DNA of 64,000 nucleotides from Leucosporidium creatinivorum. Its lineage: Eukaryota > Basidiomycota > Microbotryomycetes > Leucosporidiales > Leucosporidiaceae. Of the stretch, positions 1 through 64,000 are shown in pieces. A model generated the notes under the pieces. It made no database searches, was not told where the DNA came from, and worked only from the letters and a program-made list of their open reading frames with translations. The first letter of the stretch is position 1. Every line of letters starts with the position of its first letter. The stretch lies in assembly GCA_001600635.1 (NCBI GenBank), contig BCKL01000025.1:248001-312000 (forward strand), read 5' to 3'. The position numbers and the translations under genes were made by a program.

Positions 1-52
1 CGCGAGAGGTCGGAGAGATCAAAGAATGAGTACAGGACTATCCAGCTACGCC

Positions 53-1041
53 TCACAGCACCCACGGTCCCGCCAAGCTCCAAAGCATCCACCTCGGCTG
101 CTCTTTGCCGAACTCGGCCTTCTCCCTCTGATCCTTCTTCGTGTCGGGCTGCGAGTTGTGCGTCTCGGTCGAGGCTGAGATAGGCGGAGGAGGAATGATG
201 GTACTCGTCACTCGATCCACGACTTGCAGGCGGTAGGTCGAGATTAGACGGCGGAAACGGAGCTCGGCGTTGGAAGGGAGGGCGAGGGCTTCGGGGGAGC
301 AGGCGAGGGTGTTGCTATCGGGGAAGAGGTCATAGCCGTTGCTGTAGGAAGGAGCGTAATTGGTGATGACTGGCGAGGGAAGCGATACCTGGAGGCCCTG
401 CTTCGTGGCTTGGAGAGGAATGGCGATAGCGCTCAGCTCGTCGAAGTCGTTCCAGTCGTCCGAAGGCTCGTCTCTCCACGCGGCGACCTCGAGCAGATAC
501 AGCCCGAAGGGTGCAAGAAGCTGTTCGGCAGTCTGCGAACAGGATCACGTCAGCGAACTATCGGCAGATGGAACAGTCTCGTCCCGCTCACCTTCACTTG
601 CTCGGGGGAACCGAACCAGTCGATGCGATCCTTGAACTCCAGACCGTCGTAGCACCACTGGCACGAGGGCCATCCCCATCTCTTCCACATGGGACCCTCT
701 TCTAGAGTGAAGCTGTCGATTGACCAGCTGTTCGAGCCCTCGCCGGCGGCGTTGGAGCAAGCTCCGCACCTGTACTTCGTCAGAGCAGCGAGCTCCTCAT
801 CCCAGAGCGCTTCGTCGATGAGCTCTTGCTTGACTAGCTCCCAGACCTCGTCAGGAAGGTCTCTGACCGTCGTCTTCGAATCCTGAGCTTCGGCGACTAG
901 CTTCTCTTGTCGGCGGCGGAGCGAGATGAGGTCGATAGCGACAAGGGCGGGCTTGATCTTGGCGTGAGCACCTGCAGCGAATGCCAGCGACCAGGTTTTG
1001 ACCCAGAGCCCGTAGAACAGCGTGACAAAGCTGTAGGGCAT
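53..1041 (-). CDS. Family-X member A (unknown, F-box-like, four-Cys)
   Basis: First of seven paralogues in the window, here called family X. Two exons, 592..1041 and 53..532, join in phase to 309 residues; the intron starts GTGAGC and ends CAG. The N-terminus contains TLFYGLWVKTWSLAFAA, a hydrophobic block shared by the family, then AIDLI and the F-box-like DLPDEVWELVKQELI at about residues 60-75. Next come two cysteine pairs, CGAC and CQWC, spaced like a zinc site. Exon 2 carries the shared FRRLISTYRLQVVDR and ends with PRWMLWSL plus a short tail. The function is unknown; an F-box/SCF adaptor role is only a guess from the LPxEVW motif, because no full F-box follows. The start ATG was chosen by alignment with the other copies. 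It is divergently transcribed from the flippase gene. Confidence 0.8.
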
Positions 1042-1550
1042 TCTGAGCGAGCGTTTCGTGAGGCGGTGGGGCGGCGGAAGCGGTAGGAGGCTGTAGGAGG
1101 GTTGCTAAGAGCGAGAGAGCCTGCGCTGAGGCGTAGGTAGCTTTCAATTGATCCTATAGGCCTCCAGCACGAGTCGAAGCGAGAAGACGAGGATGCTGGC
1201 GGGAGCCAAGAGCTTAAGAGAGCTCGAGAGCTAGAGGTGCTCGCCGTCTCTTGGACTTGTCCGTGTCGCTTCGAATTGTAGAAGAGGCTCGAAAGCACAT
1301 CTAACAGCTTGGTAAGAGCCAACAGATGGCTGCTACTGCGACCAAGCTGACCCTTGTCCGCCTACAGCCCCTCACCACGTCCGCGCCCTCGTCGAACGTC
1401 GGCCAACCCGAAGCAAGCTCTACACTAAAGCAGGAGCTGGCTCAGCTCACCGAACGGGTACAGCTACAGCTACTGCTGCTCCCGACGATCTCGAGCGCGC
1501 GCCAGTCGTCCACCTCACTCGCGGCCGCACGCTCCTCCTGAGCTCGCTTG
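1042..1550. promoter_or_regulatory. Divergent intergenic region, family-X A / NEO1
   Basis: About 500 bases lie between two divergent start codons, so both promoters should be here. I see no TATA box, no repeat and no convincing extra gene; open frames in it are shadows. Confidence 0.5.
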
Positions 1551-4500
1551 ATGAGCCGACCTTCACCTCCGCCGACACCTCCGCCAACCTCTGCCCCGCC
1601 TTCGCCGACTTCGCTACAGAACCGAGACGTGCCCCTCCTCCGCTTGGACGACTCGCACTCGTTCGCAGCCCGAGACCGCGCCCGCCGCGCCTTCGACAGC
1701 AGCATTACTAACAGCATGACGTCCAGCCGCGCCAGCTCTGCTGGGCAGCAGGGACTCACTCCCAGGGAGCGCAAGCAGAGCAATCCGCTCTCGCAGTTCC
1801 GCTCCAACGCTTCGCTCAGGTCGAGCGTCGCTTCGTCGGCGGCGACACTCAAGGGCGACGCTGCTTCCAGTGCAGGCGGTCGCTCAAGAGGTGGATACGG
1901 TGGGAACCCAAGAGGGAAGGATCGCTACTCGGATGCGCCGGACGAGGATGATGATCTGCTAGGAGGAGGGCCGCCGGGACTGCAGGGGCGAGGGGAGTCG
2001 GACGGGGAGTATGACGAGGGCTGGGTGAACGGATTGGAAGCTGAGGAGGAAGGTATTGCATTATTGGGTGGTGACAAGGTTAGTCGACGAGCCTCCGACC
2101 TGCCAAAGCCGAAGCTGACCTTCGCCTGTCCTCGCAGTCCCCTCGGCCTTCGCATCCAGGCAAAGGCGTCTCCCTCCCTTCCCTCGGTCTCTCCAAGAAG
2201 CCCTCCAGCAAACCTCGAACCATCTCTCTCAACGGCGCCGACAAGAAGAGCAAATTCCCAGCCAACGTCGTCCGCAACCAAAAGTACAACGTCCTCACCT
2301 TCGTCCCCCTCGTCCTCTACGAGCAGTTCAAGTTCTTCTACAATTTGTACTTCCTCCTCGTTGCTCTTTCGCAATTCGTGCCCGCCCTGCGTATCGGTGA
2401 GTCCAGCTGGAGTTCCCTCGCAGGAGAGAGCTGACCTCGGCGTTCCCTCACAGGCTTCCTCGCGACCTACGTCGTACCCCTCGCGTTCGTACTCGCGATC
2501 ACCATCGGCAAGGAAGCCTTCGACGACTACAAACGCTACCTCCGCGACGCCTCGGCCAACTCGACCCGCTACCTCCTCCTCGATTCGACCGCCTCACCCC
2601 TCCACTCCAACTCGCACCACTTCGACGCTGAGGAAGGCGGCGCATCCACTTCCAACATCCCCCTCCGTTCCATCCCTTCCAGCAAGATCAAAGTCGGCGA
2701 CATGCTCCTCCTCGAGAAAAACCAACGCGTCCCCGCCGATATGCTCCTCCTTCGCACGTCGGATCCCTCGGGCACCTGCTTCGTCAGGACCGACCAGCTC
2801 GACGGAGAGACGGATTGGAAGCTTCGCGTCGCTGTTGAGCGGACGCAGAGCCTTACCTCGGACGCCGACTTGCTCGAGATTGAAGGAGACGTCTACGCCG
2901 ACCCACCGACCAAGGACATCCACACCTTCATCGGCACCCTCACTCTTCGCTCTCTCCCATCCGCGCTCCCTACGCCAGACCCCGAAGATGGACCCGAGAT
3001 GGAGATCTCGCACCCCGTCGAGCCGCTCACCGCCGAGAACATGTTGTGGGCCAATACCGTCCTCGCAGCGGGCAGCGCCGTCGGCATCGTCGTCTACACG
3101 GGCAGGGAGACTCGAGCCGTCATGAACACAAGTCAGCCGGGCACCAAGACGGGATTGCTCGATATGGAGATCAACCGATTGGCCAAGGTGGGTTGTGTGG
3201 CCGTCGGGGGAGGGAGGACGGAGGCTGACCCTTGCCTCGCTTTTGCAGATTCTTTGCGCCTGCACGTTCGCCCTCTCGGTCATCCTCGTCGCTCTCAACG
3301 GCTTCCGAGGTCACTGGCCTATCTACGTCTTCCGCTTCCTCATCCTCTTCTCCTCCATCATCCCCATCTCGTGCACTGCCTCTGCCTTGCCTGCGTCGCT
3401 CTTCGCTGACCTCGACGCTACTACAGCCTCCGCGTCAACCTCGACATGGGCAAGACGGTCTACGCCCACCAGATCATGCACGACAACGAGATCCCCGAGA
3501 CCATCGTCCGAACCAGCACCCTCCCCGAAGAGCTCGGTCGTATCGAGTACCTCCTGAGCGACAAGACCGGCACGCTTACGCAAAACGAGATGGAGCTTAA
3601 GAAGCTGCACCTCGGTACCATGTCTTACGCCGTCGATTCGATGGACGAGGTCGCCCATCAGCTCGCCACCGCACTTGGAGTACCGGCGCCGAGCGAGGGA
3701 CGGGCGGGCGGTCAGCTTACGACAGGAGTCGCTCTCGCTACGAGGGGTCGTCGTGACATGTCTTCTCGAGTCAAGGATGTCGTCCTCGCTCTCGGTCTCT
3801 GCCATAACGTGAGTACTCGACTGCCTCGAGGCGCGTTGTCGAAGCTGACCCTCTTCGTGCGCAGGTCACCCCCGCCCTCGACGACGACGGCACTATCACC
3901 TACCAAGCCTCCTCCCCCGACGAAGTGGCCATCGTCCGCTGGACCGAATCTGTCGGCCTCACCCTCTCCGCTCGCGACCGAACCTCCATGTCCCTCCGCA
4001 CGACCGCCGGCCAAACCCTCTCCTTCGACATCCTCGAAGTCTTCCCCTTCACCTCCGAGTCCAAACGCATGGGCATCGTCATTCGTGATCGCCAGACGGG
4101 GGAAATCACCTTCTACCAGAAAGGAGCGGACGTGGTGATGGCCAAGATTGTCGTGTACAACGACTGGCTCGAGGAGGAGTGTGGGAATATGGCGAGGGAG
4201 GGGTTGAGGACGTTGGTGATGGCGAGGAAGCGGTTGAGCGAGGAGAACTGGAGGGCCTTCGAGGAGGGGTACAGGGAGGCGAGGGTCAGCCTCGGCGACC
4301 GGAACGTCGCCATCAACCGAGTCATCGCCGAGTATTTGGAGAAGGACCTCGAGCTGTTGGGGGTGACGGGAGTTGAGGACAAGCTGCAAGACGATGTCAA
4401 GATGACGATTGAGCTGTTGAGGAATGCGGGCATCAAGATCTGGATGCTGACGGGGGACAAGATCGAGACGGCGACTTGTATCGCCATTTCCACTAAGCTC

Positions 4501-6117
4501 GTCGCCAGGAATCAGTACATTCATCAGATCGCCAAGCGTACGCCGCTTTTACTCTTGTTGTCTGGATTTCTGTGCGGTGGAGCTGATCGACTCACCGCCT
4601 CGCAGTCAAATCCCCGGCCGACGCTCGCGACGAGCTGGACTTCCTCCAATCTAAGCTCGACTGCTGCCTCGTCATCGACGGCGAGTCCCTACAAGTATGT
4701 CTTCTTGTCGCCGTATCTCTCGTCTCCTCTCCCGATCTGACCTCGGATCCACAGCTCTGCATCGAGCACTTCCGGGACGACTTCATCGAGCTCTCGACCA
4801 AACTCTCGGCCGTCGTTGCTTGCCGTTGTTCGCCCACACAAAAGGCCGATGTCGCTCGTCTTATTCGCGCACACACCAAGAAGCGCGTCTGCTGCATCGG
4901 AGACGGAGGCAACGACGTCTCGATGATCCAAGCTGCCGACGTCGGTGAGTCTGCTCTCCTGCTCACCTCCATCCTCGCCGCGCAGCTGATGTCCTCTCGC
5001 CCTTCCTTTGCACTTCACAGGCGTGGGCATCGTCGGTAAAGAAGGTCGTCAAGCCTCCCTCGCCGCCGACTTCTCCATCAACCAATTCAGCTACCTCACC
5101 AAGCTCCTCGTGTGGCACGGTCGCAACTCGTACAAGCGCTCGGCCAAGCTTGCCCAATTCGTCATTCATCGAGGGTTGATCATATCCATCATTCAAGGTG
5201 AGTTGAGTCTGAGTAGCTTCGCCGAGTCGAAGCTTAGCTGACCTGGCTCCCATCCTCGTTTCCACAGCCGTCTTCTCCTCGGTCTTCTACTTGTGCGCTC
5301 ATCTTTCTTGTCCTCTCATCTCCATCTCCCTCGGTGCTTATGCTGACCCGCTTTCCCGCCGCAGCTCCCCCATCGCCATCTACCAAGGCTGGCTGATGGT
5401 CGGCTACGCCACAGCATACACCATGCTCCCCGTTTTCTCCCTCGTCCTCGACCGCGACGTCAATGAGGATGTGGCCTTGCTGTATCCTGAGCTGTATAAG
5501 GAGCTGACGAAGGTGAATTTGAGCTTGCGGTTCGAGCGCCGAACGAGTGGAAGCTGACCAGCGAGTTCACGCACAGGGACGCTCGCTGTCGTATAAGACC
5601 TTCTTCACCTGGCTCATGATCTCGCTGTACCAAGGTTCGCTCTCTCTTCCTCCTTCCCTCTCTCCCCAGCTCGGCGCTGACCCTCCCTCTCTCTCGACTT
5701 GCAACAGGCGGCGCCATCATGATCGCCTCGCTCGTCCTCTTCGAATCCGAGTTCCTCAACATCGTCTCCATCTCCTTCTCCGCCCTCGTCCTCAACGAGC
5801 TCATCATGGTCGCGGTGGAGGTGACGACTTGGCACTCGCTCATGATCCTCTCGGAGGTCTTCACCCTCGCGCTCTATGTCGTTTCGATCCTGTTCTTGCC
5901 AGAATACTTCGGTGAGTGGTCTGCTTCTTCTTCTAGCTGTCTTGAGCTCGAGCTGACCCCGTCGCCGAGTCGCCCCTCAGACCTCTCCTTCGTCCTGTCC
6001 ACCACCTTCATCTGGAAAGTCGCCCTCATCGTCGCCATCTCGGCCGCACCTCTGTGGATCATCAAGATCCTCAAGGGCCGTTTCGCACCGACGCAGTACG
6101 CCAAGCTGCAGTACTGA
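1551..6117 (+). CDS. NEO1: P4-type ATPase, NEO1-like phospholipid flippase
   Basis: Aminophospholipid-flipping P4 ATPase of the NEO1/ATP9 branch, which acts in Golgi and endosomal membranes. Fourteen exons (1551..2078, 2138..2396, 2454..3187, 3249..3370, 3427..3808, 3865..4537, 4606..4694, 4755..4944, 5021..5197, 5268..5292, 5365..5512, 5577..5634, 5708..5911, 5981..6117) join in phase to 1241 residues; yeast Neo1 has about 1150. Visible are DGETDWKLR in the actuator domain, the phosphorylation motif [16 protein letters not shown], the nucleotide-binding part with [13 protein letters not shown], and the hinge [16 protein letters not shown]. The tail has the NEO1-like [17 protein letters not shown] and further membrane spans. 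Exon 1 adds about 176 residues of Ser/Pro/Gly-rich, probably disordered sequence, the usual place for trafficking signals. A 25-nt exon (5268..5292) is easily missed by gene finders. Confidence 0.95.
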
Positions 6118-6395
6118 GCGAGCGGGAGGGAGGCGCCGAGCCGAGATCCGAGGTCGTGCTGGCTGCTGGCTGGAGTCTTTTGTGTGTAGTGCAAATTGCG
6201 ATTGATTGTTGCACATTGTAGGCTTACCCTCGACTCTGCTGGTGAAAGTGCGAGAGGCCCTTTTCGGCGAAGTCTACTCCGAGAGGTGGCCCTTACCCTA
6301 AATAGGGAGCTACCCCTCACTGCTCTTCCTCTTACTCCTATAAACATATTCCTCCCCTTCAAGACCTCCCTCCTCTCCTCGACCGTCCCAAGATC

Positions 6396-7045
6396 TCAGT
6401 TGAGGCCCTCGCCTCCGAGTCCTCCGCCTGCGGCGGCCTCGGCGCGCTCACGTCCCACGCGAGCAACGTATTGCTTCGAGATAACGTTAAACTGCATGCG
6501 TACGAGCTCGGTCAGCTCTCGGTATGCTAGTGAACAGCGAAGCACGGCAAGGGAAGGAAAACAAGCCGGGAGCAGCGGCAGGAGACGTACAGCTTCCAGG
6601 TAACGCTCCGTGCAGCGAGCGATGCATCCCTCTTCGCTGGGGGAGAGAGAGTCTCCGGGCTTGGTGATGCACTTGACGAAGCTGTCGGTGAAGCAGGTCA
6701 GCTTGAAGCTCAGCGAAGGTTCTCGGCGGAAGCGAGAGCTCACCACTTGTCGCCCATCTTCTGCGAAAGGCGAAGAGCACGAGAGACATGTTAGCTGATT
6801 ACCCTCCTACAGACCTGCCACCGGACCATCAGCTCTCCGCGCGTCTCAGACAGCCGCAAACTCGAGAACGGCGGCTGCATGTCCAGCAATGTCCTACAGT
6901 TCTATAGGCCACTCACGTTAATGAGCTCCTGAGCGTTAGCTACAGCGAGCTGGCTCCTGACCTCGTTCATGACCTGCTCCTTCTTCTGCTGAGTCTCCGC
7001 TGGTGTGAGGCTTCCGCCGCTGGCGCCGCGTCCGAGGAAAGACAT
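6396..7045 (-). CDS. TIM13: Mitochondrial intermembrane-space chaperone Tim13
   Basis: Small Tim protein that, with Tim8, escorts hydrophobic precursors across the intermembrane space. Four exons, 6917..7045, 6744..6760 (17 nt), 6591..6681 and 6396..6491, join in phase to 110 residues. The twin CX3C motif is complete: CFVKC and CIARC, separated by 15 residues. The first cysteine codon is split by an intron, so unspliced reading shows a false serine. Around it are AQELINKMGDK and FNVISKQYVARV, typical of the Tim13 branch. The N-terminal Gly/Ser-rich start is as in other fungi. The C-terminus ends in an Ala/Gly-rich stretch. Confidence 0.93.
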
Positions 7046-7259
7046 GCTGTTGTGTTGTAGTGTGTTGGGTGGTGAAAGAGAAAGCGTGTAGGTCGGTAGC
7101 TGGTAAGGGAGAGAAACGAGCGAAGTGGGGGAGGAGAAGCCGAGCTGGACTTAGCCGCGAGACGAAGTTCGGCGGCTGAGCGAGAGGAGGCTTCTCATCT
7201 CTCCCAGGACGAAAGGTAATAGACAACATGCGATGCATTCTTGGAATGCAAAGATAGTT

Positions 7260-7561
7260 CTAAAGAGGTGGTGCGTATATATGTGAAGCGAACTCGTCCT
7301 GCCAGAGGATGAGTTCGGCGATGGGGGAGGAGTCGAGGTCGACTCTGCGAAGAGGGAGAGCCGAGGCAGGCGTTAGCGAGGCTGTCTACATCCGAGCGCA
7401 CAGCCAAGGTTCCGGACTCACAGAACGGCGATGTACCGGTAATTGAGGTGACGCAGGAGGATGCCGAGGAAGGGAGGGATCTGCGAAACGAGTCGGGATC
7501 AGTCGACTGAGAGCAGGCAAGACCCGCGATGCCGAGGGGAGCGAAAGCTCACCTGTAGCAT
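7260..7561 (-). CDS. Possible small three-exon gene of unknown function
   Basis: Reading the minus strand, ATG-CTA-CAG is followed by two introns that look real (GTGAGC...CAG with a CTGAT branch site, and GTGAGT...CAG with CTAAC). The spliced product is about 50 residues, starting MLQIPPFLGILLRHLNYRY and ending SHIYAPPL. I do not recognise it. It lies between the F-box gene and TIM13 on the same strand. An intron-like stretch also begins right after the F-box stop codon, so these exons could instead be spliced 3' untranslated sequence of that transcript. Confidence 0.35.
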
Positions 7562-7703
7562 CCTACAGCCCAGCAGACATCCAGACCGAGTTGCCGTGCA
7601 AAGTCTCGGGTGGGCGCTGTTGCAAACGAAACGGAGAGACAAGGGTCAGGGACGTCGTTCTTGCTCGGCGATCCTTCGTCGCCCCAAGCACAACCCTACT
7701 CAC

Positions 7704-9026
7704 CTAATCCTCCTCTGGTAGGAAGGTGAAAGCAATTCCACGAGACTTGCAAGCCTCCGTCATCTTCCTAATGTTGCCCTCGGCGCCCCAGCAATCGAGT
7801 ACATCGCGCACGGTGAGGGTCTCGAGGTGGAAGCGTATCGACGTATCGCGCATGACCTCCAGTAGGCGATCCGAGAAGGTGAAGAGGCTGAAGTCGGAAA
7901 AGGAGGAGATCTCGAGGTGGCGAAGGCAGGGAGGAAGGCGCCGGAGAGCCTCGCAGGAGATGTCGGTCGCTGCGACCGAGAGGGATTCGAGTTGCTCGTA
8001 GGAGGGCTCCAAGGCGAAGAGTTGGTCGAAGAGAGGGATGGTGTCGGAGCTGAAGTTGGTCTCGAGGTCGGTGATGGAGGGGTTGACGCGGAACTTGAGG
8101 CGGCGCATCGTCTTGAGTCCCGCCGAGAGGCCGACGAGAAACTCGTCGACCGAAAGTAGGCGCTCCTGGTAGAGATCGAAGGACCACATCGTACCGGCGG
8201 TGGCCTGCATGAACCCGCACAAGGTGTCGGAGGGGATCTCGCAGGCCAATCGAGCCTCCTCGAGCTTGGGAAAGACGAGGAGGGGAGCTGGCCGAGTTCC
8301 GGCGGCGTAAGGGCTCTCGAGCTCGAGCTGCTTCATCTCGGGGAAGAGGAGGGGCACGGGTTCGGCGAAGGTTTGTTGGTGCCATGAGTGGTAGTAGTTG
8401 ACCGGTCGAGGACCGCCGATGAAGGTGAGGATCCGAGGTTTCGAGATGATGGCCTGGAGGAATGGCCAGGCGACCTGGGGATGGATCGTCCGCGCCTGAA
8501 GCCGGACGAGGGAATCGCACACCTCGACGATGAGGGTGAGCTGCTCGGACTCGAGTACATGGCGCTCCTCCGTCTCTGTCGGCGACTCGTCCTCGATTTC
8601 CTCCTCCTCTTCGTCTAAGGTCACGACGAGCTGCCGAGTGTGGAGAGCGAGCTGTGGCCGATCGGCGACGGTGCGCAGGAAGAGGGTCGCCTCGCGGGGA
8701 TTGAAGCTGTAGATCATCAAGAGTTAGCTGCTGCTCCCTGCGCCCACACCGAACGAAACTCCGAGGAGCGATCCAAACGCACATTGCGACGGAGGAGAAC
8801 AGGACGAATTGGGCCGCTGTAGGTGTACAAGTCAGCTCGGTCGTAGAGGAGTAGAGTGACTTTACTCACGAAGATACCACGCCTTGCAAACCAGCGCCAG
8901 CGGCCAAGCCTTCTCATGCGAGCTCCAGCGCGCGAGGCGGCATCCGTGCGTCCTATCCTCGCCCGTTGCGAATAGGAAGATGTGGGTGAGCACCTCGTGA
9001 GGTAGCTGTGCGACTGCTCCCGCCAT
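7704..9026 (-). CDS. F-box protein
   Basis: Probable substrate adaptor of an SCF ubiquitin ligase. Three exons, 8870..9026, 8783..8816 and 7704..8706, join in phase to 397 residues. The F-box is at residues 5-55, with LPHEVLTHIFLFATGED and LALVCKAWYLPAQFVLFSSV. The rest is a leucine-rich C-terminal domain with recurring LExLxxxxTD-like segments (for example YEQLESLSV, LRHLEISSF and FHLETLTV), which resembles degenerate leucine-rich repeats as in many fungal F-box proteins. An acidic patch of seven glutamates lies near residue 100. The substrate is unknown. The ATG at 9026 was chosen because it directly precedes the F-box. Confidence 0.85.
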
Positions 9027-10190
9027 GCCTGTCGTGCTGTGTGAGAACCGGAACCGACGAGAAAGTAGGAAGCCAAGGGGAGCCCCCAGCCTCACCGCCA
9101 GAGAAGCTTCGGCCTCGGGGGCTCTGTCTCTTCGAAATCCTGCAAGATCGCCCATTCAGAGCTTCGGGGCTTCTGCTGAGCACTTTAGCACCCCTCGGCT
9201 GTAGGAAGGAGCTGCCAGTACCAAGGAAGTCTATCGCCGAGTCGCCGAGTCGCCGAACCTAATGCAGTACATACGACCAGCTTTGCACATCTCACCGGGC
9301 AACTCCCACACCGCTCGAGTTTTTCACAACAATGAACAGAACACGATCGGCAAGGAAGCTCCAGCTCCGCTTTACTGTGGAGTAGACTGAGCGGGGGACC
9401 GTTCTCGGCGAGGACAAAAAGCCTGCCTTTCGCCTGTCGGAGAGCTCAACGCGCGGTGGCTCGCATGTAGCACGGGTTTGCCGTTTCTGGAGTCCAGTCA
9501 AAGGAGAATAAGGACCTACAGAACAGAGCTGTCGCCGAGCTCAGAGGAGCATGAGCGCCAGCACCGAGCCGAGGGAGTTTGTGCGCCGAACCGAGGCTGG
9601 AGGGTCGTGTGTTGCAGCAGCTTTACCATCGAATCCAGAGTGCTATGATTCATTACACTTTTGGGCGAACCGACGGACCGGCAACTGTCACCCATGCGGC
9701 AACGAAAGCAGACCGAGGTGGCAGGCAAGTGAGCAAACTCGGCGCCCGTCTCGGAAGCGCTGTGGAAGGGCTTCACATCGCTAAAAGGGACCCGCTCTTG
9801 GCCAGTACTGCACTGTAATATCAGCTCAATACCTTGCCAGTTTCTCGAGGCTTCCTTGCAGCGTGTTCTTGACTTGGCCTCTGAAGAGCGAGGCCGAGTA
9901 AAGGCCGGCGCCGATGGTAGGCCAAACCTTCATGACTTCCTTCTTTTTTCGTTCGGGAGAAAGCGACTTTCCTTCGTAACTCCACAGCAGTATCCTCGGC
10001 AGAGTTTGCGTATGAGAGCTCGACCAACTCTCGGTAGTAGCGAAAGGAAGCCAGTTAGCTGCGCCGAGCCTGAGCCTCGCAAGAGCATCGATGAGCGGGC
10101 GAGCTTCGCAGGGCAGCAGAGCTCTCCCAGCTCTCTGTAATCGCCTGCAGTATACTATCTACTTCATAACAAGAGCTCTATGAACACGCT
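9027..10190. other. 1.16 kb without a confident gene
   Basis: Upstream of the F-box gene and downstream of the MFS gene, both on the minus strand. It should hold the F-box promoter. Open frames are short and lack homology I recognise. The only hint of coding is a 35-codon minus-strand frame at 9826..9933 starting MKVWPTIGAGLYSASLFRGQ. A short GCCGAGTCGCC tandem occurs near 9238-9256. Confidence 0.4.
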
Positions 10191-12390
10191 CTATACGCCT
10201 CCGACCGGCTTGCTGACCTTGGGGAATCGCACGACCGCGAGGATGATAGCTGCGAGCAGCGCGACGGCCTGTAGACGTAGAGAGTCAGCTTTTCAACCTC
10301 TAGAAGAGAAATCAAACAGAGTCGAGCTCACGGCGTTGAGGTCAAAGACGAGGAAGGGCTTCTCAATCTCCGAGAGGTAGGCCAGGAGGAAGCCGAATCT
10401 GAAGAGGGCAGGCTGATCAGCTCGCTGCATCTGACCCTCGCGGATGGCCACTCGACTCGAGCAGAAGAAGGAGACGGATAGACGTACACGCTAACGGTGA
10501 GGGTCACAGCGAGCGCCTCGACGAGCGCAATTCCGGCGAGAGCCTCCGACTGTTGAGCGGGAGGTACGAGCTCAAGAAGCACTCCCTTTGCTGCAGGAGC
10601 GGTACCAGAGGCGAGAGGGAGGATCGCCGCAGCTGTTGAAGGGAGAGAAGTCAGTTCGGCGATGCACCTCACGCTGCTCGGCGGAACCCACCAGCATAGA
10701 TTTGCCATCCTTCACTGATGAACGACGCGCCAGCGGTGAGAAGAACATCGACAACCAGACTACTGCGTAGGAAGGCGAGGTCGAAGTGCGAGTCTTGAGG
10801 GGCGTTGGTGGGCTTGGGCGGGGGCGTCGGCTCGACGGCGGGCGTTTCGGGGAGGGCTGGGAGAGGGTCAAAGTCGGCGGGTGACGTCGGAAGAGCGTCT
10901 GCCGTTGATGATAGTGGTGATGGTGGTGAAACGTTGGATTTGGAGTAGAGACGACGACCGAGAGCGATGATTCGGGGAAAGAGGAGGGTGAGGAAGGCGC
11001 CTCGAGAGGCGGACGTGAGGGACATCATGTAGCCGTTCTGTTCGTGACAAGAAGTGAGCTTCTTTGATCTGCTGTCGCTAGTGACAAGTGGTCGAGGACG
11101 AAGAGAGAATCGCGCACCTTCTTGACGCCAAAGCCGAACTCGTTGGTGGCGATCTGCGAGGGACAGGGTCAGCCACAGCGCTTGAGTGAGTAAGCGAAAC
11201 GATTCTGCATACCATTTGAAGCATCATGGGTACGTAGCCGGTCGCAAAGAGACCCGTGGCTGCGAGCGAGAGACCGGCCGGGTCAGCATCGCTCCTTCTC
11301 CTTGAGTGACTCCGCCACAAACTGCTTCTGCAGCTCCTCGGACACAGCTCCTCCTCTCCCGATACGCTTGTGAGACTCTACTTACCTGTTCCCAGCGCCA
11401 GCAAAGTCACGCCCCAGTACCGCTTCCCATCTCCGCCGTCCTCCTTCTCAATTCTTCTCGGTCCCAAGGCTAGGAGCGGCTTGAGCATGCCCCTGATGCC
11501 TGTGGCGCCCTTCTCGTCTGTCGGCTCGGGTGCAATGTAGGGCAGACAGGTGGAAGAGAGGAAGGTCGAGAGGACGAGGAGGGCGAAAGTGAGTTGGAAG
11601 GGGGCAGCATCGCCGAAGTGATCCCCTACAGCTCCCCCGATAGAGAAGCCCGCGCAAGAGCCCAGCATGAAGGTGCCTTGGAGGATGCCAAAGCTTGCGG
11701 TACGCTCTTCGGGGAGGACGAGAGCGTTGACGAAGGTGTTGGCCGTGAGCATGTAGCCCTGAACGAAAGACGAGGTCAGTCTCGGACGACGTATAAGCGA
11801 TGGCTCAACGTACAGCTCCTCCTCCGAGGATTGTCAAGAGCTGAGACCACTGCAGGATCCGAATGCCGAGGAGACCACTGTCGAGCACTGCGAAGAGCTC
11901 GGTTAGGACTTGTTTGGTGCTCGGTAATGGTACTGGACTCACCGGCATACGTCTGACAGAGGTTGCGTAGAGCTGGGACTGCAGTCTGAGCCAGCATAGC
12001 CTTGCGAGGGCCGTATCGGCGCATGAGCCAGCCGGTGGAGAATAAGTTGAGGAGTCCGGACCTGTAAAGGAGCGGGAGATGAGCAAGATGAAACTGAAGG
12101 ATTGTAAGGGTGATCAGGACTTACAAGGTTGTTAGAGTGACCATGAACGAGATGTTGGTTACGGAGAGCTTCGACGCCTGCCGAGCGGAGCAATCCTCGC
12201 ATACTCGCTCGCTCATGACCTTTATTTGATACAGCAGAGGCGTCGCCGTCGATACGAAAGCCACCGACAACATGAAAGACACTACGAGGAGGCGTCGGAA
12301 GGGGGAGAAAAGGCGAAACGATTGGGAGGGTTGCGCGATAGGCTCCGGCGCCTTGTTGGCCAGCAGTGGCGTTGACTCGGAGGCTGCCAT
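10191..12390 (-). CDS. Major facilitator superfamily transporter
   Basis: Twelve-span MFS permease; substrate not recognised. It is split into about nine exons. The start MAASESTPLL contains an acidic dileucine-type signal, often seen on vacuolar fungal transporters, so a vacuolar location is possible. Membrane segments read in order, for example LLVVSFMLSVAFVSTATPLL (span 1), a loop with GWLMRRYGPRKA (the classic span 2-3 MFS loop), GTFMLGSCAGFSIGGAVGD (span 5), and FGFLLAYL and LLAAIILAVVRF near the end. A long central loop follows span 6. An upstream in-frame extension exists, but the ATG at 12390 gives the family-like N-terminus. The last exon ends KVSKPVGGV. Confidence 0.88.
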
Positions 12391-12684
12391 AGTCGTCCGG
12401 TGTACTGGTGAAGATGCGAGCTGCTGTCGAGGTGCTAAAAGACGAGGTGAGAGCAAGAGAGAGGGCCGGCCGGACGCGCCTTCCACTCGACCATGAGGTG
12501 CTGAGCTCGGAGTCAGAACTATTGCAGCGTGTTGGATGAGCAGAAGTGAAAAGACATCCGGCGGTAATGCGCAAATTCCGAGTGGCGCCCGGGGGACATC
12601 TCGCGGCCCTTGAGCCTCCTCTCTCGGCGTTCGCTGAACTCGCTCTCGACTCTGAGAGAGCTGTATCATGTCTGACTGGGTAGA

Positions 12685-15317
12685 TTACTGCGAATAGGGA
12701 TAACTACCTTTATAGAGGCCAGAAGTGGTAGAAGGAGGATGCTGTTGGAAGCCGGCGACATGCTCGGCCGAAGCGAAACTCGGCGCTCTTCGACGGGGAG
12801 ATGTGTGAGGCTGATGTTGAGGTGCAGTGGAAGAGCTGTCGTAGTGTGATGATGTGCTCGAGCTGGTATCATCATCCAGCCAGCTCGTTTGATGCTCTGC
12901 GTGGCCGTCGTGTTCGGCGTGAGTTGACGAAGCCGTCCCGGCCTGTCGAGAGCGAGGGGTATGTGCAGAGGGAGGTCGAGAGATTGTTGGAGAAGGTTGG
13001 TGGATGTGGGATTGGCGTGAACCAGGAATGTTGACCTCGACCGTGCTATGGACGACGGCAAGGAGACAGTCAGCTCGGCGCCGAGATTGAGGGAGCCGAT
13101 GGTCTGCCACAAACTGGCAGTCGCGGTTCAAGAACACTCAGAAGGAAAGCTCACATATTATCGGGATCGATCATGTCGGTGAGAAGAGGAGAAACGTCTC
13201 TGTTGTTGAACACTCGGAGCTTGACCGAATGAACGAGCTCGTCAACGTCGCTGGCGCTGAGGTGTACTTCTCCGTGCTCTTTGGGCGTAACTGAGAGCTT
13301 GACGGTAGCGAAAGAGATCTTGTCGGCGAGCTGCCATACGTGTAGATCTGGTTGAGCGATTCAATGAGGAGAATGGCGAAGAAGGAGGGAGGCAAAAGGG
13401 CGAAATCAGCTTCCCTCTCTGTCTCCTCAAGACAGGATAAGCAGCAAAACTCACCCAAGTAGTCAACAACAAAGTGAGCCCTCAGGTGAGAGGGAACCCA
13501 CGCTCGTGAAGGATCGGAGAGAGCTCGGCGATAGCGATTGATCCTCGCAGGCTCGATCCCTTGCATGAGGGCGTAGGAAGAGGCGGTGACGAGAGGGAAG
13601 CTGTGCTTGAGGATGACCCAGCTGTGGAAAGTTGAGAAGATTAGCTTCGACCCGAAACAAGCATAGAGGCAAAGGGCGGCGCCGAGCTGACATGACGACG
13701 AGCGAGCAGATGGGGTCGACGTAGCCAATGCCCTTCCACGGCTTCCAACCTGAAGCAGCAACAAGAAGAGTCAGCAAAGCCTACAATGCTACGGCGACAC
13801 AGGAGAAGCAGCTCACGACCTGAGATGACATTGACACCGCTCGTTGGGCCCCAAAGCCAGCTTGCGACGCCGTCGCAAATGACGGCTGCGTTCCCGGCAG
13901 CATCACCAATGGCATGAATCGCGAGCGCTGATCTAACTGCCTTCACTGACGGCTCTGGCGCCTCCTGCAGTGATCCGATGGTGGCGGCTGAAGAATCTTG
14001 TCGTGCTCGGCGACGGCGCTCCCTCCGCGGGAGCATAGCGGTGCCCTTCCCTTCTGAGTGCTTCACGGGTCCCTTGGCTTCTGAGTGCTCTACGAGCCGC
14101 GAAGAGGCTGTTGAACGACGCAAAAGCTCATAGCGATGGGCAATAGCAGCCTGTGAACGGGGCGAGCGACGAGGACAGATCACAGAGTATCGCCGAGGCA
14201 AGAGAAAGGGGGTATCAGAAGGTCAGCCTGGGCCAATCATAGCGCTTGTATCGAAGACAACATTCGGGGCAAACTCACATCAACTACCGCAACCCTGTAA
14301 CTAGCTGGATGCAAGGCTTCGTCGTGTCCGAAGCTGTGTGCGTGGGAGTGACCGCCATGAGAGTGACCTCCGTGGCTGTCCGAGAACATGAAGAACACTG
14401 CGAGTGATTAGAGTATCTGGGTCAGTGATGCATCTCCGTTCGGGAGCTACAGCCTGCCTTCGGCTGCTCGAAGTCGAAGTTGAAGCACTCGCTCTAACGC
14501 CGAACTCACTCGTAATGTTCCAGATGAGGGCGACGCAGCCCATTCCGCAGACGAGAGGAGGCAGGGTAATAATATCTGGCGAGTACAGGCTAGCGGAAGA
14601 GGTGAGGAGCCGAGGGGAAGTCAAAGAGATCAGCGCCGAGTTGCCGGAAAGCCTCAGGCTACCGAGACGTACCGCTGTAGAGACTCCAAGGTCAACGTCA
14701 GACAGAGCGCAAGTAGCATAACTCCGATGATCAAGCTGGCCAGGTATTGAGTACGTCCCTGCGCCGAGAGTGCAAGTCAGCTCGGCGCCGTCATCTGGGC
14801 TGATTCTGGCACCCCCCGACCGACTCACGAAGCCGTAGGTGAAGCCTGATACGCTCCTGGTTTGCTCGCGCTTAAGTTGACTGAGCTCTGTGGCATAGAG
14901 CTGGACCACGAAGGCGGCGATGTCGTTCAACCTGCAGAAGCAAGAGTGAAATTGACTCAGCCTCGGCGACAAGCGACCGCAAGACTCCGAGAGACGGAGA
15001 TAGATACAACAAGAGCAAGCTCACATGTGGTAACTGTCGGCGACGAGACTAAGCGCGTGAAACTGGTACCCGATGATGATTTCGGCGAGCATGAAAGCGG
15101 CCGTCACGGCGATGCTCAGCTTGATCAACTTGGTCTCCTTCGAGCTACGACTGTGCTCTGTTCCACCATGCAAATGGCCGTCATGCGAGTGTCCATTATG
15201 TGAGTGAGAATCCGAGCCCGAGCTGTGACTCGGAGAAGCTTGAGAGTCGCCCGAGTGCTGGTGATGATGCTCCCCATTGGCGTGTGGATGCTGGAGCCGC
15301 TGAGAGCGTGAGGACAT
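12685..15317 (-). CDS. Cation diffusion facilitator, probable Zn2+ transporter
   Basis: CDF-family Zn2+/H+ antiporter like yeast Zrc1/Cot1 or Msc2, moving zinc from the cytosol into an organelle. Six membrane spans are visible. The two metal-site motifs are present: HMLND in span 2 (codon for M split by an intron) and HAIGD in span 5, the HxxxD pair typical of zinc-selective members. The N-terminus is His-rich (HHHQHSG, HSHNGHSHDGH), and another His-rich loop, HGGHSHGGHSHAH, lies between spans 4 and 5. The cytosolic domain has DLHVWQLADKISFATVKL, the ferredoxin-like CDF tail. The last exon adds about 120 Ser/His/Pro-rich residues. It is split into about nine exons and is divergent from the next gene. 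Confidence 0.92.
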
Positions 15318-15821
15318 GTTAAGGCTGCTTTGACGAGACGAGAGATGGCGAGACGAAGAGGGAGGAGGGAAAGAGGCAAGGGGTCGGCAAAAAGTTGAGT
15401 ACTGTAAGACCAGGCGGAGCTCATCGGAGCCTCTGTGCGGAACCGGTGAGGTTGTACACTGCCATCCTGGTGACCGAGAGAGCCTCTTTTGCGTTGCGGA
15501 CCGGGGAAGAGAGGGGCGGTGGTGAGGCGAACGGAGCGAAAAATCCTGCAAGGAAGCAGAACAGCTGGCAGAGGGGAGCTACGAGAGTTGGAATACAGCT
15601 AACCAAACTATGCAGCTTAAAACGGTCACCTCAGGAGCTTTTAAGCACCCCGAAAGCCAGCGCCGAGGTCGGACTCGGCTTTCATCTCGGCGCCTTTCCC
15701 CGCCACCCCAGCTTTGACCTCACCGCAGACGGATTCGGAGCAGCGTAGACCGCTCAGCCCACTGCTGCTGACCGGTGTCCTGCGCGCCTTCAGCCTCTTC
15801 TTCGGCTCCTTCCATCTTGCC
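15318..15821. promoter_or_regulatory. Divergent promoter region, CDF / membrane protein
   Basis: About 500 bases between two divergent starts. No TATA box or repeat is evident. An open frame running into the downstream gene from 15714 begins at TTG, so the ATG at 15822 is preferred. Confidence 0.45.
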
Positions 15822-16939
15822 ATGCCTCGACTCGCTTCCTCGTCCAGCTCAGCCAATATGCCAGCAAGGAGTATCTCGTCGAGAAGCAGTCGCTCTGCAA
15901 GAAGTGTGCTCGCTGACGCTGCTCAAGAGAAGGCAAAGCACGAGCATCCCGCCGGACCCTTCACTCGGGACTGCTCGGCGCCGACGCAGGGAGGAGCGAT
16001 TTGCTTCCTCTGCGCTTTCTTGTAAGTTAGTGACAGTGATCCAAGAGATCAGGACTAACTTGCTATTTCCCTTCTACCTCTTCCAGCGGAGCCTTGATGG
16101 CAGTGTCCATCCCGACTCACGTCACGGGCTACTTCCTCGATTCGACGCTCGCCACCGTACTCATCTACGTGTGTGTGCTGTCTGGATTCCTTAATGAGGC
16201 TCTCTCGACTACCGCTTTCTTCACCATCATGGAGGAGGCCATCTCGGAACGCTACGGCGAGGGAAAGGAGAAGAGGAGGGGGAAGCTGGACTTTGTGCAT
16301 CTCGCCATGCCGGTGAGTCCTGGAGTCGCCCAATAGACTGCAAAGAGGTACATCTACCTCAATGCTGCCTCATTACTGATCTACAGCGCGTTTTCAGGTC
16401 GCGCTGCTCGCAATTCTCGGCTCGGCGATCGCTTTGTTCTACGTCACAGCCCTCTCACACGCTGAAGACGAGTGGAGCAGCTGGTGGCGAGTCTATAGCT
16501 TGCTGACCTTGTCGACCATTGCCATGAGCAAAGCTCACAACTTTTCCTCTGCGCTACAGTACCGCCAACTCGGTCATCTTCACCCAGGAGTTCTCGGCGG
16601 ACAACCAGAGTCACTCGGCCGCCATACTCGCTCAATGCGTGTATCTATATCTGAACCAACAGTACATCATCATGGGGTGAGCTGTACTCTCTTGTCGCGC
16701 GATCTGAATCGGCTCGGCGCTGACCTGTTTCGTCCAGCGCCCCCGTGATCCTCCTCCTCCTCGAGATTGTTCGCTTCTTCCAGGTACGAAGCTTCCTCAA
16801 GCATCTACACGCCGGACAAGAAGCGCCATCACCTGCACCGATGGAGTCGCTGGGCAAGAAGCATCGCCGAAGGAGGAGCCGAACTCGGCGCCGAGTGGAG
16901 GAGAGCTCGGAGGAGGAGAAGGCTTTGCTTAGCGTCTAG
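15822..16939 (+). CDS. Unknown membrane protein, about four spans
   Basis: Not recognised. After a Ser/Arg-rich start (MPRLASSSSSANMP) the spliced reading shows four hydrophobic stretches: GGAICFLCAFLFGALMAVSI, TVLIYVCVLSGFLNEALS, ALLAILGSAIALFYVTAL and PVILLLLEIVRFF. The C-terminus is basic and then acidic, ending SSEEEKALLSV. Introns near 16022, 16312 and 16679 are canonical. The one around 16485 is unsure; the frame requires a GTGGCG donor after SSW/C. Whether the last part is read through or spliced again is also unsure. Frame choice elsewhere is supported by continuous hydrophobic segments. Confidence 0.6.
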
Positions 16940-17329
16940 ACTTGGAATTGCGCGACGATACCGCTACGAGCCAGAAGCGTCGTCTGTAGCAAGCTGTAGC
17001 AAGTCAGATAGGCAGCGCCTTCGCTTCTTGCTCTTCGACCATCACCTCGTCGTCAATTTAACCTCGTTCGAGACGTAGAATCTGCTACAGCGGACCGCAA
17101 AGCACCCTCACAGCACCAGCCTCACTTCCTTACCGGCTGTTCGAGGACAGAGCCAGCAAGTCCTCGCGCATCTCTCGCCTGCACCAGCCTCTCGGGCCAG
17201 CTCATCCCGCTCTAGTCACCTACAGTACCAGGTGAACTACTTGTGCTTTGAGGAGCCCGCTGTACCACTTGCAGGCCCTCGCTGACCTCTCCCCTTCCAG
17301 TCTCTAAGCGCGTTGAGGACCGCCTTGAG
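16940..17329 (+). other. Leader region of the PPR gene
   Basis: No ATG-initiated frame of note. A plausible 5' untranslated intron with GCTGACC branch site and CCTTCCAG acceptor ends near 17300, just before the PPR start codon. Confidence 0.35.
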
Positions 17330-19871
17330 ATGCTCGCATGTTTGCAGCCTCAGCCAGATCTCGTCCAAGCCTCGCTCTACGCTCAGCCCAGCCTGTACCT
17401 CTCTCCATCAACTTCAGCACTTCCGCGCCCGCTGGAAAAGGACGCATCCCTCGAGTTCATGGACCTCGAAACGGCAGTGGAGGTGAGTACTGAGAGCTCG
17501 CTACAAACATACAGCTGATCAAGTACAAGCAGATCCTGCGCCTCGTCCTTCATCTCCTACGGCCCGCACCCACCGACTCCCTCCTCACCGCAATGCCCTC
17601 TCCGACTGGCGCCTGCTCTTCCACACTCGCACTCGCTGGATCGCTCGAACCCTTGCCCGAGGTAAATGGATACCACCAAAACTCCTCTCCAACATCCTCG
17701 TCAACCGTCACATCCCAGTCCAGCAGCTCACGCTCTGGGTCGAAGTCCTCTCGAAGAGGGACCTCTACGAAGCCATGGAGCGGCTCGGCCTGCTCGAAAG
17801 CGGCGGAGAAGGTCGAGAGAGGGTCGAGTTCCCCGACTGGCTCTTCCTCTCCCTCCCCGGCCTCCTCCGCTCGGCGGATCAGGCGCCCTACCTCGCCAGC
17901 ATGCTCGGCTCGACTCGATATCGACAGCTCAGCGAGGACCAGCAAGGACTCTTCGCCTCCCGATGTATCCAACACTTCTTGGAACTCGGTCACTACGTTG
18001 CTGTGCGCGAGACAGTCGAGTGGCTCTGCTACCACGAGCAGCAGGTCAAATCGGCGATGTCATTCGCTCGCTACCTCTCGGCGCTGGCTAGCCATCGGTC
18101 GTCGGCGTACGGGCTCCAAGGACCACCCTACGAGCTCTTATCCTCGCTCACTCGCCTACTGAGATCGACGATGGCTCGTCGAGGCGTCAAGCCCAACCTC
18201 GAGGTCTTTCGGGCGCTCTTCCGACCAGCGCTCATCCCGAAGGAGCCGAAGGACGTCGCTCGGCTGGTGCTGGAGATGGAGCAGGCGGGACTGCCTCCAA
18301 AGCGCAGAATATTGCATCAGGCCATGACGGTGTACGCCAGGGCGGGTGACGTTGAGGGAGCCGAGATGTTTTATCGGCAGATCGTCGGCGAGCAGGGCAA
18401 GGCAGGGGAAGCGGTGGAGACGGAGGGCGCGGATGCAGAAGGAAAGGAGGTGGAGACTATGGGAGACCCAGCTGGAGGCGTCTATGCCACCACTCGTCTT
18501 CGGGCATTCGGCGACGACATCAAGGCCGCCTTCGCCTACTTCGACCTCTGCCTCCAAACCCCTCATCGCCGAGGCCTCCCTGGCACCCTCCCACCCCTTT
18601 TCGACGGAGTGACTTGGTCCAACCTCTTTCATATCGCCTCATCGAGCCCAACAGTCTCCTCCCAAGACCTCCTCAACGTCCTTCGCAAGCTCGAGAAGGC
18701 CGCCTCCGCCGTTCGCACCAAAGAGGACGACACACGCTACATCCCTCCACGCCCTTCTCTCTACATCTACCACTCCGTCATGCTCGGTCTCCTTCGCCGC
18801 CACGACCCTCGTCTCGTCGCCAACCTCTGGGTCAGCCTTCGCGCCCGAGGCCTCGAACCCGACAACCACCTCCTCGACGCCGTGCTTCGCGCCTACCTCG
18901 CCTTGGACGACTCACGTTCAGCACTCACCCTCCTCGACCAATTTGCCTACAAGCCATCCGAAGATCCACCTCTCAATCCCACCATCCGCCATCGCCGACT
19001 TTCTCGCTCGACCTCCCCTCCTCCCTCTGCCATCCCCAACACTCTCCAACTCGACGTCATACCCCTCAACAACCTCCTCCACTACTACAACCGCTCCGGC
19101 TACACCTTCAACTGCTACCGCCTCTTTCTCAAGATGCAGTCGACGTACGGCGTCCAGCCCGACGCCGCGACCCTCTCCATCCTCATCGACGCTGCTCGCT
19201 ACTCTTCAGCAGCTGCAGGGCTAGGCTACGGACCCGGTAGCGAGGCGATTGATGTGAGCGGGGTGAGAGGGAAGGGACAGGACGCGGCGCCGGATGATTT
19301 GTGGGGAGATGAGTCGAAGGGAGGGAGGAAGGAGCATGCTTGGAAGGTGGCGGAGAGGTTGTGTTGGGAGGTGTTGGAGGGGAATTGGCCGGAAGGAGTG
19401 GAGCGAGTGAAGGATCCGATGGAGGGTGGAGGAGTGGTCAATTGGCTGCTCGGTCGAGGAGGGGAGGGAGCATCGTCGTCGAACGCCGAGGACAGCCACG
19501 CCAGCTCCGACCTCACCACTCGCCCCACCTTCCCCGCCACCCTCTCTCTGGTCAACCCGCCTTCCTACCCTTACCTCTACCCCACCGAGCGCGTCTTCCG
19601 CTCCTTCATCCAACTGCTCGGCTACCACTCCACCCCTCGCGACATCCCCCTCGTCCTCGCCTGGATGCGCTACATCGGGATCAAGCCCTCAAGGCATACG
19701 CTTACTCTCGCTATGTTGTATGTCGGCGAGCTGGGGTTGGAGGAGAGGAAGATGGGGAGATGGAGGAGTTGGTTGAGGGAGTGGCTTGGGGAGGAAGAGG
19801 TGCCGGCGGAGGAGGAGGTTGCTTTCGTCAGGAGGGGTGGAGGGAAAGCAGGGAAGCCGATTAGACGGTAG
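17330..19871 (+). CDS. Pentatricopeptide-repeat protein, probably mitochondrial
   Basis: PPR proteins bind organellar RNA and act in its processing or translation. The large exon contains degenerate PPR units, for example LHQAMTVYARAGDVEGAEMF, NHLLDAVLRAYLALDDSRSA, PLNNLLHYYNRSGYTFNCYR and a final FRSFIQLLGYHSTPRDIPLV, spread over roughly 700 residues. Repeats are separated by Gly/Glu-rich inserts. The N-terminus is uncertain. From ATG 17330 an exon ends near 17484, and the next frame gives ILRLVLHLLRPAPTDSLLTA. Coding sense then moves to another frame, LSDWRLLFHTRTRWIARTL, around 17595, where no intron fits. That needs one extra base and could be an assembly indel or a real mutation. Which mitochondrial RNA it serves cannot be told. 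Confidence 0.78.
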
Positions 19872-20068
19872 TATTGGAAGCAAGTCTGCTGTGTTGTACC
19901 ATCCTCGGCGTAAGCGTCAGCTTGAGAGAGAGCCTTCGTCGCGCTCGGCTCGGTTCTTCTTTTCAGCGGTCGCCGAACGCTCGAGCCTGGGTGAATGCCT
20001 AAATGTCCATTGAAAGTCCGCACACCTACACATGCCGATATCCACCCTTCAACCCTCCGACAGCGCCC

Positions 20069-21416
20069 TCAATACGGCGTCCCTACAAAGTCGGCCGAGG
20101 TCGTCAGCTTCTGTACTTCTACGTCGCTACGCCCTCCAATACACTCACCAGCACAAGTCCAGGTCTTGTCCCGCTTGCCAGGTTTTCCTACAGACTGGTA
20201 AGGGCTCTCACCCAAGCAGTCGGCAACGGTAACGAGCTTCCATCCCTTCTTGATGAGGCGGGGGACGATGGTGGGGACGATCTTGGTCGCTGTGGTCTCG
20301 TGGGTCTGTAGTAGGGAGAGTTGTCAGCTTGGAAGATAGGATGAGTAGTGCAAGAAGCTCACCTCGTGGTCAAGGCTGATGTGAGTCTTGGGAAAGCCGG
20401 GCTCGAGCTTCTCGAAGGAGGCGATGGATTGAGCAGCTGTTGCTCCGTCGGCGTCGAGAGAGTCAAAGTCCCAGGTCACGACTGTTGTCGGAGTCGGGGG
20501 TGGGGAAGGAGGAAGGACGAAGGGGGCCGAGAAAGAAGGGAGGACGGAGAGTGCGAAAATGAGCTCGGCGCTCCGAGTCGGCGAAGAGTCCTCGAGAATG
20601 GCAAGACTGACCCCTGTAGCCTCGTGCCTTCAGTACATTGAGGTTTGCTTTGTTGTAGTAGCCGAATGGCTGCGAAACAGAGTCTCGATGAGCTGGAGAC
20701 CATCGCCGAGGAGAGGAGAAGTGAGCTCACCGGCCTGAAGAAGCGAGGCTTGATGCCGAGAATTTTCTTGAGTGCTGTTTCCAGCTGGAAAGGTGAGGAG
20801 TAAGCTTCACTGGACTTGCTCGGCAGGCGCGCGTAACTCACCAGAGTCAGCTGGTAGTTGAGCTGGGGGTCAGAGAGAGTCGTGATGTCGGGGTGGCTCC
20901 ATGTGTGCGACTGTAGGTGAAGGAGGCTCAGCGAGTGTCGCATAGAAGGTAAGAATACTCACTGCAATGAGGTGGCCCTGCTTGTACCGCGCAATGAGAT
21001 CGTCCGCTCGGTCGTAGATGCCTGCGCCGAAGGAGGTCAGCCCAGCCCTCATTGCGCCGACCGAGAAGCTTACATACAGCCAAAGTTGTTCCCATTAACG
21101 AAGAAATTCGCCTTGACGTTGTGCTTGGTGAAGTAATTTGCGATCGTTGAGCCGTACTGGTACTGTGCAGTCGAGGGGAAAGGTCAGCTTCGGCGAGGAG
21201 TTCGGCGATACAGTAGTAAAGCCTTACCGGACCATCATCGAAGGTCAGGGCGAAGGTCTTGGGCTTGCTGCAGGTGGTGATGACTCCGTCGCTGGCTCGA
21301 GACTCGAGATCACGCTCGTAGAGCGTCGAGTTGACGGAGGGCGGTTCGGAGATGGCGAGACCTGCGACCGAGGTCGAGAAGAGCAGGGCCACGGGGAGGA
21401 GGGTATGGAGCAGCAT
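20069..21416 (-). CDS. Polysaccharide (chitin) deacetylase, CE4 family
   Basis: Secreted CE4 enzyme removing acetyl groups from chitin to give chitosan. About eight exons. A signal peptide is clear: MLLHTLLPVALLFSTSVAGL. Catalytic motifs appear in order: TFDDGP (metal aspartate and general base), SHTWSHPD (metal histidines), RFFRPPFG, and VVTWDFDS further on. An ASN-rich segment with NANFFVNG-type sequence sits between motifs 1 and 2. The C-terminal part has IVPTIVPRLIKKGWKLVTV and ends in a short Cys tail, TWTCAGTPY, after a small last exon. No GPI-anchor signal or chitin-binding module is visible. The substrate within CE4 is inferred from the fungal context. Confidence 0.9.
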
Positions 21417-22092
21417 GTTGGAAGATGATCCCTGGTGAGCTGTGGTGTCGTAGGAGCGGTCGAAAGCTGCCTAGAAGTCGAACGAGTGGAGCCTGCGCAG
21501 CCGAGAGAACACGAAGGGAGCAGGGAGCGTCGAGAAAGCGAGAGAGAGGCAGGAAGGAGAGAAGCGAAAAAGAGGAATGCGGGAGCTCCGTCTTGTACCA
21601 AAAGCAGACCTCCACGGGCCATCTGCTCTGCGACAGGCCTCGCCCTTCGGCTCGGGCGATCAGGTGGATCTGCTCGGCAGCGATGCAGCTGGCCTGCACT
21701 TGATGTGGCTCTCCCTTGATACCTACATAGTCGAGCTCCGAGCTCTGCTGGCTGCTGCCGAGCAGCGAAGGCTGAGCACTGAGGAAGGCGGCGAGGCGGT
21801 TGACCTGCTCGGCGCAGGCTGAACTGAGATTGGAAGCTGAGGGGCTGGGTGAGCAGCAGAGCGTATAACACAAACCTCTGAGCGGCGGAGGGCGAATGAG
21901 AGTTGCGAGCAAGCTGTGGCCGAAGCTCAAGAATCGCGAACCTCGCTCACCTCGTCTTCGCATTCAATCACGTCGCCTAGAGCCCCGTCAAAGCACCGCT
22001 GGCGGCAGGACAGGCGGGCGGAGACCCTGCAGGTGAACGAGCTGCCCTGCTGAGGACCAAAGCGCGACCGCTTCTTTCGAGCTCAAGCTCTC
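21417..22092. promoter_or_regulatory. Divergent promoter region, CE4 / unknown protein
   Basis: About 680 bases between divergent starts. No TATA box or repeats are obvious; nothing coding was recognised. Confidence 0.4.
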
Positions 22093-23961
22093 ATGTCGGT
22101 CTACGCCTCAGCGTCGCTCGCTTCAGACATCTCTACCCGTACAGCAATCCGTGAGCTGCTCTGTCTTGCTATCCTGTAACCCAGCTGACCGTCCCGTGCT
22201 TCACGCGTCGCAGGGACCACACCTCATGCTCTCCTCCCCGCGCTCAACGCCTTGCTCGCTTCGCTCCTCATCCCCATCACTCTATCCTCACTATCACTCG
22301 CTACACCTTCACTCCTTCTCACCCTCCTCGAATCGCTACTCGAAACGCGCTTCACAACAATCGCGCAGGAGGTTCGGTCGAGCTGGGAGCGCAAACATCG
22401 CACAGAGGTCACCGAGTTTCTCGTGGAAGCCATAGCGGAGGTGTTGGACCGAAGCGATGTATCCCAAGCGCGCAGGGTGAGGGAGGTGGAGGTGTCGAGC
22501 GTTGTCAAGGGCCGAGAGGAGGGCATCTCAGTCCTCGTCGAAGGCCTCCTTCGCATCGCCGAACGGATGGGTCTGTCGTTACGGTCACGAGAAGATGAGG
22601 AACGGTCCACCATCATCCACGACGACTCCAGAGCCCCGACCCCAACGCCTCAGTATCCGCGCCGAGATGCTCCCCCTCCTTCGCAGCTCGGCCCACCAAC
22701 CCCCCTCGCTACTTCCACACCTCCCTACCGACCCTCCTCCTCGCTCTCCACCTCCTCCCGCGTTTCCCTGCGACACGTAGTCGCCATCTCCCCTCCTCTC
22801 ACACCTCAACACCAGCCAGCTCCCGTCACCCCTCGAAGCACTCTTCGGCTTAAAGGACTCGCCAACGCGCTCGCATCATCTGCACCGCGACGAGATCGAC
22901 CACCACTCTTTGTACCTCCTACTATGGCCCCAGGATCGCAGAAGGATGTCGTCAGGCCAGTGCCGAGACGAGGAGTGAGCAGAGCCGAGGTGGACGATCT
23001 CTTCAGCTCGGTGGTCTTGGAGGCGCAAAGCGGTGGTGAGCAGGGCCATACACGCTCCTCGGAAGAGGTCGAAGACATATCTCGTCGACGTCGGAAGAAA
23101 GGAAAGGGCAAAGCGAGGCAGGATGTGTGCGACTGCGGAGCTTCGGTCGTCGGGGACGGGGTGGAAGCAGAGGTCTGCACCTGCGCGGACCACGCCCCAA
23201 CGTCTTTTTCCCCACCTCGCTTCAAGGCCAAGTCCCGTGCTCCTCGCCAACCTCATCGAGCGCCCGCCTACGAGTCCAGCGCTTCGGACGACCCTCCCGC
23301 CCCATATCCAACGCGCACCATCCCCGCCATCAGCCCTCGACCACCACCACGGCACTCTCGTTCCCAATCAGTCGCTCATCGACAACAACACTCCTCATCT
23401 ACCTCAGCCCCTCCTCGCCCAGCCCCGGCAGCAGTGCAGATCCACCACGCTCGCTCAGGCTACCTCTCCGTCGTCGGCGAGTCGGAGATTGAGGCGTTCG
23501 AGAGGTCGCAGAGGGTCAAGAAGAAGGGTCGTAGCAAATCTGCTGATCTGGGAGCGGCGCAGGAAGGTCAAGCAAGGGCGGGCGAGCTCAAGCTCGAGCC
23601 GCCGGCAGGGTGGGGCTGGGTTCGGATCGAGGATGAAGGGCTCGCAGGTCTCGCTTCCACCATCAGCCACTCGCATCTCGACCGGTCTCCGCCTCGTCAG
23701 TCGACCACCAACCCAGCAGCACCGCCCGAAACGCCCTCGCCCTACACCCTCCTCCTGCTCTCCCAACGAGCTCGGTTGGCGGAGAAGCTGCGAGATCTCA
23801 AGTTGGGGAAGATGGAGCGAGAGAGGGGGAGGCCCTTCTTGGAGGAGACGACTGAGGCGGAGGAGGGCGAGGAGGAGGGAAGGAAGGAGAGGGTCGTGGT
23901 GAGGAGGAGGGTGGAGAGAGTTGGAGAGGGGTGGTGGAGGGATGAGGAAGGGAGGAAGTAG
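22093..23961 (+). CDS. Unknown protein, helical N-terminus, long disordered body
   Basis: Two exons, 22093..22150 and 22214..23961, join in phase to about 601 residues. The first 60 or so residues are a leucine-rich helical block (ALLPALNALLASLLIPI, TPSLLLTLLESLLETRF). It resembles the small N-terminal domain annotated in basidiomycetes as DUF5745, a calponin-homology-like fold; that link is from memory and weak. The rest is Ser/Pro/Arg-rich and probably disordered. It has one Cys cluster near the middle (DVCDCGAS, VCTCADH) that might bind metal, and a Glu/Arg-rich C-terminus. The frame is supported by uninterrupted length and by the first-exon splice. Confidence 0.6.
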
Positions 23962-24128
23962 GGAAGTGGACGTATTGCTGTGTTGTTGTATTCGCATCTT
24001 GGTCTTATGCTCGCAAGGCATCGGCTCTCGCTCTCGTCTGCTCGTCGTCTCGGTCGCCGAGTCGATTGAGACGAAGCAAAGCCATCTGACACAACTCAGA
24101 CGGAGCACTACGTTTTCTCCCTACTGCT

Positions 24129-25126
24129 TCAGGTGCAGCCCACGACCAAGCTCCACAGCATCCAGCGGGGTTCGGCTTTGGCGAACAGCCCTGACCTCTC
24201 CTTCTTGACCTCGGCTTTCTTCTTGGTCGCGCTGTTGTCGGCGTTTCCGTCGCTCGCGGCGGGAATCGGCGTCTCAGTCTCAGGGGAGAGTCGAGGATCG
24301 CCGAGAGGGAGAATAGAGCCTCTGGTCCGGTCGCGAACGTCCAGGCGGTAGCTGGAGACGAGGCGATGGAAGCGGGCATTGGCGTCGGCGGGAGCGATGA
24401 AGGCTTCGGGGGTGACGTTGAAGACGCTGTTATCGCAGCCCTCGTCGCTGTCTCCGATAGCCACGATTGCAGGGTAGCGGTCGTCGGAGGGGCGTTCGGT
24501 GAGGGCTGAGCGGAGAGGCAGCGAGATCGCCATTAGGGTCTCAAAGTCTTTGTGGCACTCTGGTCCCTTCTCCTTCCACATGCGCTGGGAGGGAAGCTGT
24601 AGGTGGTAGTGTTTGAGAAGCGTGGCGATGTCCTGCGCAAGATGAGTGAGCTCGAGGAACCTTGGCGATGGGAAACGGAGACCCGTGAGCTTACCGCGAG
24701 TTGTTGTGGAGTGCGCCCTCGCAAGATGTTTGACACCGCCAGGTGCTGATAGCACACGTCGCACCAAGGATCACACCAGTGGCTCCAGTCGTAGCTGGGT
24801 GCTCGGTAGGTCTCTTGGACGTCTTCCCGAGCCGCTTGGTCGCACGAGTTGCAGCGGAACTGTTTAAGACGGTCTTGCTCGGCGTCCTCGGCCTCCAAGC
24901 CCAGCAGCTGATCCTCGACGAGCTCCCACACCTCCTCCGGCAGATCCCTCACGGTCGTCTTCTCGTCTTGTCCCGTAATCTCGAGCTCTACGCTTCTCCT
25001 CCTGCTGACGATGAGGTCGATGGCGAGGAAGGTAGGTCTCGTAGCTTTGTGAGCGGTAGCGGCAAAGTCGAGCGAGGCTGTAGTGACCCAGAGGCCGTAC
25101 AAGAGCGTGGCGTTGCTGAAGCACAT
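24129..25126 (-). CDS. Family-X member B (unknown, F-box-like, four-Cys)
   Basis: Exons 24695..25126 and 24129..24632 join in phase to 311 residues around a 62-nt intron at the family position, just after PQQLA and before DIATLLKHYHLQL. The N-terminus MCFSNATLLYGLWVTTASL is close to copies D and G. It carries LPEEVWELVEDQL, cysteine pairs CNSC and CDVC (with WSHWCDPW between), FHRLVSSYRLDVRDRTRG and the tail AEPRWMLWSL. A Lys-rich stretch precedes the tail. It sits tail-to-tail with the unknown gene ending at 23961 and is followed upstream by copy C on the same strand. Confidence 0.82.
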
Positions 25127-25446
25127 CGAGCCAGGGTGGGAGGCTGAGAGGGAGGGCTGTGTAGGGTGGTAGAGAGCTTCTGTAGGCTACTGAGCCTGCT
25201 TGTCCGGCTTCTGAGCTGCTGTTGGCGAATCGAGGCGAGAGCGAGCGATGTGGTGAGAGGCAAGAGCGGTCGAGGCGACTTCGAGCCCCTTCTCTCTCGG
25301 CTCCGAAGGGCTGCTCTTAACTCTCGCGTCTGCTCTCGTATAGCTCGCTCGTTTATGAAGAAGAGTAGAAGCTAGCATTTTCGACAAGCACGAAAGACTA
25401 CACCACAGCAAAGCGAAGCAAGCGACCAGATCCGCCTCTCCTCCCC
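25127..25446. other. Gap between family-X copies B and C
   Basis: About 320 bases, holding the promoter of copy B and the 3' end of copy C. Like the other copies, the B leader has CTACAG a few tens of bases before the ATG. No other feature seen. Confidence 0.4.
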
Positions 25447-26467
25447 TCAATCGCACGGCTCACACAAGCTCCACACCATCCAGCGAGGCGCTAAGTTCTT
25501 CTTGTCGGCCGTGACGAGCTTGGTAGACTTCTTCTTCTTCTTGAGCTTCCTTTCATCATCGTCGACGGCGGGAGGCACGGCGGGGAGGATCTGCGTGTCG
25601 ATGCGGTCGACGACTTGCAGGCGGTACGTCTTGATCAACTCGGAGAACCTCTGCTGAATGTTCCTCATCTTGTTGGGGGCGTCAAAAGCACTGAGAGAGA
25701 CGTTGACGACGGTGGATCCCGATCCGCTGTCGTGGATCGCTTCGGCGATGGGCGAAGGGTACTCGTTATGGTGAGGGCGGCGGAAGCTCGTGTTGGGAGT
25801 GGTGGGAATGGGAGCGGTCGAGGTGAGGGGGAGAGCAATGGCAGAGAGCGAGCCGAAGCAGTGGTCGCTTTCGGGGTCCTGCTTCCAGACTTCGGCTTTG
25901 GGCATGCAGAGGCCGAATTGGGCGAGGAGCTTCTTGACGATGGGCTGTAGGAGACTAGGGTCAGCCTCGTTCTGTCTGCGCAGGGTAGAAAAGAGGAGAC
26001 AGAGTGGAAGAGGGACTCACAAAGTCGGGCGAGCGAAACGGCTCCTTCTCGTAGAGCTCGTCGCGGCAGTACTCGCACTTGGGCAAGCTCCAGCCGCTGT
26101 TCCACACCTCGCCCGTCCTCTCCTTATTCTTGTCAGCCCATCCAGCCCAGCGAGGTCCCTCGTCAACGTTCAGAGCGATCTTGCACCCCTCGCAGCGGTA
26201 CTCGGCAATCTCGTCCTGTTCAGCTTTGAGCAACGCGTTGTCGAGCAAGTGCTGAGCGACGAGTTTCCACGTCTCGGTCGAAAGGTCGCGAGCGGTCGTG
26301 TGCGAGTCCTGCTCCTTGACGTTGAGCGAGCCGTTGTGAAGGCGGAGTTGGATGAGCTGTAGGGCTTTCAGAGGAGATTCGGTCTTGGTGTAGGCTTCGA
26401 TGGCAAAGTTGAGCGAGCTGCTGGTGACCCACACGCCGTAAAACAGAGTGCCATGCGACCAGCACAT
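25447..26467 (-). CDS. Family-X member C (unknown, F-box-like, four-Cys)
   Basis: Exons 26021..26467 and 25447..25944 join in phase to 314 residues. The N-terminus is MCWSHGTLFYGVWVTSSSL. The F-box-like motif is weaker (DLSTETWKLVAQHLL). Cysteine pairs CEGC and CEYC flank a Trp-rich stretch (RWAGWADKN, EVWNSGWSLPK). Exon 2 has FSELIKTYRLQVVDRIDT, a run of six lysines and the tail APRWMVWSLCEPCD. It is more diverged from B, D and G than they are from each other. An in-frame upstream extension to 26689 exists, but alignment supports the ATG at 26467. It is divergent from TRM8. Confidence 0.82.
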
Positions 26468-26682
26468 TGTGAGCGAGGCGTTCGAGCTTTGGGGGCCTGT
26501 TGAAGAGCTTCGAAGACGGTGGTGCAGCTGGGAGAGAGAGCTGGGAGCTGTACTGAAGTGCCAAGCTGTAGCCTGAGCTGCTTTTAGGTGTCGACCGAAA
26601 CCGACGAGGAAGCTTAAGGCCAAGGAGCGAAATCGCAGGCTTGCCCTCTTACGCTTATCTCGTTCAAGACTTCGGCGCAGCA
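26468..26682. promoter_or_regulatory. Short divergent promoter, family-X C / TRM8
   Basis: Only 215 bases separate the two start codons, so the promoters must overlap. No specific motif was recognised. Confidence 0.45.
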
Positions 26683-28067
26683 ATGGCACGAAGAGGCGGG
26701 AACAAGAGCGGCACAGCTAAACCGCAAGATCCTGCTCTGCTGGCAGGAGCAGCTACTACAGAGACTGGAATGCCCCGCGTGAGCTGCTGCCTTCTCCCCC
26801 CCTTTGCGAGCTCGCGCTGACCAGGCTTGGCCTACAGAAACGGTTCTACCGCCAGCGCGCCCATGCCAACCCTCTCAGTATCCACCACCTCGAATAGTGA
26901 GTCCTTACAGCTCCACTACAGCTCAGCGCGAAGCTCAAACTGACCGCTTCGAACGAAAACAATCAGCCCTTCGTCTCCTGCTACCATGGACTGGTCGACC
27001 CACTACCCGACCTTCTTTGATGCACCTAAAGCGGAGGGAGAGGGCAGTGGAACTGGCAAGGGCAAGAAGGTCGAATTCGCCGACGTTGGCTGTGGATTTG
27101 GAGGGCTTCTCATCTCGCTCGCGCCTCTGTACCCCGAGACTCTGATGATGGGTGAGTTGGCTCGGGCTGTTTGCGCATATCTATAACAGCGCTGAGACCT
27201 TTCGTTCGGTAATCCAGGACTCGAGATCCGCACCCAGGTCACCCAATACGTCTCGGACAAGATCCGCGCTCTCCGTCTCAACCCCGGCAGCGTCGACCCC
27301 GACAACCCAGAGGAGCCTCTCATTACCACCACCGACCCTCTTCCCAGCGAGCTCGCTACCACCAGCACCGCAGCCGGTTCGGACGAGCCCCCAGCGAAGA
27401 AGGCCAAGGTCGACGATGAGGCGGCCAAGACGAGGCTCGCACTCCAGCCGCCAGAGGGATACGCCTATGGTAATGTCAGTGTGCTGAGGGGTAACGCTAT
27501 GAAGTTCTTGCCCAACTTCTTCGACAAGGCTCAGGTGAGTTGCTCGACCAGTCTCTTCAGCCTATCGCCGAGACTGACTCTCGCTCCTCTGCTCCAACAG
27601 CTCTCCAAGATCTTCTTCCTCTTCCCCGACCCGCACTTCAAGGCTCGCAAGCACAAGGCTCGAATTATCTCGTGCGTTCCCTCCCTCTCTCCTTCCCTCG
27701 GCGCTTCACTAACCTCCCTCGGCTTTCGCTCGACAGGCCCACCCTCCTCGCCGAATACGCCTACGTCCTCCGCCCCGGCGGACTCCTCTACACCATCACC
27801 GACGTTCCCGATCTCCACACCTGGATGGTCTCCCACCTTGCTCCCTTCCCTCTCTTCAAGCGATTGACCGAGGAGGAGATTGAGAACTTGGGATTGGAGA
27901 GCGGGGAGGGTGTGGTTGGTGTTGAGGGGAGTGAGCTGGGAAGGGAGAGGGAGAGAGCGGTGATGGAGGCGGTGAAGAGGAGGACGGAAGAGGGGAAGAA
28001 GGTCGAGAGGAATGGGGTTGGGAAGCAGTGGAGTGTGTGGAGGAGGTTGAGCGATGATGAGGTGTAG
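26683..28067 (+). CDS. TRM8: tRNA (guanine-N7)-methyltransferase catalytic subunit
   Basis: Catalytic subunit that, with Trm82, makes m7G46 in tRNA using S-adenosylmethionine. Six exons (26683..26778, 26838..26896, 26967..27151, 27218..27534, 27601..27671, 27737..28067) join in phase to 352 residues. Signature parts are [17 protein letters not shown] at the start, [10 protein letters not shown], the SAM-binding [48 protein letters not shown], and [15 protein letters not shown]. An acidic/Thr-rich insert of about 40 residues follows the SAM loop, longer than in yeast. The gene is flanked on both sides by pairs of family-X genes. Confidence 0.95.
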
Positions 28068-28197
28068 TGGGCTTGGTCATAGAGATTCGAGCTGTTATTC
28101 TGTACCATCTACAGCGAAGTAGGAGAACTGCTCGAAGCTGAGACGAGAAGACATGCACCGAGCCCTTTTGGGGTCCAAGAGACGGTCGAAGCTCTTC

Positions 28198-28353
28198 CGC
28201 CATCTCTGTTCTCCTGCCACATCTTCGTCTCGCTTCTCGCCGCTCGTCGACAGCTCTCGACAGGACTTCAGAGCAGCAGCTACACCTACAGCAGTCAACT
28301 CACAAGCTCATCCTCAGCCCCTTCTCCGCCCGCCATCGCTCGCCCTCTCGAAA
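28198..28353 (+). repeat. Leader shared by family-X copies D and G
   Basis: The 150 or so bases before the ATG of copy D match those before copy G (58035..58183 on the other strand) with few differences, for example CTCCTGCCACATCTTCGTCT in both. The match continues into exon 1. It marks a recent duplication or conversion that carried the promoter along. Confidence 0.75.
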
Positions 28354-29380
28354 ATGTGCTGGAGCAACGCGACGCTCTTCTACGGCCTCTGGGTCACTAC
28401 AGCCTCGCTCGACTTTGCCGCTACAGCCCACAAAGCTACTCGACCTACCTTCCTCGCTATCGACCTCATCGTACACCGGCGCCGCTCTGGAAAGCTCGAG
28501 ATCGAAGGCCAAGACGAGAAGACGACGGCGAGGGACTTGCCCGAAGAGGTCTGGGAGCTCGTCAAGCACGAGCTGGTGGAGATCGAGGTCGCTAGAGCGG
28601 AGAAGGCCCGTATTTACCGCTTCCGCTGCGACATCTGCCACGAGATGGCCTACGAGGAGGCCGAGCAACGCTTCGAGTGGGATCTGGAGGACGGAAACCT
28701 TTCGCAGGGAACTGATCCCGAGGTGAAGCAGCGTTGGACCCGCTGGGGAATGCCCGAGTGCGAGCATGGCGGTTGCTACGGCCGCATTGGGGATTCGGGG
28801 ATCCTGCGGGACCGCACCATTGAACAGATCGAGGTCGGCCGAGCTACGCTACTCCCAGACGAGGCGCTTGCTTACCTCAAGCTCGCAAGACATCAACGTT
28901 CTACTCAAGCACTACCACCTTCAGCTTGCGACCGAGCACCTCTGGCCCAAGGACGGCGAGGAGAGCTACTGGGACTTCGACAGCCTCATGGCGATCTCGC
29001 TCCCTCTCCAGACGACGGAATCTCGCTCCCCCAGCCTACATGTGGAGAGCTGCCAAGATTATGGCTCTAGCAGTGACTCCGTCCATTTTGCTCGTGACGC
29101 CTTGCACGTCTCCGCCGACGCCGACCGCTGCTTTCGCCGACTCGTCTCGACCTACCGCCTCCAAGTCGGCGCACGCGGCGGCACTTCTCCCCACCAAAAC
29201 GCTACTGGTCTCTCCTCCTCCAAGAACACCGTCTCATCTACCACGACCACCGCAACGACTACGCAAGCCGGCGATTCCAGCACGAGCAAGAACGCCGAGG
29301 TCAACAGCAAGGCGATGAGGCGCGTTGCCACCGTGGAGCCTCGCTGGACGCTCTGGAGCGTTGCCGAGTCGTGCATGTAG
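28354..29380 (+). CDS. Family-X member D, splice junction damaged
   Basis: Exon 1 (28354..28833) starts MCWSNATLFYGLWVTTASL and is nearly identical to copy G for the first 80 codons, with LPEEVWELVKHELV and cysteines CDIC and CEHGGC (a four-residue spacer instead of two). By homology exon 2 should begin at 28889 with DINVLLKHYHLQL and run to the tail EPRWTLWSVAESCM. At that point the intron would end in AA, not AG, and its donor is GTCGGC rather than GTRAGT. The nearest AG, one base later, shifts the frame. So D may be mis-spliced, use an unusual site, or be on the way to a pseudogene. Exon 2 still reads open for 164 codons including FRRLVSTYRLQV, which suggests recent damage. Confidence 0.68.
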
Positions 29381-29763
29381 GTGGGCTAGCTGCTTTGAGT
29401 CAAGAGTATGGAGGGATGAGAGGATGAGGGTGGGCGAGCGAGCCTTTGAGTGACGGAGGCTCGGACTCGGACTCGGAGGCAGCAGCGAGGCGAGAATGGC
29501 GATGCTTGCTGAAAGGAGATAGTGTAGCTTTGCTCGTATACTTTCAGAGCCTGAGAGACCGAACCCAGTGGAGAGATCTGTCTCGTGCGAGAGGCTTCAA
29601 GAGCAGCCGACGAAGGTCCCTCGTCTCTCGCTCTCCTCCCACATCTCGCACGCGCTTCGGCTTCTCTTCGCGAACCTCGAAGCGACGCTGAGCTCCATCT
29701 CGCTGTACCTCGGATCCCAGCGCACCTTTCCCCTCCCTTCAGCCCTCTCTTCTCCCTCGAAAG
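29381..29763. other. Gap between family-X copies D and E
   Basis: About 380 bases; promoter of copy E. A short part near 29630-29680 resembles the D/G leader (CTCCTCCCACATCTCGCACG), consistent with a common ancestral leader. Nothing else recognised. Confidence 0.4.
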
Positions 29764-30766
29764 ATGAGCTCGCCGAGCGGCACTGTCTTCTGCGGCCTCT
29801 GGGTGACCACCAGCTCCCTCAACTTTGCCGCCACCGCTCATTGCGACAAAGTACTCCTCTCCACCCTCCTCGCCATCGACCTCATCGCACGTCGCTGGCG
29901 CACCGGCAAGCTCAAAGTCAAGCGCCTCGGCTCGAGTGCGACGGCTGCCGACCTGCCCTCTGAGATCTGGAGCAAGATCAAGCAGGAGCTGTCGGATGAA
30001 GCTGTGGGAAAGGCTGAGCTCGGTACGCTGGCGAGATATCGTTGTACGCAGTGCTGGGAGGAGGATTTGAGCCGAGCGATCAGTCGACCGAGGGAGAAGG
30101 GAGGGGATGTCAGGATTGAGCATGATTGGGTGAGGTGGGGAGAGCCGAGGTGCTCGGGAGGCGGGTGCTATGACAATGTGGTGAGATCGAAGGTCCTGTA
30201 CCATCGCTCGACCCAGCAGCGCGAGGTGAGTTGTTGGCTTTCCTCCTTTTCGAGCTCCGAAAGCTCACTGATCGCGCTCGGTCATCTTGCAGGACATCTC
30301 CAACCTCCTCGAAGACCATGGCCTCCACCTCGCTTCTCGTCGTATGTGGTCCAAGGACCCCAACGACCCGTTCGACTTCCACTCCCTCTCGGCGATCGCC
30401 TTCTTGGCCATCTCGCTCTCGCCCTCGACGCCCAGCAAGAAGAGCAGTCGCTCCAAATCCTCTTCTTCCAAGACGAACGGCGCTAAAGCCTTCAGCGCCG
30501 ACACCTCCGCCGTTCCCCTTAGAGCTCAAGCCCGAGTCCGCCGCCTCATCTCGGACTACGGGCTGCAGGTCGTCGAGCCCAAGGGAGCGGTCGATCTCGT
30601 CTCGGATTCGAGCTACGCCGACCTTCAAATCAAGCTCCAGCCGACGAAGGATGCCGGCGCCCGAGGACAGGCCGAGTCGAAGTTCAAGGGACAGGAGAAG
30701 ACGAGCTTCGAGGCTGATGAGTTGCGTTGGGTGCTGTGGAAGGATAAAGACGAGCTGAATGGGTGA
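29764..30766 (+). CDS. Family-X member E (unknown, F-box-like, four-Cys)
   Basis: Exons 29764..30225 and 30293..30766 join in phase to 311 residues; the intron has a clean GTGAGT donor, CTGAT branch site and TTGCAG acceptor at the family position. N-terminus MSSPSGTVFCGLWVTTSSL, F-box-like DLPSEIWSKIKQEL, cysteines CTQC and CSGGGC, then DISNLLEDHGLHLASRRMW. It has VRRLISDYGLQVVEPKG and a divergent tail, ELRWVLWKDKDELNG. A Ser/Lys-rich stretch lies mid exon 2. It is the most diverged intact copy in the window. Confidence 0.8.
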
Positions 30767-31526
30767 GAGGCGGTGCTCAGTGGGCGAAGGGACGGAGGAT
30801 AACCAGGAGGTGACGGCTTAGCTTCAGCTCGGCGAGGAGGAGCGAGGATTGGGGAAGGGTCCAACACATACTGAGCGCCGCCTGGGATCGCTAGCAGCTC
30901 GCAACAGTGAGAACTAATGGTCAACTCCCTCTAGCGAGAGCATGAGGCTGCAGAGAACATCTGAGCCACCCCTGCTTCACCATGACGGGCTCGCCGAGGA
31001 GCTCGGCGAGGAGCTTGGCGATGATTAGCGCTACGAGAGAACATTAACCCGGCGGCCAGAAACGTCTATGGGTGGCAAGTCGTCTAACAATATTATCTAG
31101 CACACCCTGCAAAGCCCTCACCGTACTCTGCTGCCCATCTTCTGACCTCCGAAGACAGCGGCTCGGCGGGGCTTCCAGGAGAGCCGAGCTCCGGAGCAAT
31201 TCACTGGCGCGCTGACGAGGCCAAGCAGGAGCTCCCAAGCTGTCCCGAACTATGATGCGAGCTTGTAAGCGAGGCCGAACTGACCACAGGACGGACAAGT
31301 CGACTCCTCAAACTGCTCGCGCTCCTCTCCCTCCCGCATCATCGCTCGAAATCTTCGGTCTCCTCGACGGCGTGCAGGGCTCCTGGGACGACTTGACGAC
31401 TGACGATATTGGACCTCTTAACGACCTACTTACGACTACCAACGACTTCAACGCTTTCACGAACCTCAGCCCCCCCCGCGCCCGCTCCTCCTCCTCAAAA
31501 CAGCTTTCCTACGCCTCTAATTCACC
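30767..31526. other. 760 bp upstream of the kinase gene
   Basis: Holds the kinase promoter and the 3' end of copy E. A GC-rich inverted stretch (CTCGCCGAGGAGCTCGGCGA) lies near 30990. No gene was recognised. Confidence 0.4.
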
Positions 31527-34361
31527 ATGTCCGGTCTCCGCTTCGATAATATACCCTACACTGACCTCTCAGATGAATCGTGAGTGGTCTCACCCAGTGG
31601 TAGAGCTGCAGCAGCGATGGATGGCCGTGTTGTTTGGGCAGACGGAGCGCAAGGACTCGGCGGGAAGGAACGTTGGTGGCGGTTTGATGGGCGGAAGGAG
31701 TGACCTAGAGCTGCTGGGACTGCCACACAGAACCGCACTCGCTGCTATGTCGCTGACCCTTGTCGCCGCCAGGGCATGGACGCGCCTCGGCAAGGGTTCG
31801 TTCGGATGCGTCTACAAGGGCGAGTACCTCGGCATTGAGGTAAGTGCTAGCTTTCATCAAGCATTACAAAGCTGACCCGGAGTTGCCCACAGGTCGCCAT
31901 CAAAGAAGTGCTCCCCTCGGGCGAATACGATGGTCCGTTCTCGGCGCAGATCTCTCGAACCCGTCCGAGAGCATGTACTGACCTCCTCGAACCTCAACAG
32001 TCGACAAGTACTTCCAACGAGAGTGCAAGATCATGGCCGAAGCTCGTCACCCCAACATCGTCCAATACCTCGGCCTCTGCCTCGCCCCGACCGCTCCCCC
32101 CTCCAACATCTTTCCGAACCGCCCAGTCCCGACCGAACAGCGCCCTCGGATCCTCATCATCTCGGAGTACCTCCCCGGGGGCAACCTCCGTCAGTACATC
32201 GACGACTCGTCCCTCCCCTTCCCCTGGAGGCTGAGGATCAGCTTCGCCGTCGATTGTACCAGGGCGGTCGCCTACCTTCACTCGAGGCAGTGCATACACC
32301 GAGACCTTAAGGGAGAGAATGTGCTTCTCTCGGAGAATGGAAGGACCAAGCTCGCCGACTTTGGCTTTGCTCGTATTGCGGCGCAGAATGATGAGGAGAT
32401 GAGGAGGATGAGGTGGGTCGAATGGGTGACGCCAAGGCCGGGACGACGAAGCTGACTCGATCCCTCTCAACAGCTACTGTGGAACCGATGGCTACATGAG
32501 CCCCGAGATCCTGAGTACGCTGAACCGCTCACGAGGAACGCGAGTCGACCGAACTGACCGGCTTTCCTTCCCCAGTGGGCGAGGAGTTCCACATCCCTAC
32601 CGATGGTAAGCATTGGCCTCGTCAGTGACCCTTTTGTACCGAACTGACCTCTTCCTTTCACCAGTCTTCTCCCTCGGCGTCATCTTCTGCGAGATCCTCA
32701 GTCGTCGCCTCGCCGACAACCAGACCTTCGCCGTACGCCCTTCATCCGACGTCTTCTCGCCCACAGCTGACCTTCTCCACCTCCCACAGCGCCAGCTCCC
32801 CAGCTTCGGCCTCGACCTTGAGGAAGTCCGCTCCCTCGCCTCCGCCAACTGCCCTCCCGCCTTCATCGACCTCGCCATCTCCTGCCTCGCCATCGACCCC
32901 GCCTCTCGTCCTTCGGCCCTCTCGATCCTCACCACACTCCGCACCATCGAAGCTCAAGTCCTCGAGGCCGAGGCTCGCGGCGTCGGCCTTACCTCCAAGG
33001 ACGAGCGCGGGACTTGGAACGTCGGAAGCGTTTCGTTCGCTGGCACGACTAAGCGCGGTGGGAAGAGGCCTACGGCGCCGAGGCTTCCTTCGTTCGAGGG
33101 CCAGGTCGTCGTTGGATCGAGCATGCTCGCTAATGGACGGGGACAGAAGGAGCCGAAGCATAGACGGCAGGACAGCACAAGCAGCGAGAGCGAGGACGAC
33201 CTCGCTTTGTTCAAGGTCGCCGATGCGGACGTCGATGTTGATGGAGCCGCTGAGAAGGGTCGTCGCAAGGGAGGAGAGAGTGTCGATGGCCTCTTGGACT
33301 CGGATGACGATGCTGGGTCGCGTTACTCGACCGCCGTGCTCGGTCGTAACCGCCGCGCTCACCAGAATATTGAGGACGCCTCGTTCGCTTCTTCCACTCT
33401 CACCGTCCGCGCCTTCGCCAATGCCAAGGACAGCACCATTGGCCACCAACGCCTCGCTTCGTCGGCTTCCTCCCTCCCTTCGCTTCCCCCCTCCTGGGTG
33501 ACCAAAGACGGCGCTTCCTCTCCCTCGGACGATTCGCCCGCCGATGCCATCCCTTCCAAGCTGCAAAGCGACGCCGGAGCCTCCTACCTCACCGCCCGAA
33601 CCACTACCCTCTCCATCGCCGGAGCGACCATCTCGCACGGATCGGACGACGACGCCTCCGCCGACGAGGACGAAGCCGAGAAGGCAGAGCTCAAAGACGT
33701 CTTCCACTCGACTATCCTTCCCCCTCCCGGCCAGGACACCATCGAGATCCCCACTCCCACGCTCCACCGCTTCTCGCTCATCAAGCCGACCTTCCAACGT
33801 TTCCTCGGCTCACTCGCTCCCTACGGATCGACTACCTCGGCGGGGGCGGGAAGTCAGACCTCGGCGGCTAGCTCGAGCTCGTCGCTCGCTTCGGCTGGTG
33901 GGGAGTCGGACAAGAGCAGCAAGAGGAGGAGTGGGAGCGTGACGCCGGCGCTGGGTTCGGCAGCGGCGAATAAGTGCGAGCTTTGCAAGAAGAAGCTCGG
34001 GTTGATGAAGCCTTTCCTTATGTGCGATGATTGTGGATTCCAGTGAGTTGGGATTGAACTCGGTCCCCCTTCGCCGAGCTTCGCTGACGTCTTTCCCCTC
34101 GCGCACGTCTCTTCCCCCCCTCCCTCCCTTTTCTTCCCCTTTCGCTCCTTGAACAGCTGCCACATCAAATGCTCGGACGCCTGTCCCCCCGGCTGCTCCG
34201 CCATCGACGACCCTCTCGCCCCCCTCTCGCCTCATCCCGCGCCGACGAGGTCCCTTCCCATTCCTCCTCCTCCTCCTCTTCGCGAGACCTCGAACACCAC
34301 TTCTAGCTCGGCGAGGCCTAGCAAGCTGGTCAAGAAGAAGCCGACGACGGGCAAGGCTTAA
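31527..34361 (+). CDS. TKL-type protein kinase (LIMK/TESK-like) with C1 finger
   Basis: Nine exons (31527..31579, 31773..31839, 31893..31932, 32001..32412, 32474..32514, 32576..32605, 32665..32732, 32790..34042, 34157..34361) join in phase to 722 residues. The kinase domain starts within 20 residues of the N-terminus: Gly loop LGKGSFGCVYKG, VAIKEV lysine, catalytic loop HRDLKGENVLL, DFGFAR, and CGTDGYMSPEIL in the activation segment. HRDLKxEN fits the LISK group of tyrosine-kinase-like kinases. A long Ser/Asp-rich middle follows. The C-terminus has CELCKKKLGLMKPFLMCDDC and HCHIKCSDACPPGC, a Cys/His pattern of the C1 (diacylglycerol-type) zinc finger. Substrates may be cytoskeletal, by family analogy only. 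Intron 7 (32733..32789) is 57 nt and open, so its retention would add 19 residues in frame. Confidence 0.88.
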
Positions 34362-34718
34362 GCGAGGAGGAGCGCCGAGCAGCCGGAACGATTGACGACC
34401 TACATATTTTACGACCCCCACACGATACTCTACCTCTTACGGACATACTGTTTTCCTTTAACACCCTTCATTCCATCTATACTACCCATCGTAATGCAGC
34501 TTGACCCTCAGCTTTCACTCGGCGATGACAGCGAAGAGAGCTACAGCTCGGAAAGGACCGTTCGAAGGGGCTAGAACATGCTGAGATTGCGATTGACAAG
34601 TCCACAGAACCTACAAGGCAGCAGAGCAGCCAAAGCTCTTCACCCCTCTCGCTCGCCCAAGTCGAGGAGCCCGCGCTCTCACTGCTCTGGCTCCCACCTC
34701 AACTACTACACCTCAACC
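34362..34718. promoter_or_regulatory. Upstream region of the Tra2-like gene
   Basis: About 360 bases between genes on the same strand. AT-richer than its surroundings just after the kinase stop. No specific motif was recognised. Confidence 0.35.
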
Positions 34719-36386
34719 ATGTCGGAACAACAAGGTGTGCACCGACTTCCTTCGCCTCTCTCTCGCCTTCTGTACCCTTGTACACCCTAGTCCGCCCTCT
34801 TTGTCGAGCTCCCAACCCTTCCACGCGCCTCTCGAAGTGGGCGGAGCGACTCCAGCCTTGGCAGACGACGACGACGACGACGTACAGCACGTGTTGGAGC
34901 CTGTACACGACTCACGGTCGACTCAGCCTGCACCTCATCTGGCGCCTCTGTACCAGCAGTCTCGACGGAAAACGCTGTCGTCAGCAGGCGCTCAGCGGCC
35001 AGCAGCCTCGGCCAGCGCCCTACAGCCCTCAGCGGTTAGCTACAAGACCCAGCAGTCTCCAGTCTCAGTCTCCAATTAGTCGCCCCAATCGCCCTACTGT
35101 CCTGCACAACCCTTCCCTCGCCTTACGCGCCCCGTCTCCGGCTCAGCTCTCGACTCGGCTCTCAATTCACAAACACCGACTAACTCGGCTCCGCCTAACC
35201 GCCTAATCCAACCAACTTACGCCCTCTCTCGCCCTCCTTCTCACCAACAGAATGGAACAACGCCCCCGCCGAGCGTGAGCGCGACGTTCGCTCCCCTTCC
35301 CCTCGCCGTGACGGCCGCTCCCGCTCGCCCGTTCGCATGGAGACCGACCGCGATGACCGCAGGGATGATAGGGATCGCAGGGATGACCGCGATGGTGGAG
35401 ACCGTGGGAGGTGAGTCTTTACAGCCTTCGCTCTGAGCGCCGGAGCACGTTGTTTGCCCCGCTCGAAGGGCTGAAGCTGATTCTCGCTTCTGCATCTCCG
35501 TAGGCCTCAGCAGCAGGGCAACAACCCCGGAAACAACCTTCACGTCTCGGGCCTCTCCACCCGCGTCGACGACCGTGACCTCGACGAGGTCTTCAGCAAG
35601 TTCGGCCGCGTACGTTCCGCTGCATGCTCCCTCGTACTCGGCGCAGATGCTAACCCTCTTCTCTTCATCACCGCCAACAGATCCAGAAGTGCCAGGTCAT
35701 GCGCGACCCTCACACCAAGGACTCGCGTGGCTTCGCTTTCGTCACCATGGAGTCGGCCGAGGAGGCTGATGCCGCTATCGTTGGACTCAACGCTACCGAG
35801 CTCATGGGCAGGACCATGAACGTCGAGAAGGCTCGTCGTGGACGTGCTCGCACTCGTGAGTTGCTGGCGTGCCCGAGCTTCCCTTGCCTCGCCGGCGCCG
35901 TCGCTTACCCTCCTCGCCCTTCCTCCTCCCTTCGCGATCCACAGCCACCCCTGGACAGTACCACGGACCTCCCAAGAGGGGTGAGCACCTTTACCGAGCC
36001 TCTCATGTCTCTCGCGCACATCGCTGACCATTCTTGCCCATCTCGCAGAGCTCGGCGGCAACCGCCCCTACGACCCCCGCGGCGGCTACGGCGCTCCCCC
36101 TCCTTCGCGCTACGATGACCGCAGCTACGGCGGAGGAGGATACGGCGGAGGACGTGACGCCTACGGTGGAGGAGGACGTGGTGGAGGAGGGGGATACGGA
36201 GGAGGAGGAAGGGGTTACGACGATAGGGACCAGGGCTACGCCATTCCTATGAGGCAGGACGACCGCAGGGCTGGAGGAGGAGGCAGCAGGTACGATGAGC
36301 CCAGGAGGGATGACAGGAGGAGGGATTACGATGCTCCTCCTCGTGGAGGACGTGATGATCGTGGATACGCCGGAGGTCGCTACTAG
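34719..36386 (+). CDS. Tra2-like RNA-binding protein (RRM, Arg/Ser and Gly-rich)
   Basis: Probable splicing regulator or SR-like factor. Six exons (34719..34734, 35251..35410, 35504..35609, 35681..35855, 35945..35980, 36049..36386) join in phase to 276 residues. After MSEQQ and an Arg/Asp/Ser-rich block (RRDGRSRSPVR) comes one RRM: RNP2 LHVSGL and RNP1 RGFAFVTM, with FSKFGRIQKCQVMRDPHT between, the order and wording of Tra2 and related proteins. A linker with RRGRARTPTPGQYHG matches the Tra2 TP-rich linker. The C-terminus is rich in RGG, YGGG and DDR repeats. Exon 1 is only 16 nt, and intron 1 (516 nt) is about nine times the local norm, a place where such genes often self-regulate. Confidence 0.88.
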
Positions 36387-36520
36387 GCGATCCCAATTGC
36401 TTGAGCTTCGGCTTCGGATACGCTTCTCTCTATGTGCGCTTGCTTCAGATCGAGTTCGAGATGATTGACAATTCAGTTTAAACAGCTGTCTTTTCGAGGT
36501 TCGGTCGAGAGAGAACGAGA

Positions 36521-36570
36521 GCCGAGAGTCCGAACGAGTGATTCGCCGAGAGAGTCCGAACGAGTGATTC
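36521..36570 (+). repeat. Short tandem repeat, two copies of about 25 bp
   Basis: GCCGAGAGTCCGAACGAGTG followed by ATTC occurs at 36521..36544 and again at 36545..36570 with two extra bases, followed by a partial third GCCGAG. It lies in the 300-bp gap where two genes converge. Confidence 0.8.
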
Positions 36571-36686
36571 GCCGAGCTTTCGCGATACGTAAAGCACTCG
36601 CTCGATAGCAAGGTCTCTCGTTTCATCGTGGCTGTTCCCTACGCTTCCCCTCCGATCCTCTCCCTCACCCCGATCCTCTTCGCCTC

Positions 36687-39600
36687 TCACTCCTGCCTCC
36701 CTCCCCTCGGCCCAGCAGGCTTAACCCTCGACTCCAACGGCTCCCCCTCCTGTCTCCCTCCTCTAGAGAGTGCCCCAAAGAACGATGCCCGTCGACCACC
36801 TGCCGGACGTGAGGTGGAGCGAGTGCGAAGAACGGGCGCTTCGCTGTAGTTGGCGCCGTAGCCTGGGAGACGGGAAGTGGTCAGCAAGACGGAAAGGATG
36901 CACGAGGACAGTTCTGCGCGTACTGGGGTAGTGCTCGACGGCGGTGGCGTGCGTCGAGGTCGGAGGAACTGCAGGTGGAGAAGAGCGCCGAGATGGTCAG
37001 CCGAGCGCATCCCGACCAGTCTCAGAGGCAGAGAAACTCACCAGCTGCTTCCTCACTTCCAGAGCTATGTCCTGCGACGCGCTCCGGCGCGTGTGGATGA
37101 GCATGCTCGCCGATGAGCGTCGACTCGCCATGCACCGGCGGTCGTCGAGGGAGGTGTGCTTGAGATGTAGGAGGGTAGGCGAAGTCTTGTTGATGCACGT
37201 GATCTGGATTGGCGTGGAAATCGAACCCAGCCTTCTCGGTGAAGGGGGAGATGCCTGCGCCCGAAGACGGAAGGTGAGCTGGTCTCCGCCGAGCTGAGCG
37301 AAGGAATGGGACTCACCTGCTTCCCCGCCCTTGTCGTCATATTTCTCCTCGTCGTTTCCGCCCCAGACGGGATCGTGGAAGAAGTCGTCAGAAGCTGCAG
37401 AAGGCGTCAAACAGTCAGCCGTGCTCGGCGACCAAGGAAAGCGGGTTGAAAGCGTACAAGCGCGCACATGCGAGTCTCGACCGTGAACGCCGCCGTGCAG
37501 AGAGCCGTGTGTCGGTATCTTGGAAGCTGTCGAGGAGCGCGGTAAGGTGACAGCCTCTCACGGAAAGCGAGGCAAGGCGAACTTACTGCTCGGCCGACCT
37601 TGATTCTCATGCCTCGACGAAGTGGAGTGAGCTGAAGATAACGCGACGGGGCGGACACGGTCGTCTGCTATTCCCTGCTGATCATCTACGAACAGAAGAG
37701 CGGAAGTCAGCTCAGCGATGGCACTTCAAGAAGCGCGCCGAGCTCGCGAAGAAACGGCCCCGCACCCTCACCGAGTGCCCCAGAAACGTGGACTTCGTAG
37801 TCTTTGTCGTTCGGCGGGTGAGACGTCAAAGGTCCGGGTGGAGGAGGGCGACGGCTGTGCCGGAGGGGTGTAGACGCCGTCGTAGAGTTCTCTGTCGAAG
37901 GATGGGTCAGCAAGTCTGCGCATTGCCGAGGGCGGAGAGGTCCAGCGCTACCACAATCTCAGAGACTCACCAGAGTTGGGTGGTGGAATGAGACCTTGTT
38001 CCAAGAGGGCCCGATGATTACTCTCCTGCGATGTGAGAAGACGGAGAGGAAGGGGCCGGCAGTCGAATTAGCTCGGCTCACGATACCACCCTCCGCTGAA
38101 ACCTCTGAAGGGAGGGACATGCCTGGGCAACGATCTTGGTGATGAGAGCCTTCCTTTGCACCCCAACATGCCGTACGTTGTCGGCGTCGGCGATGGCTTC
38201 GAGCTCGGAGCGACTGAAGCCTTGCAGCTCGTGCTTCCCTGTACATCATATCAGTCGAGTCAGCGGAGCACGAGCACAAGGGAGAGAACCAGAAGCTGTA
38301 CTCACTCCTTTTGTCCATAGAAGGCGTCCATCCGCGCAGTGCAAAGCCGATGGCGAAGATGCCCCAAAAGCCGAGAATGACTGTGGGCCCGCAAAGCGCG
38401 AATCAGCATACACCGATGGGCAGAGAGGGTGTTGACTAACGGTTTTGAAGAATCGAGACTGTTTCAAGGAGCCAGCGAGGGTACTGAGGTCAGCGAGCCG
38501 CATTCAAGTTGCCTTCATATCTCGCCGAGCGCGAGCGTCGAGCGCTTCACGGCGCAAGGAGGACACGTACAGTTGAGTGAGGTCCCAGCCACAAGCATGA
38601 AGTCGTTGAGAGCATTACTCCAGACGAGTATGAGGCAGATGAGCTGGCAAACGGCAAATCGAGGCGAGGAGGGGAGATCAGCTTCGAGCTTGAGTGAGAA
38701 CCCATCAAGGCGTTAAACGCCTCACCCAGCCGGCGTAGATGAGCATGGGGACGATGTAGCGTAACGCGAACGCCGGTTTTGTCATGCAGAACGCGCGTTG
38801 AACCCTGTTCATGAGCGATTATGAGTAGAGGAAGACCGAAGTCGAAGCGAGGAGACCTACAAGGTCATGCCGGGAGCGGAGGACTGGCGAGGACGTTTCG
38901 GGGCGGCGGGCTCCTTCCATTGGCCGTGGTGCATAGCTACCATGCCCCACATCACGCTCGTGATGACGAGGGCGATGGAGAGAAGAAGGATGGGGAAGGC
39001 GACGAACAGGCCGTTGACGTTCTCGGCGATGAGGTCTTCGCCTGCGAGTGAGCGGGTTAGCTGCTCCCTTCGAAAGGAGAGCGCAACGCTTACAATTTCC
39101 CTGCCAGAAGCTCGAGTCCGAAGCGGTCACAACCACGACGTAGACGCCTATCCAAGCGCCGAGCGAGAGGGTGAAGAAGGCCGCCGTGACGAGGGCTACG
39201 TGCCGCCGATGAGTGAGGTAAAGCTTGCGGAACAGCCCATCTCCTGGTCTGAAGTTTGAATCAGTATGACGTATGAGGCCTGGTGAAGGTCACGGACGAG
39301 CTCACCGATGCCAATGCGAGTGCTTGTGCTTCTCCTCGGGCGTGCCATGGTGGTAGACGCGGAGGAACTCTTGGTAGTCAACATCGCTTTTGAAGCCTTG
39401 TAGCTCGTGTAGGCGTGCGAAGAAGATGGTGCTGAGAGGGGCGACGCAGCTGCCAGCCCTGCTCGTCTCCGGTGGTCAGCTCGGCGCTCTCCGAGAGGCG
39501 GTCTGAGTCAATGCGACGTGATTCAGACCCCAAACGACTTACATGAGGAAAGCAAACTTTGCATGAAACCTTTGGATGCCTCCGTTGACCGCAAAGATGT

Positions 39601-40271
39601 ACCTGCGCCGGCGGAGAGCAAGCGACGACGTAACTTTAAGCGAAGGCGGGGGTGAGGACGCTCGAGCAAGACGATTAAGCGTACCGAAGGATCACTGTCA
39701 TTATGTACATGTTTGCGAAGAGTACTGCTCGGATCGAAGAGGCATGTCAGCGGATTTTCGGGCGAGAGTGCTGGCGCTCGGAGTGGCTGCTCGGCGACTC
39801 GGAAGAGGTGCGAAAGAGGCTAACCTTGTCCAGCTACAGTAGCTGTGGCCTCAGTAGGAGCGAACCACTGAAGTATAGTCGAACAGAAGGTCGCTATCAC
39901 CAGACCAATCACGGTTCCTCCGCCAGAGATGGCCGGCTGTGAAAGCGAGGCGAGCATGTGAGTCCTACACGAGCCGACGGCAAGACGGCCAGCTTACACT
40001 TGGACATAACGAGCAACAAATATCGCCCACTGTTGACCATCCTGCAGCGCAGAAAGCTCCCTGCGAGGTGAAGAAGTCTGAGCCTTCGGCTCTGAAGCCC
40101 CTCCAAATTCATCCGACCGAGAGAGCCGAGTAGCTTTGTAGGAGAGCGAGAGAGTCCACTTCTGCTCTGTAGCGAGAACGCTAGCCATCTCGAAACCGCA
40201 CTCACCGGCGTCAGATTGGGGCAGCGCTCGAGAAAGAGCCCTGTATCGACATAGCCGTTCCAGAGAGACAT
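36687..40271 (-). CDS. Seven-span membrane protein with long polar C-tail
   Basis: Unknown, split into about 17 small exons that I could join in one frame. The short N-terminus (MSLWNGYVDTGLFLER) precedes seven hydrophobic stretches, including GGGTVIGLVIATFCSTILQW, LFANMYIMTVILRYIFAV, VALVTAAFFTLSLGAWIGVY, LFVAFPILLLSIALVITSV, LRYIVPMLIYAGWLICLIL and LQNLILGFWGIFAIGFAL. A His-rich loop (EEKHKHSHWH) lies between spans 3 and 4. After span 7 comes FSRSELEAIADADNVRHVG and RKALITKIVAQ, a helical SAP-like piece, then 250 polar residues ending near PAGPRGGRQE. Seven spans plus a signalling-type tail recall a G-protein-coupled receptor, but no receptor family motif is seen, so this is only a topology resemblance. 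Confidence 0.7.
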
Positions 40272-40840
40272 GCCTACAGCGCTTCACTTGAGCTGTAGAG
40301 TAGATGAGAATATGCAGCTCGTGACTAGAGCGAGGCAAGCAGGCAGCGAGATGAAGCTCAAAGACGAGTGACAAGGAAGAAGGAGAGAGGTGAAGAGCCG
40401 AAGTTGTAAGTCGTCTGACCATTGATCTCTCCGGCGGCGCGGGGAGGGGGATTCGGGCGGACAATTCAGGAGCGCCCAGGGCAATCTTCGCTTGATGCTG
40501 GGGCTGTGCGCTCAGATACCGGCTGCAGGCGACTGGCGCCGAGCGGAACGAAGCCGAGCAAGGGGAGAGCGCTCCGTAAGGCTGGGGAAGCTGCTTGACA
40601 CAGCACCGCTGTTCGAGATAACTTATCTGAGGCTGTACGAATGTGGAGAGAACAGAAGACGGTGCGTGGACTCCTGCGGCCTCCGTGGAGGCCCGAGCTT
40701 TTTTGGCGCCGGCGTCTCTTTCCCTCCCTCGTCTCCCTCGTCTCGTCTGCTCGCCTCTTTCACTTAGCCTCTTCACTCAAGCCACTCAACTACACATCTA
40801 TTCAACCTTCGATTGTCAGTTCAGGCTACTCGACTACAGA
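40272..40840. promoter_or_regulatory. Divergent promoter between two membrane-protein genes
   Basis: About 570 bases between divergent starts of two multispan proteins of unknown function, so they might be co-regulated. The plus-strand leader ends in a CA/CT-rich stretch before the ATG. No TATA box was recognised. Confidence 0.4.
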
Positions 40841-42835
40841 ATGTTCAACACGGCGTTCACGGAGGCCGGTGGGACTGGAATCATCGAGAAGTGGTGTAGC
40901 TCTGCCGAGACCTACACTACCTGCAGAGGCCTGTGTGCATATACGTCAACCAGTGGGAACGGGTGAGGAAACGTCTCATTTTGCTGCGCCGAGCTGTTCC
41001 CATCCGCGCCGAGCCCACGCCGAGCTGAGCTAACAATCACCCTCCTTCTCACCCTCAGACAGATCCTCTGGGCATTCTGTGAGTCCTCGATTCGGCCATT
41101 GCTAGGGATCAGAAGCTACGCTAACTTGCTCGACCTCTACAGTCTCCACCCTCGCCATCTGCATCACCATCTGCCTCGCCGCTCAAGAAGCATGGCCAAT
41201 CTTGGGAGGGCAGGCGCTCTTTGTCATTGCTCAGACTTTCGTCGTATGGATCATGGTATCTCAGGTAAGTACAGCTACACGCGAAGCGAAACTCGGCGCC
41301 CAGACCGCGAGCTGATTCTTCAGGACCTCACAGGACACGAGAGCCATCGCCCGATGGCACGCTTCCTTCGCCTTCGTCCTCAGCCAGAGTTGGGTCCCAA
41401 TCGGTACGCTCAGTATCTTCTCGGCTGTACCTAGCCTCTCTGCTCGCCGTTTCGGCCGCACCTGCACATCCGGCTGCCCTCTCGCTCGTGATTCATCATC
41501 GCCGAGCAGTCGCCGAATTGTCTTGCGGTTGACTTCAACGGTTCAGACTGACAGGGCTGAGAAAGCTGACCTCGAGTGTTGTTTCTTCGCAGTCACGGCC
41601 TCATTATTCTCTCCTATATGGGCGCAAAACGGCTCAACACCAGCAAAAGTCCACGAGCTCGAGCTGATGAGGGACGTCCACGACGCCAAGATGCGCCTCA
41701 AGCGTGCCGCGTCGGCTTCACTAGACCAGCATGATGCACAAAACGTCCTCGACGCTCAGGCCCTCCTCAAGGACGCCGACTTCGAGCTCAAGGAGCAGAT
41801 CCAGCTCGAGAGTCATCTACACAAGGGCCTCGCCATCAAAGCTGTACGCTCTGCCTCTCTTATCGACGCTGTTGCCGCTGCTGATGTGTCTCAACAACTG
41901 CAGGCGATTGCCGGATCTGTCTGGATCGCGATTCTTCTCATCTCGCTTTGGTTCATGATCACTCACGTCTGGGGAGGGGACTACGACTTCTCGGAGCATG
42001 CATGCGAGATGCGAGATGACGTTCAGACTTCACTTCGGAGCATGAAGTACTTCTGTGAGTCGCTGGCTCGGGCTCGCCGCTCGTCTTCGCCGCATCATCG
42101 CTGACCAGCAATCAACGTCCCGCAGCCTGGGTCTCGCTTGTCTTTGGCTTCATCCTTGTTTTTGCTCAGACTCTATCCCCGATTTTCTTGAAGAAAGGGG
42201 GAGCGGAGCTCTACCTCGACCTGTAAGCGTTTGTCGCCTCTTCGCCGAGCAGGCGCCCTTCGCTGACCCCTGCTTCGCTCGCCCTTTCTTCAACCTCACA
42301 TTATCTCCGATACTTTACACAGGATCCACCCTCACATCAAGAAGGCTGGGACTGCCCTCAATGGCAAGGCGGAACGGGCGGAAGCGGCACTCAAAGCCTC
42401 AGCGAAGGCAGAGAGGAAGAGGCAGAGTTCGGTCGGGACGGAGGTCGCAAGGCAGAAGCTCGTACGGGAGTCTGAATGGGTGCAGCGTGGTGCCACTGCC
42501 ATCATGTTCGCGTTTTGGGGGGGAGGGGTGGTCGTGATCTGGCTCATCGCCTCATCGCAGTTTCTCCTCCAAGGCAACGATCCGTGGACCTTCGGACAGG
42601 TCAGTCACTCTCTCGATCAGTCCCTCAGCTTACTTTGACAAGCGCGGAGTGTAGCTCCGGCATCTGAAGCTGCAAAGCTGACCTCCTCGCTTCTCGGCGC
42701 TCGCAGACTGCTCCGCTCGTCGTGCTCGTCCCGAACGCCGTCGCCATTTGGGGCGCATGGCGCGCTCGCAACGACACCCAAATCTCTCTCGCCAACCTCA
42801 AGCGAGCCCGGGATGCTGAGACGCAGCAGGCGTGA
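40841..42835 (+). CDS. Unknown multispan membrane protein
   Basis: Not recognised. About ten exons read in one frame from MFNTAFTEAGGTGIIEKWC to AETQQA. Hydrophobic spans include FSTLAICITICLAAQEAW, ALFVIAQTFVVWIMVSQ, HASFAFVLSQSWVPIVTASL, GSVWIAILLISLWFMI, WVSLVFGFILVFAQTL, MFAFWGGGVVVIWLIAS and PLVVLVPNAVAIWGAW. Between spans 3 and 4 is an 80-residue charged helix (LELMRDVHDAKMRLKRAA) and near the end a Lys/Ala-rich helix (KAERAEAALKASAKAERK); both could form coiled coils. The intron near 41415..41592 is about 180 nt. It is head to head with the seven-span gene. Confidence 0.65.
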
Positions 42836-43049
42836 AATCGGGATGGACAGGCTGTGGGCGCTGCGCCGAGGAGGACGAGTCGAGCGTAAGGCATCGAGTT
42901 GAAACAGCAGGCAGATGAAACAGCAAGCCATGAAGCTTTTGCGTAGATCTGCGATACTGCGAGAGGCAGGGGGTTGGCGAGACTTCAGAACGCTTCGCCG
43001 AGTTTTTGCAAACCGTCGAAACCTGCGTAACAGCATCTTGCACACAAGT

Positions 43050-46000
43050 CTACAGCTTCGAGGAAGCCTTCGAGAGCTTCTTGCCTCGCTCCAGGATGGG
43101 TTTGATACTCTCCTTGTACCTATGAACGAGATTCTGTCAGCCGATCAGCGCGCCGAGGGAGAGGCTCAGAGCTCTCACATCTGCGTCCTGACTTCGGCGT
43201 TCCCGACATTGGCATCCAAATCGTTCTTTGCGCGTTGGAGCATCGTTTCGTAGGGCTCCCCACCGTGCCGCCCGACCTACAGTCGCGCGAATGGGGGAGT
43301 CAGTTCGGCGAACTCTCTCGCGCTCGCCGGAGAGCTAACGTACCGCACTATCCAGCTCCCAATCACTGAATCCGAAAGCATCCACCAAGCCGACCGCCTG
43401 AGGAAGAAGCTCCTTGGCAAGCACGTTGACTTGCTCGCGAAGCGCTTCGATTGCGCCGACCGAGGCGGTCAAGGAGGGGTCGAGGGAGGGAGGCGAAGGA
43501 GTGAGGATGCCGAACTCGAGGAGGGCGGGTAAAGCTGACTCGATGGTGTGGAGAATGTACTGTAGGACAAGGCAAAGGCGCGACGGAAGCGAGAATCAGC
43601 CGACCGATGAGCGAGAAAGGCGGATCGCATCGAAGTACGTACAAAGTTGACCAATGTCTTCAACACCTCCTTCTCCTTGATCCCTGCTCCATTGCTCAGC
43701 AACCCGTCTTCACCCTGAACGGCCTCCATCATCCTCCTCACTAGGAAGGCCTCGGTGATTCCCTTGCTGACCTCCACACACTCGTGGCTGAGCTCGCTCC
43801 ACTTCTTGCCACCCTGCACCAATTGGGCAAGTCGAGCGACGCCAAAGGATGCGCGGAGGGAGATGAGTTGAAGTTGGAGATCAGGCGAGAGGAAGGAAGA
43901 AGGGGAGGAGACGACGAGCGGGAGGGCAGGGAGAGGGTGTAGCGAGCTGAGGTAGGCGGAGGAAGGAGAGAGCGTGGTCTTTGGCGTGGTGAGAAAAGTG
44001 GAAAGGGATTTGAGCGCCGAGCGGGCGACTTGTAGGTGCAGGATGCTGAGTGGCGAGACCACAACATCAGTTCGGCTCTCGAATCGGTGACAGAGGTGAA
44101 AAACCTCACGCACTAGTTGTCTCCTTCGTAGGTGACCGAAGGCAACTCGTTGGCAAAGATCTTGCCCGCTCCGCTCCCATCGAGGAAGCCATGACCTCCC
44201 ATAGCTCGGCGAACGGTTTCCACTCCATCGACGATGCCCGCCGAGACGTAAGTTTTGAGCCCTGACGAGACGGCGTGTGTCTCTGCGAGGAGAGACGCAT
44301 CCCCAGTAGCTAGCTGCGAGGCCATCGAGCGGTAGAGGTCGGCCTGGAGATGCGAGTCGTTAGCGCCGAGTGCAGCCCGGCTGGTCCTCCCTCGCAGCTC
44401 ACCATGTCCTTGCCAGCTGTGATGAAGACGTAGGCCCTAGCGATCTGAGGAAGCACTCGCATGTAGACGCCAGGGTAGGTGATCACTTGATGCTCGACGC
44501 CGTAGCTCGGCTCTCCCTTTGTGAGCTCGGGGTTGGCGAACTGACGGCGCGAGTGGAGGTAGCGGGTCGAGATGGTGACGGCTGGAGGGTGTGGCGTCAA
44601 TGAAGACAGTTAGCTTCAGTTCCGACGATAAACAAGCAGCCGAAGCGGCAACGCTTCACCCCTTCTCGCCAAGAAATGGAGCGAGAACTCACCTTTCGCC
44701 AAACTCCAAGCCAGACTCCCGATCATCTGTGCACGAATGAAGATCATGCCGCCATATGCCAGCTTGTCGTGTGGTGGCTTGCTGTAGGTGCCTTCGGGGC
44801 TGACGCGGGCGAAACGAGCCAGCATTTGCGAGCGAGGGATCCGAACAGAGGAGAAACGGGCCCCTGTAGGAAGACACGCCGGGCGAGAGTCAGCTTTGGA
44901 GCGAGAGCGAGCTTAATCGAGCTTAGAAGGCAACGGCGAGCTTCATGGCCGAAGATTTGGCCGCCGACGATAAGTGAAAGAGGTAGCGCCGACTCACAGC
45001 CATTGTCGACGGCGGCCATCGCTCCGTGCACCTTGGGACCGATCTCGCCAGCCTCAATACCGGGCATGAGCGAATGGTCTTCGAGCGAGCGAACTGTAGG
45101 TCGAGAAATTAGCACATTGAGCCAAAGGACTCGCGAGGAGTAACGCCGAGCTCACGCTGGACCAAGAAAAGATGAGGGCCCATGTCTTTGTCCTTGAGGA
45201 GGAGACGGGCTTGCACCACTCCATGTGTCGCCATGATACCGAGACCGCCGATCCACCTGCGCACCACGAGAGGAAGTCAGCGCCAAGCTTCGGGGCGCCT
45301 CGTCCAGTCGCAGCGAGCTCACCATTTCGTACTGGAGATGGTCGGCGAGTTGAGCACGAACTCTTGAGTTGCTACATCGTAGGTCGAGGTCGTTTCCAGC
45401 TCTGCAGAGAGCGAAGAACGGTCAGCTCGGCACTGAAGAGCCGCACCAGCTGCGCCGAGAAGGGCCCAACTCACGCTGGACGTTTGATCCGTGGCCAAGC
45501 TCGGTCTGCATGTAGCATCCTAGGATCTGTGTGGATATTCTGCTGTCAGTCCGAGTGCGCAGAGTCAAGCAGGAAGGACGAACCTCGTGGTTCATGCACT
45601 TGGGCAACCAAATTGCCTGCTGCTCGTCTGAACATTGGGCGGCGATGACAGGCTGGAAGGCTGTACATTTGACGGATCAGCGAAGAGGTCCGAGTAACAT
45701 CAAGGCAAGTACTCACCGACTTCGTGGAGGTTCAAGCCGAGCGGTTCGCCGGTCGCCGAAAGAGCCTCGAGATACTGCCGACGCAACTTCGAGTCAGCTG
45801 GGAGCACAGCATGACAGTACCAAGAGCGTCCAACTCACCTCCGTGTAGCCCCACCCCTTCTCATCGCACAGCTCCATCAACCGCCTACTGATCCTCAACC
45901 CCGCCGCCATCCGCTCACTACGCGCCATGTAAGGCCTATAACGTCGTGTATCAGCACCTCACTCCCTATACGATCACTCAGAGTCCAACTCACCGCTTCC

Positions 46001-46157
46001 CCTTATCGAACGCCTCCTCCGTCTCAAGAACCTCAACTATCCGCTTTCGCATCTCTCCGTCTCTGCTCCCCGCGTTCAGCAGCTTGTTGAGCGCCTGTGG
46101 GTCGAAAGAGACGGTCTTCCGAGCGTTCTGTAGGTCGATTGTCGATTGTGATGGCAT
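43050..46157 (-). CDS. POX1: Peroxisomal acyl-CoA oxidase
   Basis: First enzyme of peroxisomal beta-oxidation: FAD-dependent oxidation of acyl-CoA to trans-2-enoyl-CoA with H2O2 release. About 13 exons. Recognisable parts are STIDLQNARKTVSFDPQALN at the start, LGCYMQTELGHGSNVQ (substrate/FAD domain), STKWWIGGLG, HLFLVQVRSLEDHSLMPG, IGPKVHGAMAAVDNG, FSSVRIPRSQML, and VRRAMGGHGFLDGSGA in the FAD-binding C-terminal part. A last exon ends KASSKL, so the final SKL is a canonical PTS1 peroxisomal signal. The ATG at 46157 was chosen because upstream in-frame starts are not ATG. The gene symbol follows fungal usage; substrate chain length cannot be told. Confidence 0.95.
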
Positions 46158-46439
46158 CGAGGTGGTGGTGTGGGAAGAGCGAGAGAAGGAGCACGGTCGG
46201 GAAGGCCAAGTCGCCGGCGAGCCTTGTGGGGTGCGGGGAGCTGAGGTCAAGAGCCATGCTCCGCTGGCTTGGACACACGTAAGAGCGGTTTGACAGTAAG
46301 GAAGAGTTGCTCGGTCGAGGAAAGAGCGAAAAGACCGAACCCCCTCTGCCTGCTCGCCGAGGTCCTTTTCTGTCTGCTCTGAAGTACAACAAGCTCCTGC
46401 AAGTTAAGCACCATCTCTCTAAACTCGATCCTACGCCTC

Positions 46440-49400
46440 TCAATCATCCATCTCCTCGTCCTCTCCCTCGGGTTTAGATCCAGCGATACCGGGGAACAGG
46501 TTGGCGAGTCCTTTAGAAGGGGCGGCGAGGGATTGAGCCCAGGTGTGGACGGCCTGTGATCGAGGAGAGAGGTCGAGGAGGATGTGTCACAGTAGACGAG
46601 GCGGAGAAAGGATGGTGCGCGAAGATAAGAAGGGAGAGATGGAGAGTGCGAAGAGTCAGCTCGGCGCCACTGGCTCTCGCACCAAGGACGACAACTCACC
46701 TCCTCCATAGCCCCCTGCACGACCTTACTCCCCTCCACTCCCCACCTGAGCATCTCCTCAAACCGCCCAACGCCCACCCTCGTCTCCAAATTCACCAACG
46801 TGACCTTCCCACTCCGGGGCAGGACCGCAACCGTGACATTCGGCAGACTCTGCTCCTCCTGCTGACACAGATCCAGGAGCGTCGTGCTCCCACTGCCGAT
46901 TGTGCCGTCCTCTTTGTTTGAGTGGGGGACGGCGGGAGTGGAGAGCGTGAAGGGAGGGATTTGAGGTGCAGCGGAGGGGGAGATGGAGGGGTAGGAGGCG
47001 AGGGAGAGGGAACAGACGTAGTCGGTGAGGGGCAGACCGGCCGAGATGAGCGCGAGGGTGGTGGCGTTGATGGCGGCTTGGAGGAGGGCTGTTCGAGTTT
47101 AGGTCGAGGGAGAGGTCAGTTTCGCCGAAGAGAGCGGCAGAGAACGGAGCGACGTACAGCCGTCGACCTCGAGGATTTGGAGGTAGATGTCAATCGAACT
47201 CCGAGGGTAGAGATGCAGGAGCAGGACCGGCTCGAAAGTAGCTTTGAGCGAGGCGGCGAGCTCGATGGTGCGCCTGTGCGAAAAGGAAAGGGAAACAAGG
47301 AGAGGTTAGCGCTCGGCGTCTGTTGAACGAACGCGCAAGGCGAGTTGTTAGGCCGAGCGGACGAGAACGGGGACGAGGACTACGCACTGCAGCCCGCCGC
47401 CGTCGGCCGCGAGCGAAGCAGTTGCAGTCAGTCACACTCCTCCCGCTCAACTTGGCTCTCTCTGCCAACGGCAAGTCGCAACCAAGCAGGAGGGGTGCGC
47501 CGGGCTCGTCAACACCATCACGATCTCGCGGCATACTCACCACGCCGCAGGGAGCGCGAAGCTGCCGAGACGAGCCTCCTCGCCACCGCCTTGCCCTACC
47601 CAACAGCTAGCTTCGTCGAGTATCGCAGATGCAACATCAACCGAATAGAGTCGACGCTGTCCCCACTCCTAGAGAGCGAGAAAGCGTCAACACAGCTCGA
47701 TCTCGCGCCGGCTTGCGAGCTTCGCGTGCAATGGCGAGCCACGCTTACGGCGGTGGTCAACAGAGCGGTGGAGTTCCATGCTCGCCCTCATAGTACGCTG
47801 AGCGCACCACCAGATCGAGCAAGCTCCTCCAGCGAGCGACCACAGCAAACGAGGAGCGCCGAGCATCCTCTCGCCTCAGCAATCGCGGTACTGGAGCGTC
47901 GAGCGAGTCGGGAGCGTCAAGGCAAGGTGCACCGGACGACGAGCGCCTAGCTCATCACCCAGCTGCACCGGCTTGTTCTCCCGCCTACCCGCAAGCTGAG
48001 CCGAACCGAGCCTAGTCGTGAGCGAGCGACAGCAAAGCCGAAGCGCATGCGCAAGCTACTGGGATCAACTTCCCAAGTCCGAGTCTATCCAGCTCACTCC
48101 TACACTCGAGAGAGCGCATAAGCGGAGCTGGCGGAGGAGGGAAGCAGCGGTCTCGACCACGGCGCCGAGGTGAGAGCTGACCCCTGGAGAAAGCCAGGGA
48201 GAACGAGATGTACAACAGAGCCGAGATGCAGACGCCGCAGAACGCACCAGCGCTCCACGACTGTCGACAAGCGCCCTTATTGCGAGGTCGGCTCTCGTGA
48301 CTCAGCCAGATGAGAGGATGGGCCATGCGAAAGCACGAGAAGCACCGCGAGTTCTGGAAGCGCACCGTTTGAGACGCGCAATCGCGCTGCCCAGCTATGC
48401 GCAACAGCCTCCTCACCTCTTCTCAACTCAAGCACCACCGCCGAAGCCGAGTCTTCCTGCCTGCCTGCCGACCTCCCGCCGACCGTCCGCTCCAGCTCCT
48501 CAAGACCGACCAAATTCGACGGCGAGGATCCACACTGGACGACGAGCTTCACTCGTCGTCCGAGTGCGAGTGCAGCGAGTCGCTGAGGTCTGTCCCGCTG
48601 CTCGACGAGAGCGACAGCGCAGAGCTGCTAAGCTGGTTCTGCGCCACGGGTACCAGGAGAAGGACCAACAGCCGTCAACAGCGTTTGGAGAGGACTGTAG
48701 TTCTCCTTGCTCGTACGCCTCGGCGCACAAGCAAGGTGAGCGAAAGCAGAGTCCGAGGCTGCCGAACTCACGAGCTCGGCTGAGGCGTCTCGCGACTGCT
48801 TCAACGAGGTTCGAGGACGTGGAGAGACGGAGATTACAGAGTAAGCTGTACTCCACAGCCACTCGTCGGATCCCCCTCCTCGAGACCTTGGTCCGGTCTC
48901 CGCTCTGACCGAGAAACGAGCGAGACGGCAAGAACGCTCGGAGACGCCCTACCTCAGTGCAGGGCTGCAGCACGCACGGCGCACCACACCACGAGCACAG
49001 CGAGCTCTCCTCGGCCTTCCTTCCTGCTCCACTCGACCCGAATCGCAAGCTACAAGCGCCGAGAGCCCGCCGAGAACCGCGAACGTCGCGGAGGCTGCCG
49101 AGCCGAGAGTTCCTGGGTCTTAGTGCAAGCTCAACATGCGCAAAGCGTACTTCGGGACGAGCACAGCCAGCAAATCATTGAGCTCAGTAGCCAGCTCGGC
49201 GAGCGGTTGAGCAGCGGGTGAAGCTCGACCGAGACCGTAGAGAGAACCGCTCCGGCTGGGCCCCTATCTCCATACTAGAGCTACTGATCTCCATACTAGA
49301 GCTACTGAGCAGCTCCAATGCAGAGCAAGTACCTGCGTCCCGGCCCCCCCCCCCCCCCCCCCCCCTCCCCCCCCCCCCCCCCCCCACCCCCCCCCCCCCC

Positions 49401-50211
49401 CCCCCCCCTCCCCCTCACACCTTCTCCGCCCCCTGACCCAACACTGGCATACTCCCCAAAACAACCCCCCCCCTCCCCCTTCTACTGCTGCACCGCGAGC
49501 GAAGGGTCGATGACCTGCTCGGCGCTTTATCCACCGCGAGTACGATAGGTAGGCGAACGAGAGCTCACACGACGCCATTAGCTGGGCAAGCCGATGCAGA
49601 GCGCACCAACATGCTACAGCAAGCCTGGCATTGACTGGTCGCTCGCCGAGCGCTGCGCGCGAAGCGAAGCCTCGTTCGGCGCGGTGGAGCGCGTCAACGG
49701 ACAGCAGCCAATCCGCAAGAGCTACTCTTACAGATTGTCTGCACCTGCTCGCGGCTGCTCTACCACGGTCCATCCCTTCCAGCCGGTCACTGGTAGCCCG
49801 CACTCGTCCAGCAGCTGCAAGCTCAACTCACCTATCTTTGCCCCCCTTCTTGACTCCTCCAGCTGTACCCTGCGCGCTCCTCTCTGTCCAGCCAGCAACC
49901 CCGACCTCAACATTGACGGTAGCCTTCTCTCCCGCCTTGTTACCCCCTTGCTGTCCTCCTCCTCCTCCTCCACTAAAAGCGCCCGTCCTACTCTGTTCCC
50001 TAGGACCAAACACACTGCTCGACACGCGCGTCAATCCATGTGATACGAGGGCATAACCGTCTGCTCCTGCTGGAGGTGTAGAAGGTGCAGAAGAGCTGGC
50101 GGAAGAGGGCGGGGATGGGAGGATTTGGAAAGAGAGGGAGCGTAGTTCGAGGGGGAGGCGAGAGTCAAGGCGCAGATTGGAAGGGGTTAACAAAGGGGCG
50201 CGGGAGGACAT
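46440..50211 (-). CDS. SKI6: RNA exosome core subunit RRP41/Ski6, giant intron
   Basis: RNase PH-type ring subunit of the exosome, which degrades and trims RNA 3' ends in nucleus and cytoplasm. Exons 49832..50211, 47158..47273, 46700..47088 and 46440..46553 join in phase to 332 residues. Exon 1 gives LRLDSRLPLELRSLSFQI and ADGYALVSHGLTRVSSSVFG; exon 2 gives KATFEPVLLLHLYPRSSIDI; exon 3 has LLQAAINATTLALISAGLPL, TVAVLPRSGKVTLVNLETRV and RFEEMLRWGVEGSKVVQGAM. The join between exons 1 and 2 preserves phase (split Arg codon) with GTGAGT...CACAG ends, so the 2558-nt interval is an intron. Its neighbours in this genome are near 60 nt. A Gly-rich loop (SGGGGGGQQGG) is added in exon 1. Confidence 0.92.
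49266..49307 (+). repeat. Perfect 2 x 21 bp tandem repeat
   Basis: The unit begins ATCTCCATACTAGAGCTACT and occurs twice in a row without mismatch, directly beside the poly-C tract in the RRP41 intron. Confidence 0.9.
49344..49414 (+). repeat. Poly-C tract, about 70 nt
   Basis: Nearly pure cytosine broken by a few single T or A bases, poly-G on the transcribed strand of RRP41. Homopolymers this long are error-prone in sequencing, so the length is uncertain. In RNA the G-runs could form quadruplexes inside the intron. Confidence 0.9.
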
Positions 50212-50400
50212 GACTTGGAAGAGGGAGCTGTAGGTCGATAGAACTGGACTAGACGAGGTGAGCTGTAGAAGTTCAACCTTCTTTTCTCGCCAAGTAGTCG
50301 AAGCTCTCGCGGCTCTCTCTCTCTCTCTCTTTCCTGCTGTCGTCTTACCTCGTGTTCTTTACCGACTCGACTCGAGCAAGGACTCCAGTACAGAACATAA
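50212..50400. promoter_or_regulatory. Compact divergent promoter, RRP41 / GUS1
   Basis: Only 189 bases between two housekeeping starts. It contains a CT microsatellite (about seven CT units near 50315-50330), a common promoter element type in fungi. Confidence 0.5.
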
Positions 50401-53400
50401 ATGGCGACATTATCGCTAATTGCCAACCCTGGCCGTACGGCTGCACCCCCCTTGGGCGCCCTCGCCTACGCCTACTCGCTCCCTACGCCCGACCAAGTTC
50501 AAATCGCCTTCGTACACTCGTTGTCCGAGGGCAGTGGGGCCGCCATGTTGGAGGTTGATGGGTATGTTTCCTTGTCTCGCTCTCTACTGCTGCAGGAGGG
50601 GGCTACAGGGCTACAGCTAGCCCAGGAAGGGAAAGCTGCCCGCTTGACTCGCTGCTGACCCTCGCTCGCGGTTCTCTTGCTCACTCGGCTGTACAACAGC
50701 AAGCAAACGCTCGGCGCCACAGAATCGCTCCAAGCTCTGGCCAACGCCTTCGCCGCCGAGGGAGCTTACGGCTCGAGCCAGAACCAATCGGCTCAGGTGC
50801 GTGCTGCTGCTGCTGCTGCTGCCTCCCTCCTACTTTCGGCGCTCGGCGGTTCAGTCGTCAGCCCTCTAGCAGAATCATCGCTAACAGTCCTATTATCTAA
50901 ATACAGATCACCGCCTCGCTCCTCCAACTGCCCGCGCACCCTCCTTCCCTCCCCTCGTCCCTCCCCCTCCTCCAAACCCTCGAGCAACGTCTCACCCTCC
51001 GTACCTACCTCCTCTCGCCCTCCTCCGCCCCCAGCGTAGCCGACTACGCCACCTGGGGCTGGCTCAAATCCAACCCCGTAGCCCAAGGACAACTCACCAA
51101 GCTCCCTCACTCGGCTCGGTGGTTCGCCCACATGTCGGCTCGGGAGGAGTGCGCCAAGGCGGTCGAGACGATGGGCGTGCAAGCAAAGATCAAGGCGCCG
51201 AAGCAGACTGCTGCGGCCAAGATTGCTTCGGGGGAAGGACCGAGCGCTAATGCTACGTTCGAGCTCGGACTGCCTAACGCTGTCAAGGGTCACGTTGTGA
51301 CGAGGTTGCCCCCAGAGCCCTCTGGTTACCTCCATATTGGACACGCCAAGGCGGCGATTCTCAACCAGTACTTTGCCAAGATGTACGAGGGAAGGTTCTT
51401 GATCCGTTTTGACGATACCAACCCTTCGAAGGAGAAGGTGCGCCTTGGCTTTCCCCCTTCGCTCTGCCTCCGTCTCTTGCTGACCTCTCTCCCATTCATC
51501 CTCACCTACGCCCTTTCCACCGCACCACAGGCCGAGTTCGAGACCTCCATCATCGAGGATTTGGCCCTCCTCGGCGTCAAGGCCGACGCCACGTCCTACA
51601 CCTCGGACTACTTCGACCAGCTCCACATCTTCTGCGTGCAGCTCATCAAGCAGGGAGACGCTTACGCCGACGATACCGAGCAGGAGCTTGTACGTCCTCC
51701 GTCCCCTCCCTTCTCCCAACCCCCGCCCGGCTGAGCCCTCACTAACACCCACCCTCCCCCGCCCCGACCACCAGATGCGCGCCCAACGCATGGACGGCCT
51801 CGCCTCGGGCCGCCGCGACTCGTCCGTGGACGACAACCTCACCCGTTTCGCCGAGATGGCCACGGGATCGGAGGAGGGCAAGAGGTGGTGCATTCGCGCA
51901 AAGATCTCGGTCGATGACCCCAACAAGGCGATGAGGGATCCTGTCGTCTTCCGCTGCAACGCGCTGCCTCATCACAGGACTGGGTTCGTCCGCCCTCTTT
52001 CCCTTTTTTTTTCCGCTGCTCGGCGGTACCGGGCGCGCTGACCTCCTCCTCTCTCCCCCTCTCCTTCCCTCACCTCCCCGACATCGCTCGTATTATGACA
52101 CACAAACAGCACCACCTACAAAATGTACCCCACCTACGACTTTTGCTGCCCCATTGTCGACTCGATCGAGGGCGTCACCCACGCGCTCAGGACCAACGAG
52201 TACCGCGACCGGAACCCCCAGTACCAGTGGATGTTGACCAAGTTGGGATTGAGGACGGTGGAGGTATGGGATTTCGGGTGAGTTGGTTTCTCTCTCTCTC
52301 TCGGGCGAGGTAGGTGCGAGAGGAGAGGAGAGGGGAGAGAGCTGACGAGGTGGGTTGTGGTTGATTGTTGGACAGACGCCTCGGATTCGTTCATACCTTG
52401 CTTTCGAAGCGCAAGCTCAAGTGGTTTGTGGAGGAGGGACACGTGACCGGATGGGATGATCCTAGGTTCGCTACCGTTCGAGGTGAGTTCTCACTTTCCT
52501 TTCTCACTCTCATCCCCCTCCTTTCTCGAAGTTGATCTCCTCGGCGCCAAGCCCTCGCTGACTCTCTCTTTACTCCTCCCTCCCCTCCCCTCCCCTCCCC
52601 TCCACCCTTCCCGCTCGCCCACCACAGGAATCCGCCGCCGAGGAATGACCATCGAGGCTCTCACCCAATTCATGCTCCTCCAGGGCCCTTCCCAGGCTTT
52701 CACCAACCTCGAGTGGGACATCATCTGGAACATCAATAAGAAGGTCATCGACCCCGTCGCACCGCGCCATGTCGCGTTGGAGAAGGAGAAGCTGTGAGTT
52801 GGGGTCTTCGGTTTTCTCGCTCTGAGTTGGCAGGGGCGGGGCGAGACGGTACGACGAAGGAAAGATGATGGAGCTGACGAGTTGATGAACGAACAGCGTC
52901 AAGGTCCTCATCTCTGGCGAGGGCACACCTTCCGCTCCCGAGGGACGCGAGATGCCCAAGCACAAGAAGAACCCCGAGGTCGGCGTCAAGACTACCTACT
53001 TCTCGGACGTCATCTACGTTGAGCAGGAGGACGCCAAGAGCTTCGCTCAGGATGAGGAGGTGAGTTTCCGTCTTCGCACCTCGCGAGGAGTGAGCGCCGA
53101 GCAGAGTGGGAGAGCTGATCCGAGCTTCTCTCCCTCGAACAGGTCACCCTCATGGACTGGGGAAACGCCTTCGTCCGCTCCATCTCCACCTCCGCCGAGG
53201 GTGTCACTGAGCTCTCAATGGAGCTCAACCTCGACGGCGACTTCAAGAAGACCAAGAAGAAGGTCACCTGGCTTTCCTCCTCGTCGCCTTCGACCGCTCT
53301 CACTCCCGTCACTCTGCTCGACTACGACTACCTCATCACCAAGAAGAAGCTCGAGGAGGACGACGACGTCAAGAACTTCCTCACCCCTCAGACCGAGTTC

Positions 53401-53981
53401 CGCGTCGACGCGGTCGCCGACCTCAACGTCGCCAACCTCCAGAAGGGGGATATCATTCAATTCGAGAGGAAGGGATACTACATCGTCGACAAGGCGTTCG
53501 ATGCCGCCTCCTCCACTCCCGCCGAATTGATCCTCATCCCCGACGGCAAGGCTTCCTCCATCGTCTCCAAGTACGTCGCCGCCCAGGAGGCTGCTGCTAA
53601 GGCCTCGGGAGCTGCCAAGGCTGCTGCCGCCCCCGCCAAGCCTAGCAAGAAGGCGCAGGCTAAGGCTGCTAAGGCTGCTGCTGCGGGAGGAGCAGCTCCT
53701 GCCGCCGCCGAGAAGGCGACGGCTAAGATTCCCGAGCCCGCCCCTTCCGAGGCGGTCACCACTACCCTTCTTTCGAACGTCAAGACCGGGTACGAGATCC
53801 CTATTCACACCAAGATGTTCCGCGTTCCTTCGGTTTGTGCGTCGTGTTTGGTCTCTGGCTTCTCGGCGAGCTCGAGCTGACACTTAATTTTCGGTCGGCG
53901 ATTACAACAGACGGCGAGGATGGTGTCGAGGCGCCTGCCAAGACTGACATGTTCAAGGTCAAGCCTGTGTACCAGATCTAG
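50401..53981 (+). CDS. GUS1: Cytosolic glutamyl-tRNA synthetase
   Basis: Charges tRNA-Glu in the cytosol. About twelve exons. An N-terminal GST-like domain (residues 1-180, ending near [13 protein letters not shown]) normally binds the Arc1 cofactor. The class I catalytic core follows: [18 protein letters not shown] (HIGH motif), [38 protein letters not shown], and [13 protein letters not shown], the KMSKS equivalent. The anticodon-binding beta-barrels run through [12 protein letters not shown] and [17 protein letters not shown]. Unusually, a Lys/Ala-rich linker of about 60 residues ([18 protein letters not shown]) and a terminal piece, [20 protein letters not shown] to KVKPVYQI, follow the barrel. 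The linker may help tRNA binding; that is inference. Confidence 0.95.
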
Positions 53982-54471
53982 ATTGAGCGCAAAGGTCGGG
54001 TAAAGATGGCAGCTAGAGAAAATCGAAGTGAGCCGAGAGATGCTTCTGCAGCGAGCCGAACCAGTTGTGCTCGCCTCGAGTATGTAGTGAGGCCTTAATG
54101 AGATGGAAGAAGCCCTTGGTCAGCATGCAAGCAACCAGTTCTCAACGAGTCAGACCGAGCAAGGCAACTCGAAGGTCCGAGCTTTCCTCGCTCTTCGGCG
54201 CCGAGGAAAGCATCGTTCGACTCTACTGCACCTCGGCCTTGAGCCCGTGCACATTTATACATATGAGCTGAAGTGATCGTTCTCGTATGAGTCGCTTCGA
54301 AATCTTGTAAGACAGGTTTCAAAAAAGGGCCTCGATTGCGCTAAGTCGGAGGGTTGTGGGGAGAAAGCATGAGGAGAGTGATGTGCTGCTCGCTCTCTCT
54401 TTGCTTCCTACTTCTCACTGCTTGTTGAATCGCTGCTCCGCCTTCACCAATCACAACTCGACCTCAGTACC
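53982..54471. other. 490 bp between GUS1 and the secreted-protein gene
   Basis: Contains the GUS1 3' region and the next promoter. No gene, tRNA or repeat was recognised. Confidence 0.4.
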
Positions 54472-55417
54472 ATGCAGTTCACTCTCGTTTCGCTCCTCTC
54501 GCTCGTGGCTCTGGCCGTCGCCAACCCTTCTGTGAAGCCTCTTGTCTGCCCCAGCGGAACCAGTGTGTTGAATCTGCCTCCTCCGACCTCTCCACCCGCT
54601 GATCATCCCCCTGTTATCTCTCCCACCGCTGCTCGGCGATCTTTTCCTTCCGTCCTCCATCTTTCCCTCCCACCCGCCTCGCAGCCAAGGGCACTCAGGT
54701 GAACACCCACGTCTTCAAGGCTACCGTCTCGGACATCAACGCCATCATCGGGCGATTCCAGGTCAGCGATTGGCAAGGACTTCAACAAATCGCTCAGAGC
54801 GGCAAGGTCCGTCCTTTCTTGCCCTCTCTTCCTCTCACTCGGTCTCGCTCACACCTCTCCCTGATGTGACAGGACAACACCCGCGGCGCCACTCGCTCCG
54901 TCTCGTACGGCCCCTTCGTCCTCGTGGAAGAGCTCCTCGCTTTCAAGTCGTCGACTCAGCACCAGACTCAGGACTTCTTCCTCAACAATGGACCTATCGC
55001 CGTTAGCCCTGACTACAGCATTACCAACTACCAGGTGAGCTGCTGTCCTTCATAAGCCCCAGGAAACGGTGCAGGGAGGGGGGAAGAGCGCCGAAGGGAT
55101 CGCCGAAGGTGCACAGGACGGCATACAGAGGGCTGAGGCTACCTCTGGGAAGACTACTCTCTCTCATAGCAACTTTGAGCGCCTCAATTGCTCCTTTTCT
55201 GCGTCTGCTGACCCTCCTCCATCTCCTCACCCTACAGGAGCACCTCGCTCTCTCGGTCGTGAGCGCCAACAAGAAGGCGCCCAAGTCCGAGATCGACTGG
55301 ACCGTCGACTTCTGCTTCACTGGAGACGCTAGCAACTCGGCCAACGTCGCGGCGCTCTTCAATGGAGCTCACTCGGGAGCCTTCGCCAACATGGAGTCCA
55401 TCCTCGCCCAGAAGTAA
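54472..55417 (+). CDS. Small secreted protein of unknown function
   Basis: Four exons read in one frame to about 180 residues. A signal peptide is clear: MQFTLVSLLSLVALAVANPS. The mature part includes GTQVNTHVFKATVSDINAII, RFQVSDWQGLQQIAQSGK, RSVSYGPFVLVEELLAF and IDWTVDFCFTGDASNSANVA, ending ANMESILAQK. No transmembrane segment, GPI signal or catalytic motif is visible, and only two cysteines remain in the mature chain. I do not recognise the family; a cell-wall or extracellular role is an inference from the signal peptide. Confidence 0.75.
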
Positions 55418-55625
55418 GGGGTGCGGCAAACTAGAAGGGTGTCTATGAAGCCCGAAAAGGTGTTCAATGTAGATAAGCTTTTGCTGCCCGTTGAAGCTCT
55501 AGAGCCAGCGAAAGCAGAGCTCGGCGCTCGGGAAGGAGCTCGGCGAAGGCTAAGGGCACGCAAATCACTGTTTCAAGAGCTACCTCTTCATGTCCAGCAC
55601 TCGTAGCCTTTTTCCTCCAATCCTA

Positions 55626-56667
55626 CTACTCACTCCCACACTTGTTCCACATCATCCACCTCGGATTCGGCTTCCTCAACCACTTGACCTTCCGCCTGCT
55701 CTCCTTCACCCCCGAGTCATTCCGCATCAGACTATCAAATTGCCCCTGCCAGTCTAGCCCCTTCAGACAGACCGAGAGGGTCGGGGTCGATCTCATCGTC
55801 TTCGTCGAAGGGAACGAGGTGCTGCTGGAATTTCTCGATGGTGGGAAGGCGATAGGTCGAGAGGAAGTGGTAGAATGTGGCGTCGTTGGGAAGGGTGAAG
55901 ATCTCAGGAGAGATACTCGCGACGGCGAGTAGACCTGCACCATCGTGATCCGCCGAGGCGTATAGCATAGGGTAGTATTCGCCGTCTCGGCCTTCCTCGC
56001 GGATGGGGAGAGCCACCGCCGTGTAGCTGTTGCCATCACTCTCCGAGAGACGGTAGGCGTCGCTCGCCGTCATGAGATCATAGTCTGTGAGCATTTCCTC
56101 GATGAGCTTGGGCCGAGGAGCAACGTCAGCACTTGTGTCGAGGGGAAAAGGTCTGCGCCGAATCGCCGAAAGTAGCGCTCACCTCATCGTCGCCCGAAAA
56201 CGGCGGGAAGCCCGTCTCCCACATCATGTTCTTGAGACATTTCTCGCACGCTGGAGCGGTCCAAGTCGTCCATTTGTAGCGAAGGATAGTCTCTTTCGAC
56301 GCTCCCATCTCGTCGTCCTCCGCCAAAGGGTCGTCATGCGCTTGCTCTTCGCCCGCCGCACTGCAGTCCTTACAGCGCAGCTTATCGATACACTTGCGCT
56401 CCTCCACGTCAAGCTCGTCTTCCTTCCCAAATAGCTCTTGATCCTCTCCCAAACCTCAACCGGCACGCGAGCAACGGCTGGCACTTGGCTGGCCTTGTCT
56501 TGGTCGCTGGGCGTGACTTTGAGCGTCCCAAATTGATAGCGATGTGTGATGAGCTGGACAATTTTCAGGGGCCCGTAGATATTGACGTGGGCGCGAGCAG
56601 CGAAGGCGAGAAGAGCTGTCGGCACCCAAACGCCGTAAAAGAGCGCCGCGCTGCCGGAGGATCGCAT
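55626..56667 (-). pseudogene. Family-X member F, frameshifted
   Basis: Same layout as the other copies but broken. Exon 1 begins MRSSGSAALFYGVWVPTALL and reaches VPVEVWERIKSYLG; then the coding sense moves to another frame, GKEDELDVEERKCIDKLRCK, around 56430. It continues through cysteine pairs CKDC and CEKC to an intron near 56105-56185. Exon 2 starts EEMLTDYDLMTASDAY and holds FYHFLSTYRLPTIEKF. The family tail NPRWMMWNKCGSE is in yet another frame, so a second shift lies near 55780. Two independent shifts argue against a single sequencing error. It lies directly downstream of copy G on the same strand. Confidence 0.78.
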
Positions 56668-57028
56668 GCTGTTGTAGTGCAGATGCGAGAGTCAAGAGGA
56701 CGTGTTCAGGTTGAGATTGAGACGCTTTGTGGGAAGAAGCAGCAGAAGGAGAGGCGGAGGAGAAAATCGGCTGGTTCGCTTTACAAGGCTCTTGGAAGCT
56801 TCGTCGCGTTACTCAACCCTTGGGCAATGTCGCTTGCTCTGAGGGCGAATCAAGTAAGAGATTCGTATTGTCGAGCGTTGACCAGGAATCTCCTCCCATC
56901 CCAGTCGCATGTCTCCCACCCGCCGAGGTCGTCCTCCCTTCGCCGACCTTTCCCCCTCTCCCGTGTTCCCCCTCCCGCTCCGATCACTGCTCGCTCGACG
57001 ACTCGTCCCTTCGGTAGTGACGGTATTT
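56668..57028. other. Gap between family-X copies F and G
   Basis: About 360 bases; former promoter of F and 3' end of G. No other feature was recognised. Confidence 0.4.
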
Positions 57029-58034
57029 TCATCTACAAGGCTGGCACAGGCTCCAGAGCATCCAGCGCGGCTCAGTTTCGGCGAAAAGCTTCGGCGTCTC
57101 CTCCAAGTTGGCTTCGGCTTGCTGACTCGAGGTCTTGCTGGCGGCCTTCTCGTCCTCGGTCGCCGACGTCCAACGAGGGGTGTCACCGAGAGAGAGGTGA
57201 GGATCGTTGGGGGCAAGTCCTGAGCCCTTGGTGCGGTCGACAGCTTTGAGGCGATAGGTCGAGACGAGACGGCGGAAGCGAGAGTTGGCGTCGGCCGGGA
57301 CTACGAGAGCTTTGGGGGTGAAATTGAAGATGTTGCTGTTCGGTCCATACTCGTGATCGCCTTCCGCCTCGACGGTCGGGAAGCTCGAGTCGGTCGAAGC
57401 GAGGGGGAGCGCGATGGCCATCAAGCTGTCGAAGTCCCAGTCCCGTTCCTCGCCCTCCTTCTTCCAGAGATAGTCTGAGGGTAGCTTGAGGTCGTGCTGC
57501 TTGAGAAGCCTGTCGATGTCCTGCATAGCGAGGCTCAGCAATACTTCGGCGATCGGCAGAGCAGCAGCCTACCACAAGTTGCTCGGCAGTGCGATCGCTC
57601 AGGATGCCCGAGTTCATCACCTCGTCATAACACGTATCACAATCAGGCTCGCCCCAATGGCTCCAGGAGTGGTCGGGGATGGGCTCGGGTCCTTTACTGT
57701 GGCAAGGGCACCATTCATCGGCACCGAACTCCTCCCAGGCTTGATCGGCGCACCCCTCGCAGCGGAGACTCGAGAGCCTGTCCTGCTCTGCCTTCTCAAC
57801 TTCAATCCCGACCAGCTCGTCCTTGACGAGCTCCCAAACCTCCTCCGGCAGCTCCCTCGCCGTCGTCTTCTCGTCTTGGCCTTCGATCTCGAGCTTTCCA
57901 GAGCGGCGCCGGTGTACGATGAGGTCAATGGCGAGGATGGTAGGTCGAGTAGCTTTGTGGGCTGTAGCAGCGAAATCGAGCGAGGCTGTAGTGACCCACA
58001 GGCCGTAGAAGAGCGTCGCATTGCTCCAGCACAT
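57029..58034 (-). CDS. Family-X member G (unknown, F-box-like, four-Cys)
   Basis: Exons 57573..58034 and 57029..57520 join in phase to 317 residues. MCWSNATLFYGLWVTTASL and the following 60 residues match copy D almost exactly, with LPEEVWELVKDELV. Cysteine pairs CEGC and CDTC flank DHSWSHWGEPD. Exon 2 starts DIDRLLKQHDLKLPSDYLW and includes FDSLMAIALPL, FRRLVSTYRLKAVDRTKG, and the tail TEPRWMLWSLCQPC. A second donor three bases upstream of GTAGGC is possible and would drop one Val. This is the most typical intact copy and a good reference for the family. Confidence 0.84.
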
Positions 58035-58183
58035 TTTTGAGAGGGCGAGCGGAAAGGGCGAAGGAGGGGCTGAGGGTGAGCTTAAAGGTAATGTGCTGTA
58101 GCTGCAGCTGCTGCTCCTGTCGAGAGCTGACGACGAGCGGCGAGAAGCGAGACGAAGATGTGGCAGGAGGACAGAGATGGCGG
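58035..58183 (-). repeat. Leader of copy G, shared with copy D
   Basis: Reverse-complement match to 28198..28353, including CCACATCTTCGTCTCGCTTC and the bases just before the ATG. See the entry for the D leader. Confidence 0.75.
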
Positions 58184-58312
58184 ACGAGGTCCAACCGCGA
58201 ATTTGAGGAAAGAGGGCTCGCTCATGTCTTCGACTCAGCTCAAGAGGACGGAAGGTAGATAGTTACAAGGTGAGGCAGTGTACGCTCCGCATCTGCATCA
58301 AGCCGACCGGCC

Positions 58313-59629
58313 TCACTCGGTCCTCGCCTTCTCCTCCCTCGCGAAGCTGTTGGAGAGGTCGCCGACCGGCAGCTCAATGGGAATACCTCCCGCGTCGAAC
58401 AGAAGTCCCACAAGCAAGTACCAACCTATTCGAGGAAGCGGCGGCCGGGATTGAGTTGAAGCAGATCAGTATCGAGGCGGCGCAAAACATCGCCGAGCAG
58501 CTCCGTAGAACTCACCAAGAGCCACCACGACAAAAGCCACACCACCTGCGGTCTTTGTGAGAGTGGTATTATCCTCATAGCCGTAGGCGAGCCGGAGATC
58601 TGGCGTGCAGAAGCAGAGTCAGCGAAGCTCATCCATCCCCGAGCCGAGCTCACACAGGGCCACGAGCAAGATGAAGGCGATCTCGAGCGCTCCAAAGAGA
58701 GCTACAAAGACGATGTTACTGTGGAAGAAGAGTGAGCATGATGTACAGCATGGCAAGAGAGCAGTACAGCTCACGTTCGTAGCGCCGAGATGCCGTAGAC
58801 TGTCGAGAAGGTCAGCTCGGACCTTTCCTGCGAGGTCAAGGTCCAGCTTACCGAGTACGAGCACAGTCCAGGGGAGTAGATATATTGCGAGCGAACCGTG
58901 AAACTCTTTGGCAGACCTGCTCGGCGAAGCGATGAGCTTTCAGCAGCTCTCATTCAGCCGACCTCCCTCAACTTACACTGCGTCCGCGATCCCTTGACTC
59001 GGTTGTAGCAAAAAGCCGAAAGCTGCCCAGAAGCCTCCGAATGAGGTGAAGACTGTCGCCGGGAAGGTGCTTCGAGATTTAAGGGTGAGCGACGGCCGAG
59101 AGGCGAGAAGGCGGCGAAGACGACGCACTTGCCCAGCACCCACTCCATCAACCCGCTTACAATCAATCCAAACCCTCCGACGTAGTATGCTGCACCTCTG
59201 GTAGCCCCAGCAAATCAGCTTCAGCCTTCCCGCTTCGGTCGCCGAGAACTCACACACTGACCACCGCGCCCTTCGTGCTCGTCCCCGCCCATCCCATTAG
59301 CTGACAGGAGAAAGGCGTCAAACACATCAGAAAGCTCGCCAACCCCAGCGGCGTAGGGTTGCCCAGCTTCTTCGTAAGGTCGCCTTTCGGCGCTTGACGG
59401 CCAGGGGAGAGGTAGAGCTGGGAGAATTGCTCGGGCGTGAGTTGGATCTGGAGGCGTGTCAGGAGAAATCAGCTGAGAGATGATGAAGGGAAGTGAGAGC
59501 AGCACGCACCGACACCTGGCGATGCAAGGCTGGTCGCTCGTGCTGAGGCCGAGTCGACTGATGCGAGAGCTCCTCTAAGTGGGTCGTCGGATCTTGCTTA
59601 AGGCTCTTGTCGTCGCCGCTGGTCGACAT
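58313..59629 (-). CDS. Acetate/ammonium transporter, GPR1/FUN34/YaaH family
   Basis: Plasma-membrane carrier for acetate (and perhaps other short acids), related to yeast Ato proteins. About seven exons. The family motif appears as NPTPLGL at the start of span 1, followed by ASFLMCLTPFSCQLMGWAG. Further spans include GGFGLIVSGLMEWVLGKTFP, FTSFGGFWAAFGFLLQPSQG, LAIYLLPWTVLVLVYGISAL and NIVFVALFGALEIAFILL. The last exon gives WYLLVGLLFDAGG and ends LPVGDLSNSFAREEKARTE, as in the family. The N-terminal 60 residues are polar with several possible phosphorylation sites. Confidence 0.9.
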
Positions 59630-60015
59630 CTTGCTTGTGAAGGGTAGGAAGAGAAGAAGCAGCAGAAGAGGCGAGCAACAGCTGTAGATGGCGCGCCAGA
59701 TCAGGTACCTTCCTTCATGCTCTTCGAACCTCCCCTCCGCCGCGAGAGGTGCTTCAATTGCGCGACGGGAAGATAGTCGGTCGAAAAGCGCCGCAGATAG
59801 TAGTCGGAGCTTCGGAGCCAGACTTGAGCGTAGCGTGACCTCAAGTGGTCGACTTGGGCTCCACTTCTCAGCCATCGACCGAGAAGAAGCCAAATCGACG
59901 AAGGTAGGGATACATGGCCCGTTGGCGCTGTCGATTTACAGGTTGGTCGATAGTTTAGGATATGTACAGCCAGGGGAGAGCCCGCCGGGGACTCGGTCGA
60001 GGAGGGAGGTGCGAT
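59630..60015. other. Gap between acetate transporter and chitinase genes
   Basis: About 390 bases upstream of the acetate-transporter gene and downstream of the chitinase gene, both on the minus strand. It should hold the transporter promoter. No gene or repeat was recognised. Confidence 0.4.
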
Positions 60016-62067
60016 TAGGCTGCTCGGCGAGGGAGGCCAGTCAGCTCATGTTCGCTCGTAGAGGGCGGGAAGGCGCTCACCGATGCCGAGACGACTCTTG
60101 ATAGCGCTGTAGACACGCGAGTCGAAGCCAGTGGTGTCGAAGATCATGCTGCAAGGGCGACGAGCGTCAGCACTCCCGTTCGCTTCGACGTCGAAAACCC
60201 AACCTACACTCCAGCGAGTCCCTTGGACTTTGCGTACGAGGCCTTAGCAGCAGCACTGGTCGCGTCGTCGTAGATGATCATGTGGCTGCGAAGGTGGGAG
60301 GCGAGAAAATGGGTCAGCGCCGAGCCAGGGAAGCGAGAGGACAGAAACAGCTCACCGAGTGCTCGACTTCCACAGGAAGGGCACCTGGGTGCACTCATCA
60401 AAGTAGCGGACATATCCGTTCAATCCACTTGCTCCAGTCGAGGAGAGAAGCTAAGCGAGAGGAGCGCCGAGATCGAGCAAGGTCAGCACGGCTCTCTTCT
60501 ATCGCCCACTCTGAAGAGGACGAAACGACTCACCCCCTCGCTGATAAGCTGGTTGTAAGTCCACTGTCCCGAGTATCCACCGTTGCCCGTGTTGCCGCAA
60601 ATGTCGGTTCCGCCGGCGTTTGAGTCGCCCGGCGCTCCCTTTGGCGTTACTCCGGTCCAGGCTTGGTAGATCTTGCTCGAGTAGCCGGCGACGTTGGTGG
60701 AGGTAAGAGTGGAAGACTTGGTGGTGAAGGAGATGCCGTAGGAGGGGATACCGCTGGAGGAAGCGAGGAGCGAGAAGCGAGGGGACGGTGGAGAGCAGAG
60801 AGAGCGGAAGGGGAGCAAGGAAGACAGCGAGGATGTGAGCGAGCTTCTTACGAGTAGGGAAGAGATTCGATAGCACTCACACGAGGATCTTGCTGGCGGG
60901 GAAGCCGCGCGAGGTCCACAAGTCGACGGCTTGAGTAACGCTAGTGTCGCTTGAGCACGTCCTCAGAGGTGAGGTTGGTCCAGTCTTGTCCGACCAGGGT
61001 CCACTACAGAGACGAAGCGGGTTGAGGTCAGCTGAACTGCTTGAAGCGAGCGCCGAGCCGACGAGGAAAGACGAACGCGATGTCGTACTGCAGGTGGACG
61101 AGGGGTCAGCTTGAGAGCACACGTAAGGAAGAGAGGAAACACGCACGGTCATCAGGTTGATGTAGTCGAGGTAGTTGGCGTATTCTGCGAACGAGGCGAG
61201 AGGACTGCCGTTCATGCCGATGATGCCGCCGACCGAGACGGCAGCGGTGATGAGATTGGAAGCACCGAGAGTAGTACGAAGGACCTTGAGAAAGGCGAGG
61301 TAGTTGGCGGCGTCCCAGCCAGTGGGGTTGTTGCAGCCTGAGATGATGAGATGTCAGCGCCGAAGTAGCAACTAGCGCTGGGAGAAGGAAGCTCACCAAT
61401 GCCGGCCGAGTTGGGGTATTCCCAGTCAATGTCTATTGAGAGAAGAGAAAATCAGCTCGGGAGCTCTCATGAGTCTAATGTGAAGCTCGGCGAAGGGACT
61501 GACCGACTCCTTGAAAGCCATACTTGGTGTTGAAAGCTGCAATCGAGCGAGCGAGCTGTGTGCGCTTGTTGGAAGTGTTGACCAACGCCGAAAAGTAGCG
61601 CGATCCCGTCCATCCACCGAGGGAGAAGACGGGCTTCTTGCCAGCAGCCTTCGACTTGGCGACAAAGCTCTGCATCTCCGAGACGGACTGGCCGCCCCCG
61701 AGCTCGAATCCAGTGGCAGTGGTGACTGTTACAAAGTAGTAGGCGATGGAGAGCTGGTTGTAGGGAACTAGAGCGGCCTGTAGAGCGGCAAGAGGCAAAG
61801 GGGAAGGTCAGCTTCCGATCGCAGTCCGGGGCAGTTGAAGCATGGCAAAGGGCGAAGAATATGCACGTACAGTCTGCGAGCTGTATGCTGGCCAGTATTG
61901 TGCGCTGTTGTACGGCGAGCGGTCAGTAGCTGGCAGTTGCAGGCAATCGCGCCAAGGTATCGCGCGAGAGAGAGAGGTAGCGCACATGATGGGACTGCTG
62001 CAGAAACGGCTCCGAGGTAGGAGAGCAAGAGCAGCAGAGCGCTGCTGTTGAACAGCTGAGCCTTCAT
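60016..62067 (-). CDS. Secreted GH18 chitinase
   Basis: Hydrolyses beta-1,4 bonds of chitin for cell separation or nutrition. About eleven exons. Signal peptide: MKAQLFNSSALLLLLSYLGA. A substrate-binding SxGG motif reads FSLGGWTGSRYF, and the catalytic DxxDxDxE segment reads GVDIDWEYP, with Glu as proton donor. Other parts are ITAAVSVGGIIG, YANYLDYINLMTYDIAF and KILVGIPSYGISF, then MIIYDDATSAAAKASYAKSK near the end. No chitin-binding module, Ser/Thr-rich linker or GPI signal is visible. The last codons, GIA then stop, are split by a final intron. Confidence 0.92.
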
Positions 62068-62497
62068 GACTAGCTGCAGGTTTGAACGAGCGACGAGAGG
62101 TGAAAGCGAGCGAGACGAGGTGATGGTTGGAAGTCGACCTTGGGTCAAGCGCGTCGCAAGGCGAGCCGGGTTCAAATTGATTTGGTGCAGCAATGTGATA
62201 GGGCCAATCTGGCAGGATGCAGTACAGAGCAGAAAGTGGCAACTCGACCTGTAGACCTGCAAGCACCATCGCCGAGGTCCAGCGAGGAGAGGCTCGGCGC
62301 CGAGCAGGCGTTGGAGGTGATGGAGTGAAGTACAGACTTGGTGGTGGAGACTCGCGTCGTCCTTAGCTCTCACATGCCGCTGGATCTGAAAAGTCACTCA
62401 TCTACAGACATCGCCTCCTATCCGACCTCTCGCGCTGCCCAAGTCCAACTTGGCGAGCGGCTCTTCTTCCCCTTTTGACCACTCTTGCGCATCAAAA
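62068..62497. promoter_or_regulatory. Divergent promoter region, chitinase / eL28
   Basis: About 430 bases between the chitinase start and the eL28 first exon. No TATA box was recognised. Confidence 0.4.
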
Positions 62498-63723
62498 ATG
62501 TACCACCACGTTTCTCGACTGTACCACACCTCCCCCCTCGACCACCTCATCACCCTCCCGCCGCTCTCAGCCCTCCTCAACGTCTGGGAGGGGAGAAAAT
62601 TGCGGCGGAGCCAGCGAGGGCTCAGGAAGCTGCAGACGAGCGCGAGGGAGCAGCAGACGGAAGAGGATATGCTAAAGTGCATGGGGAGGGAATGATTCTG
62701 CAGGAAATCAGCCCTGGGAGGCGTAGGGAGGGCCAGGCGGGATGGACGGACCAGCAGCGGGAGGGGGAACTGCTGCCAGTTCGCTACAACGAGCGGGCGG
62801 GATGTACTGCACATCTCTGGGGAACCTATGCCCGCTTGTGTGGACTGGAGGGCTGGCAACTGGTCGAAGGGTGCATACGCGCACTTCGGGGGGACCGCCG
62901 CCCGTTCGCCGGAGCTGCAGCTCATCAAGGTCGCTGAGCAGGGAGCTGACCATCTATATAATACTACAGGGCTTCCGGAAACATTGCCTCGCCCGACCTC
63001 CTCTGGCTTTTGACCAAGAAGGGTACCTCCTTCACGCACAAGCGTATCGGAGCCCCCGTCTTCTCGGCTGAGAAGGGAAACCTCCGCGTGAGTGTACACC
63101 TTCACCCACTCCCTATCGACCAATCAAGCTCGCCCATCCGCCTCTTCCGAGCTTCGACACGCCCTCACCCGCCCCCGCCGAACCTCGGCTGACCCCCTCC
63201 CTCCTCCAGAACCTCCACTCTCACAAGAACTCGGGTCTTTCCAACACCCGCACTCTTCACATCCAGGCTCAGGCTTCCGGAAACGGAGTTACCCTCATCG
63301 AGCGCGACCCCAGCGCTTCCATCTACCAGAACGCTTCGGCCCTCAAGTCGACCAACGTCAAGGGCAAGGGTGGCCGCAAGGTTGCCGGTGCCGTTGCCCG
63401 CCAGTCCGGATCCCCCGCTGGACGTCTCGACCTCCTCCACGTACGTTTTCCGCCGAGCTGGACCTTCGAGTCGATGAAGCGGCTGTCGAAGCCGAGCCGA
63501 GCAGCGAACGCCGAGCTGACCTTCTCGCTTTCGCATGTCCTCTCATCACCTCGTTCAACTTTTTCCTCTCTTCTACGCTACTCCATCTCTCTCCAACCCC
63601 CTCCAACAACCGCTCACCACCCAACAGGCCGCCCGTGCCCGCGCTTCCGCCATCCTCGCCTCCCAGTCGGCTCGCAAGGAGCAGCGCCAGCGCGCCGCCC
63701 GCGGCAACAAGGTCGAGGCCTAA
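62498..63723 (+). CDS. RPL28: 60S ribosomal protein eL28, start codon split by intron
   Basis: Large-subunit ribosomal protein eL28, present in most eukaryotes but absent from budding yeast. Exons 62970..63087, 63210..63440 and 63628..63723 give IASPDLLWLLTKKGTSFTHK, FSAEKGNLRNLHSHKNSGL, RTLHIQAQASGNGV and a basic tail RKEQRQRAARGNKVEA. Exon 2 lacks an ATG: it begins with G-GCT-TCC. A start codon forms if exon 1 ends in AT. Two places fit, AAAAAT/GTACC at 62498..62499 and GGGAT/GTACT at 62802..62803. The first gives AAAAATGGCT, a good initiation context, and a 470-nt first intron, common in basidiomycete ribosomal genes. The sum of 2+118+231+96 nt is 149 codons, 148 residues. Confidence 0.85.
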
Positions 63724-63768
63724 ACGCAGTCTTGTTGTGTAGTACTCGGTCGGTCGTTCGAGGTGGGG

Positions 63769-64000
63769 TTAATGCAACGCATTGAGTGTGTTCCCCGGAG
63801 ATCTTGGGGAGGCGACTGGCGAAGGCGGTTCCACTCGAGGACATGGCGGCTTCGATACAGACGAGCAGTCCACGGCTGTGGCTTCTGGCCGTCTCGGCGT
63901 GTCGGATGGGAATGGTCTGCAGCAGAAAGGGTCAGTGAGAAGGTCGCGAAGGCATGCTCGGCGCGAACGAGGCCGGGCTGGCGGAGCAGCGTTCCCAGCA
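63769..64000 (-). CDS. 3' end of an unknown gene, cut by the window edge
   Basis: An intron acceptor (branch site CTGACCC, then CTGCTGCAG) precedes an exon on the minus strand at about 63919. One frame gives a Pro/Ser-rich tail, VEPPSPVASPRSPGNTLNAL, and stops at 63769, only 45 bases beyond the eL28 stop. Another frame stays open into eL28. The product cannot be recognised from this fragment. Confidence 0.4.
   Translation of the reverse strand, partial: AGNAAPPARPRSRRACLRDLLTDPFCCRPFPSDTPRRPEATAVDCSSVSKPPCPRVEPPSPVASPRSPGNTLNALH

Follow-up and report, generated by a model that had tools for sequence, protein, structure and literature searches.

The window, a stretch of 64,000 nucleotides in which an earlier note placed seven copies of an unnamed multigene family, raises the question of what these genes are and why they lie together. 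All seven loci were recovered at those places, and their kinship is more than chance, since a genome search with copy G matched exon 1 of D at 1e-60, B at 2e-54, A at 3e-29, E at 1e-28 and C at 4e-27, and F at 4e-8. Five copies have one phase-0 intron each, of 52-76 bp, after codon 144-154: A (53..1041, minus strand; exon 1 1041..592, intron 591..533, exon 2 532..53; 309 residues), B (24129..25126, minus strand; exon 1 25126..24695, intron 24694..24633, exon 2 24632..24129; 311 residues), C (25447..26467, minus strand; exon 1 26467..26021, intron 26020..25945, exon 2 25944..25447; 314 residues), E (29764..30766, plus strand; exon 1 29764..30225, intron 30226..30292, exon 2 30293..30766; 311 residues) and G (57029..58034, minus strand; exon 1 58034..57573, intron 57572..57521, exon 2 57520..57029; 317 residues). 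A mechanical model search reproduced A, B and G, and ranked an alternative acceptor for C (323 residues) level with the 314-residue model; B, C, E and G each share 37-41% identity with A.

The length of 309-317 residues and the single intron at one position, claimed for all seven copies, hold for these five but not for the other two. Copy D (28354..29380, plus strand), in which both exons are recognisable, lacks an acceptor in frame where these five have their intron: its donor is GTCGGC and its acceptor reads GCAAG, so that the shared splice is out of frame, and the full-length model obtained for it relies on different splice sites, with loss of the second C-x2-C. It is probably a decaying gene. 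Copy F (55626..56667, minus strand) shifts frame within exon 1 and a second time close to the end, and is broken. N- and C-terminal motifs are conserved in the family, but some copies lack motifs that the earlier note quoted as common to all: E ends RWVLWKDKDELNG and C has LSTETWKLV. As the earlier note had it, copies lie around TRM8, a TRM8-type methyltransferase (PF02390 matches) being encoded between C and D. Most modelled copies also share an upstream element, CTACAG, which lies 55 nt before the start of A (1091..1096) and also precedes the starts of B (25180..25185), C (26566..26571) and G (58096..58101), in every case on the minus strand. It occurs within 150 nt upstream in 19 of the 22 modelled copies and is rarer in random 150-nt stretches (1707 of 20000) and at other ORFs (4 of 24); a 5'-UTR intron was rejected as its cause, there being no consistent donor.

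Seven copies in 64 kb is correct for the window, but the number is an effect of the window's borders. Four genome searches with different members (G, A, Rhodotorula glutinis P0016 and a diverged copy at 342 kb) detected 29 family loci, every one on contig C25, where they are spread over 350 kb. This contig makes up 1.6% of the genome (440,178 of 27,713,604 bases); elsewhere the same searches found no full copy, just a 42-residue match on C12 and marginal matches on C3. Modelling covered 26 of the 29 loci (those at 93.3, 383.0 and 388.6 kb were left out) and yielded full-length one-intron models for 22; the remaining four, namely the copy at 40.7 kb (no model), D, F and the copy at 343.7 kb, were treated as decayed and kept out of the tree and the remaining statistics. 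The intron is in phase 0 in 19 of the 22 kept models and in another phase at 72, 247 and 370 kb, and the copies at 98, 357 and 385 kb use GTC donors; these six models are less certain. The ranking of models relied on a profile built from relatives in the database and so favours models that resemble the family.

Exon 1 of G (57573..58034, minus strand) encodes the conserved N-terminal part of the protein. The alignment of 22 exon-1 translations and the structure models point to a conserved N-terminal strand-helix-helix module followed by a C-x2-C / W-x2-W / C-x2-C site, with the second cysteine pair at the start of a predicted helix and the intron about 19 residues past the last cysteine. All four cysteines are present in 21 of the 22 copies; the first C-x2-C is missing in one and the first tryptophan in two, and in 20 of the 22 a distance of 26-45 residues separates the starts of the two C-x2-C-type pairs. 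Among the database relatives, R. glutinis P0016 is without the cysteine site and L. creatinivorum P0005 without the second pair. A membrane or secreted protein was rejected, the highest 19-residue Kyte-Doolittle mean among the 22 proteins being 1.57; the proteins are probably soluble and intracellular.

That no described family has this set of motifs agrees with the database searches. With Pfam (threshold E 10, HMMER filters on, which drop most matches above about 0.1), a single match at E 0.11 was obtained for each of two of the five window proteins, and no family matched more than one of 20 relatives (best E 0.011); one source's label of P0008 as a DUSP-domain protein was unsupported by Pfam. 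The PDB yielded nothing below E 0.13 by sequence, the best match being ribosomal eL34, and no relative by fold (Foldseek; best E 0.86 with the full-length model and 6.1 with exon 1). The short F-box-like motif L-P-x-E-V-W-x-L-V is present in most copies and could make these proteins divergent F-box proteins that retain a remnant of the F-box helix and act as ubiquitin-ligase adaptors. This reading is highly improbable: the same Pfam searches gave no F-box match in any of the 5 window proteins or 20 relatives, and the motif is predicted to lie within one long helix, residues 64-90, directly before the cysteines. A single relative of the 20 matched a transposase zinc ribbon (E 0.033), as might be expected of a mobile-element relic with an amplified zinc-ribbon protein, but the match is weak and limited to one member, no full copy was found off C25 in the genome searches, and retroposition is argued against because the intron is kept in 22 of 22 modelled copies, leaving such an origin extremely improbable.

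The family looks lineage-restricted on sequence matches, as the earlier note proposed: among the matches listed (8000 candidates scored), 16 of 21 are from Leucosporidium and one is from R. glutinis, and the named relatives are 15 L. creatinivorum proteins, one of L. scottii and one of R. glutinis. In a tree of the 22 copies, 14 of the 15 L. creatinivorum proteins (P0019 was left out), the L. scottii protein and the R. glutinis protein, the main subfamilies are common to this genome and L. creatinivorum, and are older than the split from L. creatinivorum. Copy E pairs with L. creatinivorum P0021 (support 100/100), G has P0001 as an L. creatinivorum relative, and copy C is a long branch; P0010 and P0021 look incomplete. 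The 14 L. creatinivorum proteins encoded on one contig have best matches that cluster on C25, a degree of clustering equalled in 90 of 20000 permutations; this figure is independent of the zones of the C25 map, to which 14 of 14 conform but which were drawn with the tree already known. Copy order is similar at the contig level in L. creatinivorum, and so offers no hint of heavy shuffling in a non-recombining core.

The family was also described as fast-changing, which is correct only in part. A young tandem array was rejected, the closest pair among the 22 modelled copies being 67% identical, and similarity is weakly related to map distance (rho 0.137, reached in 235 of 5000 permutations). Ten chosen pairs have dN/dS of 0.26-0.53 (NG86) with dS of 0.69-1.86, values that are partly saturated near or above 1; for many pairs YN00 gave no usable estimate. 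Over the first 80 codons dN/dS is 0.06-0.35. Diversifying selection was rejected, dN/dS being below 1 in all ten pairs. The family is old and constrained; its core is conserved and its other parts are looser.

The earlier note did not remark that the contig with all the copies is also that of the P/R mating-type locus. The single STE3 receptor detected in the genome (C25:435,951-436,551) is best matched by A2-named receptors and, with RibL18ae (433.8 kb), RibL6 (417.3-418.2 kb) and a STE12-like gene (414.9-416.6 kb) nearby, makes C25 the P/R contig; the family copies are 47-395 kb from STE3 on the same 440-kb contig, and the homeodomain gene is on C24. These observations derive from one genome and one mating type, with its A2-like STE3. 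According to PMC3236058, STE3 of red yeasts has RibL18ae or LSm7 as its neighbour on one flank and RibL6/RNAPOL on the opposite flank, with RibL18ae beside the A1 receptor and LSm7 beside the A2 receptor; the A2-like receptor here differs from that arrangement in adjoining RibL18ae. The P/R locus of L. scottii is reported, in the part of PMC6730849 available, to contain STE20; a PAK gene at the start of C12 was considered as STE20 but set aside, having an apparent PH stretch, and may be CLA4-like. For L. creatinivorum, whose STE3 or STE12 was sought on its 395,707-bp contig, no entry of that species occurs among the 35 STE3 matches listed or among the best 120 of 1453 STE12 matches.

The position of the copies may be a coincidence, the family being an ordinary local one that expanded by tandem and block duplication and whose function has nothing to do with mating. 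Fungal genomes commonly contain local clusters, and two-gene blocks recur on C25 as adjacent opposite-strand pairs of the same two subfamilies (40.7/42.1, 71.9/72.2 and 88.1/88.4 kb) and as convergent pairs (207.5/209.7 and 246.9/249.0 kb). By chance, however, STE3 would fall on the family contig with a probability of about 1.6%, or about 3% once HD, a second marker that was tested and is off C25, is taken into account. Moreover, the single L. scottii member (A0A0H5FSE5) is in the same accession block as L. scottii STE12 (A0A0H5FUJ4), and its best match is the 385-kb copy, 29 kb from STE12 on C25; the A0A0H5F accessions presumably stem from the work of Maia et al. 2015 on mating type in L. scottii. 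Coincidence is quite possible, though short of an even chance.

The reading preferred here, with a probability of roughly 45%, is that of an undescribed, old family of the Leucosporidium lineage that was multiplied by local and segmental duplication, was kept on the P/R segment, and acts as partner-binding regulators. The four cysteines, judging by their motifs, would bind a zinc ion; the conserved N-terminal module may serve all copies as a scaffold or for dimerisation, while the choice of partner may fall to the middle and C-terminal parts, which are looser. The copies would then form a set of regulators, binding proteins or nucleic acid, that is inherited in linkage with mating type. No sign of the conflict or recognition roles that the earlier note inferred emerged from the analysis. 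Linkage of the cluster to STE3 need not involve mating, and it is unlikely that these approximately 30 zinc-finger-like proteins are a functional part of the Leucosporidium P/R region, as a multi-copy, mating-type-linked system that is maintained through co-inheritance with STE3 and governs recognition or inheritance, be it partner compatibility, the inheritance of nuclei or mitochondria, or drive.

Among known systems, the wtf genes of Schizosaccharomyces pombe, which encode membrane proteins and include decayed members, offer the nearest model of a killer or meiotic-drive family, whose copies would kill or arrest partners or spores without them and would be preserved because they are linked to a region of little recombination. 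According to PMC5478263, wtf has 25 members, most of them on chromosome III, and they are believed to encode poison and antidote proteins. The C25 family resembles wtf in how many copies it has, in their restriction to a single chromosome region (all 29 loci are on C25) and in its decayed members, and selfish elements are noted at fungal mating-type loci in a review (PMC7898863). Unlike wtf, it looks soluble, with four cysteines, one intron and old subfamilies shared with L. creatinivorum; the 22 proteins are without a strongly hydrophobic segment, dN/dS is below 1 in the ten pairs, and the gene models revealed no second product, so that drive is very unlikely. In its two C-x2-C-type pairs, the second at a predicted helix start, the family is like treble-clef or zinc-ribbon fingers; unlike these, it is marked by W-x2-W before the second pair, and neither Pfam nor the PDB gave a match that would place it among them.

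Fungal mating-type regions are models of sex-chromosome evolution. The P/R region of red yeasts and L. scottii (STE3, RibL6, RibL18ae, LSm7, STE20, KAP95) has its counterpart in C25, which also carries STE3, RibL6, RibL18ae and a STE12-like gene. The contents described for such regions, in the available portions of PMC6730849, PMC3236058 and PMC7898863, are receptors, pheromones, signalling genes and housekeeping genes, and for red yeasts the text available from PMC3236058 names no multigene family, unlike the situation on C25. An undescribed family of 29 copies that is restricted to the P/R contig and has subfamilies common to more than one species would be a type of resident new to such regions, and would allow a clean comparison of A1 and A2 strains in copy content, linkage and expression.

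The seven copies of an unnamed gene family proposed in an earlier note on this DNA divide into five clean two-exon genes (A, B, C, E and G) and two related but irregular ones (D and F). In gene models from the window each of the five has a single phase-0 intron, 52-76 bp long, that follows codon 144-154; the products measure 309, 311, 314, 311 and 317 residues, respectively, and B, C, E and G are 37-41% identical to A. Copy D (window 28354-29380) splices out of frame at the shared site, copy F contains two frame changes, and a TRM8-type methyltransferase lies between C and D. Other neighbours in the window are pieces of P-type ATPase (2435-6114), the last of the phospholipid-translocating kind; an open frame of 794 residues with PPR-repeat matches (17487-19868); an open frame of 590 residues adjoining copy B, with a weak coding score and no Pfam match (22189-23958); pieces of a glutamyl/glutaminyl-tRNA synthetase near copy F (50901-53877); and a piece of a glycosyl hydrolase of family 18 (60883-61353).

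Across the assembly (27.7 Mb, 63 contigs), searches with G, A, an R. glutinis relative and a diverged member, the copy at 342 kb of C25, together locate 29 loci, all 29 of them between 40.7 and 389.1 kb on C25, the contig of which the window is C25:248001-312000; this contig of 440,178 bp makes up 1.6% of the genome. Elsewhere there are a 42-residue N-terminal match on contig C12 (C12:508,929; E-value 2e-5 with G, 1e-6 with A and 0.03 with the 342-kb copy) and marginal matches on contig C3 (0.003 with A and 0.06 with the R. glutinis relative). Full-length one-intron models of 294-323 residues were obtained for 22 of 26 modelled loci, with the intron in phase 0 in 19; the other four gave no such model, or one via an odd splice alone. 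In D and in the C25 copies at 98, 357 and 384/385 kb, GTC replaces GTG or GTA as the intron start at the shared site, which may mark weakened splicing. Pairwise identity among the 22 modelled copies reaches 67% at most and has a median of 34.5%, and similarity is weakly related to map distance (rho 0.137, reached by 235 of 5000 permutations). Two-gene blocks are repeated on C25 (40.7/42.1, 71.9/72.2 and 88.1/88.4 kb; also 207.5/209.7 and 246.9/249.0 kb), in each of which the same two subfamilies are paired on opposite strands, some blocks being inverted whole; this points to duplication of blocks accompanied by inversion.

The part encoded by exon 1 comprises a strongly conserved N-terminus, a basic stretch rich in R-R-R, an L-P-x-E-V-W helix and a cysteine site, C-x2-C ... 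W-x2-W ... C-x2-5-C, of which the four cysteines are complete in 21 of the 22 copies and the W-x2-W part is present in 20. The exon 2 part is made up of a looser region, an R-F-R-R-L-x-S-x-Y-R-L block, a linker of low confidence and P-R-W-M-L-W as the end block; there are exceptions to each of these among the copies. Two AlphaFold2 models, one of the L. creatinivorum-named database protein P0001 with 20 database sequences (pLDDT 72, pTM 0.69) and the other of G exon 1, run with 22 sequences from this genome (pLDDT 73, pTM 0.51), agree in placing strand(s) within residues 3-15, helices at 16-45 and 64-90, the first C-x2-C after the latter helix, and a further helix at or after the second cysteine pair. 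A fold search with the full-length and G exon 1 models matched no known fold, and none of the 22 proteins contains a strongly hydrophobic stretch. Overall dN/dS (NG86) in ten chosen pairs ranges from 0.26 to 0.53; it is 0.06-0.35 within codons 1-80 and 0.33-0.58 after them. The family is under constraint, weaker away from the N-terminus, and no positive selection is seen in these pairwise averages, which could miss single sites. From the cysteines, and from the contrast between a conserved core and the variable rest of the protein, we infer that the proteins bind zinc and probably a partner; the role in conflict proposed earlier is a minority reading. In 19 of the 22 copies (all except E and those at 342 and 370 kb), the 150 nt before the start contain the hexamer CTACAG in sense direction, compared with 1707 of 20,000 stretches taken at random and 4 of another 24 open reading frames, whose starts are only approximate; the reverse complement of CTACAG is absent from the 250 nt upstream of all 22. 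Shared descent explains this recurrence in part, and CTACAG may be a common start-site or promoter element.

At least 21 database proteins match a profile of five window proteins (15 from L. creatinivorum, one from L. scottii, one from R. glutinis and four without a species name), and among the matches listed the nearest named relatives are from Leucosporidium. The best matches to L. creatinivorum-named proteins are 46-69% identical. In a tree of 38 rows, copies of this genome and L. creatinivorum-named ones interleave, with ten label changes, eight of them forced by starred branches, which implies that the main subfamilies are older than the split between the two sets. Ten of the 15 L. creatinivorum proteins are on one contig of 395,707 bp and find their best matches here in the C25 copies at 203-385 kb; the three on a 66-kb contig and the one on a 58-kb contig match the copies at 42-88 kb, and the one on a 56-kb contig matches the 180-kb copy. 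The fit of these proteins to zones of C25 is 14 of 14, with one (P0019) left out and the zones drawn after the tree was seen; independently of zones, the closeness on C25 of copies matched by same-contig proteins was equalled in 90 of 20,000 permutations. The L. scottii protein (A0A0H5FSE5) has the 385-kb copy as its best match, and shares an accession block with the STE12 of that species (A0A0H5FUJ4); the common block, together with neither record having contig data, points to a single targeted submission, which we take to be the work of Maia et al. 2015 on mating type. The earlier claim that the family has no described counterpart is supported. No title or abstract opening in the literature searched describes it, and A0A0H5FSE5 is mentioned in none of that literature; other papers, the L. 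scottii study among them, may describe the family.

C25 is the P/R mating-type contig. Matches to the STE3 pheromone receptor family occur at a single place in the genome (C25:435,951-436,551), 3-4 kb from the contig end, and the receptor assembled there most resembles an A2 receptor of Rhodotorula toruloides (68%); nearby are RibL18ae (433.8 kb), RibL6 (417.3-418.2 kb) and a STE12-like gene (414.9-416.6 kb). The sole Homeobox_KN match reported for the genome is on another contig (C24:378905-379027), where searches with the family queries found no family members; a tetrapolar system would fit this separation of homeodomain and P/R genes. A PAK kinase gene, with a match to CRIB and with kinase-like and PH-like stretches, occupies one extremity of C12 (C12:1-3025); this end and that of C25 may adjoin each other, and the 42-residue family remnant is on C12 too. 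With the location, number, age and constraint of the family established, its linkage in this genome and the L. scottii record suggest a functional tie to mating. That a local cluster came to be near STE3 by coincidence is nearly as likely. One of the two mating-type markers tested (STE3 and homeodomain) is on C25, and the chance of a given gene being on a contig of this size is about 1.6%. The gene order here differs in detail from that of red yeasts, in which RibL18ae and RibL6/RNAPOL flank STE3.A1, and LSm7 and RibL6/RNAPOL flank STE3.A2 (PMC3236058), whereas on C25 RibL18ae adjoins an A2-like receptor.
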